From Gordius sp. MW1 (taxonomy: Eukaryota > Nematomorpha > Gordioida > Gordea > Gordiidae): a stretch of 64,000 bases of DNA. The DNA lies in contig OZ038530.1 of the NCBI GenBank assembly GCA_964036665.1, forward strand, positions 1,054,001 to 1,118,000, written 5' to 3'. The position numbers were made by a program, and so were the translations under genes. Under the pieces are notes generated by a model. The model did not search any database, was not told where the DNA came from, and saw only the letters and a program-made list of their open reading frames with translations. This document shows positions 1 through 64,000 of this stretch, piece by piece (position 1 is the stretch's first letter; each line of letters starts with the position of its first letter).

Positions 1-160
1 TATTTTCAACTTCCGGGGGGGTAAAAATTTTTTTAATTGCTAAACCATTTTGTATAATATTTACTAATTTTTATTGGTGATATAAGTGATATATAAATTG
101 ATACATACACGCATAATCATTAAATAAATACATGTAATATTTTAACGGGCAAGTGTTCTT

Positions 161-367
161 TTAAGAAAGTAACCGAATACTTCTTTGTTTTTTAAAGGCG
201 TACTCCTTCATCGCCATATCTAGATATTCTTCAGTAGGAAGGTCAGCCCCTTCTATAGATATTCTCATACAGTGGTCTAAAGATATCTCCCCTAGCCTGT
301 TTCTTAATGCAACCATAATTCGGTTCATTGCACTAAAGTAAGGGATAAAACAAGAGTTTTTCTTAAT
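161..367 (-). pseudogene. hAT transposase C-terminal (dimerisation) remnant, copy A
   Basis: Minus-strand frame ending in TAA at 163-161, identical to that in copy B (see 11618-11824). It encodes the YFSAMNRI and LRNRLGE motifs and is intact over its short length. There is no upstream catalytic region in the same element, so it is a fragment rather than a functional transposase gene. Confidence 0.65.
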
Positions 368-719
368 TCAGTCCCATCTTTACCTATTACAAACAAACAT
401 ATTCATGCCTTATTTATTATTTTATATAAACACAAATACCCATAGTATTCCCCAAACATATCTTCTCGCCTATTTCTAATTCAAAATCAAATAGATAAAA
501 AAGATATTTTATCTATATCAGAATTTAAATGCATGACAGATAATTATCATTAGTTATAAACATTATTTTGTGTGTATAAATGTAAATACCATCTTTTTTA
601 TTTTGACAATCTATGGAATAAACCAGTTTCTCCACAGAATTATCCTCACCTTTTCATAATACATAATTGATTAGACAAAAAAGATCTTTTTTATATGCTT
701 GCAAGCAAATTATAATTAG

Positions 720-956
720 TTAATATACATTTAAAATGACCAATATTTTGTTAGTAATATAAATATAAATACCATCCTTTTCATTATAACATTGAATGGA
801 ACAAACCAGAGTTTTTTCTACAGAACAATTATTCATATCTTCACCTGTTGCATAATTAAAATTATTCCAAATTAAATCATATTTACCATCCTTTTTATTA
901 GACTTTTCCTTTTTACTAAAGTAGTGTAAAAGAGTACTTTTATATTTACCAGACAT
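720..956 (-). pseudogene. hAT N-terminal remnant ORF (78 codons), copy A
   Basis: Minus-strand frame from ATG at 956 to TAA at 720, the same 78-residue product as in copies B and C, starting MSGKYKSTLLHYFSKKEK. It lies about 350 bp upstream of the C-terminal remnant in the element's own orientation. Whether it is translated is unknown. Confidence 0.5.
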
Positions 957-1392
957 CTATCTGCAATTCAAAAAAAACATAGAATGTATTATTTATAATA
1001 ATTCTTTTTAAGTTTATAAGTAAGATAGTGATTTAATAATTCTAAAAGCATTTATTTATGTTTAGTTACCTATTGATATATTAAAGATAATTTGTAACTT
1101 TCAAGATTGTAAATTTACGGTTCACAGATGTTAAAAAATGATGTCTATGAATGATTTCCACCTGATCTGTAAAAAAATTTAATTTCGCCAATTTTATATT
1201 TTTTATTGACAAATTAAAATAATTTATTGAATTTCAATTTTAGCCTAAGCCTATTATTAATATAATTTATGACTTCATGGTGGAACCTCAGTTAATGTTC
1301 ATGCTTCCTTCAATCAAAACTCTCCGGGGGGGTATTTGAAACTCCCCGGGGGGGGTATTACCCCCCCGGGCTCCCCTCTGAAAGAAACCCTG

Positions 1393-3188
1393 CAACGGGC
1401 GGACAACGGACGGACAACGGACGGACAACGGACATACAACGGGCGGACAACGTGCGGACAACGGAAGGACAACGGGCGGACAACGGACGGACAACGGAAG
1501 GACATCAGACGGACAACGGACGGACAACGGAAGGACAACAAAAGGACATCAGACGGACAACGAACGGACAACGAACGGAAAACGAACGGACAACGAACGG
1601 ACAACGAACGGACAACGGACAGACAACAAAAGGACATCAGACGGACAACGGACGTACAACGAACGGACAACGGCCGGACAACGGACGGACAACGAACGGA
1701 CAACGAACGGACAACGGAAGGACAACGGAAGGACAACGGACGGACAACGGGCGGACTACGGAAGGACAACGGGCGGACAACAAAAGGACATCAGACGGAC
1801 AACGGATGGACAACGAACGGACAACGGACGGACAACGGACGGACAACGGGCGGACAACAAAAGGACATCAGACGGACAACGGACGGACAACGGGCGGACA
1901 AAGGACGGACAACGGACGGACAACGGACATAGGGCGGACAACGTGCGGACAACGGAAGGACAACGGGCGGACAACGGACGGACAACGGAAGGACATCAGA
2001 CGGACAACGGACGGACAACGGAAGGACAACAAAAGGACATCAGACGGACAACGAACGGACAACGAAAGGACAACGAACGGACAACGAACGGACAACGAAC
2101 GGACAACGAACGGACAACGGACGGACAACAAAAGGACATCAGACGGACAAGGGACGGACAACAACGGACAACGGACGGACAACGGACGGATAACGGGCGG
2201 ACAACGAACGGACAACGAACGGACAACGGACGGACAACGGACGGACAACGGAAGGACAACGGACGGACAACGGAAGGACAACGGGCGGACAACGGGCGGA
2301 CAACGGACGGACAACGAACGAACAACGAACGGACAACGAACGGACAACGGACAGACAACAAAAGGACATCTGACGGACAACGGAAGGACAACGGACGGAC
2401 AACGGACGGACAACGGACGGACAACGGACGGACAACGGAAGGACAACGGGCGGACAACGGACGGACAACGGACGGACAACGGAAGGACATCAGACGGACA
2501 ACGGACGGACAACGGAAGGACAACGGGCGGACAACGGGCGCACAACGGACGGACAACGGAAGGACATCAGACGGACAAGGGACGGACAACGGATGGACAA
2601 CGGAAGGACATCAGACGGACAACGGACGGACAACGGAAGGACAACAAAAGGACATCAGACGGACAACGGACGGACAACAAAAGGACATCAGACGGACAAC
2701 GGACGGACAACGGAAGGACAACGGACGGACAACGGAAGGACAACGGAAGGACAACGGAAGGACAACGGGCGGACAACGAACGGACAACGAACGGACAACG
2801 GACGGACAACGGACGGACAACGGAAGGACAACGGACGGACAACGGAAGGACAACGGGCGGACAACGGGCGGACAACGGACGGACAACGAACGGACAACGA
2901 ACGGACAACGGACAGACAACAAAAGGACATCTGACGGACAACGGAAGGACAACGGACGGACAACGGACGGACAACGGACGGACAACGGACGGACAACGGA
3001 AGGACAACGGGCGGACAACGGACGGACAACGGACGGACAACGGAAGGACATCAGACGGACAACGGACGGACAACGGAAGGACAACGGAAGGACAACGGAA
3101 GGACAACGAACGGACAACGAACGGACAACGGACGGACAACGGACGGACAACAGACGGACAACGGGCGGACAACGGACGGACAACGGAC
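1393..3188 (-). repeat. 11-bp satellite array, S1 (minus orientation)
   Basis: Tandem 11-mers read GGACAACGGAC and variants on the + strand. The array starts directly at the target-site end of hAT copy A and ends at J module M1. It corresponds to 8235-10592 in the right arm but lacks the 561-bp duplication. A 10-bp unit near 2155-2165 (GGACAACAAC context) breaks the 11-bp phase and is the only single-base length difference found between the arms. No gene is present; the open frames are produced by the repeat. Confidence 0.97.
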
Positions 3189-3657
3189 GTAGCCAGCGGA
3201 CGGCCAAAAAGTCATATTATCAACAGAATACTCTCACGGATTCAAACTTGTTGCCTCCTGACGGACAACGGACGGTCCGTCGTCCCTCCGTTGTCCGTCC
3301 GTCCTCCGTCCGTCCTCCCTCCGTCGTCTCTCCGTCGTCCGTCCGTCGTCCCTCTGTCGTCCCTCCGTCGTCCCTCCGTGCTATGCAATTTATTAAATTT
3401 TTTTATCAAAAAATATTTTTTTCGACCTCAAAATTTTTTCAATTTTTTTGTAACACCATATAGGCCTCATGAAAATTTTCGATATCAGAGGTGAATTCCG
3501 ACAAAAAAAATTTTTTCGACTTGAAAATTTTTTAAATTTTTTTGTTCAACCATATAGGCTTCGTGAAAATTTCAGCGGACGGCTAAAAAGTCATATTATC
3601 AATGTTATTAACAAGAACAGAATACTCTCCGGGATTCAAACTTGTAGCCTCCTGATG
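3189..3657 (-). repeat. J module M1 (two AT subrepeats)
   Basis: Reverse complement of M3 at exactly mirrored coordinates, 469 bp long. Reading the + strand, it starts with GTAGCCAGCGG (end of tag 2), passes an orientation-switch hairpin and a GTCGTCCCTCC-type 11-mer stretch, then two AT-rich subrepeats, and ends with CTTGTAGCCTCCTGATG (tag 1). The tags contain GGATTCAAACT, the reverse complement of a B-box-like motif. Confidence 0.9.
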
Positions 3658-5181
3658 GACAACGGACGGACAACGGAAGGACATCAGACGGACAAGGGAC
3701 GGACAACGGACGGACAACGGAAGGACATCAGACGGACAACGGACGGACAACGGAAGGACATCAGATGGACAAGGGACGGACAACGGATGGACAACGGAAG
3801 GACATCAGACGGACAACGGACGGACAACGGAAGGACAACAAAAGGACATCAGACGGACAACGGACGGACAACAAAAGGACATCAGACGGACAACGGACGG
3901 ACAACGGAAGGACAACGGACGGACAACGGACATAGGGCGGACAACGTGCGGACAACGGAAGGACAACGGGCGGACAACGGACGGACAACGGAAGGACATC
4001 AGACGGACAACGGACGGACAACGGAAGGACAACAAAAGGACATCAGACGGACAACGAACGGACAACGAAAGGACAACGAACGGACAACGAACGGACAACG
4101 AACGGACAACGAACGGACAACGGACGGACAACAAAAGGACATCAGACGGACAAGGGACGGACAACGAACGGACAACGGACGGACAACGGACGGACAACGG
4201 GCGGACAACGAACGGACAACGAACGGACAACGGACGGACAACGGACGGACAACGGAAGGACAACGGACGGACAACGGAAGGACAACGGGCGGACAACGGG
4301 CGGACAACGGACGGACAACGAACGAACAACGAACGGACAACGAACGGACAACGGACAGACAACAAAAGGACATCTGACGGACAACGGAAGGACAACGGAC
4401 GGACAACGGACGGACAACGGACGGACAACGGACGGACAACGGAAGGACAACGGGCGGACAACGGACGGACAACGGACGGACAACGGAAGGACATCAGACG
4501 GACAACGGACGGACAACGGAAGGACAACGGGCGGACAACGGGCGCACAACGGACGGACAACGGAAGGACATCAGACGGACAAGGGACGGACAACGGATGG
4601 ACAACGGAAGGACATCAGACGGACAACGGACGGACAACGGAAGGACAACAAAAGGACATCAGACGGACAACGGACGGACAACAAAAGGACATCAGACGGA
4701 CAACGGACGGACAACGGAAGGACAACGGACGGACAACGGAAGGACAACGGAAGGACAACGGGCGGACAACGAACGGACAACGAACGGACAACGGACGGAC
4801 AACGGACGGACAACGGAAGGACAACGGACGGACAACGGAAGGACAACGGGCGGACAACGGGCGGACAACGGACGGACAACGAACGGACAACGAACGGACA
4901 ACGAACGGACAACGGACAGACAACAAAAGGACATCTGACGGACAACGGAAGGACAACGGACGGACAACGGACGGACAACGGACGGACAACGGAAGGACAA
5001 CGGGCGGACAACGGACGGACAACGGACGGACAACGGAAGGACATCAGACGGACAACGGACGGACAACGGAAGGACAACGGAAGGACAACGGAAGGACAAC
5101 GAACGGACAACGAACGGACAACGGACGGACAACGGACGGACAACAGACGGACAACGGGCGGACAACGGACGGACAACGGAC
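3658..5181 (-). repeat. 11-bp satellite array, S2
   Basis: Satellite of 1524 bp in GGACAACGGAC orientation between M1 and M2. It mirrors 6242-7765 base for base in length and unit order at the landmarks I compared, and that segment repeats directly as 12526-14049. No gene is seen. Confidence 0.97.
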
Positions 5182-5650
5182 GTAGCCAGCGGACGGCCAA
5201 AAAGTCATATTATCAACAGAATACTCTCACGGATTCAAACTTGTTGCCTCCTGACGGACAACGGACGGTCCGTCGTCCCTCCGTTGTCCGTCCGTCCTCC
5301 GTCCGTCCTCCCTCCGTCGTCTCTCCGTCGTCCGTCCGTCGTCCCTCTGTCGTCCCTCCGTCGTCCCTCCGTGCTATGCAATTTATTAAATTTTTTTATC
5401 AAAAAATATTTTTTTCGACCTCAAAATTTTTTCAATTTTTTTGTAACACCATATAGGCCTCATGAAAATTTTCGATATCAGAGGTGAATTCCGACAAAAA
5501 AAATTTTTTCGACTTGAAAATTTTTTAAATTTTTTTGTTCAACCATATAGGCTTCGTGAAAATTTCAGCGGACGGCTAAAAAGTCATATTATCAATGTTA
5601 TTAACAAGAACAGAATACTCTCCGGGATTCAAACTTGTAGCCTCCTGATG
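5182..5650 (-). repeat. J module M2 (spans the left palindrome break)
   Basis: Complete 469-bp module in minus orientation. Its first 114 bp (tag 2, hairpin and the beginning of the inverted 11-mer stretch) belong to the palindrome's left arm. From 5296 onward the module has no mirror on the right and forms part of the palindrome loop. Its AT-rich core has two subrepeats, as in M1. Confidence 0.9.
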
Positions 5651-6140
5651 GACAACGGACGGACAACGGAAGGACATCAGACGGACAAGGGACGGACAAC
5701 GGACGGACAACGGAAGGACATCAGACGGACAACGGACGGACAACGGAAGGACATCAGATGGACAAGGGACGGACAACGGATGGACAACGGAAGGACATCA
5801 GACGGACAACCGACGGACAACGGAAGGACAACAAAAGGACATCAGACGGACAACGGACGGACAACAAAAGGACATCAGACGGACAACGGACGGACAACGG
5901 ACGGACAACGGAAGGACAACGGACGGACAACGGAAGGACAACGGGCGGACAACGGGCGGACAACGGACGGACAACAAACGGACAACGAACGGACAACGAA
6001 CGGACAACGGACAGACAACAAAAGGACATCTGACGGACAACGGAAGGACAACGGACGGACAACGGACGGACAACGGACGGACAACGGACGGACAACGGAA
6101 GGACAACGGGCGGACAACGGACGGACAACGGACGGACAAC
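5651..6140 (-). repeat. 11-bp satellite array, S3 (palindrome loop)
   Basis: About 490 bp of minus-orientation satellite. Its right end merges without a seam into the inverted 11-mer stretch of partial module H1 (GGACGGACAACGGAGGGAC), because both have the same local orientation. This is where the array changes direction for the rest of the window. No gene is seen. Confidence 0.95.
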
Positions 6141-6241
6141 GGAGGGACGACGGACCGTCCGTTGTCCGTCAGGAGGCAACAAGTTTGAATCCGTGAGAGT
6201 ATTCTGTTGATAATATGACTTTTTGGCCGTCCGCTGGCTAC
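6141..6241 (+). repeat. Partial J module H1 at the right palindrome break
   Basis: Contains only the hairpin segment and tag 2 (TCAGGAGGCAACAAG through the T5 run to GCTGGCTAC); tag 1 and the AT-rich core are absent. A 13-bp stem (6131-6143 with 6158-6170) and 14-nt loop sit within 30 bp of the symmetry break at 6128. It mirrors 5182-5282 of M2. Confidence 0.9.
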
Positions 6242-7765
6242 GTCCGTTGTCCGTCCGTTGTCCGCCCGTTGTCCGTCTGTTGTCCGTCCGTTGTCCGTCC
6301 GTTGTCCGTTCGTTGTCCGTTCGTTGTCCTTCCGTTGTCCTTCCGTTGTCCTTCCGTTGTCCGTCCGTTGTCCGTCTGATGTCCTTCCGTTGTCCGTCCG
6401 TTGTCCGTCCGTTGTCCGCCCGTTGTCCTTCCGTTGTCCGTCCGTTGTCCGTCCGTTGTCCGTCCGTTGTCCTTCCGTTGTCCGTCAGATGTCCTTTTGT
6501 TGTCTGTCCGTTGTCCGTTCGTTGTCCGTTCGTTGTCCGTTCGTTGTCCGTCCGTTGTCCGCCCGTTGTCCGCCCGTTGTCCTTCCGTTGTCCGTCCGTT
6601 GTCCTTCCGTTGTCCGTCCGTTGTCCGTCCGTTGTCCGTTCGTTGTCCGTTCGTTGTCCGCCCGTTGTCCTTCCGTTGTCCTTCCGTTGTCCGTCCGTTG
6701 TCCTTCCGTTGTCCGTCCGTTGTCCGTCTGATGTCCTTTTGTTGTCCGTCCGTTGTCCGTCTGATGTCCTTTTGTTGTCCTTCCGTTGTCCGTCCGTTGT
6801 CCGTCTGATGTCCTTCCGTTGTCCATCCGTTGTCCGTCCCTTGTCCGTCTGATGTCCTTCCGTTGTCCGTCCGTTGTGCGCCCGTTGTCCGCCCGTTGTC
6901 CTTCCGTTGTCCGTCCGTTGTCCGTCTGATGTCCTTCCGTTGTCCGTCCGTTGTCCGTCCGTTGTCCGCCCGTTGTCCTTCCGTTGTCCGTCCGTTGTCC
7001 GTCCGTTGTCCGTCCGTTGTCCGTCCGTTGTCCTTCCGTTGTCCGTCAGATGTCCTTTTGTTGTCTGTCCGTTGTCCGTTCGTTGTCCGTTCGTTGTTCG
7101 TTCGTTGTCCGTCCGTTGTCCGCCCGTTGTCCGCCCGTTGTCCTTCCGTTGTCCGTCCGTTGTCCTTCCGTTGTCCGTCCGTTGTCCGTCCGTTGTCCGT
7201 TCGTTGTCCGTTCGTTGTCCGCCCGTTGTCCGTCCGTTGTCCGTCAGTTGTCCGTTCGTTGTCCGTCCCTTGTCCGTCTGATGTCCTTTTGTTGTCCGTC
7301 CGTTGTCCGTTCGTTGTCCGTTCGTTGTCCGTTCGTTGTCCGTTCGTTGTCCTTTCGTTGTCCGTTCGTTGTCCGTCTGATGTCCTTTTGTTGTCCTTCC
7401 GTTGTCCGTCCGTTGTCCGTCTGATGTCCTTCCGTTGTCCGTCCGTTGTCCGCCCGTTGTCCTTCCGTTGTCCGCACGTTGTCCGCCCTATGTCCGTTGT
7501 CCGTCCGTTGTCCTTCCGTTGTCCGTCCGTTGTCCGTCTGATGTCCTTTTGTTGTCCGTCCGTTGTCCGTCTGATGTCCTTTTGTTGTCCTTCCGTTGTC
7601 CGTCCGTTGTCCGTCTGATGTCCTTCCGTTGTCCATCCGTTGTCCGTCCCTTGTCCATCTGATGTCCTTCCGTTGTCCGTCCGTTGTCCGTCTGATGTCC
7701 TTCCGTTGTCCGTCCGTTGTCCGTCCCTTGTCCGTCTGATGTCCTTCCGTTGTCCGTCCGTTGTC
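6242..7765 (+). repeat. 11-bp satellite array, S4
   Basis: First array in GTCCGTCCGTT orientation. It is the mirror of 3658-5181 and the direct-repeat partner of 12526-14049 (offset 6284). Unit order is structured: GTCCGTCAGAT is followed by GTCCTTTTGTT, GTCTGTCCGTT and then GTCCGTTCGTT units. No gene is seen. Confidence 0.97.
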
Positions 7766-8234
7766 CATCAGGAGGCTACAAGTTTGAATCCCGGAGAGTA
7801 TTCTGTTCTTGTTAATAACATTGATAATATGACTTTTTAGCCGTCCGCTGAAATTTTCACGAAGCCTATATGGTTGAACAAAAAAATTTAAAAAATTTTC
7901 AAGTCGAAAAAATTTTTTTTGTCGGAATTCACCTCTGATATCGAAAATTTTCATGAGGCCTATATGGTGTTACAAAAAAATTGAAAAAATTTTGAGGTCG
8001 AAAAAAATATTTTTTGATAAAAAAATTTAATAAATTGCATAGCACGGAGGGACGACGGAGGGACGACAGAGGGACGACGGACGGACGACGGAGAGACGAC
8101 GGAGGGAGGACGGACGGAGGACGGACGGACAACGGAGGGACGACGGACCGTCCGTTGTCCGTCAGGAGGCAACAAGTTTGAATCCGTGAGAGTATTCTGT
8201 TGATAATATGACTTTTTGGCCGTCCGCTGGCTAC
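7766..8234 (+). repeat. J module M3 (reference copy, two AT subrepeats)
   Basis: Order on the + strand: tag 1 from CATCAGGAGGCTACAAG (7766) with B-box-like AGTTTGAATCC at 7781-7791 and TTTTT at 7834-7838. Next come two AT-rich subrepeats (GAAGCCTATATGG at 7861, GAGGCCTATATGG at 7955, period 94) with A- and T-tracts and a GAATTC site. Then an inverted short array of GGAGGGACGAC units (about 8045-8123) and a hairpin (8124-8136 pairing with 8151-8163). It ends with tag 2 (AGTTTGAATCC at 8175-8185, TTTTT at 8213-8217). The tags are in direct orientation. No coding potential is recognised. Confidence 0.92.
8124..8163 (+). other. Orientation-switch hairpin in M3
   Basis: GACGGACAACGGA at 8124-8136 pairs perfectly with TCCGTTGTCCGTC at 8151-8163 around a 14-nt loop. 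Left of the loop the 11-mers run in minus orientation, right of it in plus orientation. Every complete J module contains the same structure, and it lies next to the palindrome break at H1. Confidence 0.8.
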
Positions 8235-10592
8235 GTCCGTTGTCCGTCCGTTGTCCGCCCGTTGTCCGTCTGTTGTCCGTCCGTTGTCCGTCCGTTGTCC
8301 GTTCGTTGTCCGTTCGTTGTCCTTCCGTTGTCCTTCCGTTGTCCTTCCGTTGTCCGTCCGTTGTCCGTCTGATGTCCTTCCGTTGTCCGTCCGTTGTCCG
8401 TCCGTTGTCCGCCCGTTGTCCTTCCGTTGTCCGTCCGTTGTCCGTCCGTTGTCCGTCCGTTGTCCGTCCGTTGTCCTTCCGTTGTCCGTCAGATGTCCTT
8501 TTGTTGTCTGTCCGTTGTCCGTTCGTTGTCCGTTCGTTGTCCGTTCGTTGTCCGTCCGTTGTCCGCCCGTTGTCCGCCCGTTGTCCTTCCGTTGTCCGTC
8601 CGTTGTCCTTCCGTTGTCCGTCCGTTGTCCGTCCGTTGTCCGTTCGTTGTCCGTTCGTTGTCCGCCCGTTGTCCTTCCGTTGTCCTTCCGTTGTCCTTCC
8701 GTTGTCCGTCCGTTGTCCTTCCGTTGTCCGTCCGTTGTCCGTCTGATGTCCTTTTGTTGTCCGTCCGTTGTCCGTCTGATGTCCTTTTGTTGTCCTTCCG
8801 TTGTCCGTCCGTTGTCCGTCTGATGTCCTTCCGTTGTCCATCCGTTGTCCGTCCCTTGTCCGTCTGATGTCCTTCCGTTGTCCGTCCGTTGTGCGCCCGT
8901 TGTCCGCCCGTTGTCCTTCCGTTGTCCGTCCGTTGTCCGTCTGATGTCCTTCCGTTGTCCGTCCGTTGTCCGTCCGTTGTCCGCCCGTTGTCCTTCCGTT
9001 GTCCGTCCGTTGTCCGTCCGTTGTCCGTCCGTTGTCCGTCCGTTGTCCTTCCGTTGTCCGTCAGATGTCCTTTTGTTGTCTGTCCGTTGTCCGTTCGTTG
9101 TCCGTTCGTTGTCCGTCCGTTGTCCGCCCGTTGTCCGCCCGTTGTCCTTCCGTTGTCCGTCCGTTGTCCTTCCGTTGTCCGTCCGTTGTCCGTCCGTTGT
9201 CCGTTCGTTGTCCGTTCGTTGTCCGCCCGTTGTCCTTCCGTTGTCCTTCCGTTGTCCTTCCGTTGTCCGTCCGTTGTCCTTCCGTTGTCCGTCCGTTGTC
9301 CGTCTGATGTCCTTTTGTTGTCCGTCCGTTGTCCGTCTGATGTCCTTTTGTTGTCCTTCCGTTGTCCGTCCGTTGTCCGTCTGATGTCCTTCCGTTGTCC
9401 ATCCGTTGTCCGTCCCTTGTCCGTCTGATGTCCTTCCGTTGTCCGTCCGTTGTGCGCCCGTTGTCCGCCCGTTGTCCTTCCGTTGTCCGTCCGTTGTCCG
9501 TCTGATGTCCTTCCGTTGTCCGTCCGTTGTCCGTCCGTTGTCCGCCCGTTGTCCTTCCGTTGTCCGTCCGTTGTCCGTCCGTTGTCCGTCCGTTGTCCGT
9601 CCGTTGTCCTTCCGTTGTCCGTCAGATGTCCTTTTGTTGTCTGTCCGTTGTCCGTTCGTTGTCCGTTCGTTGTTCGTTCGTTGTCCGTCCGTTGTCCGCC
9701 CGTTGTCCGCCCGTTGTCCTTCCGTTGTCCGTCCGTTGTCCTTCCGTTGTCCGTCCGTTGTCCGTCCGTTGTCCGTTCGTTGTCCGTTCGTTGTCCGCCC
9801 GTTATCCGTCCGTTGTCCGTCCGTTGTCCGTTCGTTGTCCGTCCCTTGTCCGTCTGATGTCCTTTTGTTGTCCGTCCGTTGTCCGTTCGTTGTCCGTTCG
9901 TTGTCCGTTCGTTGTCCTTTCGTTGTCCGTTCGTTGTCCGTCTGATGTCCTTTTGTTGTCCTTCCGTTGTCCGTCCGTTGTCCGTCTGATGTCCTTCCGT
10001 TGTCCGTCCGTTGTCCGCCCGTTGTCCTTCCGTTGTCCGCACGTTGTCCGCCCTATGTCCGTTGTCCGTCCGTTGTCCGTCCTTTGTCCGCCCGTTGTCC
10101 GTCCGTTGTCCGTCTGATGTCCTTTTGTTGTCCGCCCGTTGTCCGTCCGTTGTCCGTCCGTTGTCCGTTCGTTGTCCATCCGTTGTCCGTCTGATGTCCT
10201 TTTGTTGTCCGCCCGTTGTCCTTCCGTAGTCCGCCCGTTGTCCGTCCGTTGTCCTTCCGTTGTCCTTCCGTTGTCCGTTCGTTGTCCGTTCGTTGTCCGT
10301 CCGTTGTCCGGCCGTTGTCCGTTCGTTGTACGTCCGTTGTCCGTCTGATGTCCTTTTGTTGTCTGTCCGTTGTCCGTTCGTTGTCCGTTCGTTGTCCGTT
10401 CGTTTTCCGTTCGTTGTCCGTTCGTTGTCCGTCTGATGTCCTTTTGTTGTCCTTCCGTTGTCCGTCCGTTGTCCGTCTGATGTCCTTCCGTTGTCCGTCC
10501 GTTGTCCGCCCGTTGTCCTTCCGTTGTCCGCACGTTGTCCGCCCGTTGTATGTCCGTTGTCCGTCCGTTGTCCGTCCGTTGTCCGCCCGTTG
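8235..10592 (+). repeat. 11-bp satellite array, S5, with 561-bp tandem duplication
   Basis: Array between M3 and hAT copy B. Blocks starting near 8845 and 9406 are tandem copies offset by 561 bp, which is 51 units of 11 bp, so repeat phase is kept. The left palindrome arm and the 14519-16315 segment each have only one copy of this block. The array ends GCCCGTTG, the transposon target site. No gene is seen. Confidence 0.95.
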
Positions 10593-10614
10593 CAGGGTTT
10601 CTTTCAGAGGGGAG

Positions 10615-10640
10615 CCCGGGGGGGTAATACCCCCCCCGGG
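10615..10640 (+). other. G/C-tract hairpin beside the left terminal repeat
   Basis: Seven G (10618-10624), loop TAATA, then eight C (10630-10637) and GGG. This makes a G7/C7 stem that can extend through CCC/GGG with one bulged C. Copies A and C share it; copy D has a one-base variant, and in E and F the C side is broken to CCTCCCC. Confidence 0.7.
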
Positions 10641-10915
10641 GAGTTTCAAATACCCCCCCGGAGAGTTTTGATTGAAGGAAGCATGAACATTAACTGAGGT
10701 TCCACCATGAAGTCATAAATTATATTAATAATAGGCTTAGGCTAAAATTGAAATTCAATAAATTATTTTAATTTGTCAATAAAAAATATAAAATTGGCGA
10801 AATTAAATTTTTTTACAGATCAGGTGGAAATCATTCATAGACATCATTTTTTAACATCTGTGAACCGTAAATTTACAATCTTGAAAGTTACAAATTATCT
10901 TTAATATATCAATAG

Positions 10916-11024
10916 GTAACTAAACATAAATAAATGCTTTTAGAATTATTAAATCACTATCTTACTTATAAACTTAAAAAGAATTATTATAAATAATACA
11001 TTCTATGTTTTTTTTGAATTGCAG
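10916..11024 (+). other. Possible 5' UTR intron of hAT remnant gene
   Basis: AATAG/GTAACT at 10916 looks like a splice donor, and a T-rich tract ending GAATTGCAG at 11024 looks like an acceptor, four bases before the ATG at 11029. The predicted intron is 109 bp. This is inferred from splice-site consensus only; no transcript evidence is available. Confidence 0.35.
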
Positions 11025-11028
11025 ATAG

Positions 11029-11265
11029 ATGTCTGGTAAATATAAAAGTACTCTTTTACACTACTTTAGTAAAAAGGAAAAGTCTAATAAAAAGGATGGT
11101 AAATATGATTTAATTTGGAATAATTTTAATTATGCAACAGGTGAAGATATGAATAATTGTTCTGTAGAAAAAACTCTGGTTTGTTCCATTCAATGTTATA
11201 ATGAAAAGGATGGTATTTATATTTATATTACTAACAAAATATTGGTCATTTTAAATGTATATTAA
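11029..11265 (+). pseudogene. hAT N-terminal remnant ORF (78 codons), copy B
   Basis: Starts at ATG 11029 just after a likely splice acceptor. The beginning, MSGKYKSTLLHYFSKKEK, is short, basic and aromatic, like the first residues of many animal hAT transposases. After about residue 40 I recognise no domain; there is no BED-type zinc finger and no catalytic motif. The frame is kept in copies A, B, C and D and broken by a stop at codon 5 in E. In an intact parent the exon may have ended at a donor-like site within the frame (ACAG/GTGAAG at 11141), in which case the last part of the frame is intronic. The hAT assignment of this piece is an inference from position. Confidence 0.5.
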
Positions 11266-11660
11266 CTAATTATAATTTGCTTGCAAGCATATAAAAAAGA
11301 TCTTTTTTGTCTAATCAATTATGTATTATGAAAAGGTGAGGATAATTCTGTGGAGAAACTGGTTTATTCCATAGATTGTCAAAATAAAAAAGATGGTATT
11401 TACATTTATACACACAAAATAATGTTTATAACTAATGATAATTATCTGTCATGCATTTAAATTCTGATATAGATAAAATATCTTTTTTATCTATTTGATT
11501 TTGAATTAGAAATAGGCGAGAAGATATGTTTGGGGAATACTATGGGTATTTGTGTTTATATAAAATAATAAATAAGGCATGAATATGTTTGTTTGTAATA
11601 GGTAAAGATGGGACTGAATTAAGAAAAACTCTTGTTTTATCCCTTACTTTAGTGCAATGA
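11141..11660 (+). repeat. Degenerate internal repeats with donor-like starts in copy B
   Basis: Four related blocks begin at 11141 (GTGAAGATATG), 11336 (GTGAGGATAATTC), 11516 (GCGAGAAGATATG) and 11602 (GTAAAGATGGG), each preceded by AG or AAG. Blocks 1, 2 and 4 continue with similar text such as GAAAAAACTCTGGTTTG, GAGAAACTGGTTTATTCC and GAAAAACTCTTGTTTTATCC. Spacing is 195, 180 and 86 bp. They look like old tandem duplications of a short coding or splice-junction segment. Confidence 0.6.
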
Positions 11661-11824
11661 ACCGAATTATGGTTGCATTAAGAAACAGGCTAGGGGAGAT
11701 ATCTTTAGACCACTGTATGAGAATATCTATAGAAGGGGCTGACCTTCCTACTGAAGAATATCTAGATATGGCGATGAAGGAGTACGCCTTTAAAAAACAA
11801 AGAAGTATTCGGTTACTTTCTTAA
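11618..11824 (+). pseudogene. hAT transposase C-terminal dimerisation-domain remnant, copy B
   Basis: Open from the codon after TGA (11615-11617) to TAA at 11822-11824; an internal ATG lies at 11657, giving 55 codons from that Met. It reads ...PYFSAMNRI, then LRNRLGEISLDHCMRISIEG, and ends KKQRSIRLLS. The FSxMNRIK...LRNRLG...ISIEG pattern is characteristic of the C-terminal dimerisation region of hAT transposases, including ZNF862-like proteins; I recognise it from knowledge of the family, not from a search. Homology appears to start at YFSAMNRI, so the internal deletion junction lies just upstream. The frame is intact in A, B, D and E and frameshifted in C. Confidence 0.75.
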
Positions 11825-11909
11825 AAGAACACTTGCCCGTTAAAATATTACATGTATTTATTTAATGATTATGCGTGTATGTATCAATTTATATATCACT
11901 TATATCACC

Positions 11910-11915
11910 AATAAA
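11910..11915 (+). terminator. AATAAA polyadenylation signal of hAT remnant
   Basis: AATAAA lies 86 bp after the stop codon of the C-terminal remnant and before the right terminal repeat. It is positioned as the 3' end signal of the ancestral transposase transcript. The same motif is at the equivalent place in the other full copies. Confidence 0.5.
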
Positions 11916-12018
11916 AATTAGTAAATATTATACAAAATGGTTTAGCAATTAAAAAAATTTTTACCCCCCCGGAAGTTGAAAATACCCCCCCGGAGCATTT
12001 TTTCTGAAAGAAACCCTG

Positions 12019-12452
12019 GTCTGATGTCCTTTTGTTGTCCGTCCGTTCGTTGTCCGTTCGTTGTCCGTTCGTTGTCCGTCTGATGTCCTTTTGTTGTCCT
12101 TCCGTTGTCCGTTCGTTGTCCGTCTGATGTCCTTCCGTTGTCCGTCCGTTGTCCGCCCGTTGTCCTTCCGTTGTCCTTCCGTTGTCCGTCCGTTGTCCTT
12201 CCGTTGTCCGTCAGATGTCCTTTTGTTGTCTGTCCGTTGTCCGTTCGTTGTCCGTTCGTTGTCCTTCCGTTGTCCTTCCGTTGTCCGTCCGTTGTCCGTC
12301 CGTTGTCCTTCCGTTGTCCGTCTGATGTCCGTCCGTTGTCCTTCCGTTGTCCGTCCGTTGTCCGTCCGTTGTCCTTCCGTTGTCCGTCTGATGTCCGTCC
12401 GTTGTCCTTCCGTTGTCCGTCCGTTGTCCGTCCGTTGTCCTTCCGTTGTCCG
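12019..12452 (+). repeat. 11-bp satellite array, S6
   Basis: Short array between hAT B and partial module H2. It carries the out-of-phase 15-bp stretch GTCCGTCCGTTCGTT just after the element; the same irregularity follows copies C, D and E, marking shared ancestry of the flanks. No gene is seen. Confidence 0.95.
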
Positions 12453-12525
12453 TCAGGAGGCAACAAGTTTGAATCCGTGAGAGTATTCTGTTGATAATAT
12501 GACTTTTTGGCCGTCCGCTGGCTAC
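12453..12525 (+). repeat. Partial J module H2 (tag 2 only)
   Basis: Tag 2 (TCAGGAGGCAACAAG to GCTGGCTAC) is embedded directly in plus-orientation satellite. There is no tag 1, AT-rich core, inverted 11-mers or hairpin. It is 6284 bp downstream of H1. The likely origin is loss of the left part of a module by unequal exchange within the GTTGTCCGTC sequence that precedes each tag. Confidence 0.9.
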
Positions 12526-14049
12526 GTCCGTTGTCCGTCCGTTGTCCGCCCGTTGTCCGTCTGTTGTCCGTCCGTTGTCCGTCCGTTGTCCGTTCGTTGT
12601 CCGTTCGTTGTCCTTCCGTTGTCCTTCCGTTGTCCTTCCGTTGTCCGTCCGTTGTCCGTCTGATGTCCTTCCGTTGTCCGTCCGTTGTCCGTCCGTTGTC
12701 CGCCCGTTGTCCTTCCGTTGTCCGTCCGTTGTCCGTCCGTTGTCCGTCCGTTGTCCTTCCGTTGTCCGTCAGATGTCCTTTTGTTGTCAGTCCGTTGTCC
12801 GTTCGTTGTCCGTTCGTTGTCCGTTCGTTGTCCGTCCGTTGTCCGCCCGTTGTCCGCCCGTTGTCCTTCCGTTGTCCGTCCGTTGTCCTTCCGTTGTCCG
12901 TCCGTTGTCCGTCCGTTGTCCGTTCGTTGTCCGTTCGTTGTCCGCCCGTTGTCCTTCCGTTGTCCTTCCGTTGTCCGTCCGTTGTCCTTCCGTTGTCCGT
13001 CCGTTGTCCGTCTGATGTCCTTTTGTTGTCCGTCCGTTGTCCGTCTGATGTCCTTTTGTTGTCCTTCCGTTGTCCGTCCGTTGTCCGTCTGATGTCCTTC
13101 CGTTGTCCATCCGTTGTCCGTCCCTTGTCCGTCTGATGTCCTTCCGTTGTCCGTCCGTTGTGCGCCCGTTGTCCGCCCGTTGTCCTTCCGTTGTCCGTCC
13201 GTTGTCCGTCTGATGTCCTTCCGTTGTCCGTCCGTTGTCCGTCCGTTGTCCGCCCGTTGTCCTTCCGTTGTCCGTCCGTTGTCCGTCCGTTGTCCGTCCG
13301 TTGTCCGTCCGTTGTCCTTCCGTTGTCCGTCAGATGTCCTTTTGTTGTCTGTCCGTTGTCCGTTCGTTGTCCGTTCGTTGTTCGTTCGTTGTCCGTCCGT
13401 TGTCCGCCCGTTGTCCGCCCGTTGTCCTTCCGTTGTCCGTCCGTTGTCCTTCCGTTGTCCGTCCGTTGTCCGTCCGTTGTCCGTTCGTTGTCCGTTCGTT
13501 GTCCGCCCGTTGTCCGTCCGTTGTCCGTCCGTTGTCCGTTCGTTGTCCGTCCCTTGTCCGTCTGATGTCCTTTTGTTGTCCGTCCGTTGTCCGTTCGTTG
13601 TCCGTTCGTTGTCCGTTCGTTGTCCGTTCGTTGTCCTTTCGTTGTCCGTTCGTTGTCCGTCTGATGTCCTTTTGTTGTCCTTCCGTTGTCCGTCCGTTGT
13701 CCGTCTGATGTCCTTCCGTTGTCCGTCCGTTGTCCGCCCGTTGTCCTTCCGTTGTCCGCACGTTGTCCGCCCTATGTCCGTTGTCCGTCCGTTGTCCTTC
13801 CGTTGTCCGTCCGTTGTCCGTCTGATGTCCTTTTGTTGTCCGTCCGTTGTCCGTCTGATGTCCTTTTGTTGTCCTTCCGTTGTCCGTCCGTTGTCCGTCT
13901 GATGTCCTTCCGTTGTCCATCCGTTGTCCGTCCCTTGTCCATCTGATGTCCTTCCGTTGTCCGTCCGTTGTCCGTCTGATGTCCTTCCGTTGTCCGTCCG
14001 TTGTCCGTCCCTTGTCCGTCTGATGTCCTTCCGTTGTCCGTCCGTTGTC
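12526..14049 (+). repeat. 11-bp satellite array, S7
   Basis: Direct repeat of 6242-7765 with offset 6284 and equal length (1524 bp). Few base differences are visible, for example GTCAGTCCGTT near 12787 where the partner has GTCTGTCCGTT. No gene is seen. Confidence 0.97.
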
Positions 14050-14518
14050 CATCAGGAGGCTACAAGTTTGAATCCCGGAGAGTATTCTGTTCTTGTTAAT
14101 AACATTGATAATATGACTTTTTAGCCGTCCGCTGAAATTTTCACGAAGCCTATATGGTTGAACAAAAAAATTTAAAAAATTTTCAAGTCGAAAAAATTTT
14201 TTTTGTCGGAATTCACCTCTGATATCGAAAATTTTCATGAGGCCTATATGGTGTTACAAAAAAATTGAAAAAATTTTGAGGTCGAAAAAAATATTTTTTG
14301 ATAAAAAAATTTAATAAATTGCATAGCACGGAGGGACGACGGAGGGACGACAGAGGGACGACGGACGGACGACGGAGAGACGACGGAGGGAGGACGGACG
14401 GAGGACGGACGGACAACGGAGGGACGACGGACCGTCCGTTGTCCGTCAGGAGGCAACAAGTTTGAATCCGTGAGAGTATTCTGTTGATAATATGACTTTT
14501 TGGCCGTCCGCTGGCTAC
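14050..14518 (+). repeat. J module M4 (two AT subrepeats)
   Basis: Copy of M3 at offset 6284 with identical length (469 bp) and the same two-subrepeat core. It is part of the 6.2-12.0 / 12.4-17.7 kb direct duplication. Confidence 0.92.
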
Positions 14519-16315
14519 GTCCGTTGTCCGTCCGTTGTCCGCCCGTTGTCCGTCTGTTGTCCGTCCGTTGTCCGTCCGTTGTCCGTTCGTTGTCCGTTCG
14601 TTGTCCTTCCGTTGTCCTTCCGTTGTCCTTCCGTTGTCCGTCCGTTGTCCGTCTGATGTCCTTCCGTTGTCCGTCCGTTGTCCGTCCGTTGTCCGCCCGT
14701 TGTCCTTCCGTTGTCCGTCCGTTGTCCGTCCGTTGTCCGTCCGTTGTCCGTCCGTTGTCCTTCCGTTGTCCGTCAGATGTCCTTTTGTTGTCTGTCCGTT
14801 GTCCGTTCGTTGTCCGTTCGTTGTCCGTTCGTTGTCCGTCCGTTGTCCGCCCGTTGTCCGCCCGTTGTCCTTCCGTTGTCCGTCCGTTGTCCTTCCGTTG
14901 TCCGTCCGTTGTCCGTCCGTTGTCCGTTCGTTGTCCGTTCGTTGTCCGCCCGTTGTCCTTCCGTTGTCCTTCCGTTGTCCTTCCGTTGTCCGTCCGTTGT
15001 CCTTCCGTTGTCCGTCCGTTGTCCGTCTGATGTCCTTTTGTTGTCCGTCCGTTGTCCGTCTGATGTCCTTTTGTTGTCCTTCCGTTGTCCGTCCGTTGTC
15101 CGTCTGATGTCCTTCCGTTGTCCATCCGTTGTCCGTCCCTTGTCCGTCTGATGTCCTTCCGTTGTCCGTCCGTTGTGCGCCCGTTGTCCGCCCGTTGTCC
15201 TTCCGTTGTCCGTCCGTTGTCCGTCTGATGTCCTTCCGTTGTCCGTCCGTTGTCCGTCCGTTGTCCGCCCGTTGTCCTTCCGTTGTCCGTCCGTTGTCCG
15301 TCCGTTGTCCGTCCGTTGTCCGTCCGTTGTCCTTCCGTTGTCCGTCAGATGTCCTTTTGTTGTCTGTCCGTTGTCCGTTCGTTGTCCGTTCGTTGTTCGT
15401 TCGTTGTCCGTCCGTTGTCCGCCCGTTGTCCGCCCGTTGTCCTTCCGTTGTCCGTCCGTTGTCCTTCCGTTGTCCGTCCGTTGTCCGTCCGTTGTCCGTT
15501 CGTTGTCCGTTCGTTGTCCGCCCGTTATCCGTCCGTTGTCCGTCCGTTGTCCGTTCGTTGTCCGTCCCTTGTCCGTCTGATGTCCTTTTGTTGTCCGTCC
15601 GTTGTCCGTTCGTTGTCCGTTCGTTGTCCGTTCGTTGTCCGTTCGTTGTCCTTTCGTTGTCCGTTCGTTGTCCGTCTGATGTCCTTTTGTTGTCCTTCCG
15701 TTGTCCGTCCGTTGTCCGTCTGATGTCCTTCCGTTGTCCGTCCGTTGTCCGCCCGTTGTCCTTCCGTTGTCCGCACGTTGTCCGCCCTATGTCCGTTGTC
15801 CGTCCGTTGTCCGTCCTTTGTCCGCCCGTTGTCCGTCCGTTGTCCGTCTGATGTCCTTTTGTTGTCCGCCCGTTGTCCGTCCGTTGTCCGTCCGTTGTCC
15901 GTTCGTTGTCCATCCGTTGTCCGTCTGATGTCCTTTTGTTGTCCGCCCGTTGTCCTTCCGTAGTCCGCCCGTTGTCCGTCCGTTGTCCTTCCGTTGTCCT
16001 TCCGTTGTCCGTTCGTTGTCCGTTCGTTGTCCGTCCGTTGTCCGGCCGTTGTCCGTTCGTTGTACGTCCGTTGTCCGTCTGATGTCCTTTTGTTGTCTGT
16101 CCGTTGTCCGTTCGTTGTCCGTTCGTTGTCCGTTCGTTTTCCGTTCGTTGTCCGTTCGTTGTCCGTCTGATGTCCTTTTGTTGTCCTTCCGTTGTCCGTC
16201 CGTTGTCCGTCTGATGTCCTTCCGTTGTCCGTCCGTTGTCCGCCCGTTGTCCTTCCGTTGTCCGCACGTTGTCCGCCCGTTGTATGTCCGTTGTCCGTCC
16301 GTTGTCCGCCCGTTG
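14519..16315 (+). repeat. 11-bp satellite array, S8
   Basis: Partner of 8235-10592 but with a single copy of the 561-bp block (offset changes from 6284 to 5723). Just before hAT C only one GTCCGTCCGTT unit lies between the TATGTCC landmark and the target-site unit, against two at A, B and D. No gene is seen. Confidence 0.96.
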
Positions 16316-16751
16316 CAGGGTTTCTTTCAGAGGGGAGCCCGGGGGGGTAATACCCCCCCCGGGGAGTTTCAAATACCCCCCCGGAGAGTTTTGATTGAAG
16401 GAAGCATGAACATTAACTGAGGTTCCACCATGAAGTCATAAATTATATTAATAATAGGCTTAGGCTAAAATTGAAATTCAATAAATTATTTTAATTTGTC
16501 AATAAAAAATATAAAATTGGCGAAATTAAATTTTTTTACAGATCAGGTGGAAATCATTCATAGACATCATTTTTTAACATCTGTGAACCGTAAATTTACA
16601 ATCTTGAAAGTTACAAATTATCTTTAATATATCAATAGGTAACTAAACATAAATAAATGCTTTTAGAATTATTAAATCACTATCTTACTTATAAACTTAA
16701 AAAGAATTATTATAAATAATACATTCTATGTTTTTTTTGAATTGCAGATAG

Positions 16752-16988
16752 ATGTCTGGTAAATATAAAAGTACTCTTTTACACTACTTTAGTAAAAAGG
16801 AAAAGTCTAATAAAAAGGATGGTAAATATGATTTAATTTGGAATAATTTTAATTATGCAACAGGTGAAGATATGAATAATTGTTCTGTAGAAAAAACTCT
16901 GGTTTGTTCCATTCAATGTTATAATGAAAAGGATGGTATTTATATTTATATTACTAACAAAATATTGGTCATTTTAAATGTATATTAA
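16752..16988 (+). pseudogene. hAT N-terminal remnant ORF (78 codons), copy C
   Basis: Same 78-codon frame and product as copies A and B, preceded by the same GAATTGCAG acceptor-like sequence. No lesion is seen. Confidence 0.5.
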
Positions 16989-17340
16989 CTAATTATAATT
17001 TGCTTGCAAGCATATAAAAAAGATCTTTTTTGTCTAATCAATTATGTATTATGAAAAGGTGAGGATAATTCTGTGGAGAAACTGGTTTATTCCATAGATT
17101 GTCAAAATAAAAAAGATGGTATTTACATTTATACACACAAAATAATGTTTATAACTAATGATAATTATCTGTCATGCATTTAAATTCTGATATAGATAAA
17201 ATATCTTTTTTATCTATTTGATTTTGAATTAGAAATAGGCGAGAAGATATGTTTGGGGAATACTATGGGTATTTGTGTTTATATAAAATAATAAATAAGG
17301 CATGAATATGTTTGTTTGTAATAGGTAAAGATGGGACTGA

Positions 17341-17546
17341 ATTAAGAAAAACTCTTGTTTTATCCCTTACTTTAGTGCAATGAACCGAATTATGGTTGCA
17401 TTAAGAAACAGGCTAGGGGAGATATCTTTAGACCACTGTATGAGAATATCTAAGAAGGGGCTGACCTTCCTACTGAAGAATATCTAGATATGGCGATGAA
17501 GGAGTACGCCTTTAAAAAACAAAGAAGTATTCGGTTACTTTCTTAA
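17341..17546 (+). pseudogene. hAT C-terminal remnant with frameshift, copy C
   Basis: Equivalent of 11618-11824. One base is lost near 17450 (TCTATAGAAG in B, TCTAAGAAG here). After MRIS the frame shifts and stops at TAG 17485-17487, so the ISIEG motif and tail are lost. The YFSAMNRI and LRNRLGE motifs before the lesion are intact. Confidence 0.75.
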
Positions 17547-17740
17547 AAGAACACTTGCCCGTTAAAATATTACATGTATTTATTTAATGATTATGCGTGT
17601 ATGTATCAATTTATATATCACTTATATCACCAATAAAAATTAGTAAATATTATACAAAATGGTTTAGCAATTAAAAAAATTTTTACCCCCCCGGAAGTTG
17701 AAAATACCCCCCCGGAGCATTTTTTCTGAAAGAAACCCTG

Positions 17741-18909
17741 GTCTGATGTCCTTTTGTTGTCCGTCCGTTCGTTGTCCGTTCGTTGTCCGTTCGTTGTCCG
17801 TCTGATGTCCTTTTGTTGTCCTTCCGTTGTCCGTTCGTTGTCCGTCTGATGTCCTTCCGTTGTCCGTCCGTTGTCCGCCCGTTGTCCGTCCGTTGTCCTT
17901 CCGTTGTCCGTCAGATGTCCTTTTGTTGTCTGTCCGTTGTCCGTTCGTTGTCCGTTCGTTGTCCTTCCGTTGTCCTTCCGTTGTCCGTCCGTTGTCCGTC
18001 CGTTGTCCTTCCGTTGTCCGTCTGATGTCCGTCCGTTGTCCTTCCGTTGTCCGTCCGTTGTCCGTCCGTTGTCCTTCCGTTGTCCGTCAGATGTCCTTTT
18101 GTTGTCTGTCCGTTGTCCGTTTGTTGTCCGTTCGTTGTCCGCCCGTTGTCCTTCCGTTGTCCTTCCGTTGTCCGTCCGTTGTCCGTCCGTTGTCCGTCCG
18201 TTGTCCTTCCGTTGTCCTTCCGTTGTCCTTCCGTTGTCCTTCCGTTGTCCGTCCGTTGTCCGTCTGATGTCATTTTGTTGTCCGTCCGTTGTCCGTCCGT
18301 TGTCCGTCCGTTGTCCGTTCGTTGTCCGTCCGTTGTCCGTCTGATGTCCTTTTGTTGTCTGTCCGTTGTCCGTTCGTTGTCCGTTCGTTGTCCGTTCGTT
18401 GTCCGTTCGTTGTCCGTTCGTTGTCCGTTTGTTGTCCGTCTGATGTCCTTTTGTTGTCCTTCCGTTGTCCGTCCGTTGTCCGTCTGATGTCCGCCCGTTG
18501 TCCTTCCGTCGTCCGTCCGTTGTCCGCCCGTTGTCCTTCCGTTGTCCTTCCGTTGTCCGTCCGTTGTCCTTCCGTTGTCCGTCCGTTGTCCGTTCGTTGT
18601 CCGTTCGTTGTCCGCCCGTTGTCCTTCCGTTGTCCTTCCGTTGTCCGTCCGTTGTCCTTCCGTTGTCCGTCCGTTGTCCGTCTGATGTCCTTTTGTTGTC
18701 CGTCCGTTGTCCGTCTGATGTCCTTTTGTTGTCCTTCCGTTGTCCGTCCGTTGTCCGTCTGATGTCCTTCCGTTGTCCATCCGTTGTCCGTCCCTTGTCC
18801 ATCTGATGTCCTTCCGTTGTCCGTCCGTTGTCCGTCTGATGTCCTTCCGTTGTCCGTCCGTTGTCCGTCCCTTGTCCGTCTGATGTCCTTCCGTTGTCCG
18901 TCCGTTGTC
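17741..18909 (+). repeat. 11-bp satellite array, S9
   Basis: Array between hAT C and M5. It includes GTCATTTTGTT and the GTCCTTCCGTC/GTCCGTCCGTT variant near 18500, features shared with 30302-31492 and 34843-36008 at corresponding places downstream of hAT D and E. No gene is seen. Confidence 0.96.
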
Positions 18910-19389
18910 CATCAGGAGGCTACAAGTTTGAATCCCGGAGAGTATTCTGTTCTTGTTAATAACATTGATAATATGACTTTTTAGCCGTCCGCTGAAATTT
19001 TCACGAAGCCTATATGGTTGAACAAAAAAATTTAAAAAATTTTCAAGTCGAAAAATTTTTTTTTTCGGAATTCACCTCTGATATCAAAAATTTTCATGAG
19101 GCCTATATGGTTGAACAAAAAAATGGAAAAAAATTTGAGGTCGAAAAAAATATTTTTTGATAAAAAAAATTTAATAAATTGCATAGCACGGAGGGACGAC
19201 GGAGGGACGACGGAGGGACGACGGACGGACGACGGAGGGACGACGGACGGACGACGGAGAGACGACGGAGGGAGGACGGACGGACAACGGAGGGACGACG
19301 GACCGTCCGTTGTCCGTCAGGAGGCAACAAGTTTGAATCCGTGAGAGTATTCTGTTGATAATATGACTTTTTGGCCGTCCGCTGGCTAC
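18910..19389 (+). repeat. J module M5 (recombinant core)
   Basis: The module is 480 bp with two AT subrepeats, but the second is of the type ending GGTTGAACAAAAAAATGG, which elsewhere is found only as the third subrepeat of three-copy modules. The first joins it through GATATCAAAAATTTTC. This fits deletion of one subrepeat from a three-copy core by unequal exchange, independent of the two-copy M1-M4 type. Confidence 0.88.
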
Positions 19390-20810
19390 GTCCGTTGTCC
19401 GTCCGTTGTCCGCCCGTTGTCCGTCTGTTGTCCGTCCGTTGTCCGTCCGTTGTCCGTCCGTTGTCCGTCCGTTGTCCGTCCGTTGTCCTTTCGTTGTCCG
19501 CCCGTTGTCCGTCCGTTGTCCGCCCGTTGTCCGTCCGTTGTCCGTCCGTTGTCCGCCCGTTGTCCTTCCGTTGTCCGCCCATTGTCCGTCCGTTGTCCGT
19601 CCGTTGTCCGTCCGTTGTCCTTTCGTTGTCCGCCCGTTGTCCGTCCGTTGTCCGTCCGTTGTCCGCCCGTTGTCCTTCCGTTGTCCTTCCGTTGTCCGTC
19701 CGTTGTCCGTCTGATGTCCTTTTGTAGTCCGTCCGTTGTCCGTCTGATGTCCTTTTGTTGTCCTTCCGTTGTCCGCCCGTTGTCCTTCCGTTGTCCTTCC
19801 GTTGTCCGTCCGTTGTCCGTCTGATGTCCTTTTGGTATCCGTCCGTTGTCCGTCTGATGTCATTTTGTTGTCCTTCCGTTGTCCGTCCGTTGTCCGTCTG
19901 ATGTCCTTCCGTTGTCCATCCGTTGTCCGTCCCTTGTCCGTCTGATGTCCTTCCGTTGTCCGTCTGATGTCCTTTTGTTGTCCGTCCGTTGTCCGTCTGA
20001 TGTCCTTTTGTTGTCCTTCCGTTGTCCGTCATTTGTCCGCCCGTTGTCCGTCCGTTGTCCGTCCGTTGTCCGTCAGATGTCCTTTTGTTGTCCGCCCATT
20101 GTCCGTCCGTTGTCCGTCCGTTGTCCGTCCGTTGTCCTTCCGTTGTCCGTCTGATGTCCTTTTGTTGTCCGTCCGTTGTCCGTCCGTTGTCCGCCCGTTG
20201 TCCTTCCGTTGTCCTTCCGTTGTCCTTCCGTTGTCCGCCCGTTGTCCGTCCGTTGTCCGTCCGTTGTCCTTCCGTTGTCCGTCTGATGTCCTTTTGTTGT
20301 CCGTCCGTTGTCCGTCCGTTGTCCTTCCGTTGTCCTTCCGTTGTCCGTCCGTTGTCCGTCCGTTGTCCTTCCGTTGTCCGCCCATTGTCCGTCCGTTGTC
20401 CGTCCGTTGTCCGTCCGTTGTCCTTTCGTTGTCCGCCCGTTGTCCGTCCGTTGTCCGTCCGTTGTCCGCCCGTTGTCCTTCCGTTGTCCTTCCGTTGTCC
20501 GTCCGTTGTCCGTCTGATGTCCTTTTGTTGTCCGTCCGTTGTCCGTCTGATGTCCTTTTGTTGTCCTTCCGTTGTCCGCCCGTTGTCCTTCCGTTGTCCT
20601 TCCGTTGTCCGTCCGTTGTCCGTCTGATGTCCTTTTGGTATCCGTCCGTTGTCCGTCTGATGTCCTTTTGTTGTCCTTCCGTTGTCCGTCCGTTGTCCGT
20701 CTGATGTCCTTCCGTTGTCCATCCGTTGTCCGTCCCTTGTCCGTCTGATGTCCTTTTGTTGTCCGTCCGTTGTCCGTCTGATGTCCTTTTGTTGTCCTTC
20801 CGTTGTCCGT

Positions 20811-22647
20811 CATTTGTCCGCCCGTTGTCCGTCCGTTGTCCGTCCGTTGTCCGTCAGATGTCCTTTTGTTGTCCGCCCATTGTCCGCCCGTTGTCCGTCC
20901 GTTGTCCGTCCGTTGTCCTTCCGTTGTCCGTCTGATGTCCTTTTGTTGTCCGTCCGTTGTCCGTCCGTTGTCCGCCCGTTGTCCTTCCGTTGTCCTTCCG
21001 TTGTCCGCCCGTTGTCCGCCCGTTGTCCGTCCGTTGTCCGTCCGTTGTCCGTCCGTTATCCTTCCGTTGTCCGTCTGATGTCCTTTTGTTGTCCGTCCGT
21101 TGTCCGTCCGTTGTCCGTCCGTTGTCCTTCCGTTGTCCTTCCGTTGTCCGTCCGTTGTCCGTCCGTTGTCCTTCCGTTGTCCGTCCGTTGTCCGTCTGAT
21201 GTCCTTCCGTTGTCCATCCGTTGTCCGTCCCTTGTCCGTCTGATGTCCTTCCGTTGTCCGTCCGTTGTCCGTCTGATGTCCTTCCGTTGTCCGTCCGTTG
21301 TCCGTCCCTTGTCCGTCTGATGTCCTTCCGTTGTCCGTCCGTTGTCCGTCCGTTGTCCGCCCGTTGTCCTTCCGTTGTCCTTCCGTAGTCCGTCAGTTGT
21401 CCGTCTGATGTCATTCCGTTGTCCGTCCGTTGTCCGTCCGTTGTCCGCCCGTTGTCCTTCCGTTGTCCGTCCGTTGTCCCTCTGATGTCCTTCCGTTGTC
21501 CGTCCGTTGTCCGTCCGTTGTCCGTCCGTTGTCCGCCCGTTGTCCTTCCGTTGTCCGTCCGTTGTCCGTCCGTTGTCCTTCCGTTGTCCTTCCGTTGTCC
21601 GTTCGTTGTCCGTCCGTTGTCCGTCTGATGTCCTTTTGTTGTCCGTCCGTTGTCCGCCCGTTGTCCGTCCGTTGTCCGTCCGTTGTCCGCCCGTTGTCCT
21701 TCCGTTGTCCGTCCGTTGTCCGTCTGATGTCCTTCCGTTGTCCTTCCGTTGTCCGTCCGTTGTCCCTCTGATGTCCTTCCGTTGTCCGTCCGTTGTCCGT
21801 CCGTTGTCCGCCCGTTGTCCTTCCGTTGTCCGTCCGTTGTCCTTCCGTTGTCCGTCCGTTGTCCGTCTGATGTCCTTTTGTTGTCCGTCCGTTGTCCGTC
21901 TGATGTCCTTTTGTTGTCCTTCCGTTGTCCGTCCGTTGTCCGTCTGATGTCCTTCCGTTGTCCGTCCGTTGTCCGTCCGTTGTCCTTCCGTTGTCCGTCC
22001 GTTGTCCGTCCGTTGTCCTTCCGTTGTCCGTCCGTTGTCCTTCCGTTGTCCGTCCGTTGTCCCTCTGATGTCCTTCCGTTGTCCGTCCGTTGTCCGTTCG
22101 TTGTCCGCCCGTTGTCCTTCCGTTGTCCTTCCGTTGTCCGTCCGTTGTCCTTCCGTTGTCCGTCCGTTGTCCGTCTGATGTCCTTTTGTTGTCCGTCTGA
22201 TGTCCTTTTGTTGTCGGTCCGTTGTCCGTTCGTTGTCCGTCCGTTGTCCGCCCGTTGTCCTTCTGTTGTCCTTCCGTTGTCCGTCCGTTGTCCGTCTGAT
22301 GTCCTTCCGTTGTCCGTCCGTTGTCCGCCCGTTGTCCGTCCGTTGTCCGTCCGTTGTCGGCCCGTTGTCCTTCCGTTGTCCTTCCGTTGTCCGTCCGTTG
22401 TCCGTCCGTTGTCCGCCCGTTGTCCTTCCGTTGTCCTTCCGTTGTCCGTCCGTTGTCCGTCTGATGTCCTTTTGTTGTCCGTCCGTTGTCCGTTCTTTGT
22501 CCGTCCCTTGTCCGTCTGATGTCCTTTTGTTGTCCGTTCGTTGTCCGTTCGTTGTCCGTTCGTTGTCCGTCTGATGTCCGCCCGTTGTCCTTCCGTTGTC
22601 CGTCCGTTGTCCGCCCGTTGTCCTTCCGTTGTCCTTCCGTTGTCCGT
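20811..22647 (+). repeat. 1837-bp higher-order repeat, copy 1
   Basis: Directly adjacent to copy 2; landmarks such as CCGTCATTTGTCCG, GTCGGTCCG and GTTCTTTGTCC recur at exactly 1837 bp (167 units of 11). The left boundary is set by divergence just before 20795-20811. Confidence 0.85.
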
Positions 22648-24484
22648 CATTTGTCCGCCCGTTGTCCGTCCGTTGTCCGTCCGTTGTCCGTCAGATGTCC
22701 TTTTGTTGTCCGCCCATTGTCCGCCCGTTGTCCGTCCGTTGTCCGTCCGTTGTCCTTCCGTTGTCCGTCTGATGTCCTTTTGTTGTCCGTCCGTTGTCCG
22801 TCCGTTGTCCGCCCGTTGTCCTTCCGTTGTCCTTCCGTTGTCCGCCCGTTGTCCGCCCGTTGTCCGTCCGTTGTCCGTCCGTTGTCCGTCCGTTGTCCTT
22901 CCGTTGTCCGTCTGATGTCCTTTTGTTGTCCGTCCGTTGTCCGTCCGTTGTCCGTCCGTTGTCCTTCCGTTGTCCTTCCGTTGTCCGTCCGTTGTCCGTC
23001 CGTTGTCCTTCCGTTGTCCGTCCGTTGTCCGTCTGATGTCCTTCCGTTGTCCATCCGTTGTCCGTCCCTTGTCCGTCTGATGTCCTTCCGTTGTCCGTCC
23101 GTTGTCCGTCTGATGTCCTTCCGTTGTCCGTCCGTTGTCCGTCCCTTGTCCGTCTGATGTCCTTCCGTTGTCCGTCCGTTGTCCGTCCGTTGTCCGCCCG
23201 TTGTCCTTCCGTTGTCCTTCCGTAGTCCGTCAGTTGTCCGTCTGATGTCATTCCGTTGTCCGTCCGTTGTCCGTCCGTTGTCCGCCCGTTGTCCTTCCGT
23301 TGTCCGTCCGTTGTCCCTCTGATGTCCTTCCGTTGTCCGTCCGTTGTCCGTCCGTTGTCCGTCCGTTGTCCGCCCGTTGTCCTTCCGTTGTCCGTCCGTT
23401 GTCCGTCCGTTGTCCTTCCGTTGTCCTTCCGTTGTCCGTTCGTTGTCCGTCCGTTGTCCGTCTGATGTCCTTTTGTTGTCCGTCCGTTGTCCGCCCGTTG
23501 TCCGTCCGTTGTCCGTCCGTTGTCCGCCCGTTGTCCTTCCGTTGTCCGTCCGTTGTCCGTCTGATGTCCTTCCGTTGTCCTTCCGTTGTCCGTCCGTTGT
23601 CCCTCTGATGTCCTTCCGTTGTCCGTCCGTTGTCCGTCCGTTGTCCGCCCGTTGTCCTTCCGTTGTCCGTCCGTTGTCCTTCCGTTGTCCGTCCGTTGTC
23701 CGTCTGATGTCCTTTTGTTGTCCGTCCGTTGTCCGTCTGATGTCCTTTTGTTGTCCTTCCGTTGTCCGTCCGTTGTCCGTCTGATGTCCTTCCGTTGTCC
23801 GTCCGTTGTCCGTCCGTTGTCCTTCCGTTGTCCGTCCGTTGTCCGTCCGTTGTCCTTCCGTTGTCCGTCCGTTGTCCTTCCGTTGTCCGTCCGTTGTCCC
23901 TCTGATGTCCTTCCGTTGTCCGTCCGTTGTCCGTTCGTTGTCCGCCCGTTGTCCTTCCGTTGTCCTTCCGTTGTCCGTCCGTTGTCCTTCCGTTGTCCGT
24001 CCGTTGTCCGTCTGATGTCCTTTTGTTGTCCGTCTGATGTCCTTTTGTTGTCGGTCCGTTGTCCGTTCGTTGTCCGTCCGTTGTCCGCCCGTTGTCCTTC
24101 TGTTGTCCTTCCGTTGTCCGTCCGTTGTCCGTCTGATGTCCTTCCGTTGTCCGTCCGTTGTCCGCCCGTTGTCCGTCCGTTGTCCGTCCGTTGTCGGCCC
24201 GTTGTCCTTCCGTTGTCCTTCCGTTGTCCGTCCGTTGTCCGTCCGTTGTCCGCCCGTTGTCCTTCCGTTGTCCTTCCGTTGTCCGTCCGTTGTCCGTCTG
24301 ATGTCCTTTTGTTGTCCGTCCGTTGTCCGTTCTTTGTCCGTCCCTTGTCCGTCTGATGTCCTTTTGTTGTCCGTTCGTTGTCCGTTCGTTGTCCGTTCGT
24401 TGTCCGTCTGATGTCCGCCCGTTGTCCTTCCGTTGTCCGTCCGTTGTCCGCCCGTTGTCCTTCCGTTGTCCTTCCGTTGTCCGT
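22648..24484 (+). repeat. 1837-bp higher-order repeat, copy 2
   Basis: Tandem partner of 20811-22647. Similarity ends at 24485, where the sequence reads CCGTCCGTTG instead of returning to the CATTTGTCC start motif. Confidence 0.85.
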
Positions 24485-26615
24485 CCGTTGTCCTTCCGTT
24501 GTCCGTCCGTTGTCCGTCCGTTGTCCTTCCGTTGTCCGTCCGTTGTCCGTCCGTTGTCCGTCTGATGTCCTTCCGTTGTCCGCCCGTTGTCCTTCCGTTG
24601 TCCGTCCGTTGTCCGTCCGTTGTCCTTCCGTTGTCCTTCCGTTGTCCGCCCGTTGTCCGCCCGTTGTCCGTCCGTTGTCCGTCCGTTGTCCGCCCGTTGT
24701 CCTTCCGTTGTCCGCCCATTGTCCGCCCGTTGTCCTTCCGTTGTCCGCCCATTGTCCGTCCGTTGTCCGTCCGTTGTCCGTCTGATGTCATTTTGTTGTC
24801 TGTCCGTTGTCCGTCCGTTGTCCGTCCCTTGTCCGTCTGATGTCCTTCCGTTGTCCGTCCGTTGTCCGTCCGTTGTCCTTCCGTTGTCCGTCCGTTGTCC
24901 TTCCGTTGTCCGTCCGTTGTCCTTCCGTTGTCCGTCCGTTGTCCGTTCGTTGTCCGTTCGTTGTCCGTTCGTTGTCCGTTCGTTGTCCGTTCGTTGTCCG
25001 TCTGATGTCCTTTTGTTGTCCTTCTGTTGTCCTTCCGTTGTCCGTCCGTTGTCCGTCTGATGTCCTTCCGTTGTCCGTCCGTTGTCCGCCCGTTGTCCGT
25101 CCGTTGTCCGCCCGTTGTCCGTCCGTTGTCCGCCCGTTGTCCGTCCGTTGTCCGTCCGTTGTCGGCCCGTTGTCCTTCCGTTGTCCTTCCGTTGTCCGTC
25201 CGTTGTCCGTCCGTTGTCCGCCCGTTGTCCTTCCGTTGTCCTTCCGTTGTCCGTCCGTTGTCCGTCTGATGTCCTTTTGTTGTCCGTCCGTTGTCCGTCC
25301 GTTGTCCGTTCGTTGTCCGTCCCTTGTGCGTCTGATGTCCTTTTGTTGTCCGTCCGTTGTCCGTTCGTTGTCCGTTCGTTGTCCGTCTGATGTCCTTCCG
25401 TTGTCCGTCCGTTGTCCGCCCGTTGTCCTTCCGTTGTCCGTCCGTTGTCCTTCCGTTGTCCTTCCGTTGTCCTTTTGTTGTCCGTCCGTTGTCCGTCCGT
25501 TGTCCGTTCGTTGTCCGTCCCTTGTCCGTCTGATGTCCTTTTGTTGTCCTTCCGTTGTCCGTTCGTTGTCCGTCTGATGTCCTTCCGTTGTCCGTCCGTT
25601 GTCCGCCCGTTGTCCTTCCGTTGTCCGTCCGTTGTCCGTCCGTTGTCCTTCCGTTGTCCGTCCGTTGTCCGTCTGATGTCCTTCCGTTGTCCATCCGTTG
25701 TCCGTCCCTTGTCCGTCTGATGTCCTTCCGTTGTCCGTCCGTTGTCCGTCTGATGTCCTTCCGTTGTCCGTCCGTTGTCCGTCCCTTGTCCGTCTAATGT
25801 CCTTCCGTTGTCCGTCCGTTGTCCGTCCGTTGTCCTTCCGTTGTCCGTCCGTTGTCCGTCCGTTGTCTGTCCGTTGTCCGCCCATTGTCCGTCCGTTCTC
25901 CTTCCGTTGTCCGTCCGTTGTCCTTCCGTTGTCCGTCTGATGTCCTTTTGTTGTCCGTCCGTTGTCCGCCCGTTGTCCTTCCGTTGTCCGTTCTTTGTCC
26001 ATCTGATGTCCTTTTGTTGTCCGTCCGTTGTCCGTTCGTTGTCCGTTCGTTGTCCGTTCGTTGTCCGTCTGATGTCCTTTTGTTGTCCTTCCGTTGTCCG
26101 TTCGTTGTCCGTCTGATGTCCTTCCGTTGTCCGTCCGTTGTCCGCCCGTTGTCCTTCCGTTGTCCTTCCGTTGTACTTCCGTTGTCCGTCTGATGTCCGC
26201 CCGTTGTCCTTCCGTTGTCCGTCCGTTGTCCGCCCGTTGTCCTTCCGTTGTCCTTCCGTTGTCCGTCCGTTGTCCTTCCGTTGTCCGTCCGTTGTCCGTT
26301 CGTTGTCCGTTCGTTGTCCGCCCGTTGTCCTTCCGTTGTCCTTCCGTTGTCCGTCCGTTATCCTTCCGTTGTCCGTCCGTTGTCCGTCTGATGTCCTTTT
26401 GTTGTCCGTCCGTTGTCCGTCTGATGTCCTTTTGTTGTCCTTCCGTTGTCCGTCCGTTGTCCGTCTGATGTCCTTCCGTTGTCCATCCGTTGTCCGTCCC
26501 TTGTCCATCTGATGTCCTTCCGTTGTCCGTCCGTTGTCCGTCTGATGTCCTTCCGTTGTCCGTCCGTTGTCCGTCCCTTGTCCGTCTGATGTCCTTCCGT
26601 TGTCCGTCCGTTGTC

Positions 26616-27073
26616 CATCAGGAGGCTACAAGTTTGAATCCCGGAGAGTATTCTGTTCTTGTTAATAACATTGATAATATGACTTTTTAGCCGTCCGCTG
26701 AAATTTTCACGAAGCCTATATGGTTGAACAAAAAAATTTAAAAAATTTTCAAGTCGAAAAAATTTTTTTTGTCGGAATTCACCTCTGATATCGAAAATTT
26801 TCATGAGGCCTATATGGTGTTACAAAAAAATTGAAAAAATTTTGAGGTCGAAAAAAATATTTTTTGATAAAAAAATTTAATAAATTGCATAGCACGGAGG
26901 GACGACGGAGGGACGACAGAGGGACGACGGACGGACGACGGAGAGACGACGGAGGGAGGACGGACGGACAACGGAGGGACGACGGACCGTCCGTTGTCCG
27001 TCAGGAGGCAACAAGTTTGAATCCGTGAGAGTATTCTGTTGATTATATGACTTTTTGGCCGTCCGCTGGCTAC
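26616..27073 (+). repeat. J module M6 (two AT subrepeats, shortened inverted stretch)
   Basis: The module is 458 bp. It has the M3-type two-subrepeat core, but the inverted 11-mer stretch lacks one CGGACGGAGGA unit compared with M3. Tag 2 has a substitution (GTTGATTATATGAC). Confidence 0.9.
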
Positions 27074-28874
27074 GTCCGTTGTCCGTCCGTTGTCCGCCCG
27101 TTGTCCGTCTGTTGTCCGTCCGTTGTCCGTCCGTTGTCCGTTCGTTGTCCGTTCGTTGTCCTTCCGTTGTCCTTCCGTTGTCCTTCCGTTGTCCGTCCGT
27201 TGTCCGTCTGATGTCCTTCCGTTGTCCGTCCGTTGTCCGTCCGTTGTACGCCCGTTGTCCTTCCGTTGTCCGTCCGTTGTCCGTCCGTTGTCCGTCCGTT
27301 GTCCGTCCGTTGTCCGTCCGTTGTCCTTCCGTTGTCCGTCAGATGTCCTTTTGTTGTCTGTCTGTTGTCCGTTCGTTGTCCGTTCGTTGTCCGTTCGTTG
27401 TCCGTCCGTTGTCCGCCCGTTGTCCGCCCGTTGTCCTTCCGTTGTCCGTCCGTTGTCCTTCCGTTGTCCGTCCGTTGTCCGTCCGTTGTCCGTTCGTTGT
27501 CCGTTCGTTGTCCGCCCGTTGTCCTTCCGTTGTCCTTCCGTTGTCCGTCCGTTGTCCTTCCGTTGTCCGTCCGTTGTCCGTCTGATGTCCTTTTGTTGTC
27601 CGTCCGTTGTCCGTCTGATGTCCTTTTGTTGTCCTTCCGTTGTACGTCCGTTGTCCGTCTGATGTCCTTCCGTTGTCCATCCGTTGTCCGTCCCTTGTCC
27701 GTCTGATGTCCTTCCGTTGTCCGTCCGTTGTGCGCCCGTTGTCCGCCCGTTGTCCTTCCGTTGTCCGTCCGTTGTCCGTCTGATGTCCTTCCGTTGTCCG
27801 TCCGTTGTCCGTCCGTTGTCCGCCCGTTGTCCTTCCGTTGTCCGTCCGTTGTCCGTCCGTTGTCCGTCCGTTGTCCGTCCGTTGTCCTTCCGTTGTCCGT
27901 CAGATGTCCTTTTGTTGTCTGTCCGTTGTCCGTTCGTTGTCCGTTCGTTGTCCGTTCGTTGTCCGTCCGTTGTCCGCCCGTTGTCCGCCCGTTGTCCTTC
28001 CGTTGTCCGTCCGTTGTCCTTCCGTTGTCCGTCCGTTGTCCGTCCGTTGTCCGTTCGTTGTCCGTTCGTTGTCCGCCCGTTGTCCGTCCGTTGTCCGTCC
28101 GTTGTCCGTTCGTTGTCCGTCCCTTGTCCGTCTGATGTCCTTTTGTTGTCCGTCCGTTGTCCGTTCGTTGTCCGTTCGTTGTCCGTTCGTTGTCCGTTCG
28201 TTGTCCTTTCGTTGTCCGTTCGTTGTCCGTCTGATGTCCTTTTGTTGTCCTTCCGTTGTCCGTCCGTTGTCCGTCTGATGTCCTTCCGTTGTCCGTCCGT
28301 TGTCCGCCCGTTGTCCTTCCGTTGTATGTCCGTTGTCCGTCCGTTGTCCGTCCTTTGTCCGCCCGTTGTCCGTCCGTTGTCCGTCTGATGTCCTTTTGTT
28401 GTCCGCCCGTTGTCCGTCCGTTGTCCGTCCGTTGTCCGTTCGTTGTCCATCCGTTGTCCGTCTGATGTCCTTTTGTTGTCCGCCCGTTGTCCTTCCGTAG
28501 TCCGCCCGTTGTCCGTCCGTTGTCCTTCCGTTGTCCTTCCGTTGTCCGTTCGTTGTCCGTTCGTTGTCCGTCCGTTGTCCGTCCGTTGTCCGGCCGTTGT
28601 CCGTTCGTTGTACGTCCGTTGTCCGTCTGATGTCCTTTTGTTGTCTGTCCGTTGTCCGTTCGTTGTCCGTTCGTTGTCCGTTCGTTTTCCGTTCGTTGTC
28701 CGTTCGTTGTCCGTCTGATGTCCTTTTGTTGTCCTTCCGTTGTCCGTCCGTTGTCCGTCTGATGTCCTTCCGTTGTCCGTCCGTTGTCCGTCCGTTGTCC
28801 TTCCGTTGTCCGCACGTTGTCCGCCCGTTGTATGTCCGTTGTCCGTCCGTTGTCCGTCCGTTGTCCGCCCGTTG
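27074..28874 (+). repeat. 11-bp satellite array, S11
   Basis: Array between M6 and hAT D, close in unit order to 14519-16315 before hAT C. Single differences include GTACGCCCGTT near 27245 and GTCTGTCTGTT near 27357. No gene is seen. Confidence 0.96.
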
Positions 28875-29311
28875 CAGGGTTTCTTTCAGAGGGGAGCCCG
28901 GGGGGGTAATATCCCCCCCCGGGGAGTTTCAAATACCCCCCCGGAGAGTTTTGATTGAAGGAAGCATGAACATTAACTGAGGTTCCACCATGAAGTCATA
29001 AATTATATTAATAATAGGCTTAGGCTAAAATTGAAATTCAATAAATTATTTTAATTTGTCAATAAAAAATATAAAATTGGCGAAATTAAATTTTTTTACA
29101 GATCAGGTGGAAATTATTCATAGACATCATTTTTTAACATCTGTGAACCGTAAATTTACAATCTTGAAAGTTACAAATTATCTTTAATATATCAATAGGT
29201 AACTAAACATAAATAAATGCTTTTAGAATTATTAAATCACTATCTTACTTATAAACTTAAAAAGAATTATTATAAATAATACATTCTATGTTTTTTTTGA
29301 ATTGCAGATAG

Positions 29312-29548
29312 ATGTCTGGTAAATATAAAAGTACTCTTTTACACTACTTTAGTAAAAAGGAAAAGTCTAATAAAAAGGATGGTAAATATGATTTAATTTG
29401 GAATAATTTTAATTATGCAACAGGTGAAGATATGAATAATTGTTCTGTAGAAAAAACTCTGGTTTGTTCCATTCAATGTTATAATGAAAAGGATGGTATT
29501 TATATTTATATTACTAACAAAATATTGGTCATTTTCAATGTATATTAA
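29312..29548 (+). pseudogene. hAT N-terminal remnant ORF (78 codons), copy D
   Basis: Intact frame with one substitution near its end (ILVIFNVY rather than ILVILNVY). No other change is seen relative to copies A-C. Confidence 0.5.
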
Positions 29549-29900
29549 CTAATTATAATTTGCTTGCAAGCATATAAAAAAGATCGTTTTTGTCTAATCA
29601 ATTATGTATTATGAAAAGGTGAGGATAATTCTGTGGAGAAACTGGTTTATTCCATAGATTGTCAAAATAAAAAAGATGGTATTTACATTTATACACACAA
29701 AATAATGTTTATAACTAATGATAATTATCTGTCATGCATTTAAATTCTGATATAGATAAAATATCTTTTTTATCTATTTGATTTTGATTTAGAAATAGGC
29801 GAGAAGATATGTTTGGGGAATACTATGGGTATTTGTGTTTATATAAAATAATAAATAAGGCATGAATATGTTTGTTTGTAATAGGTAAAGATGGGACTGA

Positions 29901-30107
29901 ATTAAGAAAAACTCTTGTTTTATCCCTTACTTTAGTGCAATGAACCGAATTATGGTTGCATTAAGAAACAGGCTAGGGGAGATATCTTTAGACCACTGTA
30001 TGAGAATATCTATAGAAGGGGCTGACCTTCCTACTGAAGAATATCTAGATATGGCGATGAAGGAGTACGCCTTTAAAAAACAAAGAAGTATTCGGTTACT
30101 TTCTTAA
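29901..30107 (+). pseudogene. hAT C-terminal remnant, copy D
   Basis: The same 207-bp open segment as in copy B, ending TAA at 30105-30107. It is intact, with YFSAMNRI and the ISIEG motif retained. Confidence 0.72.
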
Positions 30108-30301
30108 AAGAACACTTGCCCGTTAAAATATTACATGTATTTATTTAATGATTATGCGTGTATGTATCAATTTATATATCACTTATATCACCAATAAAAA
30201 TTAGTAAATATTATACAAAATGGTTTAGCAATTAAAAAAATTTTTACCCCCCCGGAAGTTGAAAATACCCCCCCGGAGCATTTTTTCTGAAAGAAACCCT
30301 G

Positions 30302-31492
30302 GCCCGTTGTCCGTTCGTTGTCCGTCCGTTCGTTGTCCGTTCGTTGTCCGTTCGTTGTCCGTCTGATGTCCTTTTGTTGTCCTTCCGTTGTCCGTTCGTT
30401 GTCCGTCTGATGTCCTTCCGTTGTCCGTCCGTTGTCCGCCCGTTGTCCTTCCGTTGTCCTTCCGTTGTCCGTCCGTTGTCCTTCCGTTGTCCGTCAGATG
30501 TCCTTTTGTTGTCTGTCCGTTGTCCGTTCGTTGTCCGTTCGTTGTCCTTCCGTTGTCCTTCCGTTGTCCGTCCGTTGTCCGTCCGTTGTCCTTCCGTTGT
30601 CCGTCAGATGTCCGTCCGTTGTCCTTCCGTTGTCCGTCCGTTGTCCGTCCGTTGTCCTTCCGTTGTCCGTCAGATGTCCTTTTGTTGTCTGTCCGTTGTC
30701 CGTTTGTTGTCCGTTCGTTGTCCGCCCGTTGTCCTTCCGTTGTCCCTCCGTTGTCCGTCCGTTGTCCGTCCGTTGTCCGTCCGTTGTCCTTCCGTTGTCC
30801 TTCCGTTGTCCTTCCGTTGTCCTTCCGTTGTCCGTCCGTTGTCCGTCTGATGTCATTTTGTTGTCCGTCCGTTGTCCGTCCGTTGTCCGTCCGTTGTCCG
30901 TTCGTTGTCCGTCCGTTGTCCGTCTGATGTCCTTTTGTTGTCTGTCCGTTGTCCGTTTGTTGTCCGTTCGTTGTCCGTTCGTTGTCCGTTCGTTGTCCGT
31001 TCGTTGTCCGTTCGTTGTCCGTCTGATGTCCTTTTGTTGTCCTTCCGTTGTCCGTCCGTTGTCCGTCTGATGTCCGCCCGTTGTCCTTCCGTCGTCCGTC
31101 CGTTGTCCGCCCGTTGTCCTTCCGTTGTCCTTCCGTTGTCCGTCCGTTGTCCTTCCGTTGTCCGTCCGTTGTCCGTTCGTTGTCCGTTCGTTGTCCGCCC
31201 GTTGTCCTTCCGTTGTCCTTCCGTTGTCCGTCCGTTGTCCTTCCGTTGTCCGTCCGTTGTCCGTCTGATGTCCTTTTGTTGTCCGTCCGTTGTCCGTCTG
31301 ATGTCCTTTTGTTGTCCTTCCGTTGTCCGTCCGTTGTCCGTCTGATGTCCTTCCGTTGTCCATCCGTTGTCCGTCCCTTGTCCATCTGATGTCCTTCCGT
31401 TGTCCGTCCGTTGTCCGTCTGATGTCCTTCCGTTGTCCGTCCGTTGTCCGTCCCTTGTCCGTCTGATGTCCTTCCGTTGTCCGTCCGTTGTC
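30302..31492 (+). repeat. 11-bp satellite array, S12
   Basis: Array between hAT D and M7, beginning with the right copy of the GCCCGTTG target duplication. Unit order parallels 17741-18909. No gene is seen. Confidence 0.96.
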
Positions 31493-32074
31493 CATCAGGA
31501 GGCTACAAGTTTGAATCCCGGAGAGTATTCTGTTCTTGTTAATAACATTGATAATATGACTTTTTAGCCGTCCGCTGAAATTTTCACGAAGCCTATATGG
31601 TTGAACAAAAAAATTTAAAAAATTTTCAAGTCGAAAAATTTTTTTTTTTCGGAATTCACCTCTGATATCGAAAATTTTCATGAGGCCTATATGGTGTTAC
31701 AAAAAAATTGAAAAAATTTTGAGGTCGAAAAAATATTTTCTGATCAAAAAAATTTTTTTTACGGAATTCACTTCTGATATCAAAAATTTTCATGAGGCCT
31801 ATATGGTTGAACAAAAAAATGGAAAAAAATTTGAGGTCGAAAAAAATATTTTTTGATAAAAAAAATTTAATAAATTGCATAGCACGGAGGGACGACGGAG
31901 GGACGACGGACGGACGACGGAGGGACGACGGACGGACGACGGAGAGACGACGGAGGGAGGACGGACGGACAACGGAGGGACGACGGACCGTCCGTTGTCC
32001 GTCAGGAGGCAACAAGTTTGAATCCGTGAGAGTATTCTGTTGATAATATGACTTTTTGGCCGTCCGCTGGCTAC
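31493..32074 (+). repeat. J module M7 (three AT subrepeats)
   Basis: The module is 582 bp. Three AT-rich subrepeats start at about 31588, 31682 and 31794 (GAAGCCTATATGG, then GAGGCCTATATGG twice), with spacing 94 and 112 bp. The middle one ends with GATCAAAAAAATTTTTTTTACGG, which two-subrepeat modules lack. Tags, inverted 11-mers and hairpin are as in M3. Confidence 0.9.
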
Positions 32075-33412
32075 GTCCGTTGTCCGTCCGTTGTCCGCCC
32101 GTTGTCCGTCTGTTGTCCGTCCGTTGTCCGTCCTTTGTCCGTTCGTTGTCCGTTCGTTGTCCTTCCGTTGTTCTTCCGTTGTCCTTCCGTTGTCCGTCCG
32201 TTGTCCGTCTGATGTCCTTCCGTTGTCCGTCCGTTGTCCGTCCGTTGTCCGCCCGTTGTCCTTCCGTTGTCCGTCCGTTGTCCTTCCGTTGTCCGTCCGT
32301 TGTCCTTCCGTTGTCCGTCCGTTGTCCTTCCGTTGTCCGTCCGTTGTCCGTCCGTTGTCCGTCTGATGTCCTTTTGTTGTCCTTCCGTTGTCCGTCCGTT
32401 GTCCGTCTGATGTCCTTCCGTTGTCCATCCGTTGTCCGTCCCTTGTCCGTCTGATGTCCTTCCGTTGTCCGTCCGTTGTCCGTCCCTTGTCCGTCTGATG
32501 TCCTTCCGTTGTCCGTCCGTTGTCCGTCCGTTGTCCGCCCGTTGTCCTTCCGTTGTCCTTCCGTTGTCCGTCCGTTGTCCGTCTGATGTCCTTCCGTTGT
32601 CCGTCCGTTGTCCGTCCGTTGTCCGTCCGTTGTCCGTCCGTTGTCCGTCCGTTGTCCTTCCGTTGTCCGTCCGTTGTCCTTCCGTTGTCCGTCCGTTGTC
32701 CGTCTGATGTCCTTTTGTTGTCCGTCCGTTGTCCGTCCGTTGTCCGTCCCTTGTCCGTCTGATGTCCTTTTGTTGTCCGTCCGTTGTCCGTTCGTTGTCC
32801 GTTCGTTGTCCTTTCGTTGTCCACCCGTTGTATGTCCGTTGTCCGTCCGTTGTCCGTCCTTTGTCCGCCCGTTGTCCGTCCGTTGTCCGTCTGATGTCCT
32901 TTTGTTGTCCGCCCGTTGTCCGTCCGTTGTCCGTTCGTTGTCCGTCCGTTGTCCGTCTGATGTCCTTTTGTTGTCCGCCCGTTGTCCTTCCGTAGTCCGC
33001 CCGTTGTCCGTCCGTTGTCCTTCCCTGTCCTTCCGTGATCCGTTCGTTGTCCGTTCGTTGTCCGTCCGTTGTCCGTCCGTTGTCCGCCCGTTGTCCGTTC
33101 GTTGTACGTCCGTTGACCGTGTGATGTCCTTTTGTTGTCTGTCCGTTGTCCGTTCGTTGTCCGTTCGTTGTCCGTTCGTTGTCCGTTCGTTGTCCGTTCG
33201 TTGTCCGTTCGTTGTCCGTTCGTTGTCCGTCTGATGTCCTTTTGTTGTCCTTCCGTTGTCCGTCCGTTGTCCGTCTGATGTCCTTCCGTTGTCCGTCCGT
33301 TGTCCGCCCGTTGTCCTTCCGTTGTCCGCACGTTGTCCGCCCGTTGTATGTCCGTTGTTCGTCCGTTGTCCGTCCGTTGTCCGTCCGTTGTCCGTCCGTT
33401 GTCCGCCCGTTG
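32075..33412 (+). repeat. 11-bp satellite array, S13
   Basis: Array between M7 and hAT E. A 10-bp unit GTCCTTCCCT at 33017-33026 breaks phase and recurs at 37599-37608, showing that this segment and 36602-37983 are copies. Four units precede the target-site unit at hAT E. No gene is seen. Confidence 0.95.
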
Positions 33413-33852
33413 CAGGGTTTCTTTCAGGGGGGAGCCCGGGGGGGTAATACCTCCCCGTGGAGTTTCAAATACCCCCCCCCCCCGGAGAGTTTTGATTGAA
33501 GGAAGCATGAACATGAACTGAGGTTCCACCATGAAGTCATAAATTATATTAATAAGAGGCTTAGGCTAAAATTGAAATTCAATAAATTATTTTAATTTGT
33601 CAATAAAAAATATAAAATTGGCGAAATTAAATTTTTTTACAGATCAGGTGGAAATTATTCATAGACATCATTTTTTAACATCTGTGAACCGTAAATTTAC
33701 AATCTTGAAAGTTACAAATTATCTTTAATATATCAATAGGTAACTAAACATAAATAAATGCTTTTAGAATTATTAAATCACTATCTTACTTATAAACTTA
33801 AAAAGAATTATTATAAATAATACATTCTATGTTTTTTTTGAATTGCAGATAG

Positions 33853-34089
33853 ATGTCTGGTAAATAAAAAAGTACTCTTTTACACTACTTTAGTAAAAAG
33901 GAAAAGTCTAATAAAAAGGATGGTAAATATGATTTAATTTGGAATAATTTTAATTATGCAACAGGTGAAGATATGAATAATTGTTCTGTAGAAAAAACTC
34001 TGGTTTGTTCCATTCAATGTTATAATGAAAAGGATGGTATTTATATTTATATTACTAACAAAATATTGGTCATTTTAAATGTATATTAA
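33853..34089 (+). pseudogene. hAT N-terminal remnant with early stop, copy E
   Basis: The ATG at 33853 is followed by TCT GGT AAA TAA; a T-to-A change makes codon 5 a stop (33865-33867). The rest of the 78-codon frame matches the other copies. The loss without other damage suggests the frame is not under strong constraint. Confidence 0.8.
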
Positions 34090-34441
34090 CTAATTATAAT
34101 TTGCTTGCAAGCATATAAAAAAGATCTTTTTTGTCTAATCAATTATGTATTATGAAAAGGTGAGGATAATTCTGTGGAGAAACTGGTTTATTCCATAGAT
34201 TGTCAAAATAAAAAAGATGGTATTTACATTTATACACACAAAATAATGTTTATAACTAATGATTATTATCTGTCATGCATTTAAATTCTGATATAGATAA
34301 AATATCTTTTTTATCTATTTGATTTTGATTTAGAAATAGGCGAGAAGATATGTTTGGGGAATACTATGGGTATTTGTGTTTATATAAAATAATAAATAAG
34401 GCATGAATATGTTTGTTTGTAATAGGTAAAGATGGGACTGA

Positions 34442-34648
34442 ATTAAGAAAAACTCTTGTTTTATCCCTTACTTTAGTGCAATGAACCGAATTATGGTTGC
34501 ATTAAGAAACAGGCTAGGGGAGATATCTTTAGACCACTGTATGAGAATATCTATAGAAGGGGCTGACCTTCCTACTGAAGAATATCTAGATATGGCGATG
34601 AAGGAGTACGCCTTTAAAAAACAAAGAAGTATTCGGTTACTTTCTTAA
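34442..34648 (+). pseudogene. hAT C-terminal remnant, copy E
   Basis: Open segment of 207 bp ending TAA at 34646-34648, with the same motifs as copy B. It is intact even though the N-terminal frame of this copy is broken. Confidence 0.72.
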
Positions 34649-34842
34649 AAGAACACTTGCCCGTTAAAATATTACATGTATTTATTTAATGATTATGCGT
34701 GTATGTATCAATTTATATATCACTTATATCACCAATAAAAATTAGTAAATATTATACAAAATGGTTTAGCAATTAAAAAAATTTTTACCCCCCCGGAAGT
34801 TGAAAATACCCCCCCGGAGCATTTTTTCTGAAAGAAACCCTG

Positions 34843-36008
34843 GCCCGTTGTCCGTCCGTTGTCCGTCCGTTCGTTGTCCGTTCGTTGTCCGTTCGTTGTC
34901 CGTCTGATGTCCTTTTGTTGTCCTTCCGTTGTCCGTTCGTTGTCCGTCTGATGTCCTTCCGTTGTCCGTCCGTTGTCCGCCCGTTGTCCTTCCGTTGTCC
35001 TTCCGTTGTCCGTCCGTTGTCCTTCCGTTGTCCGTCAGATGTCCTTTTGTTGTCTGTCCGTTGTCCGTTCGTTGTCCGTTCGTTGTCCTTCCGTTGTCCT
35101 TCCGTTGTCCGTCCGTTGTCCGTCCGTTGTCCTTCCGTTGTCCGTCTGATGTCCGTCCGTTGTCCTTCCGTTGTCCGTCCGTTGTCCGTCCGTTGTCCTT
35201 CCGTTGTCCGTCAGATGTCCTGTTGTCTGTCCGTTGTCCGTTTGTTGTCCGTTCGTTGTCCTTCCGTTGTCCTTCCGTTGTCCTTCCGTTGTCCGTCCGT
35301 TGTCCGTCCGTTGTCCGTCCGTTGTCCTTCCGTTGTCCTTCCGTTGTCCTTCCGTTGTCCTTCCGTTGTCCGTCCGTTGTCCGTCTGATGTCATTTTGTT
35401 GTCCGTCCGTTGTCCGTCCGTTGTCCGTCCGTTGTCCGTTCGTTGTCCGTCCGTTGTCCGTCTGATGTCCTTTTGTTGTCTGTCCGTTGTCCGTTCGTTG
35501 TCCGTTCGTTGTCCGTTCGTTGTCCGTTCGTTGTCCGTCTGATGTCCTTTTGTTGTCCTTCCGTTGTCCGTCCGTTGTCCGTCTGATGTCCGCCCGTTGT
35601 CCTTCCGTCGTCCGTCCGTTGTCCGCCCGTTGTCCTTCCGTTGTCCTTCCGTTGTCCGTCCGTTGTCCTTCCGTTGTCCGTCCGTTGTCCGTTCGTTGTC
35701 CGTTCGTTGTCCGTTCGTTGTCCTTCCGTTGTCCTTCCGTTGTCCGTCCGTTGTCCTTCCGTTGTCCGTCCGTTGTCCGTCTGATGTCCTTTTGTTGTCC
35801 GTCCGTTGTCCGTCTGATGTCCTTTTGTTGTCCTTCCGTTGTCCGTCCGTTGTCCGTCTGATGTCCTTCCGTTGTCCATCCGTTGTCCGTCCCTTGTCCA
35901 TCTGATGTCCTTCCGTTGTCCGTCCGTTGTCCGTCTGATGTCCTTCCGTTGTCCGTCCGTTGTCCGTCCCTTGTCCGTCTGATGTCCTTCCGTTGTCCGT
36001 CCGTTGTC
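34843..36008 (+). repeat. 11-bp satellite array, S14
   Basis: Array between hAT E and M8, parallel to 30302-31492. Near 35219 a GTCCTTTTGTT unit has lost three T (GTCCTGTTGTC), a rare phase change. No gene is seen. Confidence 0.95.
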
Positions 36009-36601
36009 CATCAGGAGGCTACAAGTTTGAATCCCGGAGAGTATTCTGTTCTTGTTAATAACATTGATAATATGACTTTTTATCCGTCCGCTGAAATTTT
36101 CACGAAGCCTATATGGTTGAACAAAAAAATTTAAAAAATTTTCAAGTCGAAAAATTTTTTTTTTTCGGAATTCACCTCTGATATCGAAAATTTTCATGAG
36201 GCCTATATGGTGTTACAAAAAAATTGAAAAAATTTTGAGGTCGAAAAAATATTTTCTGATCAAAAAATTTTTTTTTACGGAATTCACTTCTGATATCAAA
36301 AATTTTCATGAGGCCTATATGGTTGAACAAAAAAATGGAAAAAAATTTGAGGTCGAAAAAAATATTTTTTGATAAAAAAAATTTAATAAATTGCATAGCA
36401 CGGAGGGACGACGGAGGGACGACGGAGGGACGACGGACGGACGACGGAGGGACGACGGACGGACGACGGAGAGACGACGGAGGGAGGACGGACGGACAAC
36501 GGAGGGACGACGGACCGTCCGTTGTCCGTCAGGAGGCAACAAGTTTGAATCCGTGAGAGTATTCTGTTGATAATATGACTTTTTGGCCGTCCGCTGGCTA
36601 C
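36009..36601 (+). repeat. J module M8 (three AT subrepeats, longest)
   Basis: The module is 593 bp. It has a three-subrepeat core as in M7, plus one additional 11-bp unit in the inverted GGAGGGACGAC stretch. Tag 1 ends TTTTTATCCGTCC rather than TTTTTAGCCGTCC. It lies 4516 bp downstream of M7. Confidence 0.9.
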
Positions 36602-37983
36602 GTCCGTTGTCCGTCCGTTGTCCGCCCGTTGTCCGTCTGTTGTCCGTCCGTTGTCCGTCCTTTGTCCGTTCGTTGTCCGTTCGTTGTCCTTCCGTTGTTC
36701 TTCCGTTGTCCTTCCGTTGTCCGTCCGTTGTCCGTCTGATGTCCTTCCGTTGTCCGTCCGTTGTCCGTCCGTTGTCCGCCCGTTGTCCTTCCGTTGTCCG
36801 TCCGTTGTCCTTCCGTTGTCCGTCCGTTGTCCTTCCGTTGTCCGTCCGTTGTCCTTCCGTTGTCCGTCCGTTGTCCGTCCGTTGTCCGTCTGATGTCCTT
36901 TTGTTGTCCTTCCGTTGTCCGTCCGTTGTCCGTCTGATGTCCTTCCGTTGTCCATCCGTTGTCCGTCCCTTGTCCGTCTGATGTCCTTCCGTTGTCCGTC
37001 CGTTGTCCGTCCCTTGTCCGTCTGATGTCCTTCCGTTGTCCGTCCGTTGTCCGTCCGTTGTCCGCCCGTTGTCCTTCCGTTGTCCTTCCGTTGTCCGTCC
37101 GTTGTCCGTCTGATGTCCTTCCGTTGTCCGTCCGTTGTCCGTCCGTTGTCCGTCCGTTGTCCGTCCGTTGTCCGTCCGTTGTCCTTCCGTTGTCCGTCCG
37201 TTGTCCTTCCGTTGTCCGTCCGTTGTCCGTCTGATGTCCTTTTGTTGTCCGTCCGTTGTCCGTCCGTTGTCCGTCCCTTGTCCGTCTGATGTCCTTTTGT
37301 TGTCCGTCCGTTGTCCGTTCGTTGTCCGTTCGTTGTCCGTTCGTTGTCCTTTCGTTGTCCGTCCGTTGTCCGTCTGATGTCCTTCCGTTGTCCGTCCGTT
37401 GTCCGCCCGTTGTATGTCCGTTGTCCGTCCGTTGTCCGTCCTTTGTCCGCCCGTTGTCCGTCCGTTGTCCGTCTGATGTCCTTTTGTTGTCCGCCCGTTG
37501 TCCGTCCGTTGTCCGTTCGTTGTCCTTCCGTTGTCCGTCTGATGTCCTTTTGTTGTCCGCCCGTTGTCCTTCCGTAGTCCGCCCGTTGTCCGTCCGTTGT
37601 CCTTCCCTGTCCTTCCGTTGTCCGTTCGTTGTCCGTTCGTTGTCCGTCCGTTGTCCGTCCGTTGTCCGCCCGTTGTCCGTTCGTTGTACGTCCGTTGACC
37701 GTGTGATGTCCTTTTGTTGTCTGTCCGTTGTCCGTTCGTTGTCCGTTCGTTGTCCGTTCGTTGTCCGTTCGTTGTCCGTTCGTTGTCCGTCTGATGTCCT
37801 TTTGTTGTCCTTCCGTTGTCCGTCCGTTGTCCGTCTGATGTCCTTCCGTTGTCCGTCCGTTGTCCGCCCGTTGTCCTTCCGTTGTCCGCACGTTGTCCGC
37901 CCGTTGTATGTCCGTTGTCCGTCCGTTGTCCGTCCGTTGTCCGTCCGTTGTCCGTCCGTTGTCCGTCCGTTGTCCGCCCGTTG
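36602..37983 (+). repeat. 11-bp satellite array, S15
   Basis: Copy of 32075-33412 with the shared GTCCTTCCCT irregular unit. Five GTCCGTCCGTT units lie between the TATGTCC landmark and the hAT target-site unit, the highest number among the copies. No gene is seen. Confidence 0.95.
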
Positions 37984-38422
37984 CAGGGTTTCTTTCAGGG
38001 GGGAGCCCGGGGGGGTAATACCTCCCCGGGGAGTTTCAAATACCCCCCCCCCCCCCGGAGAGTTTTGATTGAAGGAAGCATGAACATGAACTGAGGTTCC
38101 ACCATGAAGTCATAAATTATATTAATAATAGGCTTAGGCTAAAATTGAAATTCAATAAATTATTTTAATTTGTCAATAAAAAATATAAAATTGGCGAAAT
38201 TAAATTTTTTTACAGATCAGGTGGAAATTATTCATAGACATCATTTTTTAACATCTGTGAACCGTAAATTTACAATCTTGAAAGTTACAAATTATCTTTA
38301 ATATATCAATAGGTAACTAAACATAAATAAATGCTTTTAGAATTATTAAATCACTATCTTACTTATAAACTTAAAAAGAATTATTATAAATAATACATTC
38401 TATGTTTTTTTTGAATTGCAGA
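37984..38422 (+). mobile_element. hAT-type transposon copy F, truncated to its left 439 bp
   Basis: The left terminus is intact (CAGGGTTTCTTTCAG) with the same GCCCGTTG left flank, and the C-tract is expanded to 14. The copy ends immediately after the likely splice acceptor (GAATTGCAGA), where it joins satellite (CGTCTGATGTCC). The ATG, both reading-frame remnants and the right terminus are missing. It is the last hAT sequence in the window. Confidence 0.9.
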
Positions 38423-41400
38423 CGTCTGATGTCCTTTTGTTGTCCGTCCGTTGTCCGTCCGTTGTCCTTCCGTTGTCCTTCCGTTGTCCGCCCGTTGTCC
38501 GCCCGTTGTCCGTCCGTTGTCCGCCCGTTGTCCTTCCGTTGTCCTTCCGTTGTCCGCCCGTTGTCCTTCCGTTGTCCGTCCGTTGTCCTTCCGTTGTCCG
38601 TCCGTTGTCCGTTTGATGTCCTTTTGTTGTCCGTCCGTTGTCCGTCCGTTGTCCTTCCGTTGTCCTTCCGTTGTCCGCCCGTTGTCCGTTCGTTGTCCGT
38701 TCGTTGTCCGTTTGTTGTCCTTCCGTTGTCCGTCCGTTGTCCGTCTGATGTGCTTCCGTTGTCCGTCCGTTGTCCGCCCGTTGTCATTCCGTTGTGCTTC
38801 CGTTGTCCGTTCGTTGTCCGTCGGTTGTCCGTCTGATGTCCTTCCGTTGTCCGTGCGTTGTCCGTCCCTTGTCCGTCTGATGTCCTTCCGTTGTCCGTCC
38901 GTTGTCCGTCCGTTGTCCGCCCGTTGTCCTTCCGTTGTCCGTCAGATGTCCTTTTGTTGTCTGTCTGTTGTCCGTTTGTTGTCCGTTCGTTGTCCGCCCG
39001 TTGTCCTTCCGTTGTCCTTCCGTTGTCCGTCCGTTGTCCGTCCGTTGTCCGTCCGTTGTCCGTCCGTTGTCCTTCCGTTGTCCTTCCGTTGTCCTTCCGT
39101 TGTCCTTCCGTTGTCCGTCCGTTGTCCGTCTGATGTCATTTTGTTGTCCGTCCGTTGTCCGTCCGTTGTCCGTCCGTTGTCCGTCCGTTGTCCGTCCGTT
39201 GTCCTTCCGTTGTCCTTCCGTTGTCCGCCCGTTGTCCGTTCGTTGTCCGTTCGTTGTCCGTTCGTTGTCCGTCTGATGTCCTTTTGTTGTCCTTCCGTTG
39301 TCCGTCCGTTGTCCGTCTGATGTCCTTCCGTTGTCCGTCCGTTGTCCGCCCGTTGTCATTCCGTTGTCCTTCCGTTGTCCGTCCGTTGTCCGCCCGTTGT
39401 CCTTCCGTTGTCCTTCCGTTGTCCGTCCGTTGTCCGTCTGATGTCCTTTTGTTGTCCGTCTGATGTCCTTCCGTTGTCCGTCCGTTGTCCGCCCGTTGTC
39501 CTTCCGTTGTCCTTCCGTTGTCCTTCCGTTGTCCTTCCGTTGTCCGTCTTTGTCCGTCTGATGTCATTTTGTTGTCCGTCCGTTGTCCGCCCGTTGTCCG
39601 TCCGTTGTCCGTTCGTTGTCCGTTCGTTGTCCGCCCGTTGTCCGTCTGATGTCCTTCCGTTATCCGTCCGTTGTCCGTCCGTTGTCCGTCTGATGTCCTT
39701 CCGTTGTCCGTCCGTTGTCCGCCCGTTGTCCTTCCGTTGTCCGTCCGTTGTCCGTCCGTTGTCCGTCTGATGTCCTTTTGTTGTCCGTCCGTTGTCCGCC
39801 CGTTGTCCATCCGTTGTCCGCCCGTTGTCCGTCCGTTGTCCGTCCGTTGTCCGCCCGTTGTCCTTCCGTTGTCCTTCCGTTGTCCTTCCGTTGTCCGCCC
39901 GTTGTCCGCCCGTTGTCCTTCCGTTGTCCGCCCATTGTCCGTCCGTTGTCCGTCCGTTGTCCGTCCGTTGTCCGTCCGTTGTCCTTTCGTTGTCCGTCCG
40001 TTGTCCGCCCGTTGTCCTTCCGTTGTCCGCCCGTTGTCCGTCCGTTGTCCGTCCGTTGTCCGCCCGTTGTCCTTCCGTTGTCCTTCCGTTGTCCTTCCGT
40101 TGTCCGTCCGTTGTCCGTCTGATGTCCTTTTGTTGTCCGTCCGTTGTCCGTCCGTTGTCCTTCCGTTGTCACTCCGTTATCCGCCCGTTGTCCGCCCGTT
40201 GTCCGTCCGTTGTCCGCCCGTTGTCCTTCCGTTGTCCGCCCATTGTCCGTCCGTTGTCCGTCCGTTGTCCGTCCGTTGTCCGTCTGTTGTCCTTTCGTTG
40301 TCCGCCCGTTGTCCGTCCGTTGTCCGTCCGTTGTCCGTCCGTTGTCCGTCCGTTGTCCGCCCGTTGTCCTTCCGTTGTCCGTTCGTTGTCCGTTCGTTGT
40401 CCGTCTGATGTCATTTTGTTGTCCGTCCGTTGTCCGCCCGTTGTCCGTCCGTTGTCCGTTCGTTGTCCGTTCGTTGTCCGCCCGTTGTCCGTCTGATGTC
40501 CTTCCGTTATCCGTCCGTTGTCCGTCCGTTGTCCGTCTGATGTCCTTCCGTTGTCCGTCCGTTGTCCGCCCGTTGTCCTTCCGTTGTCCGTCCGTTGTCC
40601 GTCCGTTGTCCGTCCGTTGTCCGTCGGTTGTCCGTCTGATGTCCTTCCGTTGTCCGTGCGTTGTCCGTCCCTTGTCCGTCTGATGTCCTTCCGTTGTCCG
40701 TCCGTTGTCCGTCCGTTGTCCATCCGTTGTCCGCCCGTTGTCCGTCCGTTGTCCGTCCGTTGTCCGCCCGTTGTCCTTCCGTTGTCCTTCCGTTGTCCTT
40801 CCGTTGTACGTCCGTTGTCCGTCTGATGTCATTTTGTTGTCCGTCCGTTGTCCGCCCGTTGTCCATCCGTTGTCCTTCCGTTGTCCTTCCGTTGTCCTTC
40901 CGTTGTCCGTCCGTTGTCCGTCCGTTGTCCTTCCGTTGTCCGTCCGTTGTCCGTCTGATGTCCTTTTGTTGTCCGTCCGTTGTCCGTCCGTTGTCCTTCC
41001 GTTGTCACTCCGTTGTCCGCCCGTTGTCCGCCCGTTGTCCGTCCGTTGTCCGCCCGTTGTCCTTCCGTTGTCCGCCCATTGTCCGTCCGTTGTCCGTCCG
41101 TTGTCCGTCCGTTGTCCGTCTGTTGTCCTTTCGTTGTCCGCCCGTTGTCCGTCCGTTGTCCGTCCGTTGTCCGTCCGTTGTCCGTCCGTTGTCCGTCCGT
41201 TGTCCGTCCGTTGTCCGCCCGTTGTCCTTCCGTTGTCCGTTCGTTGTCCGTTCGTTGTCCGTTCGTTGTCCGTCTGATGTCCTTTTGTTGTCCTTCCGTT
41301 GTCCGTCCGTTGTCCGTCTGATGTCCTTCCGTTGTCCGTCCGTTGTCCGCCCGTTGTCATTCCGTTGTCCTTCCGTTGTCCGTCCGTTGTCCGCCCGTTG

Positions 41401-44400
41401 TCCTTCCGTTGTCCTTCCGTTGTCCGTCCGTTGTCCTTCCGTTGTCCGTCCGTTGTCCGTCTGATGTCCTTCCGTTGTCCGTCCGTTGTCCTTCCGTTGT
41501 CCTTCCGTTGTCCTTCCGTTGTCCTTCCGTTGTCCTTCCGTTGTCCTTCCGTTGTACGTCCGTTGTCCGTCTGATGTCATTTTGTTGTCCGTCCGTTGTC
41601 CGCCCGTTGTCCATCCGTTGTCCTTCCGTTGTCCTTCCGTTGTCCTTCCGTTGTCCGTCCGTTGTCCGTCCGTTGTCCTTCCGTTGTCCGTCCGTTGTCC
41701 GTCCGTTTTCCTTCCGTTGTCCGTCAGATGTCCTTTTGTTGTCTGTCCGTTGTCCGTTCGTTGTCCGTTCGTTGTCCGCCCGTTGTCCTTCCGTTGTCCT
41801 TCCGTTGTCCGTCCGTTGTCCGTCCGTTGTCCTTCCGTTGTCCGTCTGATGTCCTTTTGTTGTCTGTCCGTTGTCCGTTCGTTGTCCGTTCGTTGTCCGT
41901 CCGTTGTCCGTCCGTTGTCCTTCCGTTGTCCTTCCGTTGTCCTTCCGTTGTCCGTTAGTTGTGCGTCTGATGTCATTTTGTTGTCCGTCCGTTGTCCGTC
42001 CGTTGTCCGTTTGTTGTCCGTCCGTTGTCCGTCTGATGTCCTTTTGTTGTCTATCCGTTGTCCGTTCGTTGTCCGTTCGTTGTCCGTTCGTTGTCCGTTC
42101 GTTGTCCGTCTGATGTCCTTTTGTTGTCCTTCCGTTGTCCGTCCGTTGTCCGTTTGATGTCCTTTTGTTGTCCGTCCGTTGTCCGTCCGTTGTCCTTGCG
42201 TTGTCCTTCCGTTGTCCGCCCGTTGTCCGTTCGTTGTCCGTCCGTTGTCCTTTCGTTGTCCGCCCGTTGTCCGTCCGTTGTCCGTCCGTTGTCCGTCCGT
42301 TGTCCGCCCGTTGTCCTTCCGTTGTCCTTCCGTTGTCCGTCTGTTGTCCTTTCGTTGTCCGCCCGTTGTCCGCCCGTTGTCCGTCCGTTGTCCGTCCGTT
42401 GTCCGCCCGTTGTCCTTCCGTTGTCCTTCCGTTGTCCTTCCGTTGTCCGTCCGTTGTCCGTCTGATGTCCTTTTGTTGTCCGTCCGTTGTCCGTCCGTTG
42501 TCCTTCCGTTGTCACTCCGTTGTCCGCCCGTTGTCCGCCCGTTGTCCGTCCGTTGTCCGCCCGTTGTCCTTCCGTTGTCCGCCCATTGTCCGTCCGTTGT
42601 CCGTCCGTTGTCCGTCCGTTGTCCGCCCGTTGTCCTTCCGTTGTCCGCCCATTGTCCGTCCGTTGTCCGTTCGTTGTCCGTCGGTTGTCCGTCTGATGTC
42701 CTTCCGTTGTCCGTGCGTTGTCCGTCCCTTGTCCGTCTGATGTCCTTCCGTTGTCCGTCCGTTGTCCGTCCGTTGTCCGCCCGTTGTCCTTCCGTTGTCC
42801 GTTCGTTGTCCGTTCGTTGTCCGTCTGATGTCATTTTGTTGTCCGTCCGTTGTCCGCCCGTTGTCCGTCCGTTGTCCGTTCGTTGTCCGTTCGTTGTCCG
42901 CCCGTTGTCCGTCTGATGTCCTTCCGTTATCCGTCCGTTGTCCGTCCGTTGTCCGTCTGATGTCCTTCCGTTGTCCGTCCGTTGTCCGCCCGTTGTCCTT
43001 TCGTTGTCCGTCCGTTGTTACCGTTGTCCTTCCGTTGTCCGCCCGTTGTCCGTCCGTTGTCCGTCCGTTGTCCGCCCGTTGTCCTTCCGTTGTCCTTCCG
43101 TTGTCCTTCCGTTGTCCGTCCGTTGTCCGTCTGATGTCCTTTTGTTGTCCGTCCGTTGTCCGTCCGTTGTCCTTCCGTTGTCACTCCGTTGTCCGCCCGT
43201 TGTCCGCCCGTTGTCCGTCCGTTGTCCGCCCGTTGTCCTTCCGTTGTCCGCCCATTGTCCGTCCGTTGTCCGTCCGTTGTCCGTCCGTTGTCCGTCTGTT
43301 GTCCTTTCGTTGTCCGTCTGATGTCCTTCCGTTGTCCGTCCGTTGTCCGCCCGTTGTCCTTCCGTTGTCCTTCCGTTGTCCTTCCGTTGTCCTTCCGTTG
43401 TCCGTCCGTTGTCCGTCTGATGTCATTTTGTTGTCCGTCCGTTGTCCGCCCGTTGTCCGTCCGTTGTCCGTTCGTTGTCCGTTCGTTGTCCGCCCGTTGT
43501 CCGTCTGATGTCCTTCCGTTATCCGTCCGTTGTCCGTCCGTTGTCCGTCTGATGTCCTTCCGTTGTCCGTCCGTTGTCCGCCCGTTGTCCTTCCGTTGTC
43601 CGTCCGTTGTCCGTCCGTTGTCCGTCTGATGTCCTTTTGTTGTCCGTCCGTTGTCCGCCCGTTGTCCATCCGTTGTCCGCCCGTTGTCCGTCCGTTGTCC
43701 GTCCGTTGTCCGCCCGTTGTCCTTCCGTTGTCCTTCCGTTGTCCTTCCGTTGTCCGCCCGTTGTCCGCCCGTTGTCCTTCCGTTGTCCGCCCATTGTCCG
43801 TCCGTTGTCCGTCCGTTGTCCGTCCGTTGTCCGTCCGTTGTCCTTTCGTTGTCCGTCCGTTGTCCGCCCGTTGTCCTTCCGTTGTCCGCCCGTTGTCCGT
43901 CCGTTGTCCGTCCGTTGTCCGCCCGTTGTCCTTCCGTTGTCCTTCCGTTGTCCTTCCGTTGTCCGTCCGTTGTCCGTCTGATGTCCTTTTGTTGTCCGTC
44001 CGTTGTCCGTCCGTTGTCCTTCCGTTGTCACTCCGTTGTCCGCCCGTTGTCCGCCCGTTGTCCGTCCGTTGTCCGCCCGTTGTCCTTCCGTTGTCCGCCC
44101 ATTGTCCGTCCGTTGTCCGTCCGTTGTCCGTCCGTTGTCCGTCTGTTGTCCTTTCGTTGTCCGCCCGTTGTCCGTCCGTTGTCCGTCCGTTGTCCGTCCG
44201 TTGTCCGTCCGTTGTCCGCCCGTTGTCCTTCCGTTGTCCGTTCGTTGTCCGTTCGTTGTCCGTTCGTTGTCCGTCTGATGTCCTTTTGTTGTCCTTCCGT
44301 TGTCCGTCCGTTGTCCGTCTGATGTCCTTCCGTTGTCCGTCCGTTGTCCGCCCGTTGTCATTCCGTTGTCCTTCCGTTGTCCGTCCGTTGTCCGCCCGTT

Positions 44401-46999
44401 GTCCTTCCGTTGTCCTTCCGTTGTCCGTCCGTTGTCCTTCCGTTGTCCGTCCGTTGTCCGTCTGATGTCCTTCCGTTGTCCGTCCGTTGTCCGCCCGTTG
44501 TCCTTCCGTTGTCCTTCCGTTGTCCTTCCGTTGTCCTTCCGTTGTCCTTCCGTTGTACGTCCGTTGTCCGTCTGATGTCATTTTGTTGTCCGTCCGTTGT
44601 CCGCCCGTTGTCCATCCGTTGTCCTTCCGTTGTCCTTCCGTTGTCCTTCCGTTGTCCGTCCGTTGTCCGTCCGTTGTCCTTCCGTTGTCCGTCCGTTGTC
44701 CGTCCGTTTTCCTTCCGTTGTCCGTCAGATGTCCTTTTGTTGTCTGTCCGTTGTCCGTTCGTTGTCCGTTCGTTGTCCGCCCGTTGTCCTTCCGTTGTCC
44801 TTCCGTTGTCCGTCCGTTGTCCGTCCGTTGTCCTTCCGTTGTCCGTCTGATGTCCTTTTGTTGTCTGTCCGTTGTCCGTTCGTTGTCCGTTCGTTGTCCG
44901 TCCGTTGTCCGTCCGTTGTCCTTCCGTTGTCCTTCCGTTGTCCTTCCGTTGTCCGTTAGTTGTGCGTCTGATGTCATTTTGTTGTCCGTCCGTTGTCCGT
45001 CCGTTGTCCGTTTGTTGTCCGTCCGTTGTCCGTCTGATGTCCTTTTGTTGTCTATCCGTTGTCCGTTCGTTGTCCGTTCGTTGTCCGTTCGTTGTCCGTT
45101 CGTTGTCCGTTCGTTGTCCGTCTGATGTCCTTTTGTTGTCCTTCCGTTGTCCGTCCGTTGTCCGTTTGATGTCCTTTTGTTGTCCGTCCGTTGTCCGTCC
45201 GTTGTCCTTGCGTTGTCCTTCCGTTGTCCGCCCGTTGTCCGTTCGTTGTCCGTCCGTTGTCCTTTCGTTGTCCGCCCGTTGTCCGTCCGTTGTCCGTCCG
45301 TTGTCCGTCCGTTGTCCGCCCGTTGTCCTTCCGTTGTCCTTCCGTTGTCCGTCTGTTGTCCTTTCGTTGTCCGCCCGTTGTCCGTCCGTTGTCCGTCCGT
45401 TGTCCGTCCGTTGTCCGCCCGTTGTCCTTCCGTTGTCCGTCCGTTGTCCTTCCGTTGTCCGTCCGTTGTCCGTCCGTTGTCCGTCCGTTGTCCTTCCGTT
45501 GTCCGCCCGTTGTCCGTTCGTTGTCCGTTCGTTGTCCGTTCGTTGTCAGTCTGATGTCCTTTTGTTGTCCTTCCGTTGTCCGTCCGTTGTCCGTCTGATG
45601 TCCTTCCGTTGTCCGTCCGTTGTCCGCCCGTTGTCATTCCGTTGTCCTTCCGTTGTCCGTCCGTTGTCCGCCCGTTGTCCTTCCGTTGTCCTTCCGTTGT
45701 CCGTCCGTTGTCCTTCCGTTGTCCGTCCGTTGTCCGTCTGATGTCCTTCCGTTGTCCGTCCGTTGTCCGCCCGTTGTCCTTCCGTTGTCCTTCCGTTGTC
45801 CTTCCGTTGTCCTTCCGTTGTCCTTCCGTTGTCCGTCCGTTGTCCGTCTGATGTCATTTTGTTGTCCGTCCGTTGTCCGCCCGTTGTCCATCCGTTGTCC
45901 TTCCGTTGTCCTTCCGTTGTCCTTCCGTTGTCCGTCCGTTGTCCGCCCGTTGTCCTTCCGTTGTCCTTCCGTTGTCCGTCAGATGTCCTTTTGTTGTCTG
46001 TCCGTTGTCCGTTCGTTGTCCGTTCGTTGTCCGTCCGTTGTCCGCCCTTTGTCCTTCCGTTGTCCTTCCGTTGTCCGTCCGTTGTCCGTCCGTTGTCCTT
46101 CCGTTGTCCGTCAGATGTCCTTTTGTTGTCTGTCCGTTGTCCGTTTGTTGTCCGTTCGTTGTCCGTCCGTTGTCCTTCCGTTGTCCTTCCGTTGTCCGTT
46201 CGTTGTCCGTCCGTTGTCCGTCCGTTGTCCTTCCGTTGTCCGTCCGTTGTCCGTCCGTTGTCCGTCCGTTGTCCGTCCGTTGTCCGTCCGTTGTCCGTCT
46301 GATGTCCTTCCGTTGTCCGTCCGTTGTCCGCCCGTTGTCCTTCCGTTGTCCTTCCGTTGTCCTTCCGTTGTCCTTCCGTTGTCCTTCCGTTGTACGTCCG
46401 TTGTCCGTCTGATGTCATTTTGTTGTCCGTCCGTTGTCCGCCCGTTGTCCATCCGTTGTCCTTCCGTTGTCCGTCTGATGTCATTTTGTTGTCCGTCCGT
46501 TGTCCGTCCGTTGTCCGTCCGTTGTCCGTTCGTTGTCCGTCCGTTGTCCGTCTGATGTCCTTTTGTTGTCTGTCCGTTGACCGTTCGTTGTCCGTTCGTT
46601 GTCCGTTCGTTGTCCGTCTGATGTCCTTTTGTTGTCCTTCCGTTGTCCGTCCGTTGTCCGTCTGATGTCCGCTCGTTGTCCTTCCGTTGTCCGTCCGTTG
46701 TCCGCCCGTTGTCCTTCCGTTGTCCTTCCGTTGTCCGTCCGTTGTCCTTCCGTTGTCCGTCCGTTGTCCGTCTGATGTCCTTTTGTTGTCCGTCCGTTGT
46801 CCGTCTGATGTCCTTTTGTTGTCCTTCCGTTGTCCGTCCGTTGTCCGTCTGATGTCCTTCCGTTGTCCATCCGTTGTCCGTCCCTTGTCCATCTGATGTC
46901 CTTCCGTTGTCCGTCCGTTGTCCGTCTGATGTCCTTCCGTTGTCCGTCCGTTGTCCGTCCGTTGTCCGTCTGATGTCCTTCCGTTGTCCGTCCGTTGTC
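38423..46999 (+). repeat. 11-bp satellite array, S16
   Basis: An 8.6-kb array without AT-rich islands. It contains variants absent or rare on the left, such as GTCACTCCGTT and GTCATTCCGTT, and internal direct repeats at about 3.0 kb (41299 with 44300). Irregular units occur near 39545 and at 43013-43023 (GTTGTTACCGTTG). No gene is seen. Confidence 0.95.
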
Positions 47000-49900
47000 C
47001 ATCAGGAGGCTACAAGTTTGAATCCCGGAGAGTATTCTGTTCTTGTTAATAACATTGATAATATGACTTTTTAGCCGTCCGCTGAAATTTTCACGAAGCC
47101 TATATGGTTGAACAAAAAAATTTAAAAAATTTTCAAGTCGAAAAAATTTTTTTTTTCGGAATTCACCTCTGATATCGAAAATTTTCATGAGGCCTATATG
47201 GTGTTACAAAAAAATTGAAAAAATTTTGAGGTCGAAAAAATATTTTCTGATCAAAAAAATTTTTTTTACGGAATTCACTTCTGATATCAAAAATTTTCAT
47301 GAGGCCTATATGGTTGAACAAAAAAATGGAAAAAAATTTGAGGTCGAAAAAAATATTTTTTGATAAAAAAAATTTAATAAATTGCATAGCACGGAGGGAC
47401 GACGGAGGGACGACGGACGGACGACGGACGGACGACGGAGAGACGACGGAGGGAGGACGGACGGACAACGGAGGGACGACGGACCGTCCGTTGTCCGTCA
47501 GGAGGCAACAAGTTTGAATCCGTGAGAGTATTCTGTTGATAATATGACTTTTTGGCCGTCCGCTGGCTACGTCCGTTGTCCGTCCGTTGTCCGCCCGTTG
47601 TCCGTCTGTTGTCCGTCCGTTGTCCGTCCTTTGTCCGTTCGTTGTCCGTTCGTTGTCCTTCCGTTGTTCTTCCGTTGTCCTTCCGTTGTCCGTCCGTTGT
47701 CCGTCTGATGTCCTTCCGTTGTCCGTCCGTTGTCCGTCCGTTGTCCGCCCGTTGTCCTTCCGTTGTCCGTCCGTTGTCCTTCCGTTGTCCGTCCGTTGTC
47801 CTTCCGTTGTCCGTCCGTTGTCCTTCCGTTGTCCGTCCGTTGTCCGTCCGTTGTCCGTCTGATGTCCTTTTGTTGTCCTTCCGTTGTCCGTCCGTTGTCC
47901 GTCTGATGTCCTTCCGTTGTCCATCCGTTGTCCGTCCCTTGTCCGTCTGATGTCCTTCCGTTGTCCGTCCGTTGTCCGTCCCTTGTCCGTTTGATGTCCT
48001 TCCGTTGTCCGTCCGTTGTCCGTCCGTTGTCCTCCCGTTGTCCTTCCGTTGTCCTTCCGTTGTCCGTCCGTTGTCCGTCTGATGTCCTTCCGTTGTCCGT
48101 CCGTTGTCCGTCCGTTGTCCGTCCGTTGTCCGTCCGTTGTCCTTCCGTTGTCCGTCCGTTGTCCTTCCGTTGTCCGTCCGTTGTCCGTCTGATGTCCTTT
48201 TGTTGTCCGTCCGTTGTCCGTCCGTTGTCCGTCCCTTGTCCGTCTGATGTCCTTTTGTTGTCCGTCCGTTGTCCGTTCGTTGTCCGTTCGTTGTCCGTTC
48301 GTTGTCCTTCCGTTGTCCGTCCGTTGTCCGTCTGATGTCCTTCCGTTGTCCGTCCGTTGTCCGTCCGTTGTCCGCCCGTTGTCCTTCCGTTGTCCGTCCG
48401 TTGTCCGTCCGTTGTCCGTCTGATGTCCTTCCGTTGTCCTTCCGTTGTCCTTCCGTTGTCCGTCCGTTGTCCGTCCGTTGTCCTTCCGTTGTCCGTCAGA
48501 TGTCCTTTTGTTGTCTGTCCGTTGTCCGTTCGTTGTCCGTTCGTTGTCCGCCCGTTGTCCTTCCGTTGTCCTTCCGTTGTCCGTCCGTTGTCCGTCCGTT
48601 GTCCTTCCGTTGTCCGTCTGATGTCCTTTTGTTGTCTGTCCGTTGTCCGTTCGTTGTCCGTTCGTTGTCCGTCCGTTGTCCGTCCGTTGTCCTTCCGTTG
48701 TCCTTCCGTTGTCCGTCCGTTGTCCGCCCGTTGTCCATCCGTTGTCCGCCCGTTGTCCGTCCGTTGTCCGTCCGTTGTCCGCCCGTTGTCCTTCCGTTGT
48801 CCTTCCGTTGTCCGCCCGTTGTCCGCCCGTTGTCCGCCCGTTGTCCTTCCGTTGTCCGCCCATTGTCCGTCCGTTGTCCGTCCGTTGTCCGTCCGTTGTC
48901 CTTTCGTTGTCCGTCCGTTGTCCGCCCGTTGTCCTTCCGTTGTCCGCCCGTTGTCCGTCCGTTGTCCGTCCGTTGTCCGCCCGTTGTCCTTCCGTTGTCC
49001 TTCCGTTGTCCTTCCGTTGTCCGTCCGTTGTCCGTCTGATGTCCTTTTGTTGTCCGTCCGTTGTCCGTCCGTTGTCCGCCCGTTGTCCTTCCGTTGTCCG
49101 TTCGTTGTCCGTTCGTTGTCCGTCTGATGTCATTTTGTTGTCCGTCCGTTGTCCGCCCGTTGTCCGTCTGATGTCCTTCCGTTGTCCGTCCGTTGTCCGC
49201 CCGTTGTCCTTCCGTTGTCCGTCCGTTGTCCGTCCGTTGTCCGTCCGTTGTCCGTCGGTTGTCCGTCTGATGTCCTTCCGTTGTCCGTGCGTTGTCCGTC
49301 CCTTGTCCGTCTGATGTCCTTCCGTTGTCCGTCCGTTGTCCGTCCGTTGTCCATCCGTTGTCCGCCCGTTGTCCGTCCGTTGTCCGTCCGTTGTCCGCCC
49401 GTTGTCCTTCCGTTGTCCTTCCGTTGTCCTTCCGTTGTCCGTCCGTTGTCCGTCCGTTGTCCGTCTGATGTCCTTTTGTTGTCCTTCCGTTGTCCGTCCG
49501 TTGTCCGTCTGATGTCCTTCCGTTGTCCATCCGTTGTCCGTCCCTTGTCCGTCTGATGTCCTTCCGTTGTCCGTCCGTTGTCCGTCCCTTGTCCGTTTGA
49601 TGTCCTTCCGTTGTCCGTCCGTTGTCCGTCCGTTGTCCGCCCGTTGTCCTTCCGTTGTCCTTCCGTTGTCCGTCCGTTGTCCGTCTGATGTCCTTCCGTT
49701 GTCCGTCCGTTGTCCGTCCGTTGTCCGTCCGTTGTCCGTCCGTTGTCCTTCCGTTGTCCGTCCGTTGTCCTTCCGTTGTCCGTCCGTTGTCCGTCTGATG
49801 TCCTTTTGTTGTCCGTCCGTTGTCCGTCCGTTGTCCGTCCCTTGTCCGTCTGATGTCCTTTTGTTGTCCGTCCGTTGTCCGTTCGTTGTCCGTTCGTTGT

Positions 49901-50546
49901 CCGTTCGTTGTCCTTCCGTTGTCCGTCCGTTGTCCGTCTGATGTCCTTCCGTTGTCCGTCCGTTGTCCGTCCGTTGTCCGCCCGTTGTCCTTCCGTTGTC
50001 CGTCCGTTGTCCGTCCGTTGTCCGTCTGATGTCCTTCCGTTGTCCTTCCGTTGTCCTTCCGTTGTCCTTCCGTTGTCCGTCCGTTGTCCGTCCGTTGTCC
50101 TTCCGTTGTCCGTCCGTTGTCCGTCCGTTGTCCTTCCGTTGTCCGTCAGATGTCCTTTTGTTGTCTGTCCGTTGTCCGTTCGTTGTCCGTTCGTTGTCCG
50201 CCCGTTGTCCTTCCGTTGTCCTTCCGTTGTCCGTCCGTTGTCCGTCCGTTGTCCTTCCGTTGTCCGTCTGATGTCCTTTTGTTGTCTGTCCGTTGTCCGT
50301 TCGTTGTCCGTTCGTTGTCCGTCCGTTGTCCGTCCGTTGTCCTTCCGTTGTCCTTCCGTTGTCCGTCCGTTGTCCGCCCGTTGTCCATCCGTTGTCCGCC
50401 CGTTGTCCGTCCGTTGTCCGTCCGTTGTCCGCCCGTTGTCCTTCCGTTGTCCTTCCGTTGTCCGCCCGTTGTCCGCCCGTTGTCCGCCCGTTGTCCTTCC
50501 GTTGTCCGCCCATTGTCCGTCCGTTGTCCGTCCGTTGTCCGTCCGT
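44785..50546 (+). repeat. 5762-bp higher-order repeat, copy 1
   Basis: Contains the end of S16, J module M9 and about 3 kb of following array. Landmarks recur at +5762 throughout (47000 with 52762; 47570 with 53332). Boundaries are estimated from where unit order diverges, accurate to about 20 bp. Confidence 0.85.
47000..47570 (+). repeat. J module M9 (three AT subrepeats)
   Basis: The module is 571 bp, with a three-subrepeat core and one fewer inverted 11-mer unit than M7. M10 and M11 are same-length copies. Confidence 0.9.
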
Positions 50547-52761
50547 TGTCCTTCCGTTGTCCTTCCGTTGTCCGTCCGTTGTCCGTCCGTTGTCCTTCCG
50601 TTGTCCGTCTGATGTCCTTTTGTTGTCTGTCCGTTGTCCGTTCGTTGTCCGTTCGTTGTCCGTCCGTTGTCCGTCCGTTGTCCTTCCGTTGTCCTTCCGT
50701 TGTCCTTCCGTTGTCCGTTAGTTGTGCGTCTGATGTCATTTTGTTGTCCGTCCGTTGTCCGTCCGTTGTCCGTTTGTTGTCCGTCCGTTGTCCGTCTGAT
50801 GTCCTTTTGTTGTCTATCCGTTGTCCGTTCGTTGTCCGTTCGTTGTCCGTTCGTTGTCCGTTCGTTGTCCGTTCGTTGTCCGTCTGATGTCCTTTTGTTG
50901 TCCTTCCGTTGTCCGTCCGTTGTCCGTTTGATGTCCTTTTGTTGTCCGTCCGTTGTCCGTCCGTTGTCCTTGCGTTGTCCTTCCGTTGTCCGCCCGTTGT
51001 CCGTTCGTTGTCCGTCCGTTGTCCTTTCGTTGTCCGCCCGTTGTCCGTCCGTTGTCCGTCCGTTGTCCGTCCGTTGTCCGCCCGTTGTCCTTCCGTTGTC
51101 CTTCCGTTGTCCGTCTGTTGTCCTTTCGTTGTCCGCCCGTTGTCCGTCCGTTGTCCGTCCGTTGTCCGTCCGTTGTCCGCCCGTTGTCCTTCCGTTGTCC
51201 GTCCGTTGTCCTTCCGTTGTCCGTCCGTTGTCCGTCCGTTGTCCGTCCGTTGTCCTTCCGTTGTCCGCCCGTTGTCCGTTCGTTGTCCGTTCGTTGTCCG
51301 TTCGTTGTCCGTCTGATGTCCTTTTGTTGTCCTTCCGTTGTCCGTCCGTTGTCCGTCTGATGTCCTTCCGTTGTCCGTCCGTTGTCCGCCCGTTGTCATT
51401 CCGTTGTCCTTCCGTTGTCCGTCCGTTGTCCGCCCGTTGTCCTTCCGTTGTCCTTCCGTTGTCCGTCCGTTGTCCTTCCGTTGTCCGTCCGTTGTCCGTC
51501 TGATGTCCTTCCGTTGTCCGTCCGTTGTCCGCCCGTTGTCCTTCCGTTGTCCTTCCGTTGTCCTTCCGTTGTCCTTCCGTTGTCCTTCCGTTGTCCGTCC
51601 GTTGTCCGTCTGATGTCATTTTGTTGTCCGTCCGTTGTCCGCCCGTTGTCCATCCGTTGTCCTTCCGTTGTCCTTCCGTTGTCCTTCCGTTGTCCGTCCG
51701 TTGTCCGCCCGTTGTCCTTCCGTTGTCCTTCCGTTGTCCGTCAGATGTCCTTTTGTTGTCTGTCCGTTGTCCGTTCGTTGTCCGTTCGTTGTCCGTCCGT
51801 TGTCCGCCCTTTGTCCTTCCGTTGTCCTTCCGTTGTCCGTCCGTTGTCCGTCCGTTGTCCTTCCGTTGTCCGTCAGATGTCCTTTTGTTGTCTGTCCGTT
51901 GTCCGTTTGTTGTCCGTTCGTTGTCCGTCCGTTGTCCTTCCGTTGTCCTTCCGTTGTCCGTTCGTTGTCCGTCCGTTGTCCGTCCGTTGTCCTTCCGTTG
52001 TCCGTCCGTTGTCCGTCCGTTGTCCGTCCGTTGTCCGTCCGTTGTCCGTCCGTTGTCCGTCTGATGTCCTTCCGTTGTCCGTCCGTTGTCCGCCCGTTGT
52101 CCTTCCGTTGTCCTTCCGTTGTCCTTCCGTTGTCCTTCCGTTGTCCTTCCGTTGTACGTCCGTTGTCCGTCTGATGTCATTTTGTTGTCCGTCCGTTGTC
52201 CGCCCGTTGTCCATCCGTTGTCCTTCCGTTGTCCGTCTGATGTCATTTTGTTGTCCGTCCGTTGTCCGTCCGTTGTCCGTCCGTTGTCCGTTCGTTGTCC
52301 GTCCGTTGTCCGTCTGATGTCCTTTTGTTGTCTGTCCGTTGACCGTTCGTTGTCCGTTCGTTGTCCGTTCGTTGTCCGTCTGATGTCCTTTTGTTGTCCT
52401 TCCGTTGTCCGTCCGTTGTCCGTCTGATGTCCGCTCGTTGTCCTTCCGTTGTCCGTCCGTTGTCCGCCCGTTGTCCTTCCGTTGTCCTTCCGTTGTCCGT
52501 CCGTTGTCCTTCCGTTGTCCGTCCGTTGTCCGTCTGATGTCCTTTTGTTGTCCGTCCGTTGTCCGTCTGATGTCCTTTTGTTGTCCTTCCGTTGTCCGTC
52601 CGTTGTCCGTCTGATGTCCTTCCGTTGTCCATCCGTTGTCCGTCCCTTGTCCATCTGATGTCCTTCCGTTGTCCGTCCGTTGTCCGTCTGATGTCCTTCC
52701 GTTGTCCGTCCGTTGTCCGTCCGTTGTCCGTCTGATGTCCTTCCGTTGTCCGTCCGTTGTC
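47571..52761 (+). repeat. 11-bp satellite array, S17
   Basis: Array between M9 and M10; the junction of the two 5762-bp copies falls near 50546. A rare GTCCTCCCGTT unit near 48031 is GTCCGCCCGTT in the second copy, one of few differences between copies. No gene is seen. Confidence 0.95.
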
Positions 52762-55700
52762 CATCAGGAGGCTACAAGTTTGAATCCCGGAGAGTATTCT
52801 GTTCTTGTTAATAACATTGATAATATGACTTTTTAGCCGTCCGCTGAAATTTTCACGAAGCCTATATGGTTGAACAAAAAAATTTAAAAAATTTTCAAGT
52901 CGAAAAAATTTTTTTTTTCGGAATTCACCTCTGATATCGAAAATTTTCATGAGGCCTATATGGTGTTACAAAAAAATTGAAAAAATTTTGAGGTCGAAAA
53001 AATATTTTCTGATCAAAAAAATTTTTTTTACGGAATTCACTTCTGATATCAAAAATTTTCATGAGGCCTATATGGTTGAACAAAAAAATGGAAAAAAATT
53101 TGAGGTCGAAAAAAATATTTTTTGATAAAAAAAATTTAATAAATTGCATAGCACGGAGGGACGACGGAGGGACGACGGACGGACGACGGACGGACGACGG
53201 AGAGACGACGGAGGGAGGACGGACGGACAACGGAGGGACGACGGACCGTCCGTTGTCCGTCAGGAGGCAACAAGTTTGAATCCGTGAGAGTATTCTGTTG
53301 ATAATATGACTTTTTGGCCGTCCGCTGGCTACGTCCGTTGTCCGTCCGTTGTCCGCCCGTTGTCCGTCTGTTGTCCGTCCGTTGTCCGTCCTTTGTCCGT
53401 TCGTTGTCCGTTCGTTGTCCTTCCGTTGTTCTTCCGTTGTCCTTCCGTTGTCCGTCCGTTGTCCGTCTGATGTCCTTCCGTTGTCCGTCCGTTGTCCGTC
53501 CGTTGTCCGCCCGTTGTCCTTCCGTTGTCCGTCCGTTGTCCTTCCGTTGTCCGTCCGTTGTCCTTCCGTTGTCCGTCCGTTGTCCTTCCGTTGTCCGTCC
53601 GTTGTCCGTCCGTTGTCCGTCTGATGTCCTTTTGTTGTCCTTCCGTTGTCCGTCCGTTGTCCGTCTGATGTCCTTCCGTTGTCCATCCGTTGTCCGTCCC
53701 TTGTCCGTCTGATGTCCTTCCGTTGTCCGTCCGTTGTCCGTCCCTTGTCCGTTTGATGTCCTTCCGTTGTCCGTCCGTTGTCCGTCCGTTGTCCGCCCGT
53801 TGTCCTTCCGTTGTCCTTCCGTTGTCCGTCCGTTGTCCGTCTGATGTCCTTCCGTTGTCCGTCCGTTGTCCGTCCGTTGTCCGTCCGTTGTCCGTCCGTT
53901 GTCCTTCCGTTGTCCGTCCGTTGTCCTTCCGTTGTCCGTCCGTTGTCCGTCTGATGTCCTTTTGTTGTCCGTCCGTTGTCCGTCCGTTGTCCGTCCCTTG
54001 TCCGTCTGATGTCCTTTTGTTGTCCGTCCGTTGTCCGTTCGTTGTCCGTTCGTTGTCCGTTCGTTGTCCTTCCGTTGTCCGTCCGTTGTCCGTCTGATGT
54101 CCTTCCGTTGTCCGTCCGTTGTCCGTCCGTTGTCCGCCCGTTGTCCTTCCGTTGTCCGTCCGTTGTCCGTCCGTTGTCCGTCTGATGTCCTTCCGTTGTC
54201 CTTCCGTTGTCCTTCCGTTGTCCGTCCGTTGTCCGTCCGTTGTCCTTCCGTTGTCCGTCAGATGTCCTTTTGTTGTCTGTCCGTTGTCCGTTCGTTGTCC
54301 GTTCGTTGTCCGCCCGTTGTCCTTCCGTTGTCCTTCCGTTGTCCGTCCGTTGTCCGTCCGTTGTCCTTCCGTTGTCCGTCTGATGTCCTTTTGTTGTCTG
54401 TCCGTTGTCCGTTCGTTGTCCGTTCGTTGTCCGTCCGTTGTCCGTCCGTTGTCCTTCCGTTGTCCTTCCGTTGTCCGTCCGTTGTCCGCCCGTTGTCCAT
54501 CCGTTGTCCGCCCGTTGTCCGTCCGTTGTCCGTCCGTTGTCCGCCCGTTGTCCTTCCGTTGTCCTTCCGTTGTCCGCCCGTTGTCCGCCCGTTGTCCGCC
54601 CGTTGTCCTTCCGTTGTCCGCCCATTGTCCGTCCGTTGTCCGTCCGTTGTCCGTCCGTTGTCCTTTCGTTGTCCGTCCGTTGTCCGCCCGTTGTCCTTCC
54701 GTTGTCCGCCCGTTGTCCGTCCGTTGTCCGTCCGTTGTCCGCCCGTTGTCCTTCCGTTGTCCTTCCGTTGTCCTTCCGTTGTCCGTCCGTTGTCCGTCTG
54801 ATGTCCTTTTGTTGTCCGTCCGTTGTCCGTCCGTTGTCCGCCCGTTGTCCTTCCGTTGTCCGTTCGTTGTCCGTTCGTTGTCCGTCTGATGTCATTTTGT
54901 TGTCCGTCCGTTGTCCGCCCGTTGTCCGTCTGATGTCCTTCCGTTGTCCGTCCGTTGTCCGCCCGTTGTCCTTCCGTTGTCCGTCCGTTGTCCGTCCGTT
55001 GTCCGTCCGTTGTCCGTCGGTTGTCCGTCTGATGTCCTTCCGTTGTCCGTGCGTTGTCCGTCCCTTGTCCGTCTGATGTCCTTCCGTTGTCCGTCCGTTG
55101 TCCGTCCGTTGTCCATCCGTTGTCCGCCCGTTGTCCGTCCGTTGTCCGTCCGTTGTCCGCCCGTTGTCCTTCCGTTGTCCTTCCGTTGTCCTTCCGTTGT
55201 CCGTCCGTTGTCCGTCCGTTGTCCGTCTGATGTCCTTTTGTTGTCCTTCCGTTGTCCGTCCGTTGTCCGTCTGATGTCCTTCCGTTGTCCATCCGTTGTC
55301 CGTCCCTTGTCCGTCTGATGTCCTTCCGTTGTCCGTCCGTTGTCCGTCCCTTGTCCGTTTGATGTCCTTCCGTTGTCCGTCCGTTGTCCGTCCGTTGTCC
55401 GCCCGTTGTCCTTCCGTTGTCCTTCCGTTGTCCGTCCGTTGTCCGTCTGATGTCCTTCCGTTGTCCGTCCGTTGTCCGTCCGTTGTCCGTCCGTTGTCCG
55501 TCCGTTGTCCTTCCGTTGTCCGTCCGTTGTCCTTCCGTTGTCCGTCCGTTGTCCGTCTGATGTCCTTTTGTTGTCCGTCCGTTGTCCGTCCGTTGTCCGT
55601 CCCTTGTCCGTCTGATGTCCTTTTGTTGTCCGTCCGTTGTCCGTTCGTTGTCCGTTCGTTGTCCGTTCGTTGTCCTTCCGTTGTCCGTCCGTTGTCCGTC

Positions 55701-56308
55701 TGATGTCCTTCCGTTGTCCGTCCGTTGTCCGTCCGTTGTCCGCCCGTTGTCCTTCCGTTGTCCGTCCGTTGTCCGTCCGTTGTCCGTCTGATGTCCTTCC
55801 GTTGTCCTTCCGTTGTCCTTCCGTTGTCCTTCCGTTGTCCGTCCGTTGTCCGTCCGTTGTCCTTCCGTTGTCCGTCCGTTGTCCGTCCGTTGTCCTTCCG
55901 TTGTCCGTCAGATGTCCTTTTGTTGTCTGTCCGTTGTCCGTTCGTTGTCCGTTCGTTGTCCGCCCGTTGTCCTTCCGTTGTCCTTCCGTTGTCCGTCCGT
56001 TGTCCGTCCGTTGTCCTTCCGTTGTCCGTCTGATGTCCTTTTGTTGTCTGTCCGTTGTCCGTTCGTTGTCCGTTCGTTGTCCGTCCGTTGTCCGTCCGTT
56101 GTCCTTCCGTTGTCCTTCCGTTGTCCGTCCGTTGTCCGCCCGTTGTCCATCCGTTGTCCGCCCGTTGTCCGTCCGTTGTCCGTCCGTTGTCCGCCCGTTG
56201 TCCTTCCGTTGTCCTTCCGTTGTCCGCCCGTTGTCCGCCCGTTGTCCGCCCGTTGTCCTTCCGTTGTCCGCCCATTGTCCGTCCGTTGTCCGTCCGTTGT
56301 CCGTCCGT
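50547..56308 (+). repeat. 5762-bp higher-order repeat, copy 2
   Basis: Tandem copy of 44785-50546 including module M10. After about 56308 the array continues with units matching the 40-kb region instead. A further partial copy runs from about 60.8 kb to the window end (offset 15660 from 45147). Confidence 0.85.
52762..53332 (+). repeat. J module M10 (three AT subrepeats)
   Basis: The module is 571 bp and corresponds position by position to M9 at +5762, with no difference noticed. Confidence 0.9.
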
Positions 56309-59300
56309 TGTCCGTCCGTTGTCCTTTCGTTGTCCGTCCGTTGTCCGCCCGTTGTCCTTCCGTTGTCCGCCCGTTGTCCGTCCGTTGTCCGTCCGTTGTC
56401 CGCCCGTTGTCCTTCCGTTGTCCTTCCGTTGTCCTTCCGTTGTCCGTCCGTTGTCCGTCTGATGTCCTTTTGTTGTCCGTCCGTTGTCCGTCCGTTGTCC
56501 TTCCGTTGTCACTCCGTTGTCCGCCCGTTGTCCGCCCGTTGTCCGTCCGTTGTCCGCCCGTTGTCCTTCCGTTGTCCGCCCATTGTCCGTCCGTTGTCCG
56601 TCCGTTGTCCGTCCGTTGTCCGTCTGTTGTCCTTTCGTTGTCCGCCCGTTGTCCGTCCGTTGTCCGTCCGTTGTCCGTCCGTTGTCCGTCCGTTGTCCGC
56701 CCGTTGTCCTTCCGTTGTCCGTTCGTTGTCCGTTCGTTGTCCGTCTGATGTCATTTTGTTGTCCGTCCGTTGTCCGCCCGTTGTCCGTCCGTTGTCCGTT
56801 CGTTGTCCGTTCGTTGTCCGCCCGTTGTCCGTCTGATGTCCTTCCGTTATCCGTCCGTTGTCCGTCCGTTGTCCGTCTGATGTCCTTCCGTTGTCCGTCC
56901 GTTGTCCGCCCGTTGTCCTTCCGTTGTCCGTCCGTTGTCCGTCCGTTGTCCGTCCGTTGTCCGTCGGTTGTCCGTCTGATGTCCTTCCGTTGTCCGTGCG
57001 TTGTCCGTCCCTTGTCCGTCTGATGTCCTTCCGTTGTCCGTCCGTTGTCCGTCCGTTGTCCATCCGTTGTCCGCCCGTTGTCCGTCCGTTGTCCGTCCGT
57101 TGTCCGCCCGTTGTCCTTCCGTTGTCCTTCCGTTGTCCTTCCGTTGTACGTCCGTTGTCCGTCTGATGTCATTTTGTTGTCCGTCCGTTGTCCGCCCGTT
57201 GTCCATCCGTTGTCCTTCCGTTGTCCTTCCGTTGTCCTTCCGTTGTCCGTCCGTTGTCCGTCCGTTGTCCTTCCGTTGTCCGTCCGTTGTCCGTCTGATG
57301 TCCTTTTGTTGTCCGTCCGTTGTCCGTCCGTTGTCCTTCCGTTGTCACTCCGTTATCCGCCCGTTGTCCGCCCGTTGTCCGTCCGTTGTCCGCCCGTTGT
57401 CCTTCCGTTGTCCGCCCATTGTCCGTCCGTTGTCCGTCCGTTGTCCGTCCGTTGTCCGTTCGTTGTCCGTTCGTTGTCCGCCCGTTGTCCGTCTGATGTC
57501 CTTCCGTTATCCGTCCGTTGTCCGTCCGTTGTCCGTCTGATGTCCTTCCGTTGTCCGTCCGTTGTCCGCCCGTTGTCCTTCCGTTGTCCGTCCGTTGTCC
57601 GTCCGTTGTCCGTCTGATGTCCTTTTGTTGTCCGTCCGTTGTCCGCCCGTTGTCCATCCGTTGTCCGCCTGTTGTCCGTCCGTTGTCCGTCCGTTGTCCG
57701 CCCGTTGTCCTTCCGTTGTCCTTCCGTTGTCCTTCCGTTGTCCGCCCGTTGTCCGCCCGTTGTCCTTCCGTTGTCCGCCCATTGTCCGTCCGTTGTCCGT
57801 CCGTTGTCCGTCCGTTGTCCTTCCGTTGTCCTTCCGTTGTCCTTCCGTTGTCCTTCCGTTGTCCTTCCGTTGTACGTCCGTTGTCCGTCTGATGTCATTT
57901 TGTTGTCCGTCCGTTGTCCGCCCGTTGTCCATCCGTTGTCCTTCCGTTGTCCTTCCGTTGTCCTTCCGTTGTCCGTCCGTTGTCCGTCCGTTGTCCTTCC
58001 GTTGTCCGTCCGTTGTCCGTCCGTTTTCCTTCCGTTGTCCGTCAGATGTCCTTTTGTTGTCTGTCCGTTGTCCGTTCGTTGTCCGTTCGTTGTCCGCCCG
58101 TTGTCCTTCCGTTGTCCTTCCGTTGTCCGTCCGTTGTCCGTCCGTTGTCCTTCCGTTGTCCGTCTGATGTCCTTTTGTTGTCTGTCCGTTGTCCGTTCGT
58201 TGTCCGTTCGTTGTCCGTCCGTTGTCCGTCCGTTGTCCTTCCGTTGTCCTTCCGTTGTCCTTCCGTTGTCCGTTAGTTGTGCGTCTGATGTCATTTTGTT
58301 GTCCGTCCGTTGTCCGTCCGTTGTCCGTTTGTTGTCCGTCCGTTGTCCGTCTGATGTCCTTTTGTTGTCTATCCGTTGTCCGTTCGTTGTCCGTTCGTTG
58401 TCCGTTCGTTGTCCGTTCGTTGTCCGTCTGATGTCCTTTTGTTGTCCTTCCGTTGTCCGTCCGTTGTCCGTTTGATGTCCTTTTGTTGTCCGTCCGTTGT
58501 CCGTCCGTTGTCCTTGCGTTGTCCTTCCGTTGTCCGCCCGTTGTCCGTTCGTTGTCCGTCCGTTGTCCTTTCGTTGTCCGCCCGTTGTCCGTCCGTTGTC
58601 CGTCCGTTGTCCGTCCGTTGTCCGCCCGTTGTCCTTCCGTTGTCCTTCCGTTGTCCGTCTGTTGTCCTTTCGTTGTCCGCCCGTTGTCCGCCCGTTGTCC
58701 GTCCGTTGTCCGTCCGTTGTCCGCCCGTTGTCCTTCCGTTGTCCTTCCGTTGTCCTTCCGTTGTCCGTCCGTTGTCCGTCTGATGTCCTTTTGTTGTCCG
58801 TCCGTTGTCCGTCCGTTGTCCTTCCGTTGTCACTCCGTTGTCCGCCCGTTGTCCGCCCGTTGTCCGTCCGTTGTCCGCCCGTTGTCCTTCCGTTGTCCGC
58901 CCATTGTCCGTCCGTTGTCCGTCCGTTGTCCGTCCGTTGTCCGCCCGTTGTCCTTCCGTTGTCCGCCCATTGTCCGTCCGTTGTCCGTTCGTTGTCCGTC
59001 GGTTGTCCGTCTGATGTCCTTCCGTTGTCCGTGCGTTGTCCGTCCCTTGTCCGTCTGATGTCCTTCCGTTGTCCGTCCGTTGTCCGTCCGTTGTCCGCCC
59101 GTTGTCCGCCCGTTGTCCGTTCGTTGTCCGTTCGTTGTCCGTCTGATGTCATTTTGTTGTCCGTCCGTTGTCCGCCCGTTGTCCGTCCGTTGTCCGTTCG
59201 TTGTCCGTTCGTTGTCCGCCCGTTGTCCGTCTGATGTCCTTCCGTTATCCGTCCGTTGTCCGTCCGTTGTCCGTCTGATGTCCTTCCGTTGTCCGTCCGT

Positions 59301-62300
59301 TGTCCGCCCGTTGTCCTTTCGTTGTCCGTCCGTTGTCCGCCCGTTGTCCTTCCGTTGTCCGCCCGTTGTCCGTCCGTTGTCCGTCCGTTGTCCGCCCGTT
59401 GTCCTTCCGTTGTCCTTCCGTTGTCCTTCCGTTGTCCGTCCGTTGTCCGTCTGATGTCCTTTTGTTGTCCGTCCGTTGTCCGTCCGTTGTCCTTCCGTTG
59501 TCACTCCGTTGTCCGCCCGTTGTCCGCCCGTTGTCCGTCCGTTGTCCGCCCGTTGTCCTTCCGTTGTCCGCCCATTGTCCGTCCGTTGTCCGTCCGTTGT
59601 CCGTCCGTTGTCCGTCTGTTGTCCTTTCGTTGTCCGTCTGATGTCCTTCCGTTGTCCGTCCGTTGTCCGCCCGTTGTCCTTCCGTTGTCCTTCCGTTGTC
59701 CTTCCGTTGTCCTTCCGTTGTCCGTCCGTTGTCCGTCTGATGTCATTTTGTTGTCCGTCCGTTGTCCGCCCGTTGTCCGTCCGTTGTCCGTTCGTTGTCC
59801 GTTCGTTGTCCGCCCGTTGTCCGTCTGATGTCCTTCCGTTATCCGTCCGTTGTCCGTCCGTTGTCCGTCTGATGTCCTTCCGTTGTCCGTCCGTTGTCCG
59901 CCCGTTGTCCTTCCGTTGTCCGTCCGTTGTCCGTCCGTTGTCCGTCTGATGTCCTTTTGTTGTCCGTCCGTTGTCCGCCCGTTGTCCATCCGTTGTCCGC
60001 CTGTTGTCCGTCCGTTGTCCGTCCGTTGTCCGCCCGTTGTCCTTCCGTTGTCCTTCCGTTGTCCTTCCGTTGTCCGCCCGTTGTCCGCCCGTTGTCCTTC
60101 CGTTGTCCGCCCATTGTCCGTCCGTTGTCCGTCCGTTGTCCGTCCGTTGTCCTTCCGTTGTCCTTCCGTTGTCCTTCCGTTGTCCTTCCGTTGTCCTTCC
60201 GTTGTACGTCCGTTGTCCGTCTGATGTCATTTTGTTGTCCGTCCGTTGTCCGCCCGTTGTCCATCCGTTGTCCTTCCGTTGTCCTTCCGTTGTCCTTCCG
60301 TTGTCCGTCCGTTGTCCGTCCGTTGTCCTTCCGTTGTCCGTCCGTTGTCCGTCCGTTTTCCTTCCGTTGTCCGTCAGATGTCCTTTTGTTGTCTGTCCGT
60401 TGTCCGTTCGTTGTCCGTTCGTTGTCCGCCCGTTGTCCTTCCGTTGTCCTTCCGTTGTCCGTCCGTTGTCCGTCCGTTGTCCTTCCGTTGTCCGTCTGAT
60501 GTCCTTTTGTTGTCTGTCCGTTGTCCGTTCGTTGTCCGTTCGTTGTCCGTCCGTTGTCCGTCCGTTGTCCTTCCGTTGTCCTTCCGTTGTCCTTCCGTTG
60601 TCCGTTAGTTGTGCGTCTGATGTCATTTTGTTGTCCGTCCGTTGTCCGTCCGTTGTCCGTTTGTTGTCCGTCCGTTGTCCGTCTGATGTCCTTTTGTTGT
60701 CTATCCGTTGTCCGTTCGTTGTCCGTTCGTTGTCCGTTCGTTGTCCGTTCGTTGTCCGTTCGTTGTCCGTTCGTTGTCCGTCTGATGTCCTTTTGTTGTC
60801 CTTCCGTTGTCCGTCCGTTGTCCGTTTGATGTCCTTTTGTTGTCCGTCCGTTGTCCGTCCGTTGTCCTTGCGTTGTCCTTCCGTTGTCCGCCCGTTGTCC
60901 GTTCGTTGTCCGTCCGTTGTCCTTTCGTTGTCCGCCCGTTGTCCGTCCGTTGTCCGTCCGTTGTCCGTCCGTTGTCCGCCCGTTGTCCTTCCGTTGTCCT
61001 TCCGTTGTCCGTCTGTTGTCCTTTCGTTGTCCGCCCGTTGTCCGTCCGTTGTCCGTCCGTTGTCCGTCCGTTGTCCGCCCGTTGTCCTTCCGTTGTCCGT
61101 CCGTTGTCCTTCCGTTGTCCGTCCGTTGTCCGTCCGTTGTCCGTCCGTTGTCCTTCCGTTGTCCGCCCGTTGTCCGTTCGTTGTCCGTTCGTTGTCCGTT
61201 CGTTGTCCGTCTGATGTCCTTTTGTTGTCCTTCCGTTGTCCGTCCGTTGTCCGTCTGATGTCCTTCCGTTGTCCGTCCGTTGTCCGCCCGTTGTCATTCC
61301 GTTGTCCTTCCGTTGTCCGTCCGTTGTCCGCCCGTTGTCCTTCCGTTGTCCTTCCGTTGTCCGTCCGTTGTCCTTCCGTTGTCCGTCCGTTGTCCGTCTG
61401 ATGTCCTTCCGTTGTCCGTCCGTTGTCCGCCCGTTGTCCTTCCGTTGTCCTTCCGTTGTCCTTCCGTTGTCCTTCCGTTGTCCTTCCGTTGTCCGTCCGT
61501 TGTCCGTCTGATGTCATTTTGTTGTCCGTCCGTTGTCCGCCCGTTGTCCATCCGTTGTCCTTCCGTTGTCCTTCCGTTGTCCTTCCGTTGTCCGTCCGTT
61601 GTCCGCCCGTTGTCCTTCCGTTGTCCTTCCGTTGTCCGTCAGATGTCCTTTTGTTGTCTGTCCGTTGTCCGTTCGTTGTCCGTTCGTTGTCCGTCCGTTG
61701 TCCGCCCTTTGTCCTTCCGTTGTCCTTCCGTTGTCCGTCCGTTGTCCGTCCGTTGTCCTTCCGTTGTCCGTCAGATGTCCTTTTGTTGTCTGTCCGTTGT
61801 CCGTTTGTTGTCCGTTCGTTGTCCGTCCGTTGTCCTTCCGTTGTCCTTCCGTTGTCCGTTCGTTGTCCGTCCGTTGTCCGTCCGTTGTCCTTCCGTTGTC
61901 CGTCCGTTGTCCGTCCGTTGTCCGTCCGTTGTCCGTCCGTTGTCCGTCCGTTGTCCGTCTGATGTCCTTCCGTTGTCCGTCCGTTGTCCGCCCGTTGTCC
62001 TTCCGTTGTCCTTCCGTTGTCCTTCCGTTGTCCTTCCGTTGTCCTTCCGTTGTACGTCCGTTGTCCGTCTGATGTCATTTTGTTGTCCGTCCGTTGTCCG
62101 CCCGTTGTCCATCCGTTGTCCTTCCGTTGTCCGTCTGATGTCATTTTGTTGTCCGTCCGTTGTCCGTCCGTTGTCCGTCCGTTGTCCGTTCGTTGTCCGT
62201 CCGTTGTCCGTCTGATGTCCTTTTGTTGTCTGTCCGTTGACCGTTCGTTGTCCGTTCGTTGTCCGTTCGTTGTCCGTCTGATGTCCTTTTGTTGTCCTTC

Positions 62301-62659
62301 CGTTGTCCGTCCGTTGTCCGTCTGATGTCCGCTCGTTGTCCTTCCGTTGTCCGTCCGTTGTCCGCCCGTTGTCCTTCCGTTGTCCTTCCGTTGTCCGTCC
62401 GTTGTCCTTCCGTTGTCCGTCCGTTGTCCGTCTGATGTCCTTTTGTTGTCCGTCCGTTGTCCGTCTGATGTCCTTTTGTTGTCCTTCCGTTGTCCGTCCG
62501 TTGTCCGTCTGATGTCCTTCCGTTGTCCATCCGTTGTCCGTCCCTTGTCCATCTGATGTCCTTCCGTTGTCCGTCCGTTGTCCGTCTGATGTCCTTCCGT
62601 TGTCCGTCCGTTGTCCGTCCGTTGTCCGTCTGATGTCCTTCCGTTGTCCGTCCGTTGTC
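53333..62659 (+). repeat. 11-bp satellite array, S18
   Basis: The longest uninterrupted array, 9.3 kb. It combines the end of the second 5762-bp unit with segments matching 41.6-44.8 kb (offset 16318) and an internal tandem pair at 2332 bp (57518 with 59850). No gene is seen. Confidence 0.95.
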
Positions 62660-63230
62660 CATCAGGAGGCTACAAGTTTGAATCCCGGAGAGTATTCTGT
62701 TCTTGTTAATAACATTGATAATATGACTTTTTAGCCGTCCGCTGAAATTTTCACGAAGCCTATATGGTTGAACAAACAAATTTAAAAAATTTTCAAGTCG
62801 AAAAAATTTTTTTTTTCGGAATTCACCTCTGATATCGAAAATTTTCATGAGGCCTATATGGTGTTACAAAAAAATTGAAAAAATTTTGAGGTCGAAAAAA
62901 TATTTTCTGAACAAAAAAATTTTTTTTACGGAATTCACTTCTGATATCAAAAATTTTCATGAGGCCTATATGGTTGAACAAAAAAATGGAAAAAAATTTG
63001 AGGTCGAAAAAAATATTTTTTGATAAAAAAAATTTAATAAATTGCATAGCACGGAGGGACGACGGAGGGACGACGGACGGACGACGGACGGACGACGGAG
63101 AGACGACGGAGGGAGGACGGACGGACAACGGAGGGACGACGGACCGTCCGTTGTCCGTCAGGAGGCAACAAGTTTGAATCCGTGAGAGTATTCTGTTGAT
63201 AATATGACTTTTTGGCCGTCCGCTGGCTAC
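62660..63230 (+). repeat. J module M11 (three AT subrepeats)
   Basis: The module is 571 bp, like M9 and M10 but with private substitutions (AACAAACAAATT in the first subrepeat, CTGAACAAAAAAATT in the second). Confidence 0.9.
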
Positions 63231-64000
63231 GTCCGTTGTCCGTCCGTTGTCCGCCCGTTGTCCGTCTGTTGTCCGTCCGTTGTCCGTCCTTTGTCCGTTC
63301 GTTGTCCGTTCGTTGTCCTTCCGTTGTTCTTCCGTTGTCCTTCCGTTGTCCGTCCGTTGTCCGTCTGATGTCCTTCCGTTGTCCGTCCGTTGTCCGTCCG
63401 TTGTCCGCCCGTTGTCCTTCCGTTGTCCGTCCGTTGTCCTTCCGTTGTCCGTCCGTTGTCCTTCCGTTGTCCGTCCGTTGTCCTTCCGTTGTCCGTCCGT
63501 TGTCCGTCCGTTGTCCGTCTGATGTCCTTTTGTTGTCCTTCCGTTGTCCGTCCGTTGTCCGTCTGATGTCCTTCCGTTGTCCATCCGTTGTCCGTCCCTT
63601 GTCCGTCTGATGTCCTTCCGTTGTCCGTCCGTTGTCCGTCCCTTGTCCGTTTGATGTCCTTCCGTTGTCCGTCCGTTGTCCGTCCGTTGTCCGCCCGTTG
63701 TCCTTCCGTTGTCCTTCCGTTGTCCGTCCGTTGTCCGTCTGATGTCCTTCCGTTGTCCGTCCGTTGTCCGTCCGTTGTCCGTCCGTTGTCCGTCCGTTGT
63801 CCTTCCGTTGTCCGTCCGTTGTCCTTCCGTTGTCCGTCCGTTGTCCGTCTGATGTCCTTTTGTTGTCCGTCCGTTGTCCGTCCGTTGTCCGTCCCTTGTC
63901 CGTCTGATGTCCTTTTGTTGTCCGTCCGTTGTCCGTTCGTTGTCCGTTCGTTGTCCGTTCGTTGTCCTTCCGTTGTCCGTCCGTTGTCCGTCTGATGTCC
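63231..64000 (+). repeat. 11-bp satellite array, S19 (runs off the window)
   Basis: Array following M11 with the same unit order as the starts of S17 and the array after M10. It is cut by the window end. No gene is seen. Confidence 0.95.

Follow-up and report, generated by a model that had tools for sequence, protein, structure and literature searches.

Near the start of the window (the whole analysed stretch of 64,000 nucleotides from Gordius sp. MW1, C4:1054001-1118000 within the 212-Mb genome) about 12 kb of satellite DNA read almost identically on both strands, which raises the question of how two such similar copies came to face each other and what keeps them alike. Near-perfect inverted repeats are a classic artefact, and to our knowledge the origin of opposite-orientation blocks in satellite arrays is poorly documented at the level of breakpoints. 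The mirror described here is the meeting point of minus- and plus-oriented arrays of an 11-bp satellite and not an isolated palindrome; this satellite is organised into units of several kb, which in turn form a megabase-scale repeat block.

Alignment and Extent of the Mirror Arms

The left arm (1..5295, minus strand) is a minus-oriented satellite unit with array at 1393-5182, spacers, and most of a reversed 1.43-kb AT-rich element ending at 1392, and the minus array continues to the left of the window. The right arm (6128..11984, plus strand) is a plus-oriented unit truncated at its own inverted block, a short patch of oppositely directed satellite. In a global alignment, 1-5295 and the reverse-complemented 6128-11984 share 5283 matches and show a single mismatch (4177 against 7246), that is, 1 substitution in 5284 aligned bases or 99.98% identity at aligned positions, and this base-by-base comparison bears out the mirror reported in the first-pass annotation. 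The alignment contains three gaps. The left arm has 11 bp in excess at 2068, the right arm has 572 bp (52 x 11) in excess at about 8545-9116, and the remaining gap measures 1 bp.

Some details of the earlier description had to be corrected. Its 1-bp length difference was recovered, while its only other one, of 561 bp, in fact separates 6128-11984 in length from the sister unit 12442-17706, the corresponding value for the left arm being 572 bp; the substitution and the gap of 11 bp had been overlooked. The coordinate sums along the arms, given as constant, take four values, stepping 11985, 11996, 11995, and 11423. The inner arm ends at 5295 and 6128 proved exact, but the outer ones at 1 and 11984 did not, since the mirror runs free of differences for another 404 bp, to window positions -403 and 12388. 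Near-perfect collinearity stops about 7 kb out and is followed by gaps, whose lengths are in many cases multiples of 11 bp, a comparison that is confounded by homogenisation.

Similarity of the Arms and Homogenisation of the Array

The next plus unit (12442..17706, plus strand) is as good a mirror of the left arm as the right arm is, with 5254 matches, 1 mismatch, and gaps of 1, 11, 1, and 11 bp in addition to an end offset. Right-side mirror partners with at least 198 matches were found for 38 of the 43 left 200-bp tiles; 34 of 43 sampled tiles reached 200/200 in mirror image and likewise 34 of 43 directly, and 90% of 52 left-side tiles matched the right side at 99% or more. When a 900-bp piece was compared over C4, C8, and C9, all 40 places scored out of 558 candidates, the query itself being counted, were 100% identical, 36 of them at full score. 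In the left arm the 1.43-kb element is identical to the one in the left-hand neighbour (at -6870) and to the right-arm copy in a comparison of the 12 copies that kept both exact terminal repeats and the marker, with seven of the eight C9 loci (L002-L008) giving no such copy.

The arms are thus alike because the array is homogenised. Their recent common origin, as proposed in the first-pass annotation, is supported, yet it is not special to the palindrome, the unit 12442-17706 being equally close (1 mismatch each). The same annotation considered ongoing arm-to-arm gene conversion, which would maintain the palindrome as in Y-chromosome palindromes and to which a single substitution between the arms would be well suited; however, sister units on the same strand and distant copies are equally alike, so that the arm pair does not exceed other copies of the repeat in similarity, as the arms of a gene-conversion palindrome should. 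With near-perfect partners present in both orientations, such conversion is unnecessary and ordinary array homogenisation suffices; as a source of the identity we reject it in view of the equally alike sister units, and we regard its part in maintaining the palindrome as extremely improbable.

The Loop, the Inverted Block, and the Junction

Between the arms lies an asymmetric loop of 832 bp (5296..6127, minus strand), which is still minus-oriented, unpaired, and single-copy between the arms and which comprises the rest of an inverted block, an AT-rich spacer, a conserved GTTTGAATCC block, and about 470 bp of 11-mers. The left arm ends inward at 5280..5295 (minus strand) with the 16-bp inverted repeat TCCGTTGTCCGTCCGT, part of the last minus unit's inverted block, and the right arm at 6128..6143 (plus strand) with its exact reverse complement ACGGACGGACAACGGA, which contains the orientation switch. 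These inner ends form a perfect 16-bp inverted repeat, and the bases further inward differ.

The inverted block itself is a run of 94-138 bp in which the same 11-mer family points the other way, and 14 copies were counted within one 94-kb stretch. Copies of 105 bp are situated in minus units at 3275..3379 and, adjoining the switch, at 5268..5372 (both minus strand) and in plus units at 8044..8148 and 14328..14432 (both plus strand). The block at 8044-8148 is made of diverged minus-oriented 11-mers followed by a GGACCGTCC hinge, and a single 16-bp stretch, located 77 bp into the block, is identical to canonical 11-mer array sequence. As single-stranded DNA a stretch containing both block and hinge folds better than shuffled sequences (z -2.71; 2 of 200 were equally good).

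At the switch the array enters the end of the inverted block through the 16-bp match, and in the resulting 36-bp junction (6126..6161, plus strand) a canonical minus 11-mer is fused into the right end of the block. This 36-mer has three exact copies genome-wide, all on C4 (589,890; 1,060,126; 1,271,064), which are the three localised minus-to-plus switches of the 11-bp satellite on this contig. When 4 kb on the left were reverse-complemented and compared with the right side, using a single method for all junctions, identity at aligned positions was 99.97% at the window switch (3112 positions) against 95.2% and 95.4% at the two other minus-to-plus junctions (2506 and 3160 aligned positions).

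Orientation Blocks and Further Switches

The plus-oriented array of the window (6241..62660, plus strand; unit CGTCCGTTGTC) is interrupted by spacers, inverted blocks, and AT-rich elements. According to markers and sparse probes C4 is minus-oriented from 387 to 589.9 kb, plus to 759.0, minus to 1060.1, plus to 1147.4, minus to 1271.1, and plus to about 1452 kb; long, oppositely oriented blocks of one satellite thus make up an orientation mosaic, in which the blocks between switches span about 87-301 kb.

This block size is one of several observations opposing an assembly or library artefact, whether produced by chimeric fold-back reads or by a wrong join of collapsed repeats. Such an array is hard to assemble, C4 starts in a related repeat without telomere repeat, and satellite markers on C8 reach within about 1.3 kb of the contig end, all of which would suit an artefact; but the stretch contains no N, the same junction is present three times and its minus-side flank is of two different kinds, and a graph join at a 16-bp match would not be expected. 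The 832-bp asymmetric loop, the three gaps, and the unlike outer flanks disfavour a simple read-through hairpin in particular, and with the junction recurring at 589,890 and 1,271,064 the earlier judgement that such a hairpin fits poorly is upheld. On the whole an artefact of either kind appears improbable.

Of the six direct orientation switches localised in the satellite, C4 carries five and C9 one; at two further switches other DNA lies between the orientations. The inverted block, which accounts for 1.6% of the 94-kb stretch, hosts four of the six; the junctions at 589,890 and 1,271,064 look like copies of one event, which leaves three of five independent cases within the block. The plus-to-minus switch at C4:1,147,357, with one copy in the genome, joins the other end of the inverted block to the array. 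At C4:759,019 array is set against array with a 2-bp gap outside the inverted block, and the C9 switch near 170,325 lies inside an AT-rich element with no evident homology; with the latter, the proposal that every switch uses the inverted block failed its out-of-sample test on C9. An exact search found no strictly reciprocal junction, and the other-end junction was found in sequence probes instead.

The plus block 1,060,126-1,147,367 can also be read as an inversion in which the inverted block of one unit recombined with another unit's main array, or as unequal exchange of pre-existing plus and minus arrays. On this reading it would form an inverted segment of 87 kb with minus array around it, and the likeness of the facing arms would reflect only that of units in general. 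Each of its ends lies in an inverted block, whose right end is retained in one case and whose left end in the other; minus array flanks the plus block on both sides, and the tile identities require no local duplication. The two ends are, however, not exact reciprocals: of the 105-bp block, the final 28 bp are retained at one of them and the initial 10 bp at the other, with 67 bp unaccounted for, and this reading leaves unexplained why the unit across the loop ranks among the closest mirror partners of the left arm. We consider it a possible though rather unlikely course of events.

Proposed Mechanism

For the observed junctions, with their recurrence, the orientation blocks, and the wide identity, the explanation we favour as probable is an orientation switch within a homogenised satellite array, made at the inverted satellite patch carried by the repeat units. 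A DNA end that breaks or stalls in the main array would pair with the patch through the 16-bp match of the patch to the canonical array, whether by fold-back (spanning 832 bp in this case) or through inverted strand exchange. From there copying would continue in reverse, leaving the order array, 16-bp match, unit, and subsequent duplication and exchange within the array would maintain the near-identity of the two orientations. What we infer is that the route was fold-back, as well as when it took place with respect to the right-hand unit being duplicated.

The patch is favoured by the share of direct switches within the inverted block and by the junction 36-mer at all three C4 minus-to-plus switches, while the two switches outside it and the inexact reciprocity of the plus-block ends count against it. 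In favour of fold-back, a 16-bp inverted repeat on either side of the single-copy loop marks precisely where the arms stop; against it, a strict form would be expected to leave a longer mirror than the roughly 7 kb of near-perfect collinearity, an expectation that homogenisation confounds.

The AT-Rich Element and Other Sequence Content

The AT-rich element of the right-hand unit (10593..12018, plus strand; 1426 bp) has 15-bp terminal inverted repeats (CAGGGTTTCTTTCAG) and resembles the remnant of a DNA transposon caught in the unit, decayed and with internal deletions. It is hAT-like only by resemblance. Elements of the hAT group are recognised by a transposase domain and an 8-bp target duplication; in this element no convincing Pfam family was found and the flanks of the 15-bp repeats differ. 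Of its two short frames searched against Pfam one gave no match, and the other gave matches at E 0.06 and 0.074, below the curated cut-offs.

Mechanical counting yields 315 open frames in the window. Rfam returned no match at gathering score, and ARAGORN found no gene, though two kinds of short block contain GTTTGAATCC. A search of viral contigs with a 78-aa frame produced 48 pattern matches and no confirmed relative, and the literature matches listed for the 11-mer include no satellite topic by title.

Comparison with Known Systems

Inversions in satellite arrays are already known. Human beta-satellite and HSat arrays in T2T-CHM13 are described as carrying mosaic inversions and as highly similar within and between chromosomes (PMC9186530), and the array studied here is likewise a mosaic of inverted blocks, although the likeness to this 11-mer repeat is one of layout and not of sequence comparison. 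Unlike C4, those arrays are presented, as far as the account of their inversions goes, with neither an inverted patch in the unit nor a recurrent base-exact junction (PMC9186530). The inverted segment of human chromosome 1 alpha-satellite is also an orientation flip within a homogenised array; it is described, in the section concerned, as the one event of its kind among live human centromeres (PMC9549924), compared with five direct switches in about 1.1 Mb of C4 array.

Human fold-back inverted duplications are characterised by a spacer with short inverted sequences at its edge (PMC3907307), and at 5296-6127 both a single-copy spacer (832 bp) and short edge homology (16 bp) are found. The homology there is reported, in the cases detailed, as 2-8 bp, or about 300 bp in repeats, and the surrounding DNA is mostly unique and not satellite (PMC3907307). 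In ODIRA the switch also takes place at a pre-existing short interrupted inverted repeat, but its arms are outlined as 2-14 bp long and within about 100 bp of each other (PMC10766183), against a distance of 832 bp here. ODIRA also calls for a replication origin within the segment being amplified.

Significance

The location of the turn on a small backwards patch of the repeat units suggests how such blocks flip. The breakpoints can be read to the base, and four of the six direct ones fall in a short feature of the repeat unit, which offers a concrete and testable cause. Near-identical palindrome arms in satellite DNA are, at the same time, weak evidence for palindrome-specific gene conversion. 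A bolder idea, which we hold to be doubtful, is that the inverted block acts as a standing orientation switch, flipping the array repeatedly at a base-exact site and letting homogenisation cross strands; if it is true, the orientation of the array would change regularly and not as a rare accident.

Satellite Array and Mirror Arms

In the genome assembly examined (211.8 Mb, 12 contigs; window C4:1054001-1118000, where C4 is contig OZ038530.1) an 11-bp satellite, about CGTCCGTTGTC, fills almost the whole window, and its 11-mers are ordered into longer units that hold an AT-rich spacer and short conserved blocks, with a 1.43-kb AT-rich element bearing 15-bp terminal inverted repeats in some units only. 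Units also carry the inverted block, a short patch of diverged 11-mers opposite to its unit's orientation, and adjoining it the hinge, a short sequence with 271 exact copies genome-wide. In the 94-kb stretch read, the satellite is in minus orientation throughout the 26 kb to the left of position 6128 and in plus orientation throughout the 67.9 kb to its right, short inverted blocks excepted; the complete inverted blocks (n = 14, 94-138 bp each) sum to 1.6% of this stretch. At 12388-12442 the second plus unit begins immediately past the hinge without an inverted block of its own, as if that hinge's opposite side had served in a direct unequal exchange.

The first-pass annotation described a near-perfect 12-kb palindrome at 1-11984. 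Alignment of the left arm (1-5295, minus) with the reverse complement of the right arm (6128-11984, plus) confirmed these coordinates and yielded 5283 matches, 1 mismatch, and gaps of 11, 1, and 572 bp; one 11-bp gap and one substitution had been overlooked. The mirror extends, free of differences, 404 bp past both outer ends of the described palindrome, and the inner arm ends form a perfect 16-bp inverted repeat flanking an 832-bp loop (5296-6127).

The mirror is not a private palindrome; other units are equally close. Unit 12442-17706, which follows on the plus side, agrees with the left arm at 5254 positions with 1 mismatch. Among 12 copies of the 1.43-kb element compared, those in both arms and in the left-hand neighbour of the left arm are identical. 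When 43 tiles of 200 bp were sampled from the 26-kb minus side, 34 had perfect mirror partners on the right and 34 had perfect direct partners on the left; at least 198 matches to the mirror partner were obtained for 38 of the 43, the lowest tile giving 172. When 52 further left-side tiles were sampled, 90% matched the right side at ≥99%; the share was also 90% for 20 tiles from a stretch of contig C8, and it was 85% and 95% for two C4 stretches at 990-1010 kb (20 tiles). Near-identity is not uniform across satellite copies: at the same threshold the share matching the right side was 60% and 25% of 20 tiles in the stretches of the two other minus-to-plus junctions, 75% of 8 tiles at one 3.9-kb locus of contig C9, 35% at the C9 start, 20% at C4 1450-1460 kb (mostly beyond the array), and 0% at the C4 start. 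Within C4:1450001-1460000 the array gives way at ~1452.2 kb to a related repeat of type GTCCGTGACC with AT-rich spacers, which is also present in several C4 probes at 60-357 kb.

Orientation Switches

According to marker positions and short probes, C4 is minus at 387-589.9 kb, plus at 589.9-759.0 kb, minus at 759.0-1060.1 kb, plus at 1060.1-1147.4 kb, minus at 1147.4-1271.1 kb, and plus from 1271.1 to ~1452 kb. On C9 the places sampled as far as 170.2 kb are minus, plus orientation starts at ~170.3 kb and holds to 231 kb or beyond, and minus has returned at 240 kb; because the probes are sparse and the markers are those among the matches listed, small extra switches may be missed. The plus-to-minus change at C9 231-240 kb (C9:227001-238700) is interrupted by DNA other than the satellite, as seen in probes at 233, 235, 237, and 238.5 kb.

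A 36-mer spanning the window's switch has exactly 3 copies in the genome, at C4:589,890, 1,060,126, and 1,271,064 (the last in reverse), and these positions coincide with the satellite's three minus-to-plus switches localised on C4. At each of them the minus array runs into ACGGACGGACAACGGA and then into the right end of the inverted block. The pair at 589,890 and 1,271,064 agree over 667 bp on one flank, save for 1 difference, and over 385 bp without any difference on the other, and therefore appear to descend from a single event by copying; at the window's junction the minus partner is another one. Both plus-to-minus junctions are unique: at C4:1,147,357 the first 10 bp of the inverted block are followed by the minus array, and at C4:759,019 array meets array as CCGTTGTCC-AC-GGACAACGG. 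On C9 the switch near 170,325 falls inside the AT-rich element, with no homology evident there.

Thus 4 of 6 direct switches fall in the inverted block, or 3 of 5 with the copied pair counted once. For at least 3 of 5 at a 1.6% share P is ~4e-5, in a test devised once the first cases were known and on the assumption of even exposure; the C9 switch, the only out-of-sample case, did not lie in a block.

Contig Ends and Mitochondrial Sequence

Six contigs start with the telomere repeat TTAGGG and one ends with it. C9 (C9:1-10000, C9:1367001-1367660) starts with the window's 11-bp satellite and ends with TTAGGG repeat, C4 starts with the related repeat and has no telomere repeat within its first 10 kb (C4:1-10000), and on C8 satellite markers reach to ~1.3 kb from the contig end; C9 is possibly the end that C4 or C8 lacks.

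The 14.8-kb contig C12 looks like a mitochondrial genome, with cytb- and nad1-like frames in the order cytb(+)-nad1(-), judged by eye (C12:1-4000), and a short tandem repeat from ~3.7 kb. This gene order, together with the TTAGGG telomere repeat, suggests an ecdysozoan. At C4 ~356.1-358.8 kb (in C4:354201-360000) a further orientation change occurs in the outer related repeat, whose plus and minus blocks are parted there by mitochondrial fragments with nad1-, cox1-, and atp6-like frames; C4:354201-360000 and the first 4 kb of C12 have 51 25-mers in common. With the frames read by eye, this locus is a putative insertion of mitochondrial DNA into the nuclear genome where the repeat changes orientation.

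Origin of the Switches

Human satellite arrays are known to carry mosaic inversions (PMC9186530, PMC9549924); an inverted block carried within the unit, with one base-exact junction recurring at several switches, was not met in the literature searched, a small part of the field.

By analogy, the window's switch probably arose by a fold-back route. Fold-back inverted duplications in human patients are described as having duplicated arms around a single-copy loop whose edges carry a short inverted repeat (PMC3907307), and the window shares this layout. In the left arm, read in plus, the block's 16-bp part stands 832 bp from a canonical 11-mer and points the opposite way, and a 3' end halting at this 11-mer could pair with the 16-bp part and then copy the unit back. 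ODIRA fits the window less well, since its inverted repeats are no more than about 100 bp apart (PMC10766183), versus 832 bp here. The main rival is inversion via exchange between the inverted block and the array, which yields the same junction; however, the ends of the plus block at 1,060,126-1,147,367 keep 28 and 10 bp of the 105-bp block, leaving 67 bp unaccounted for. As for the fold-back route, near-perfect mirror collinearity stops ~7 kb out, implying either a short copied tract or later breakage by array turnover.
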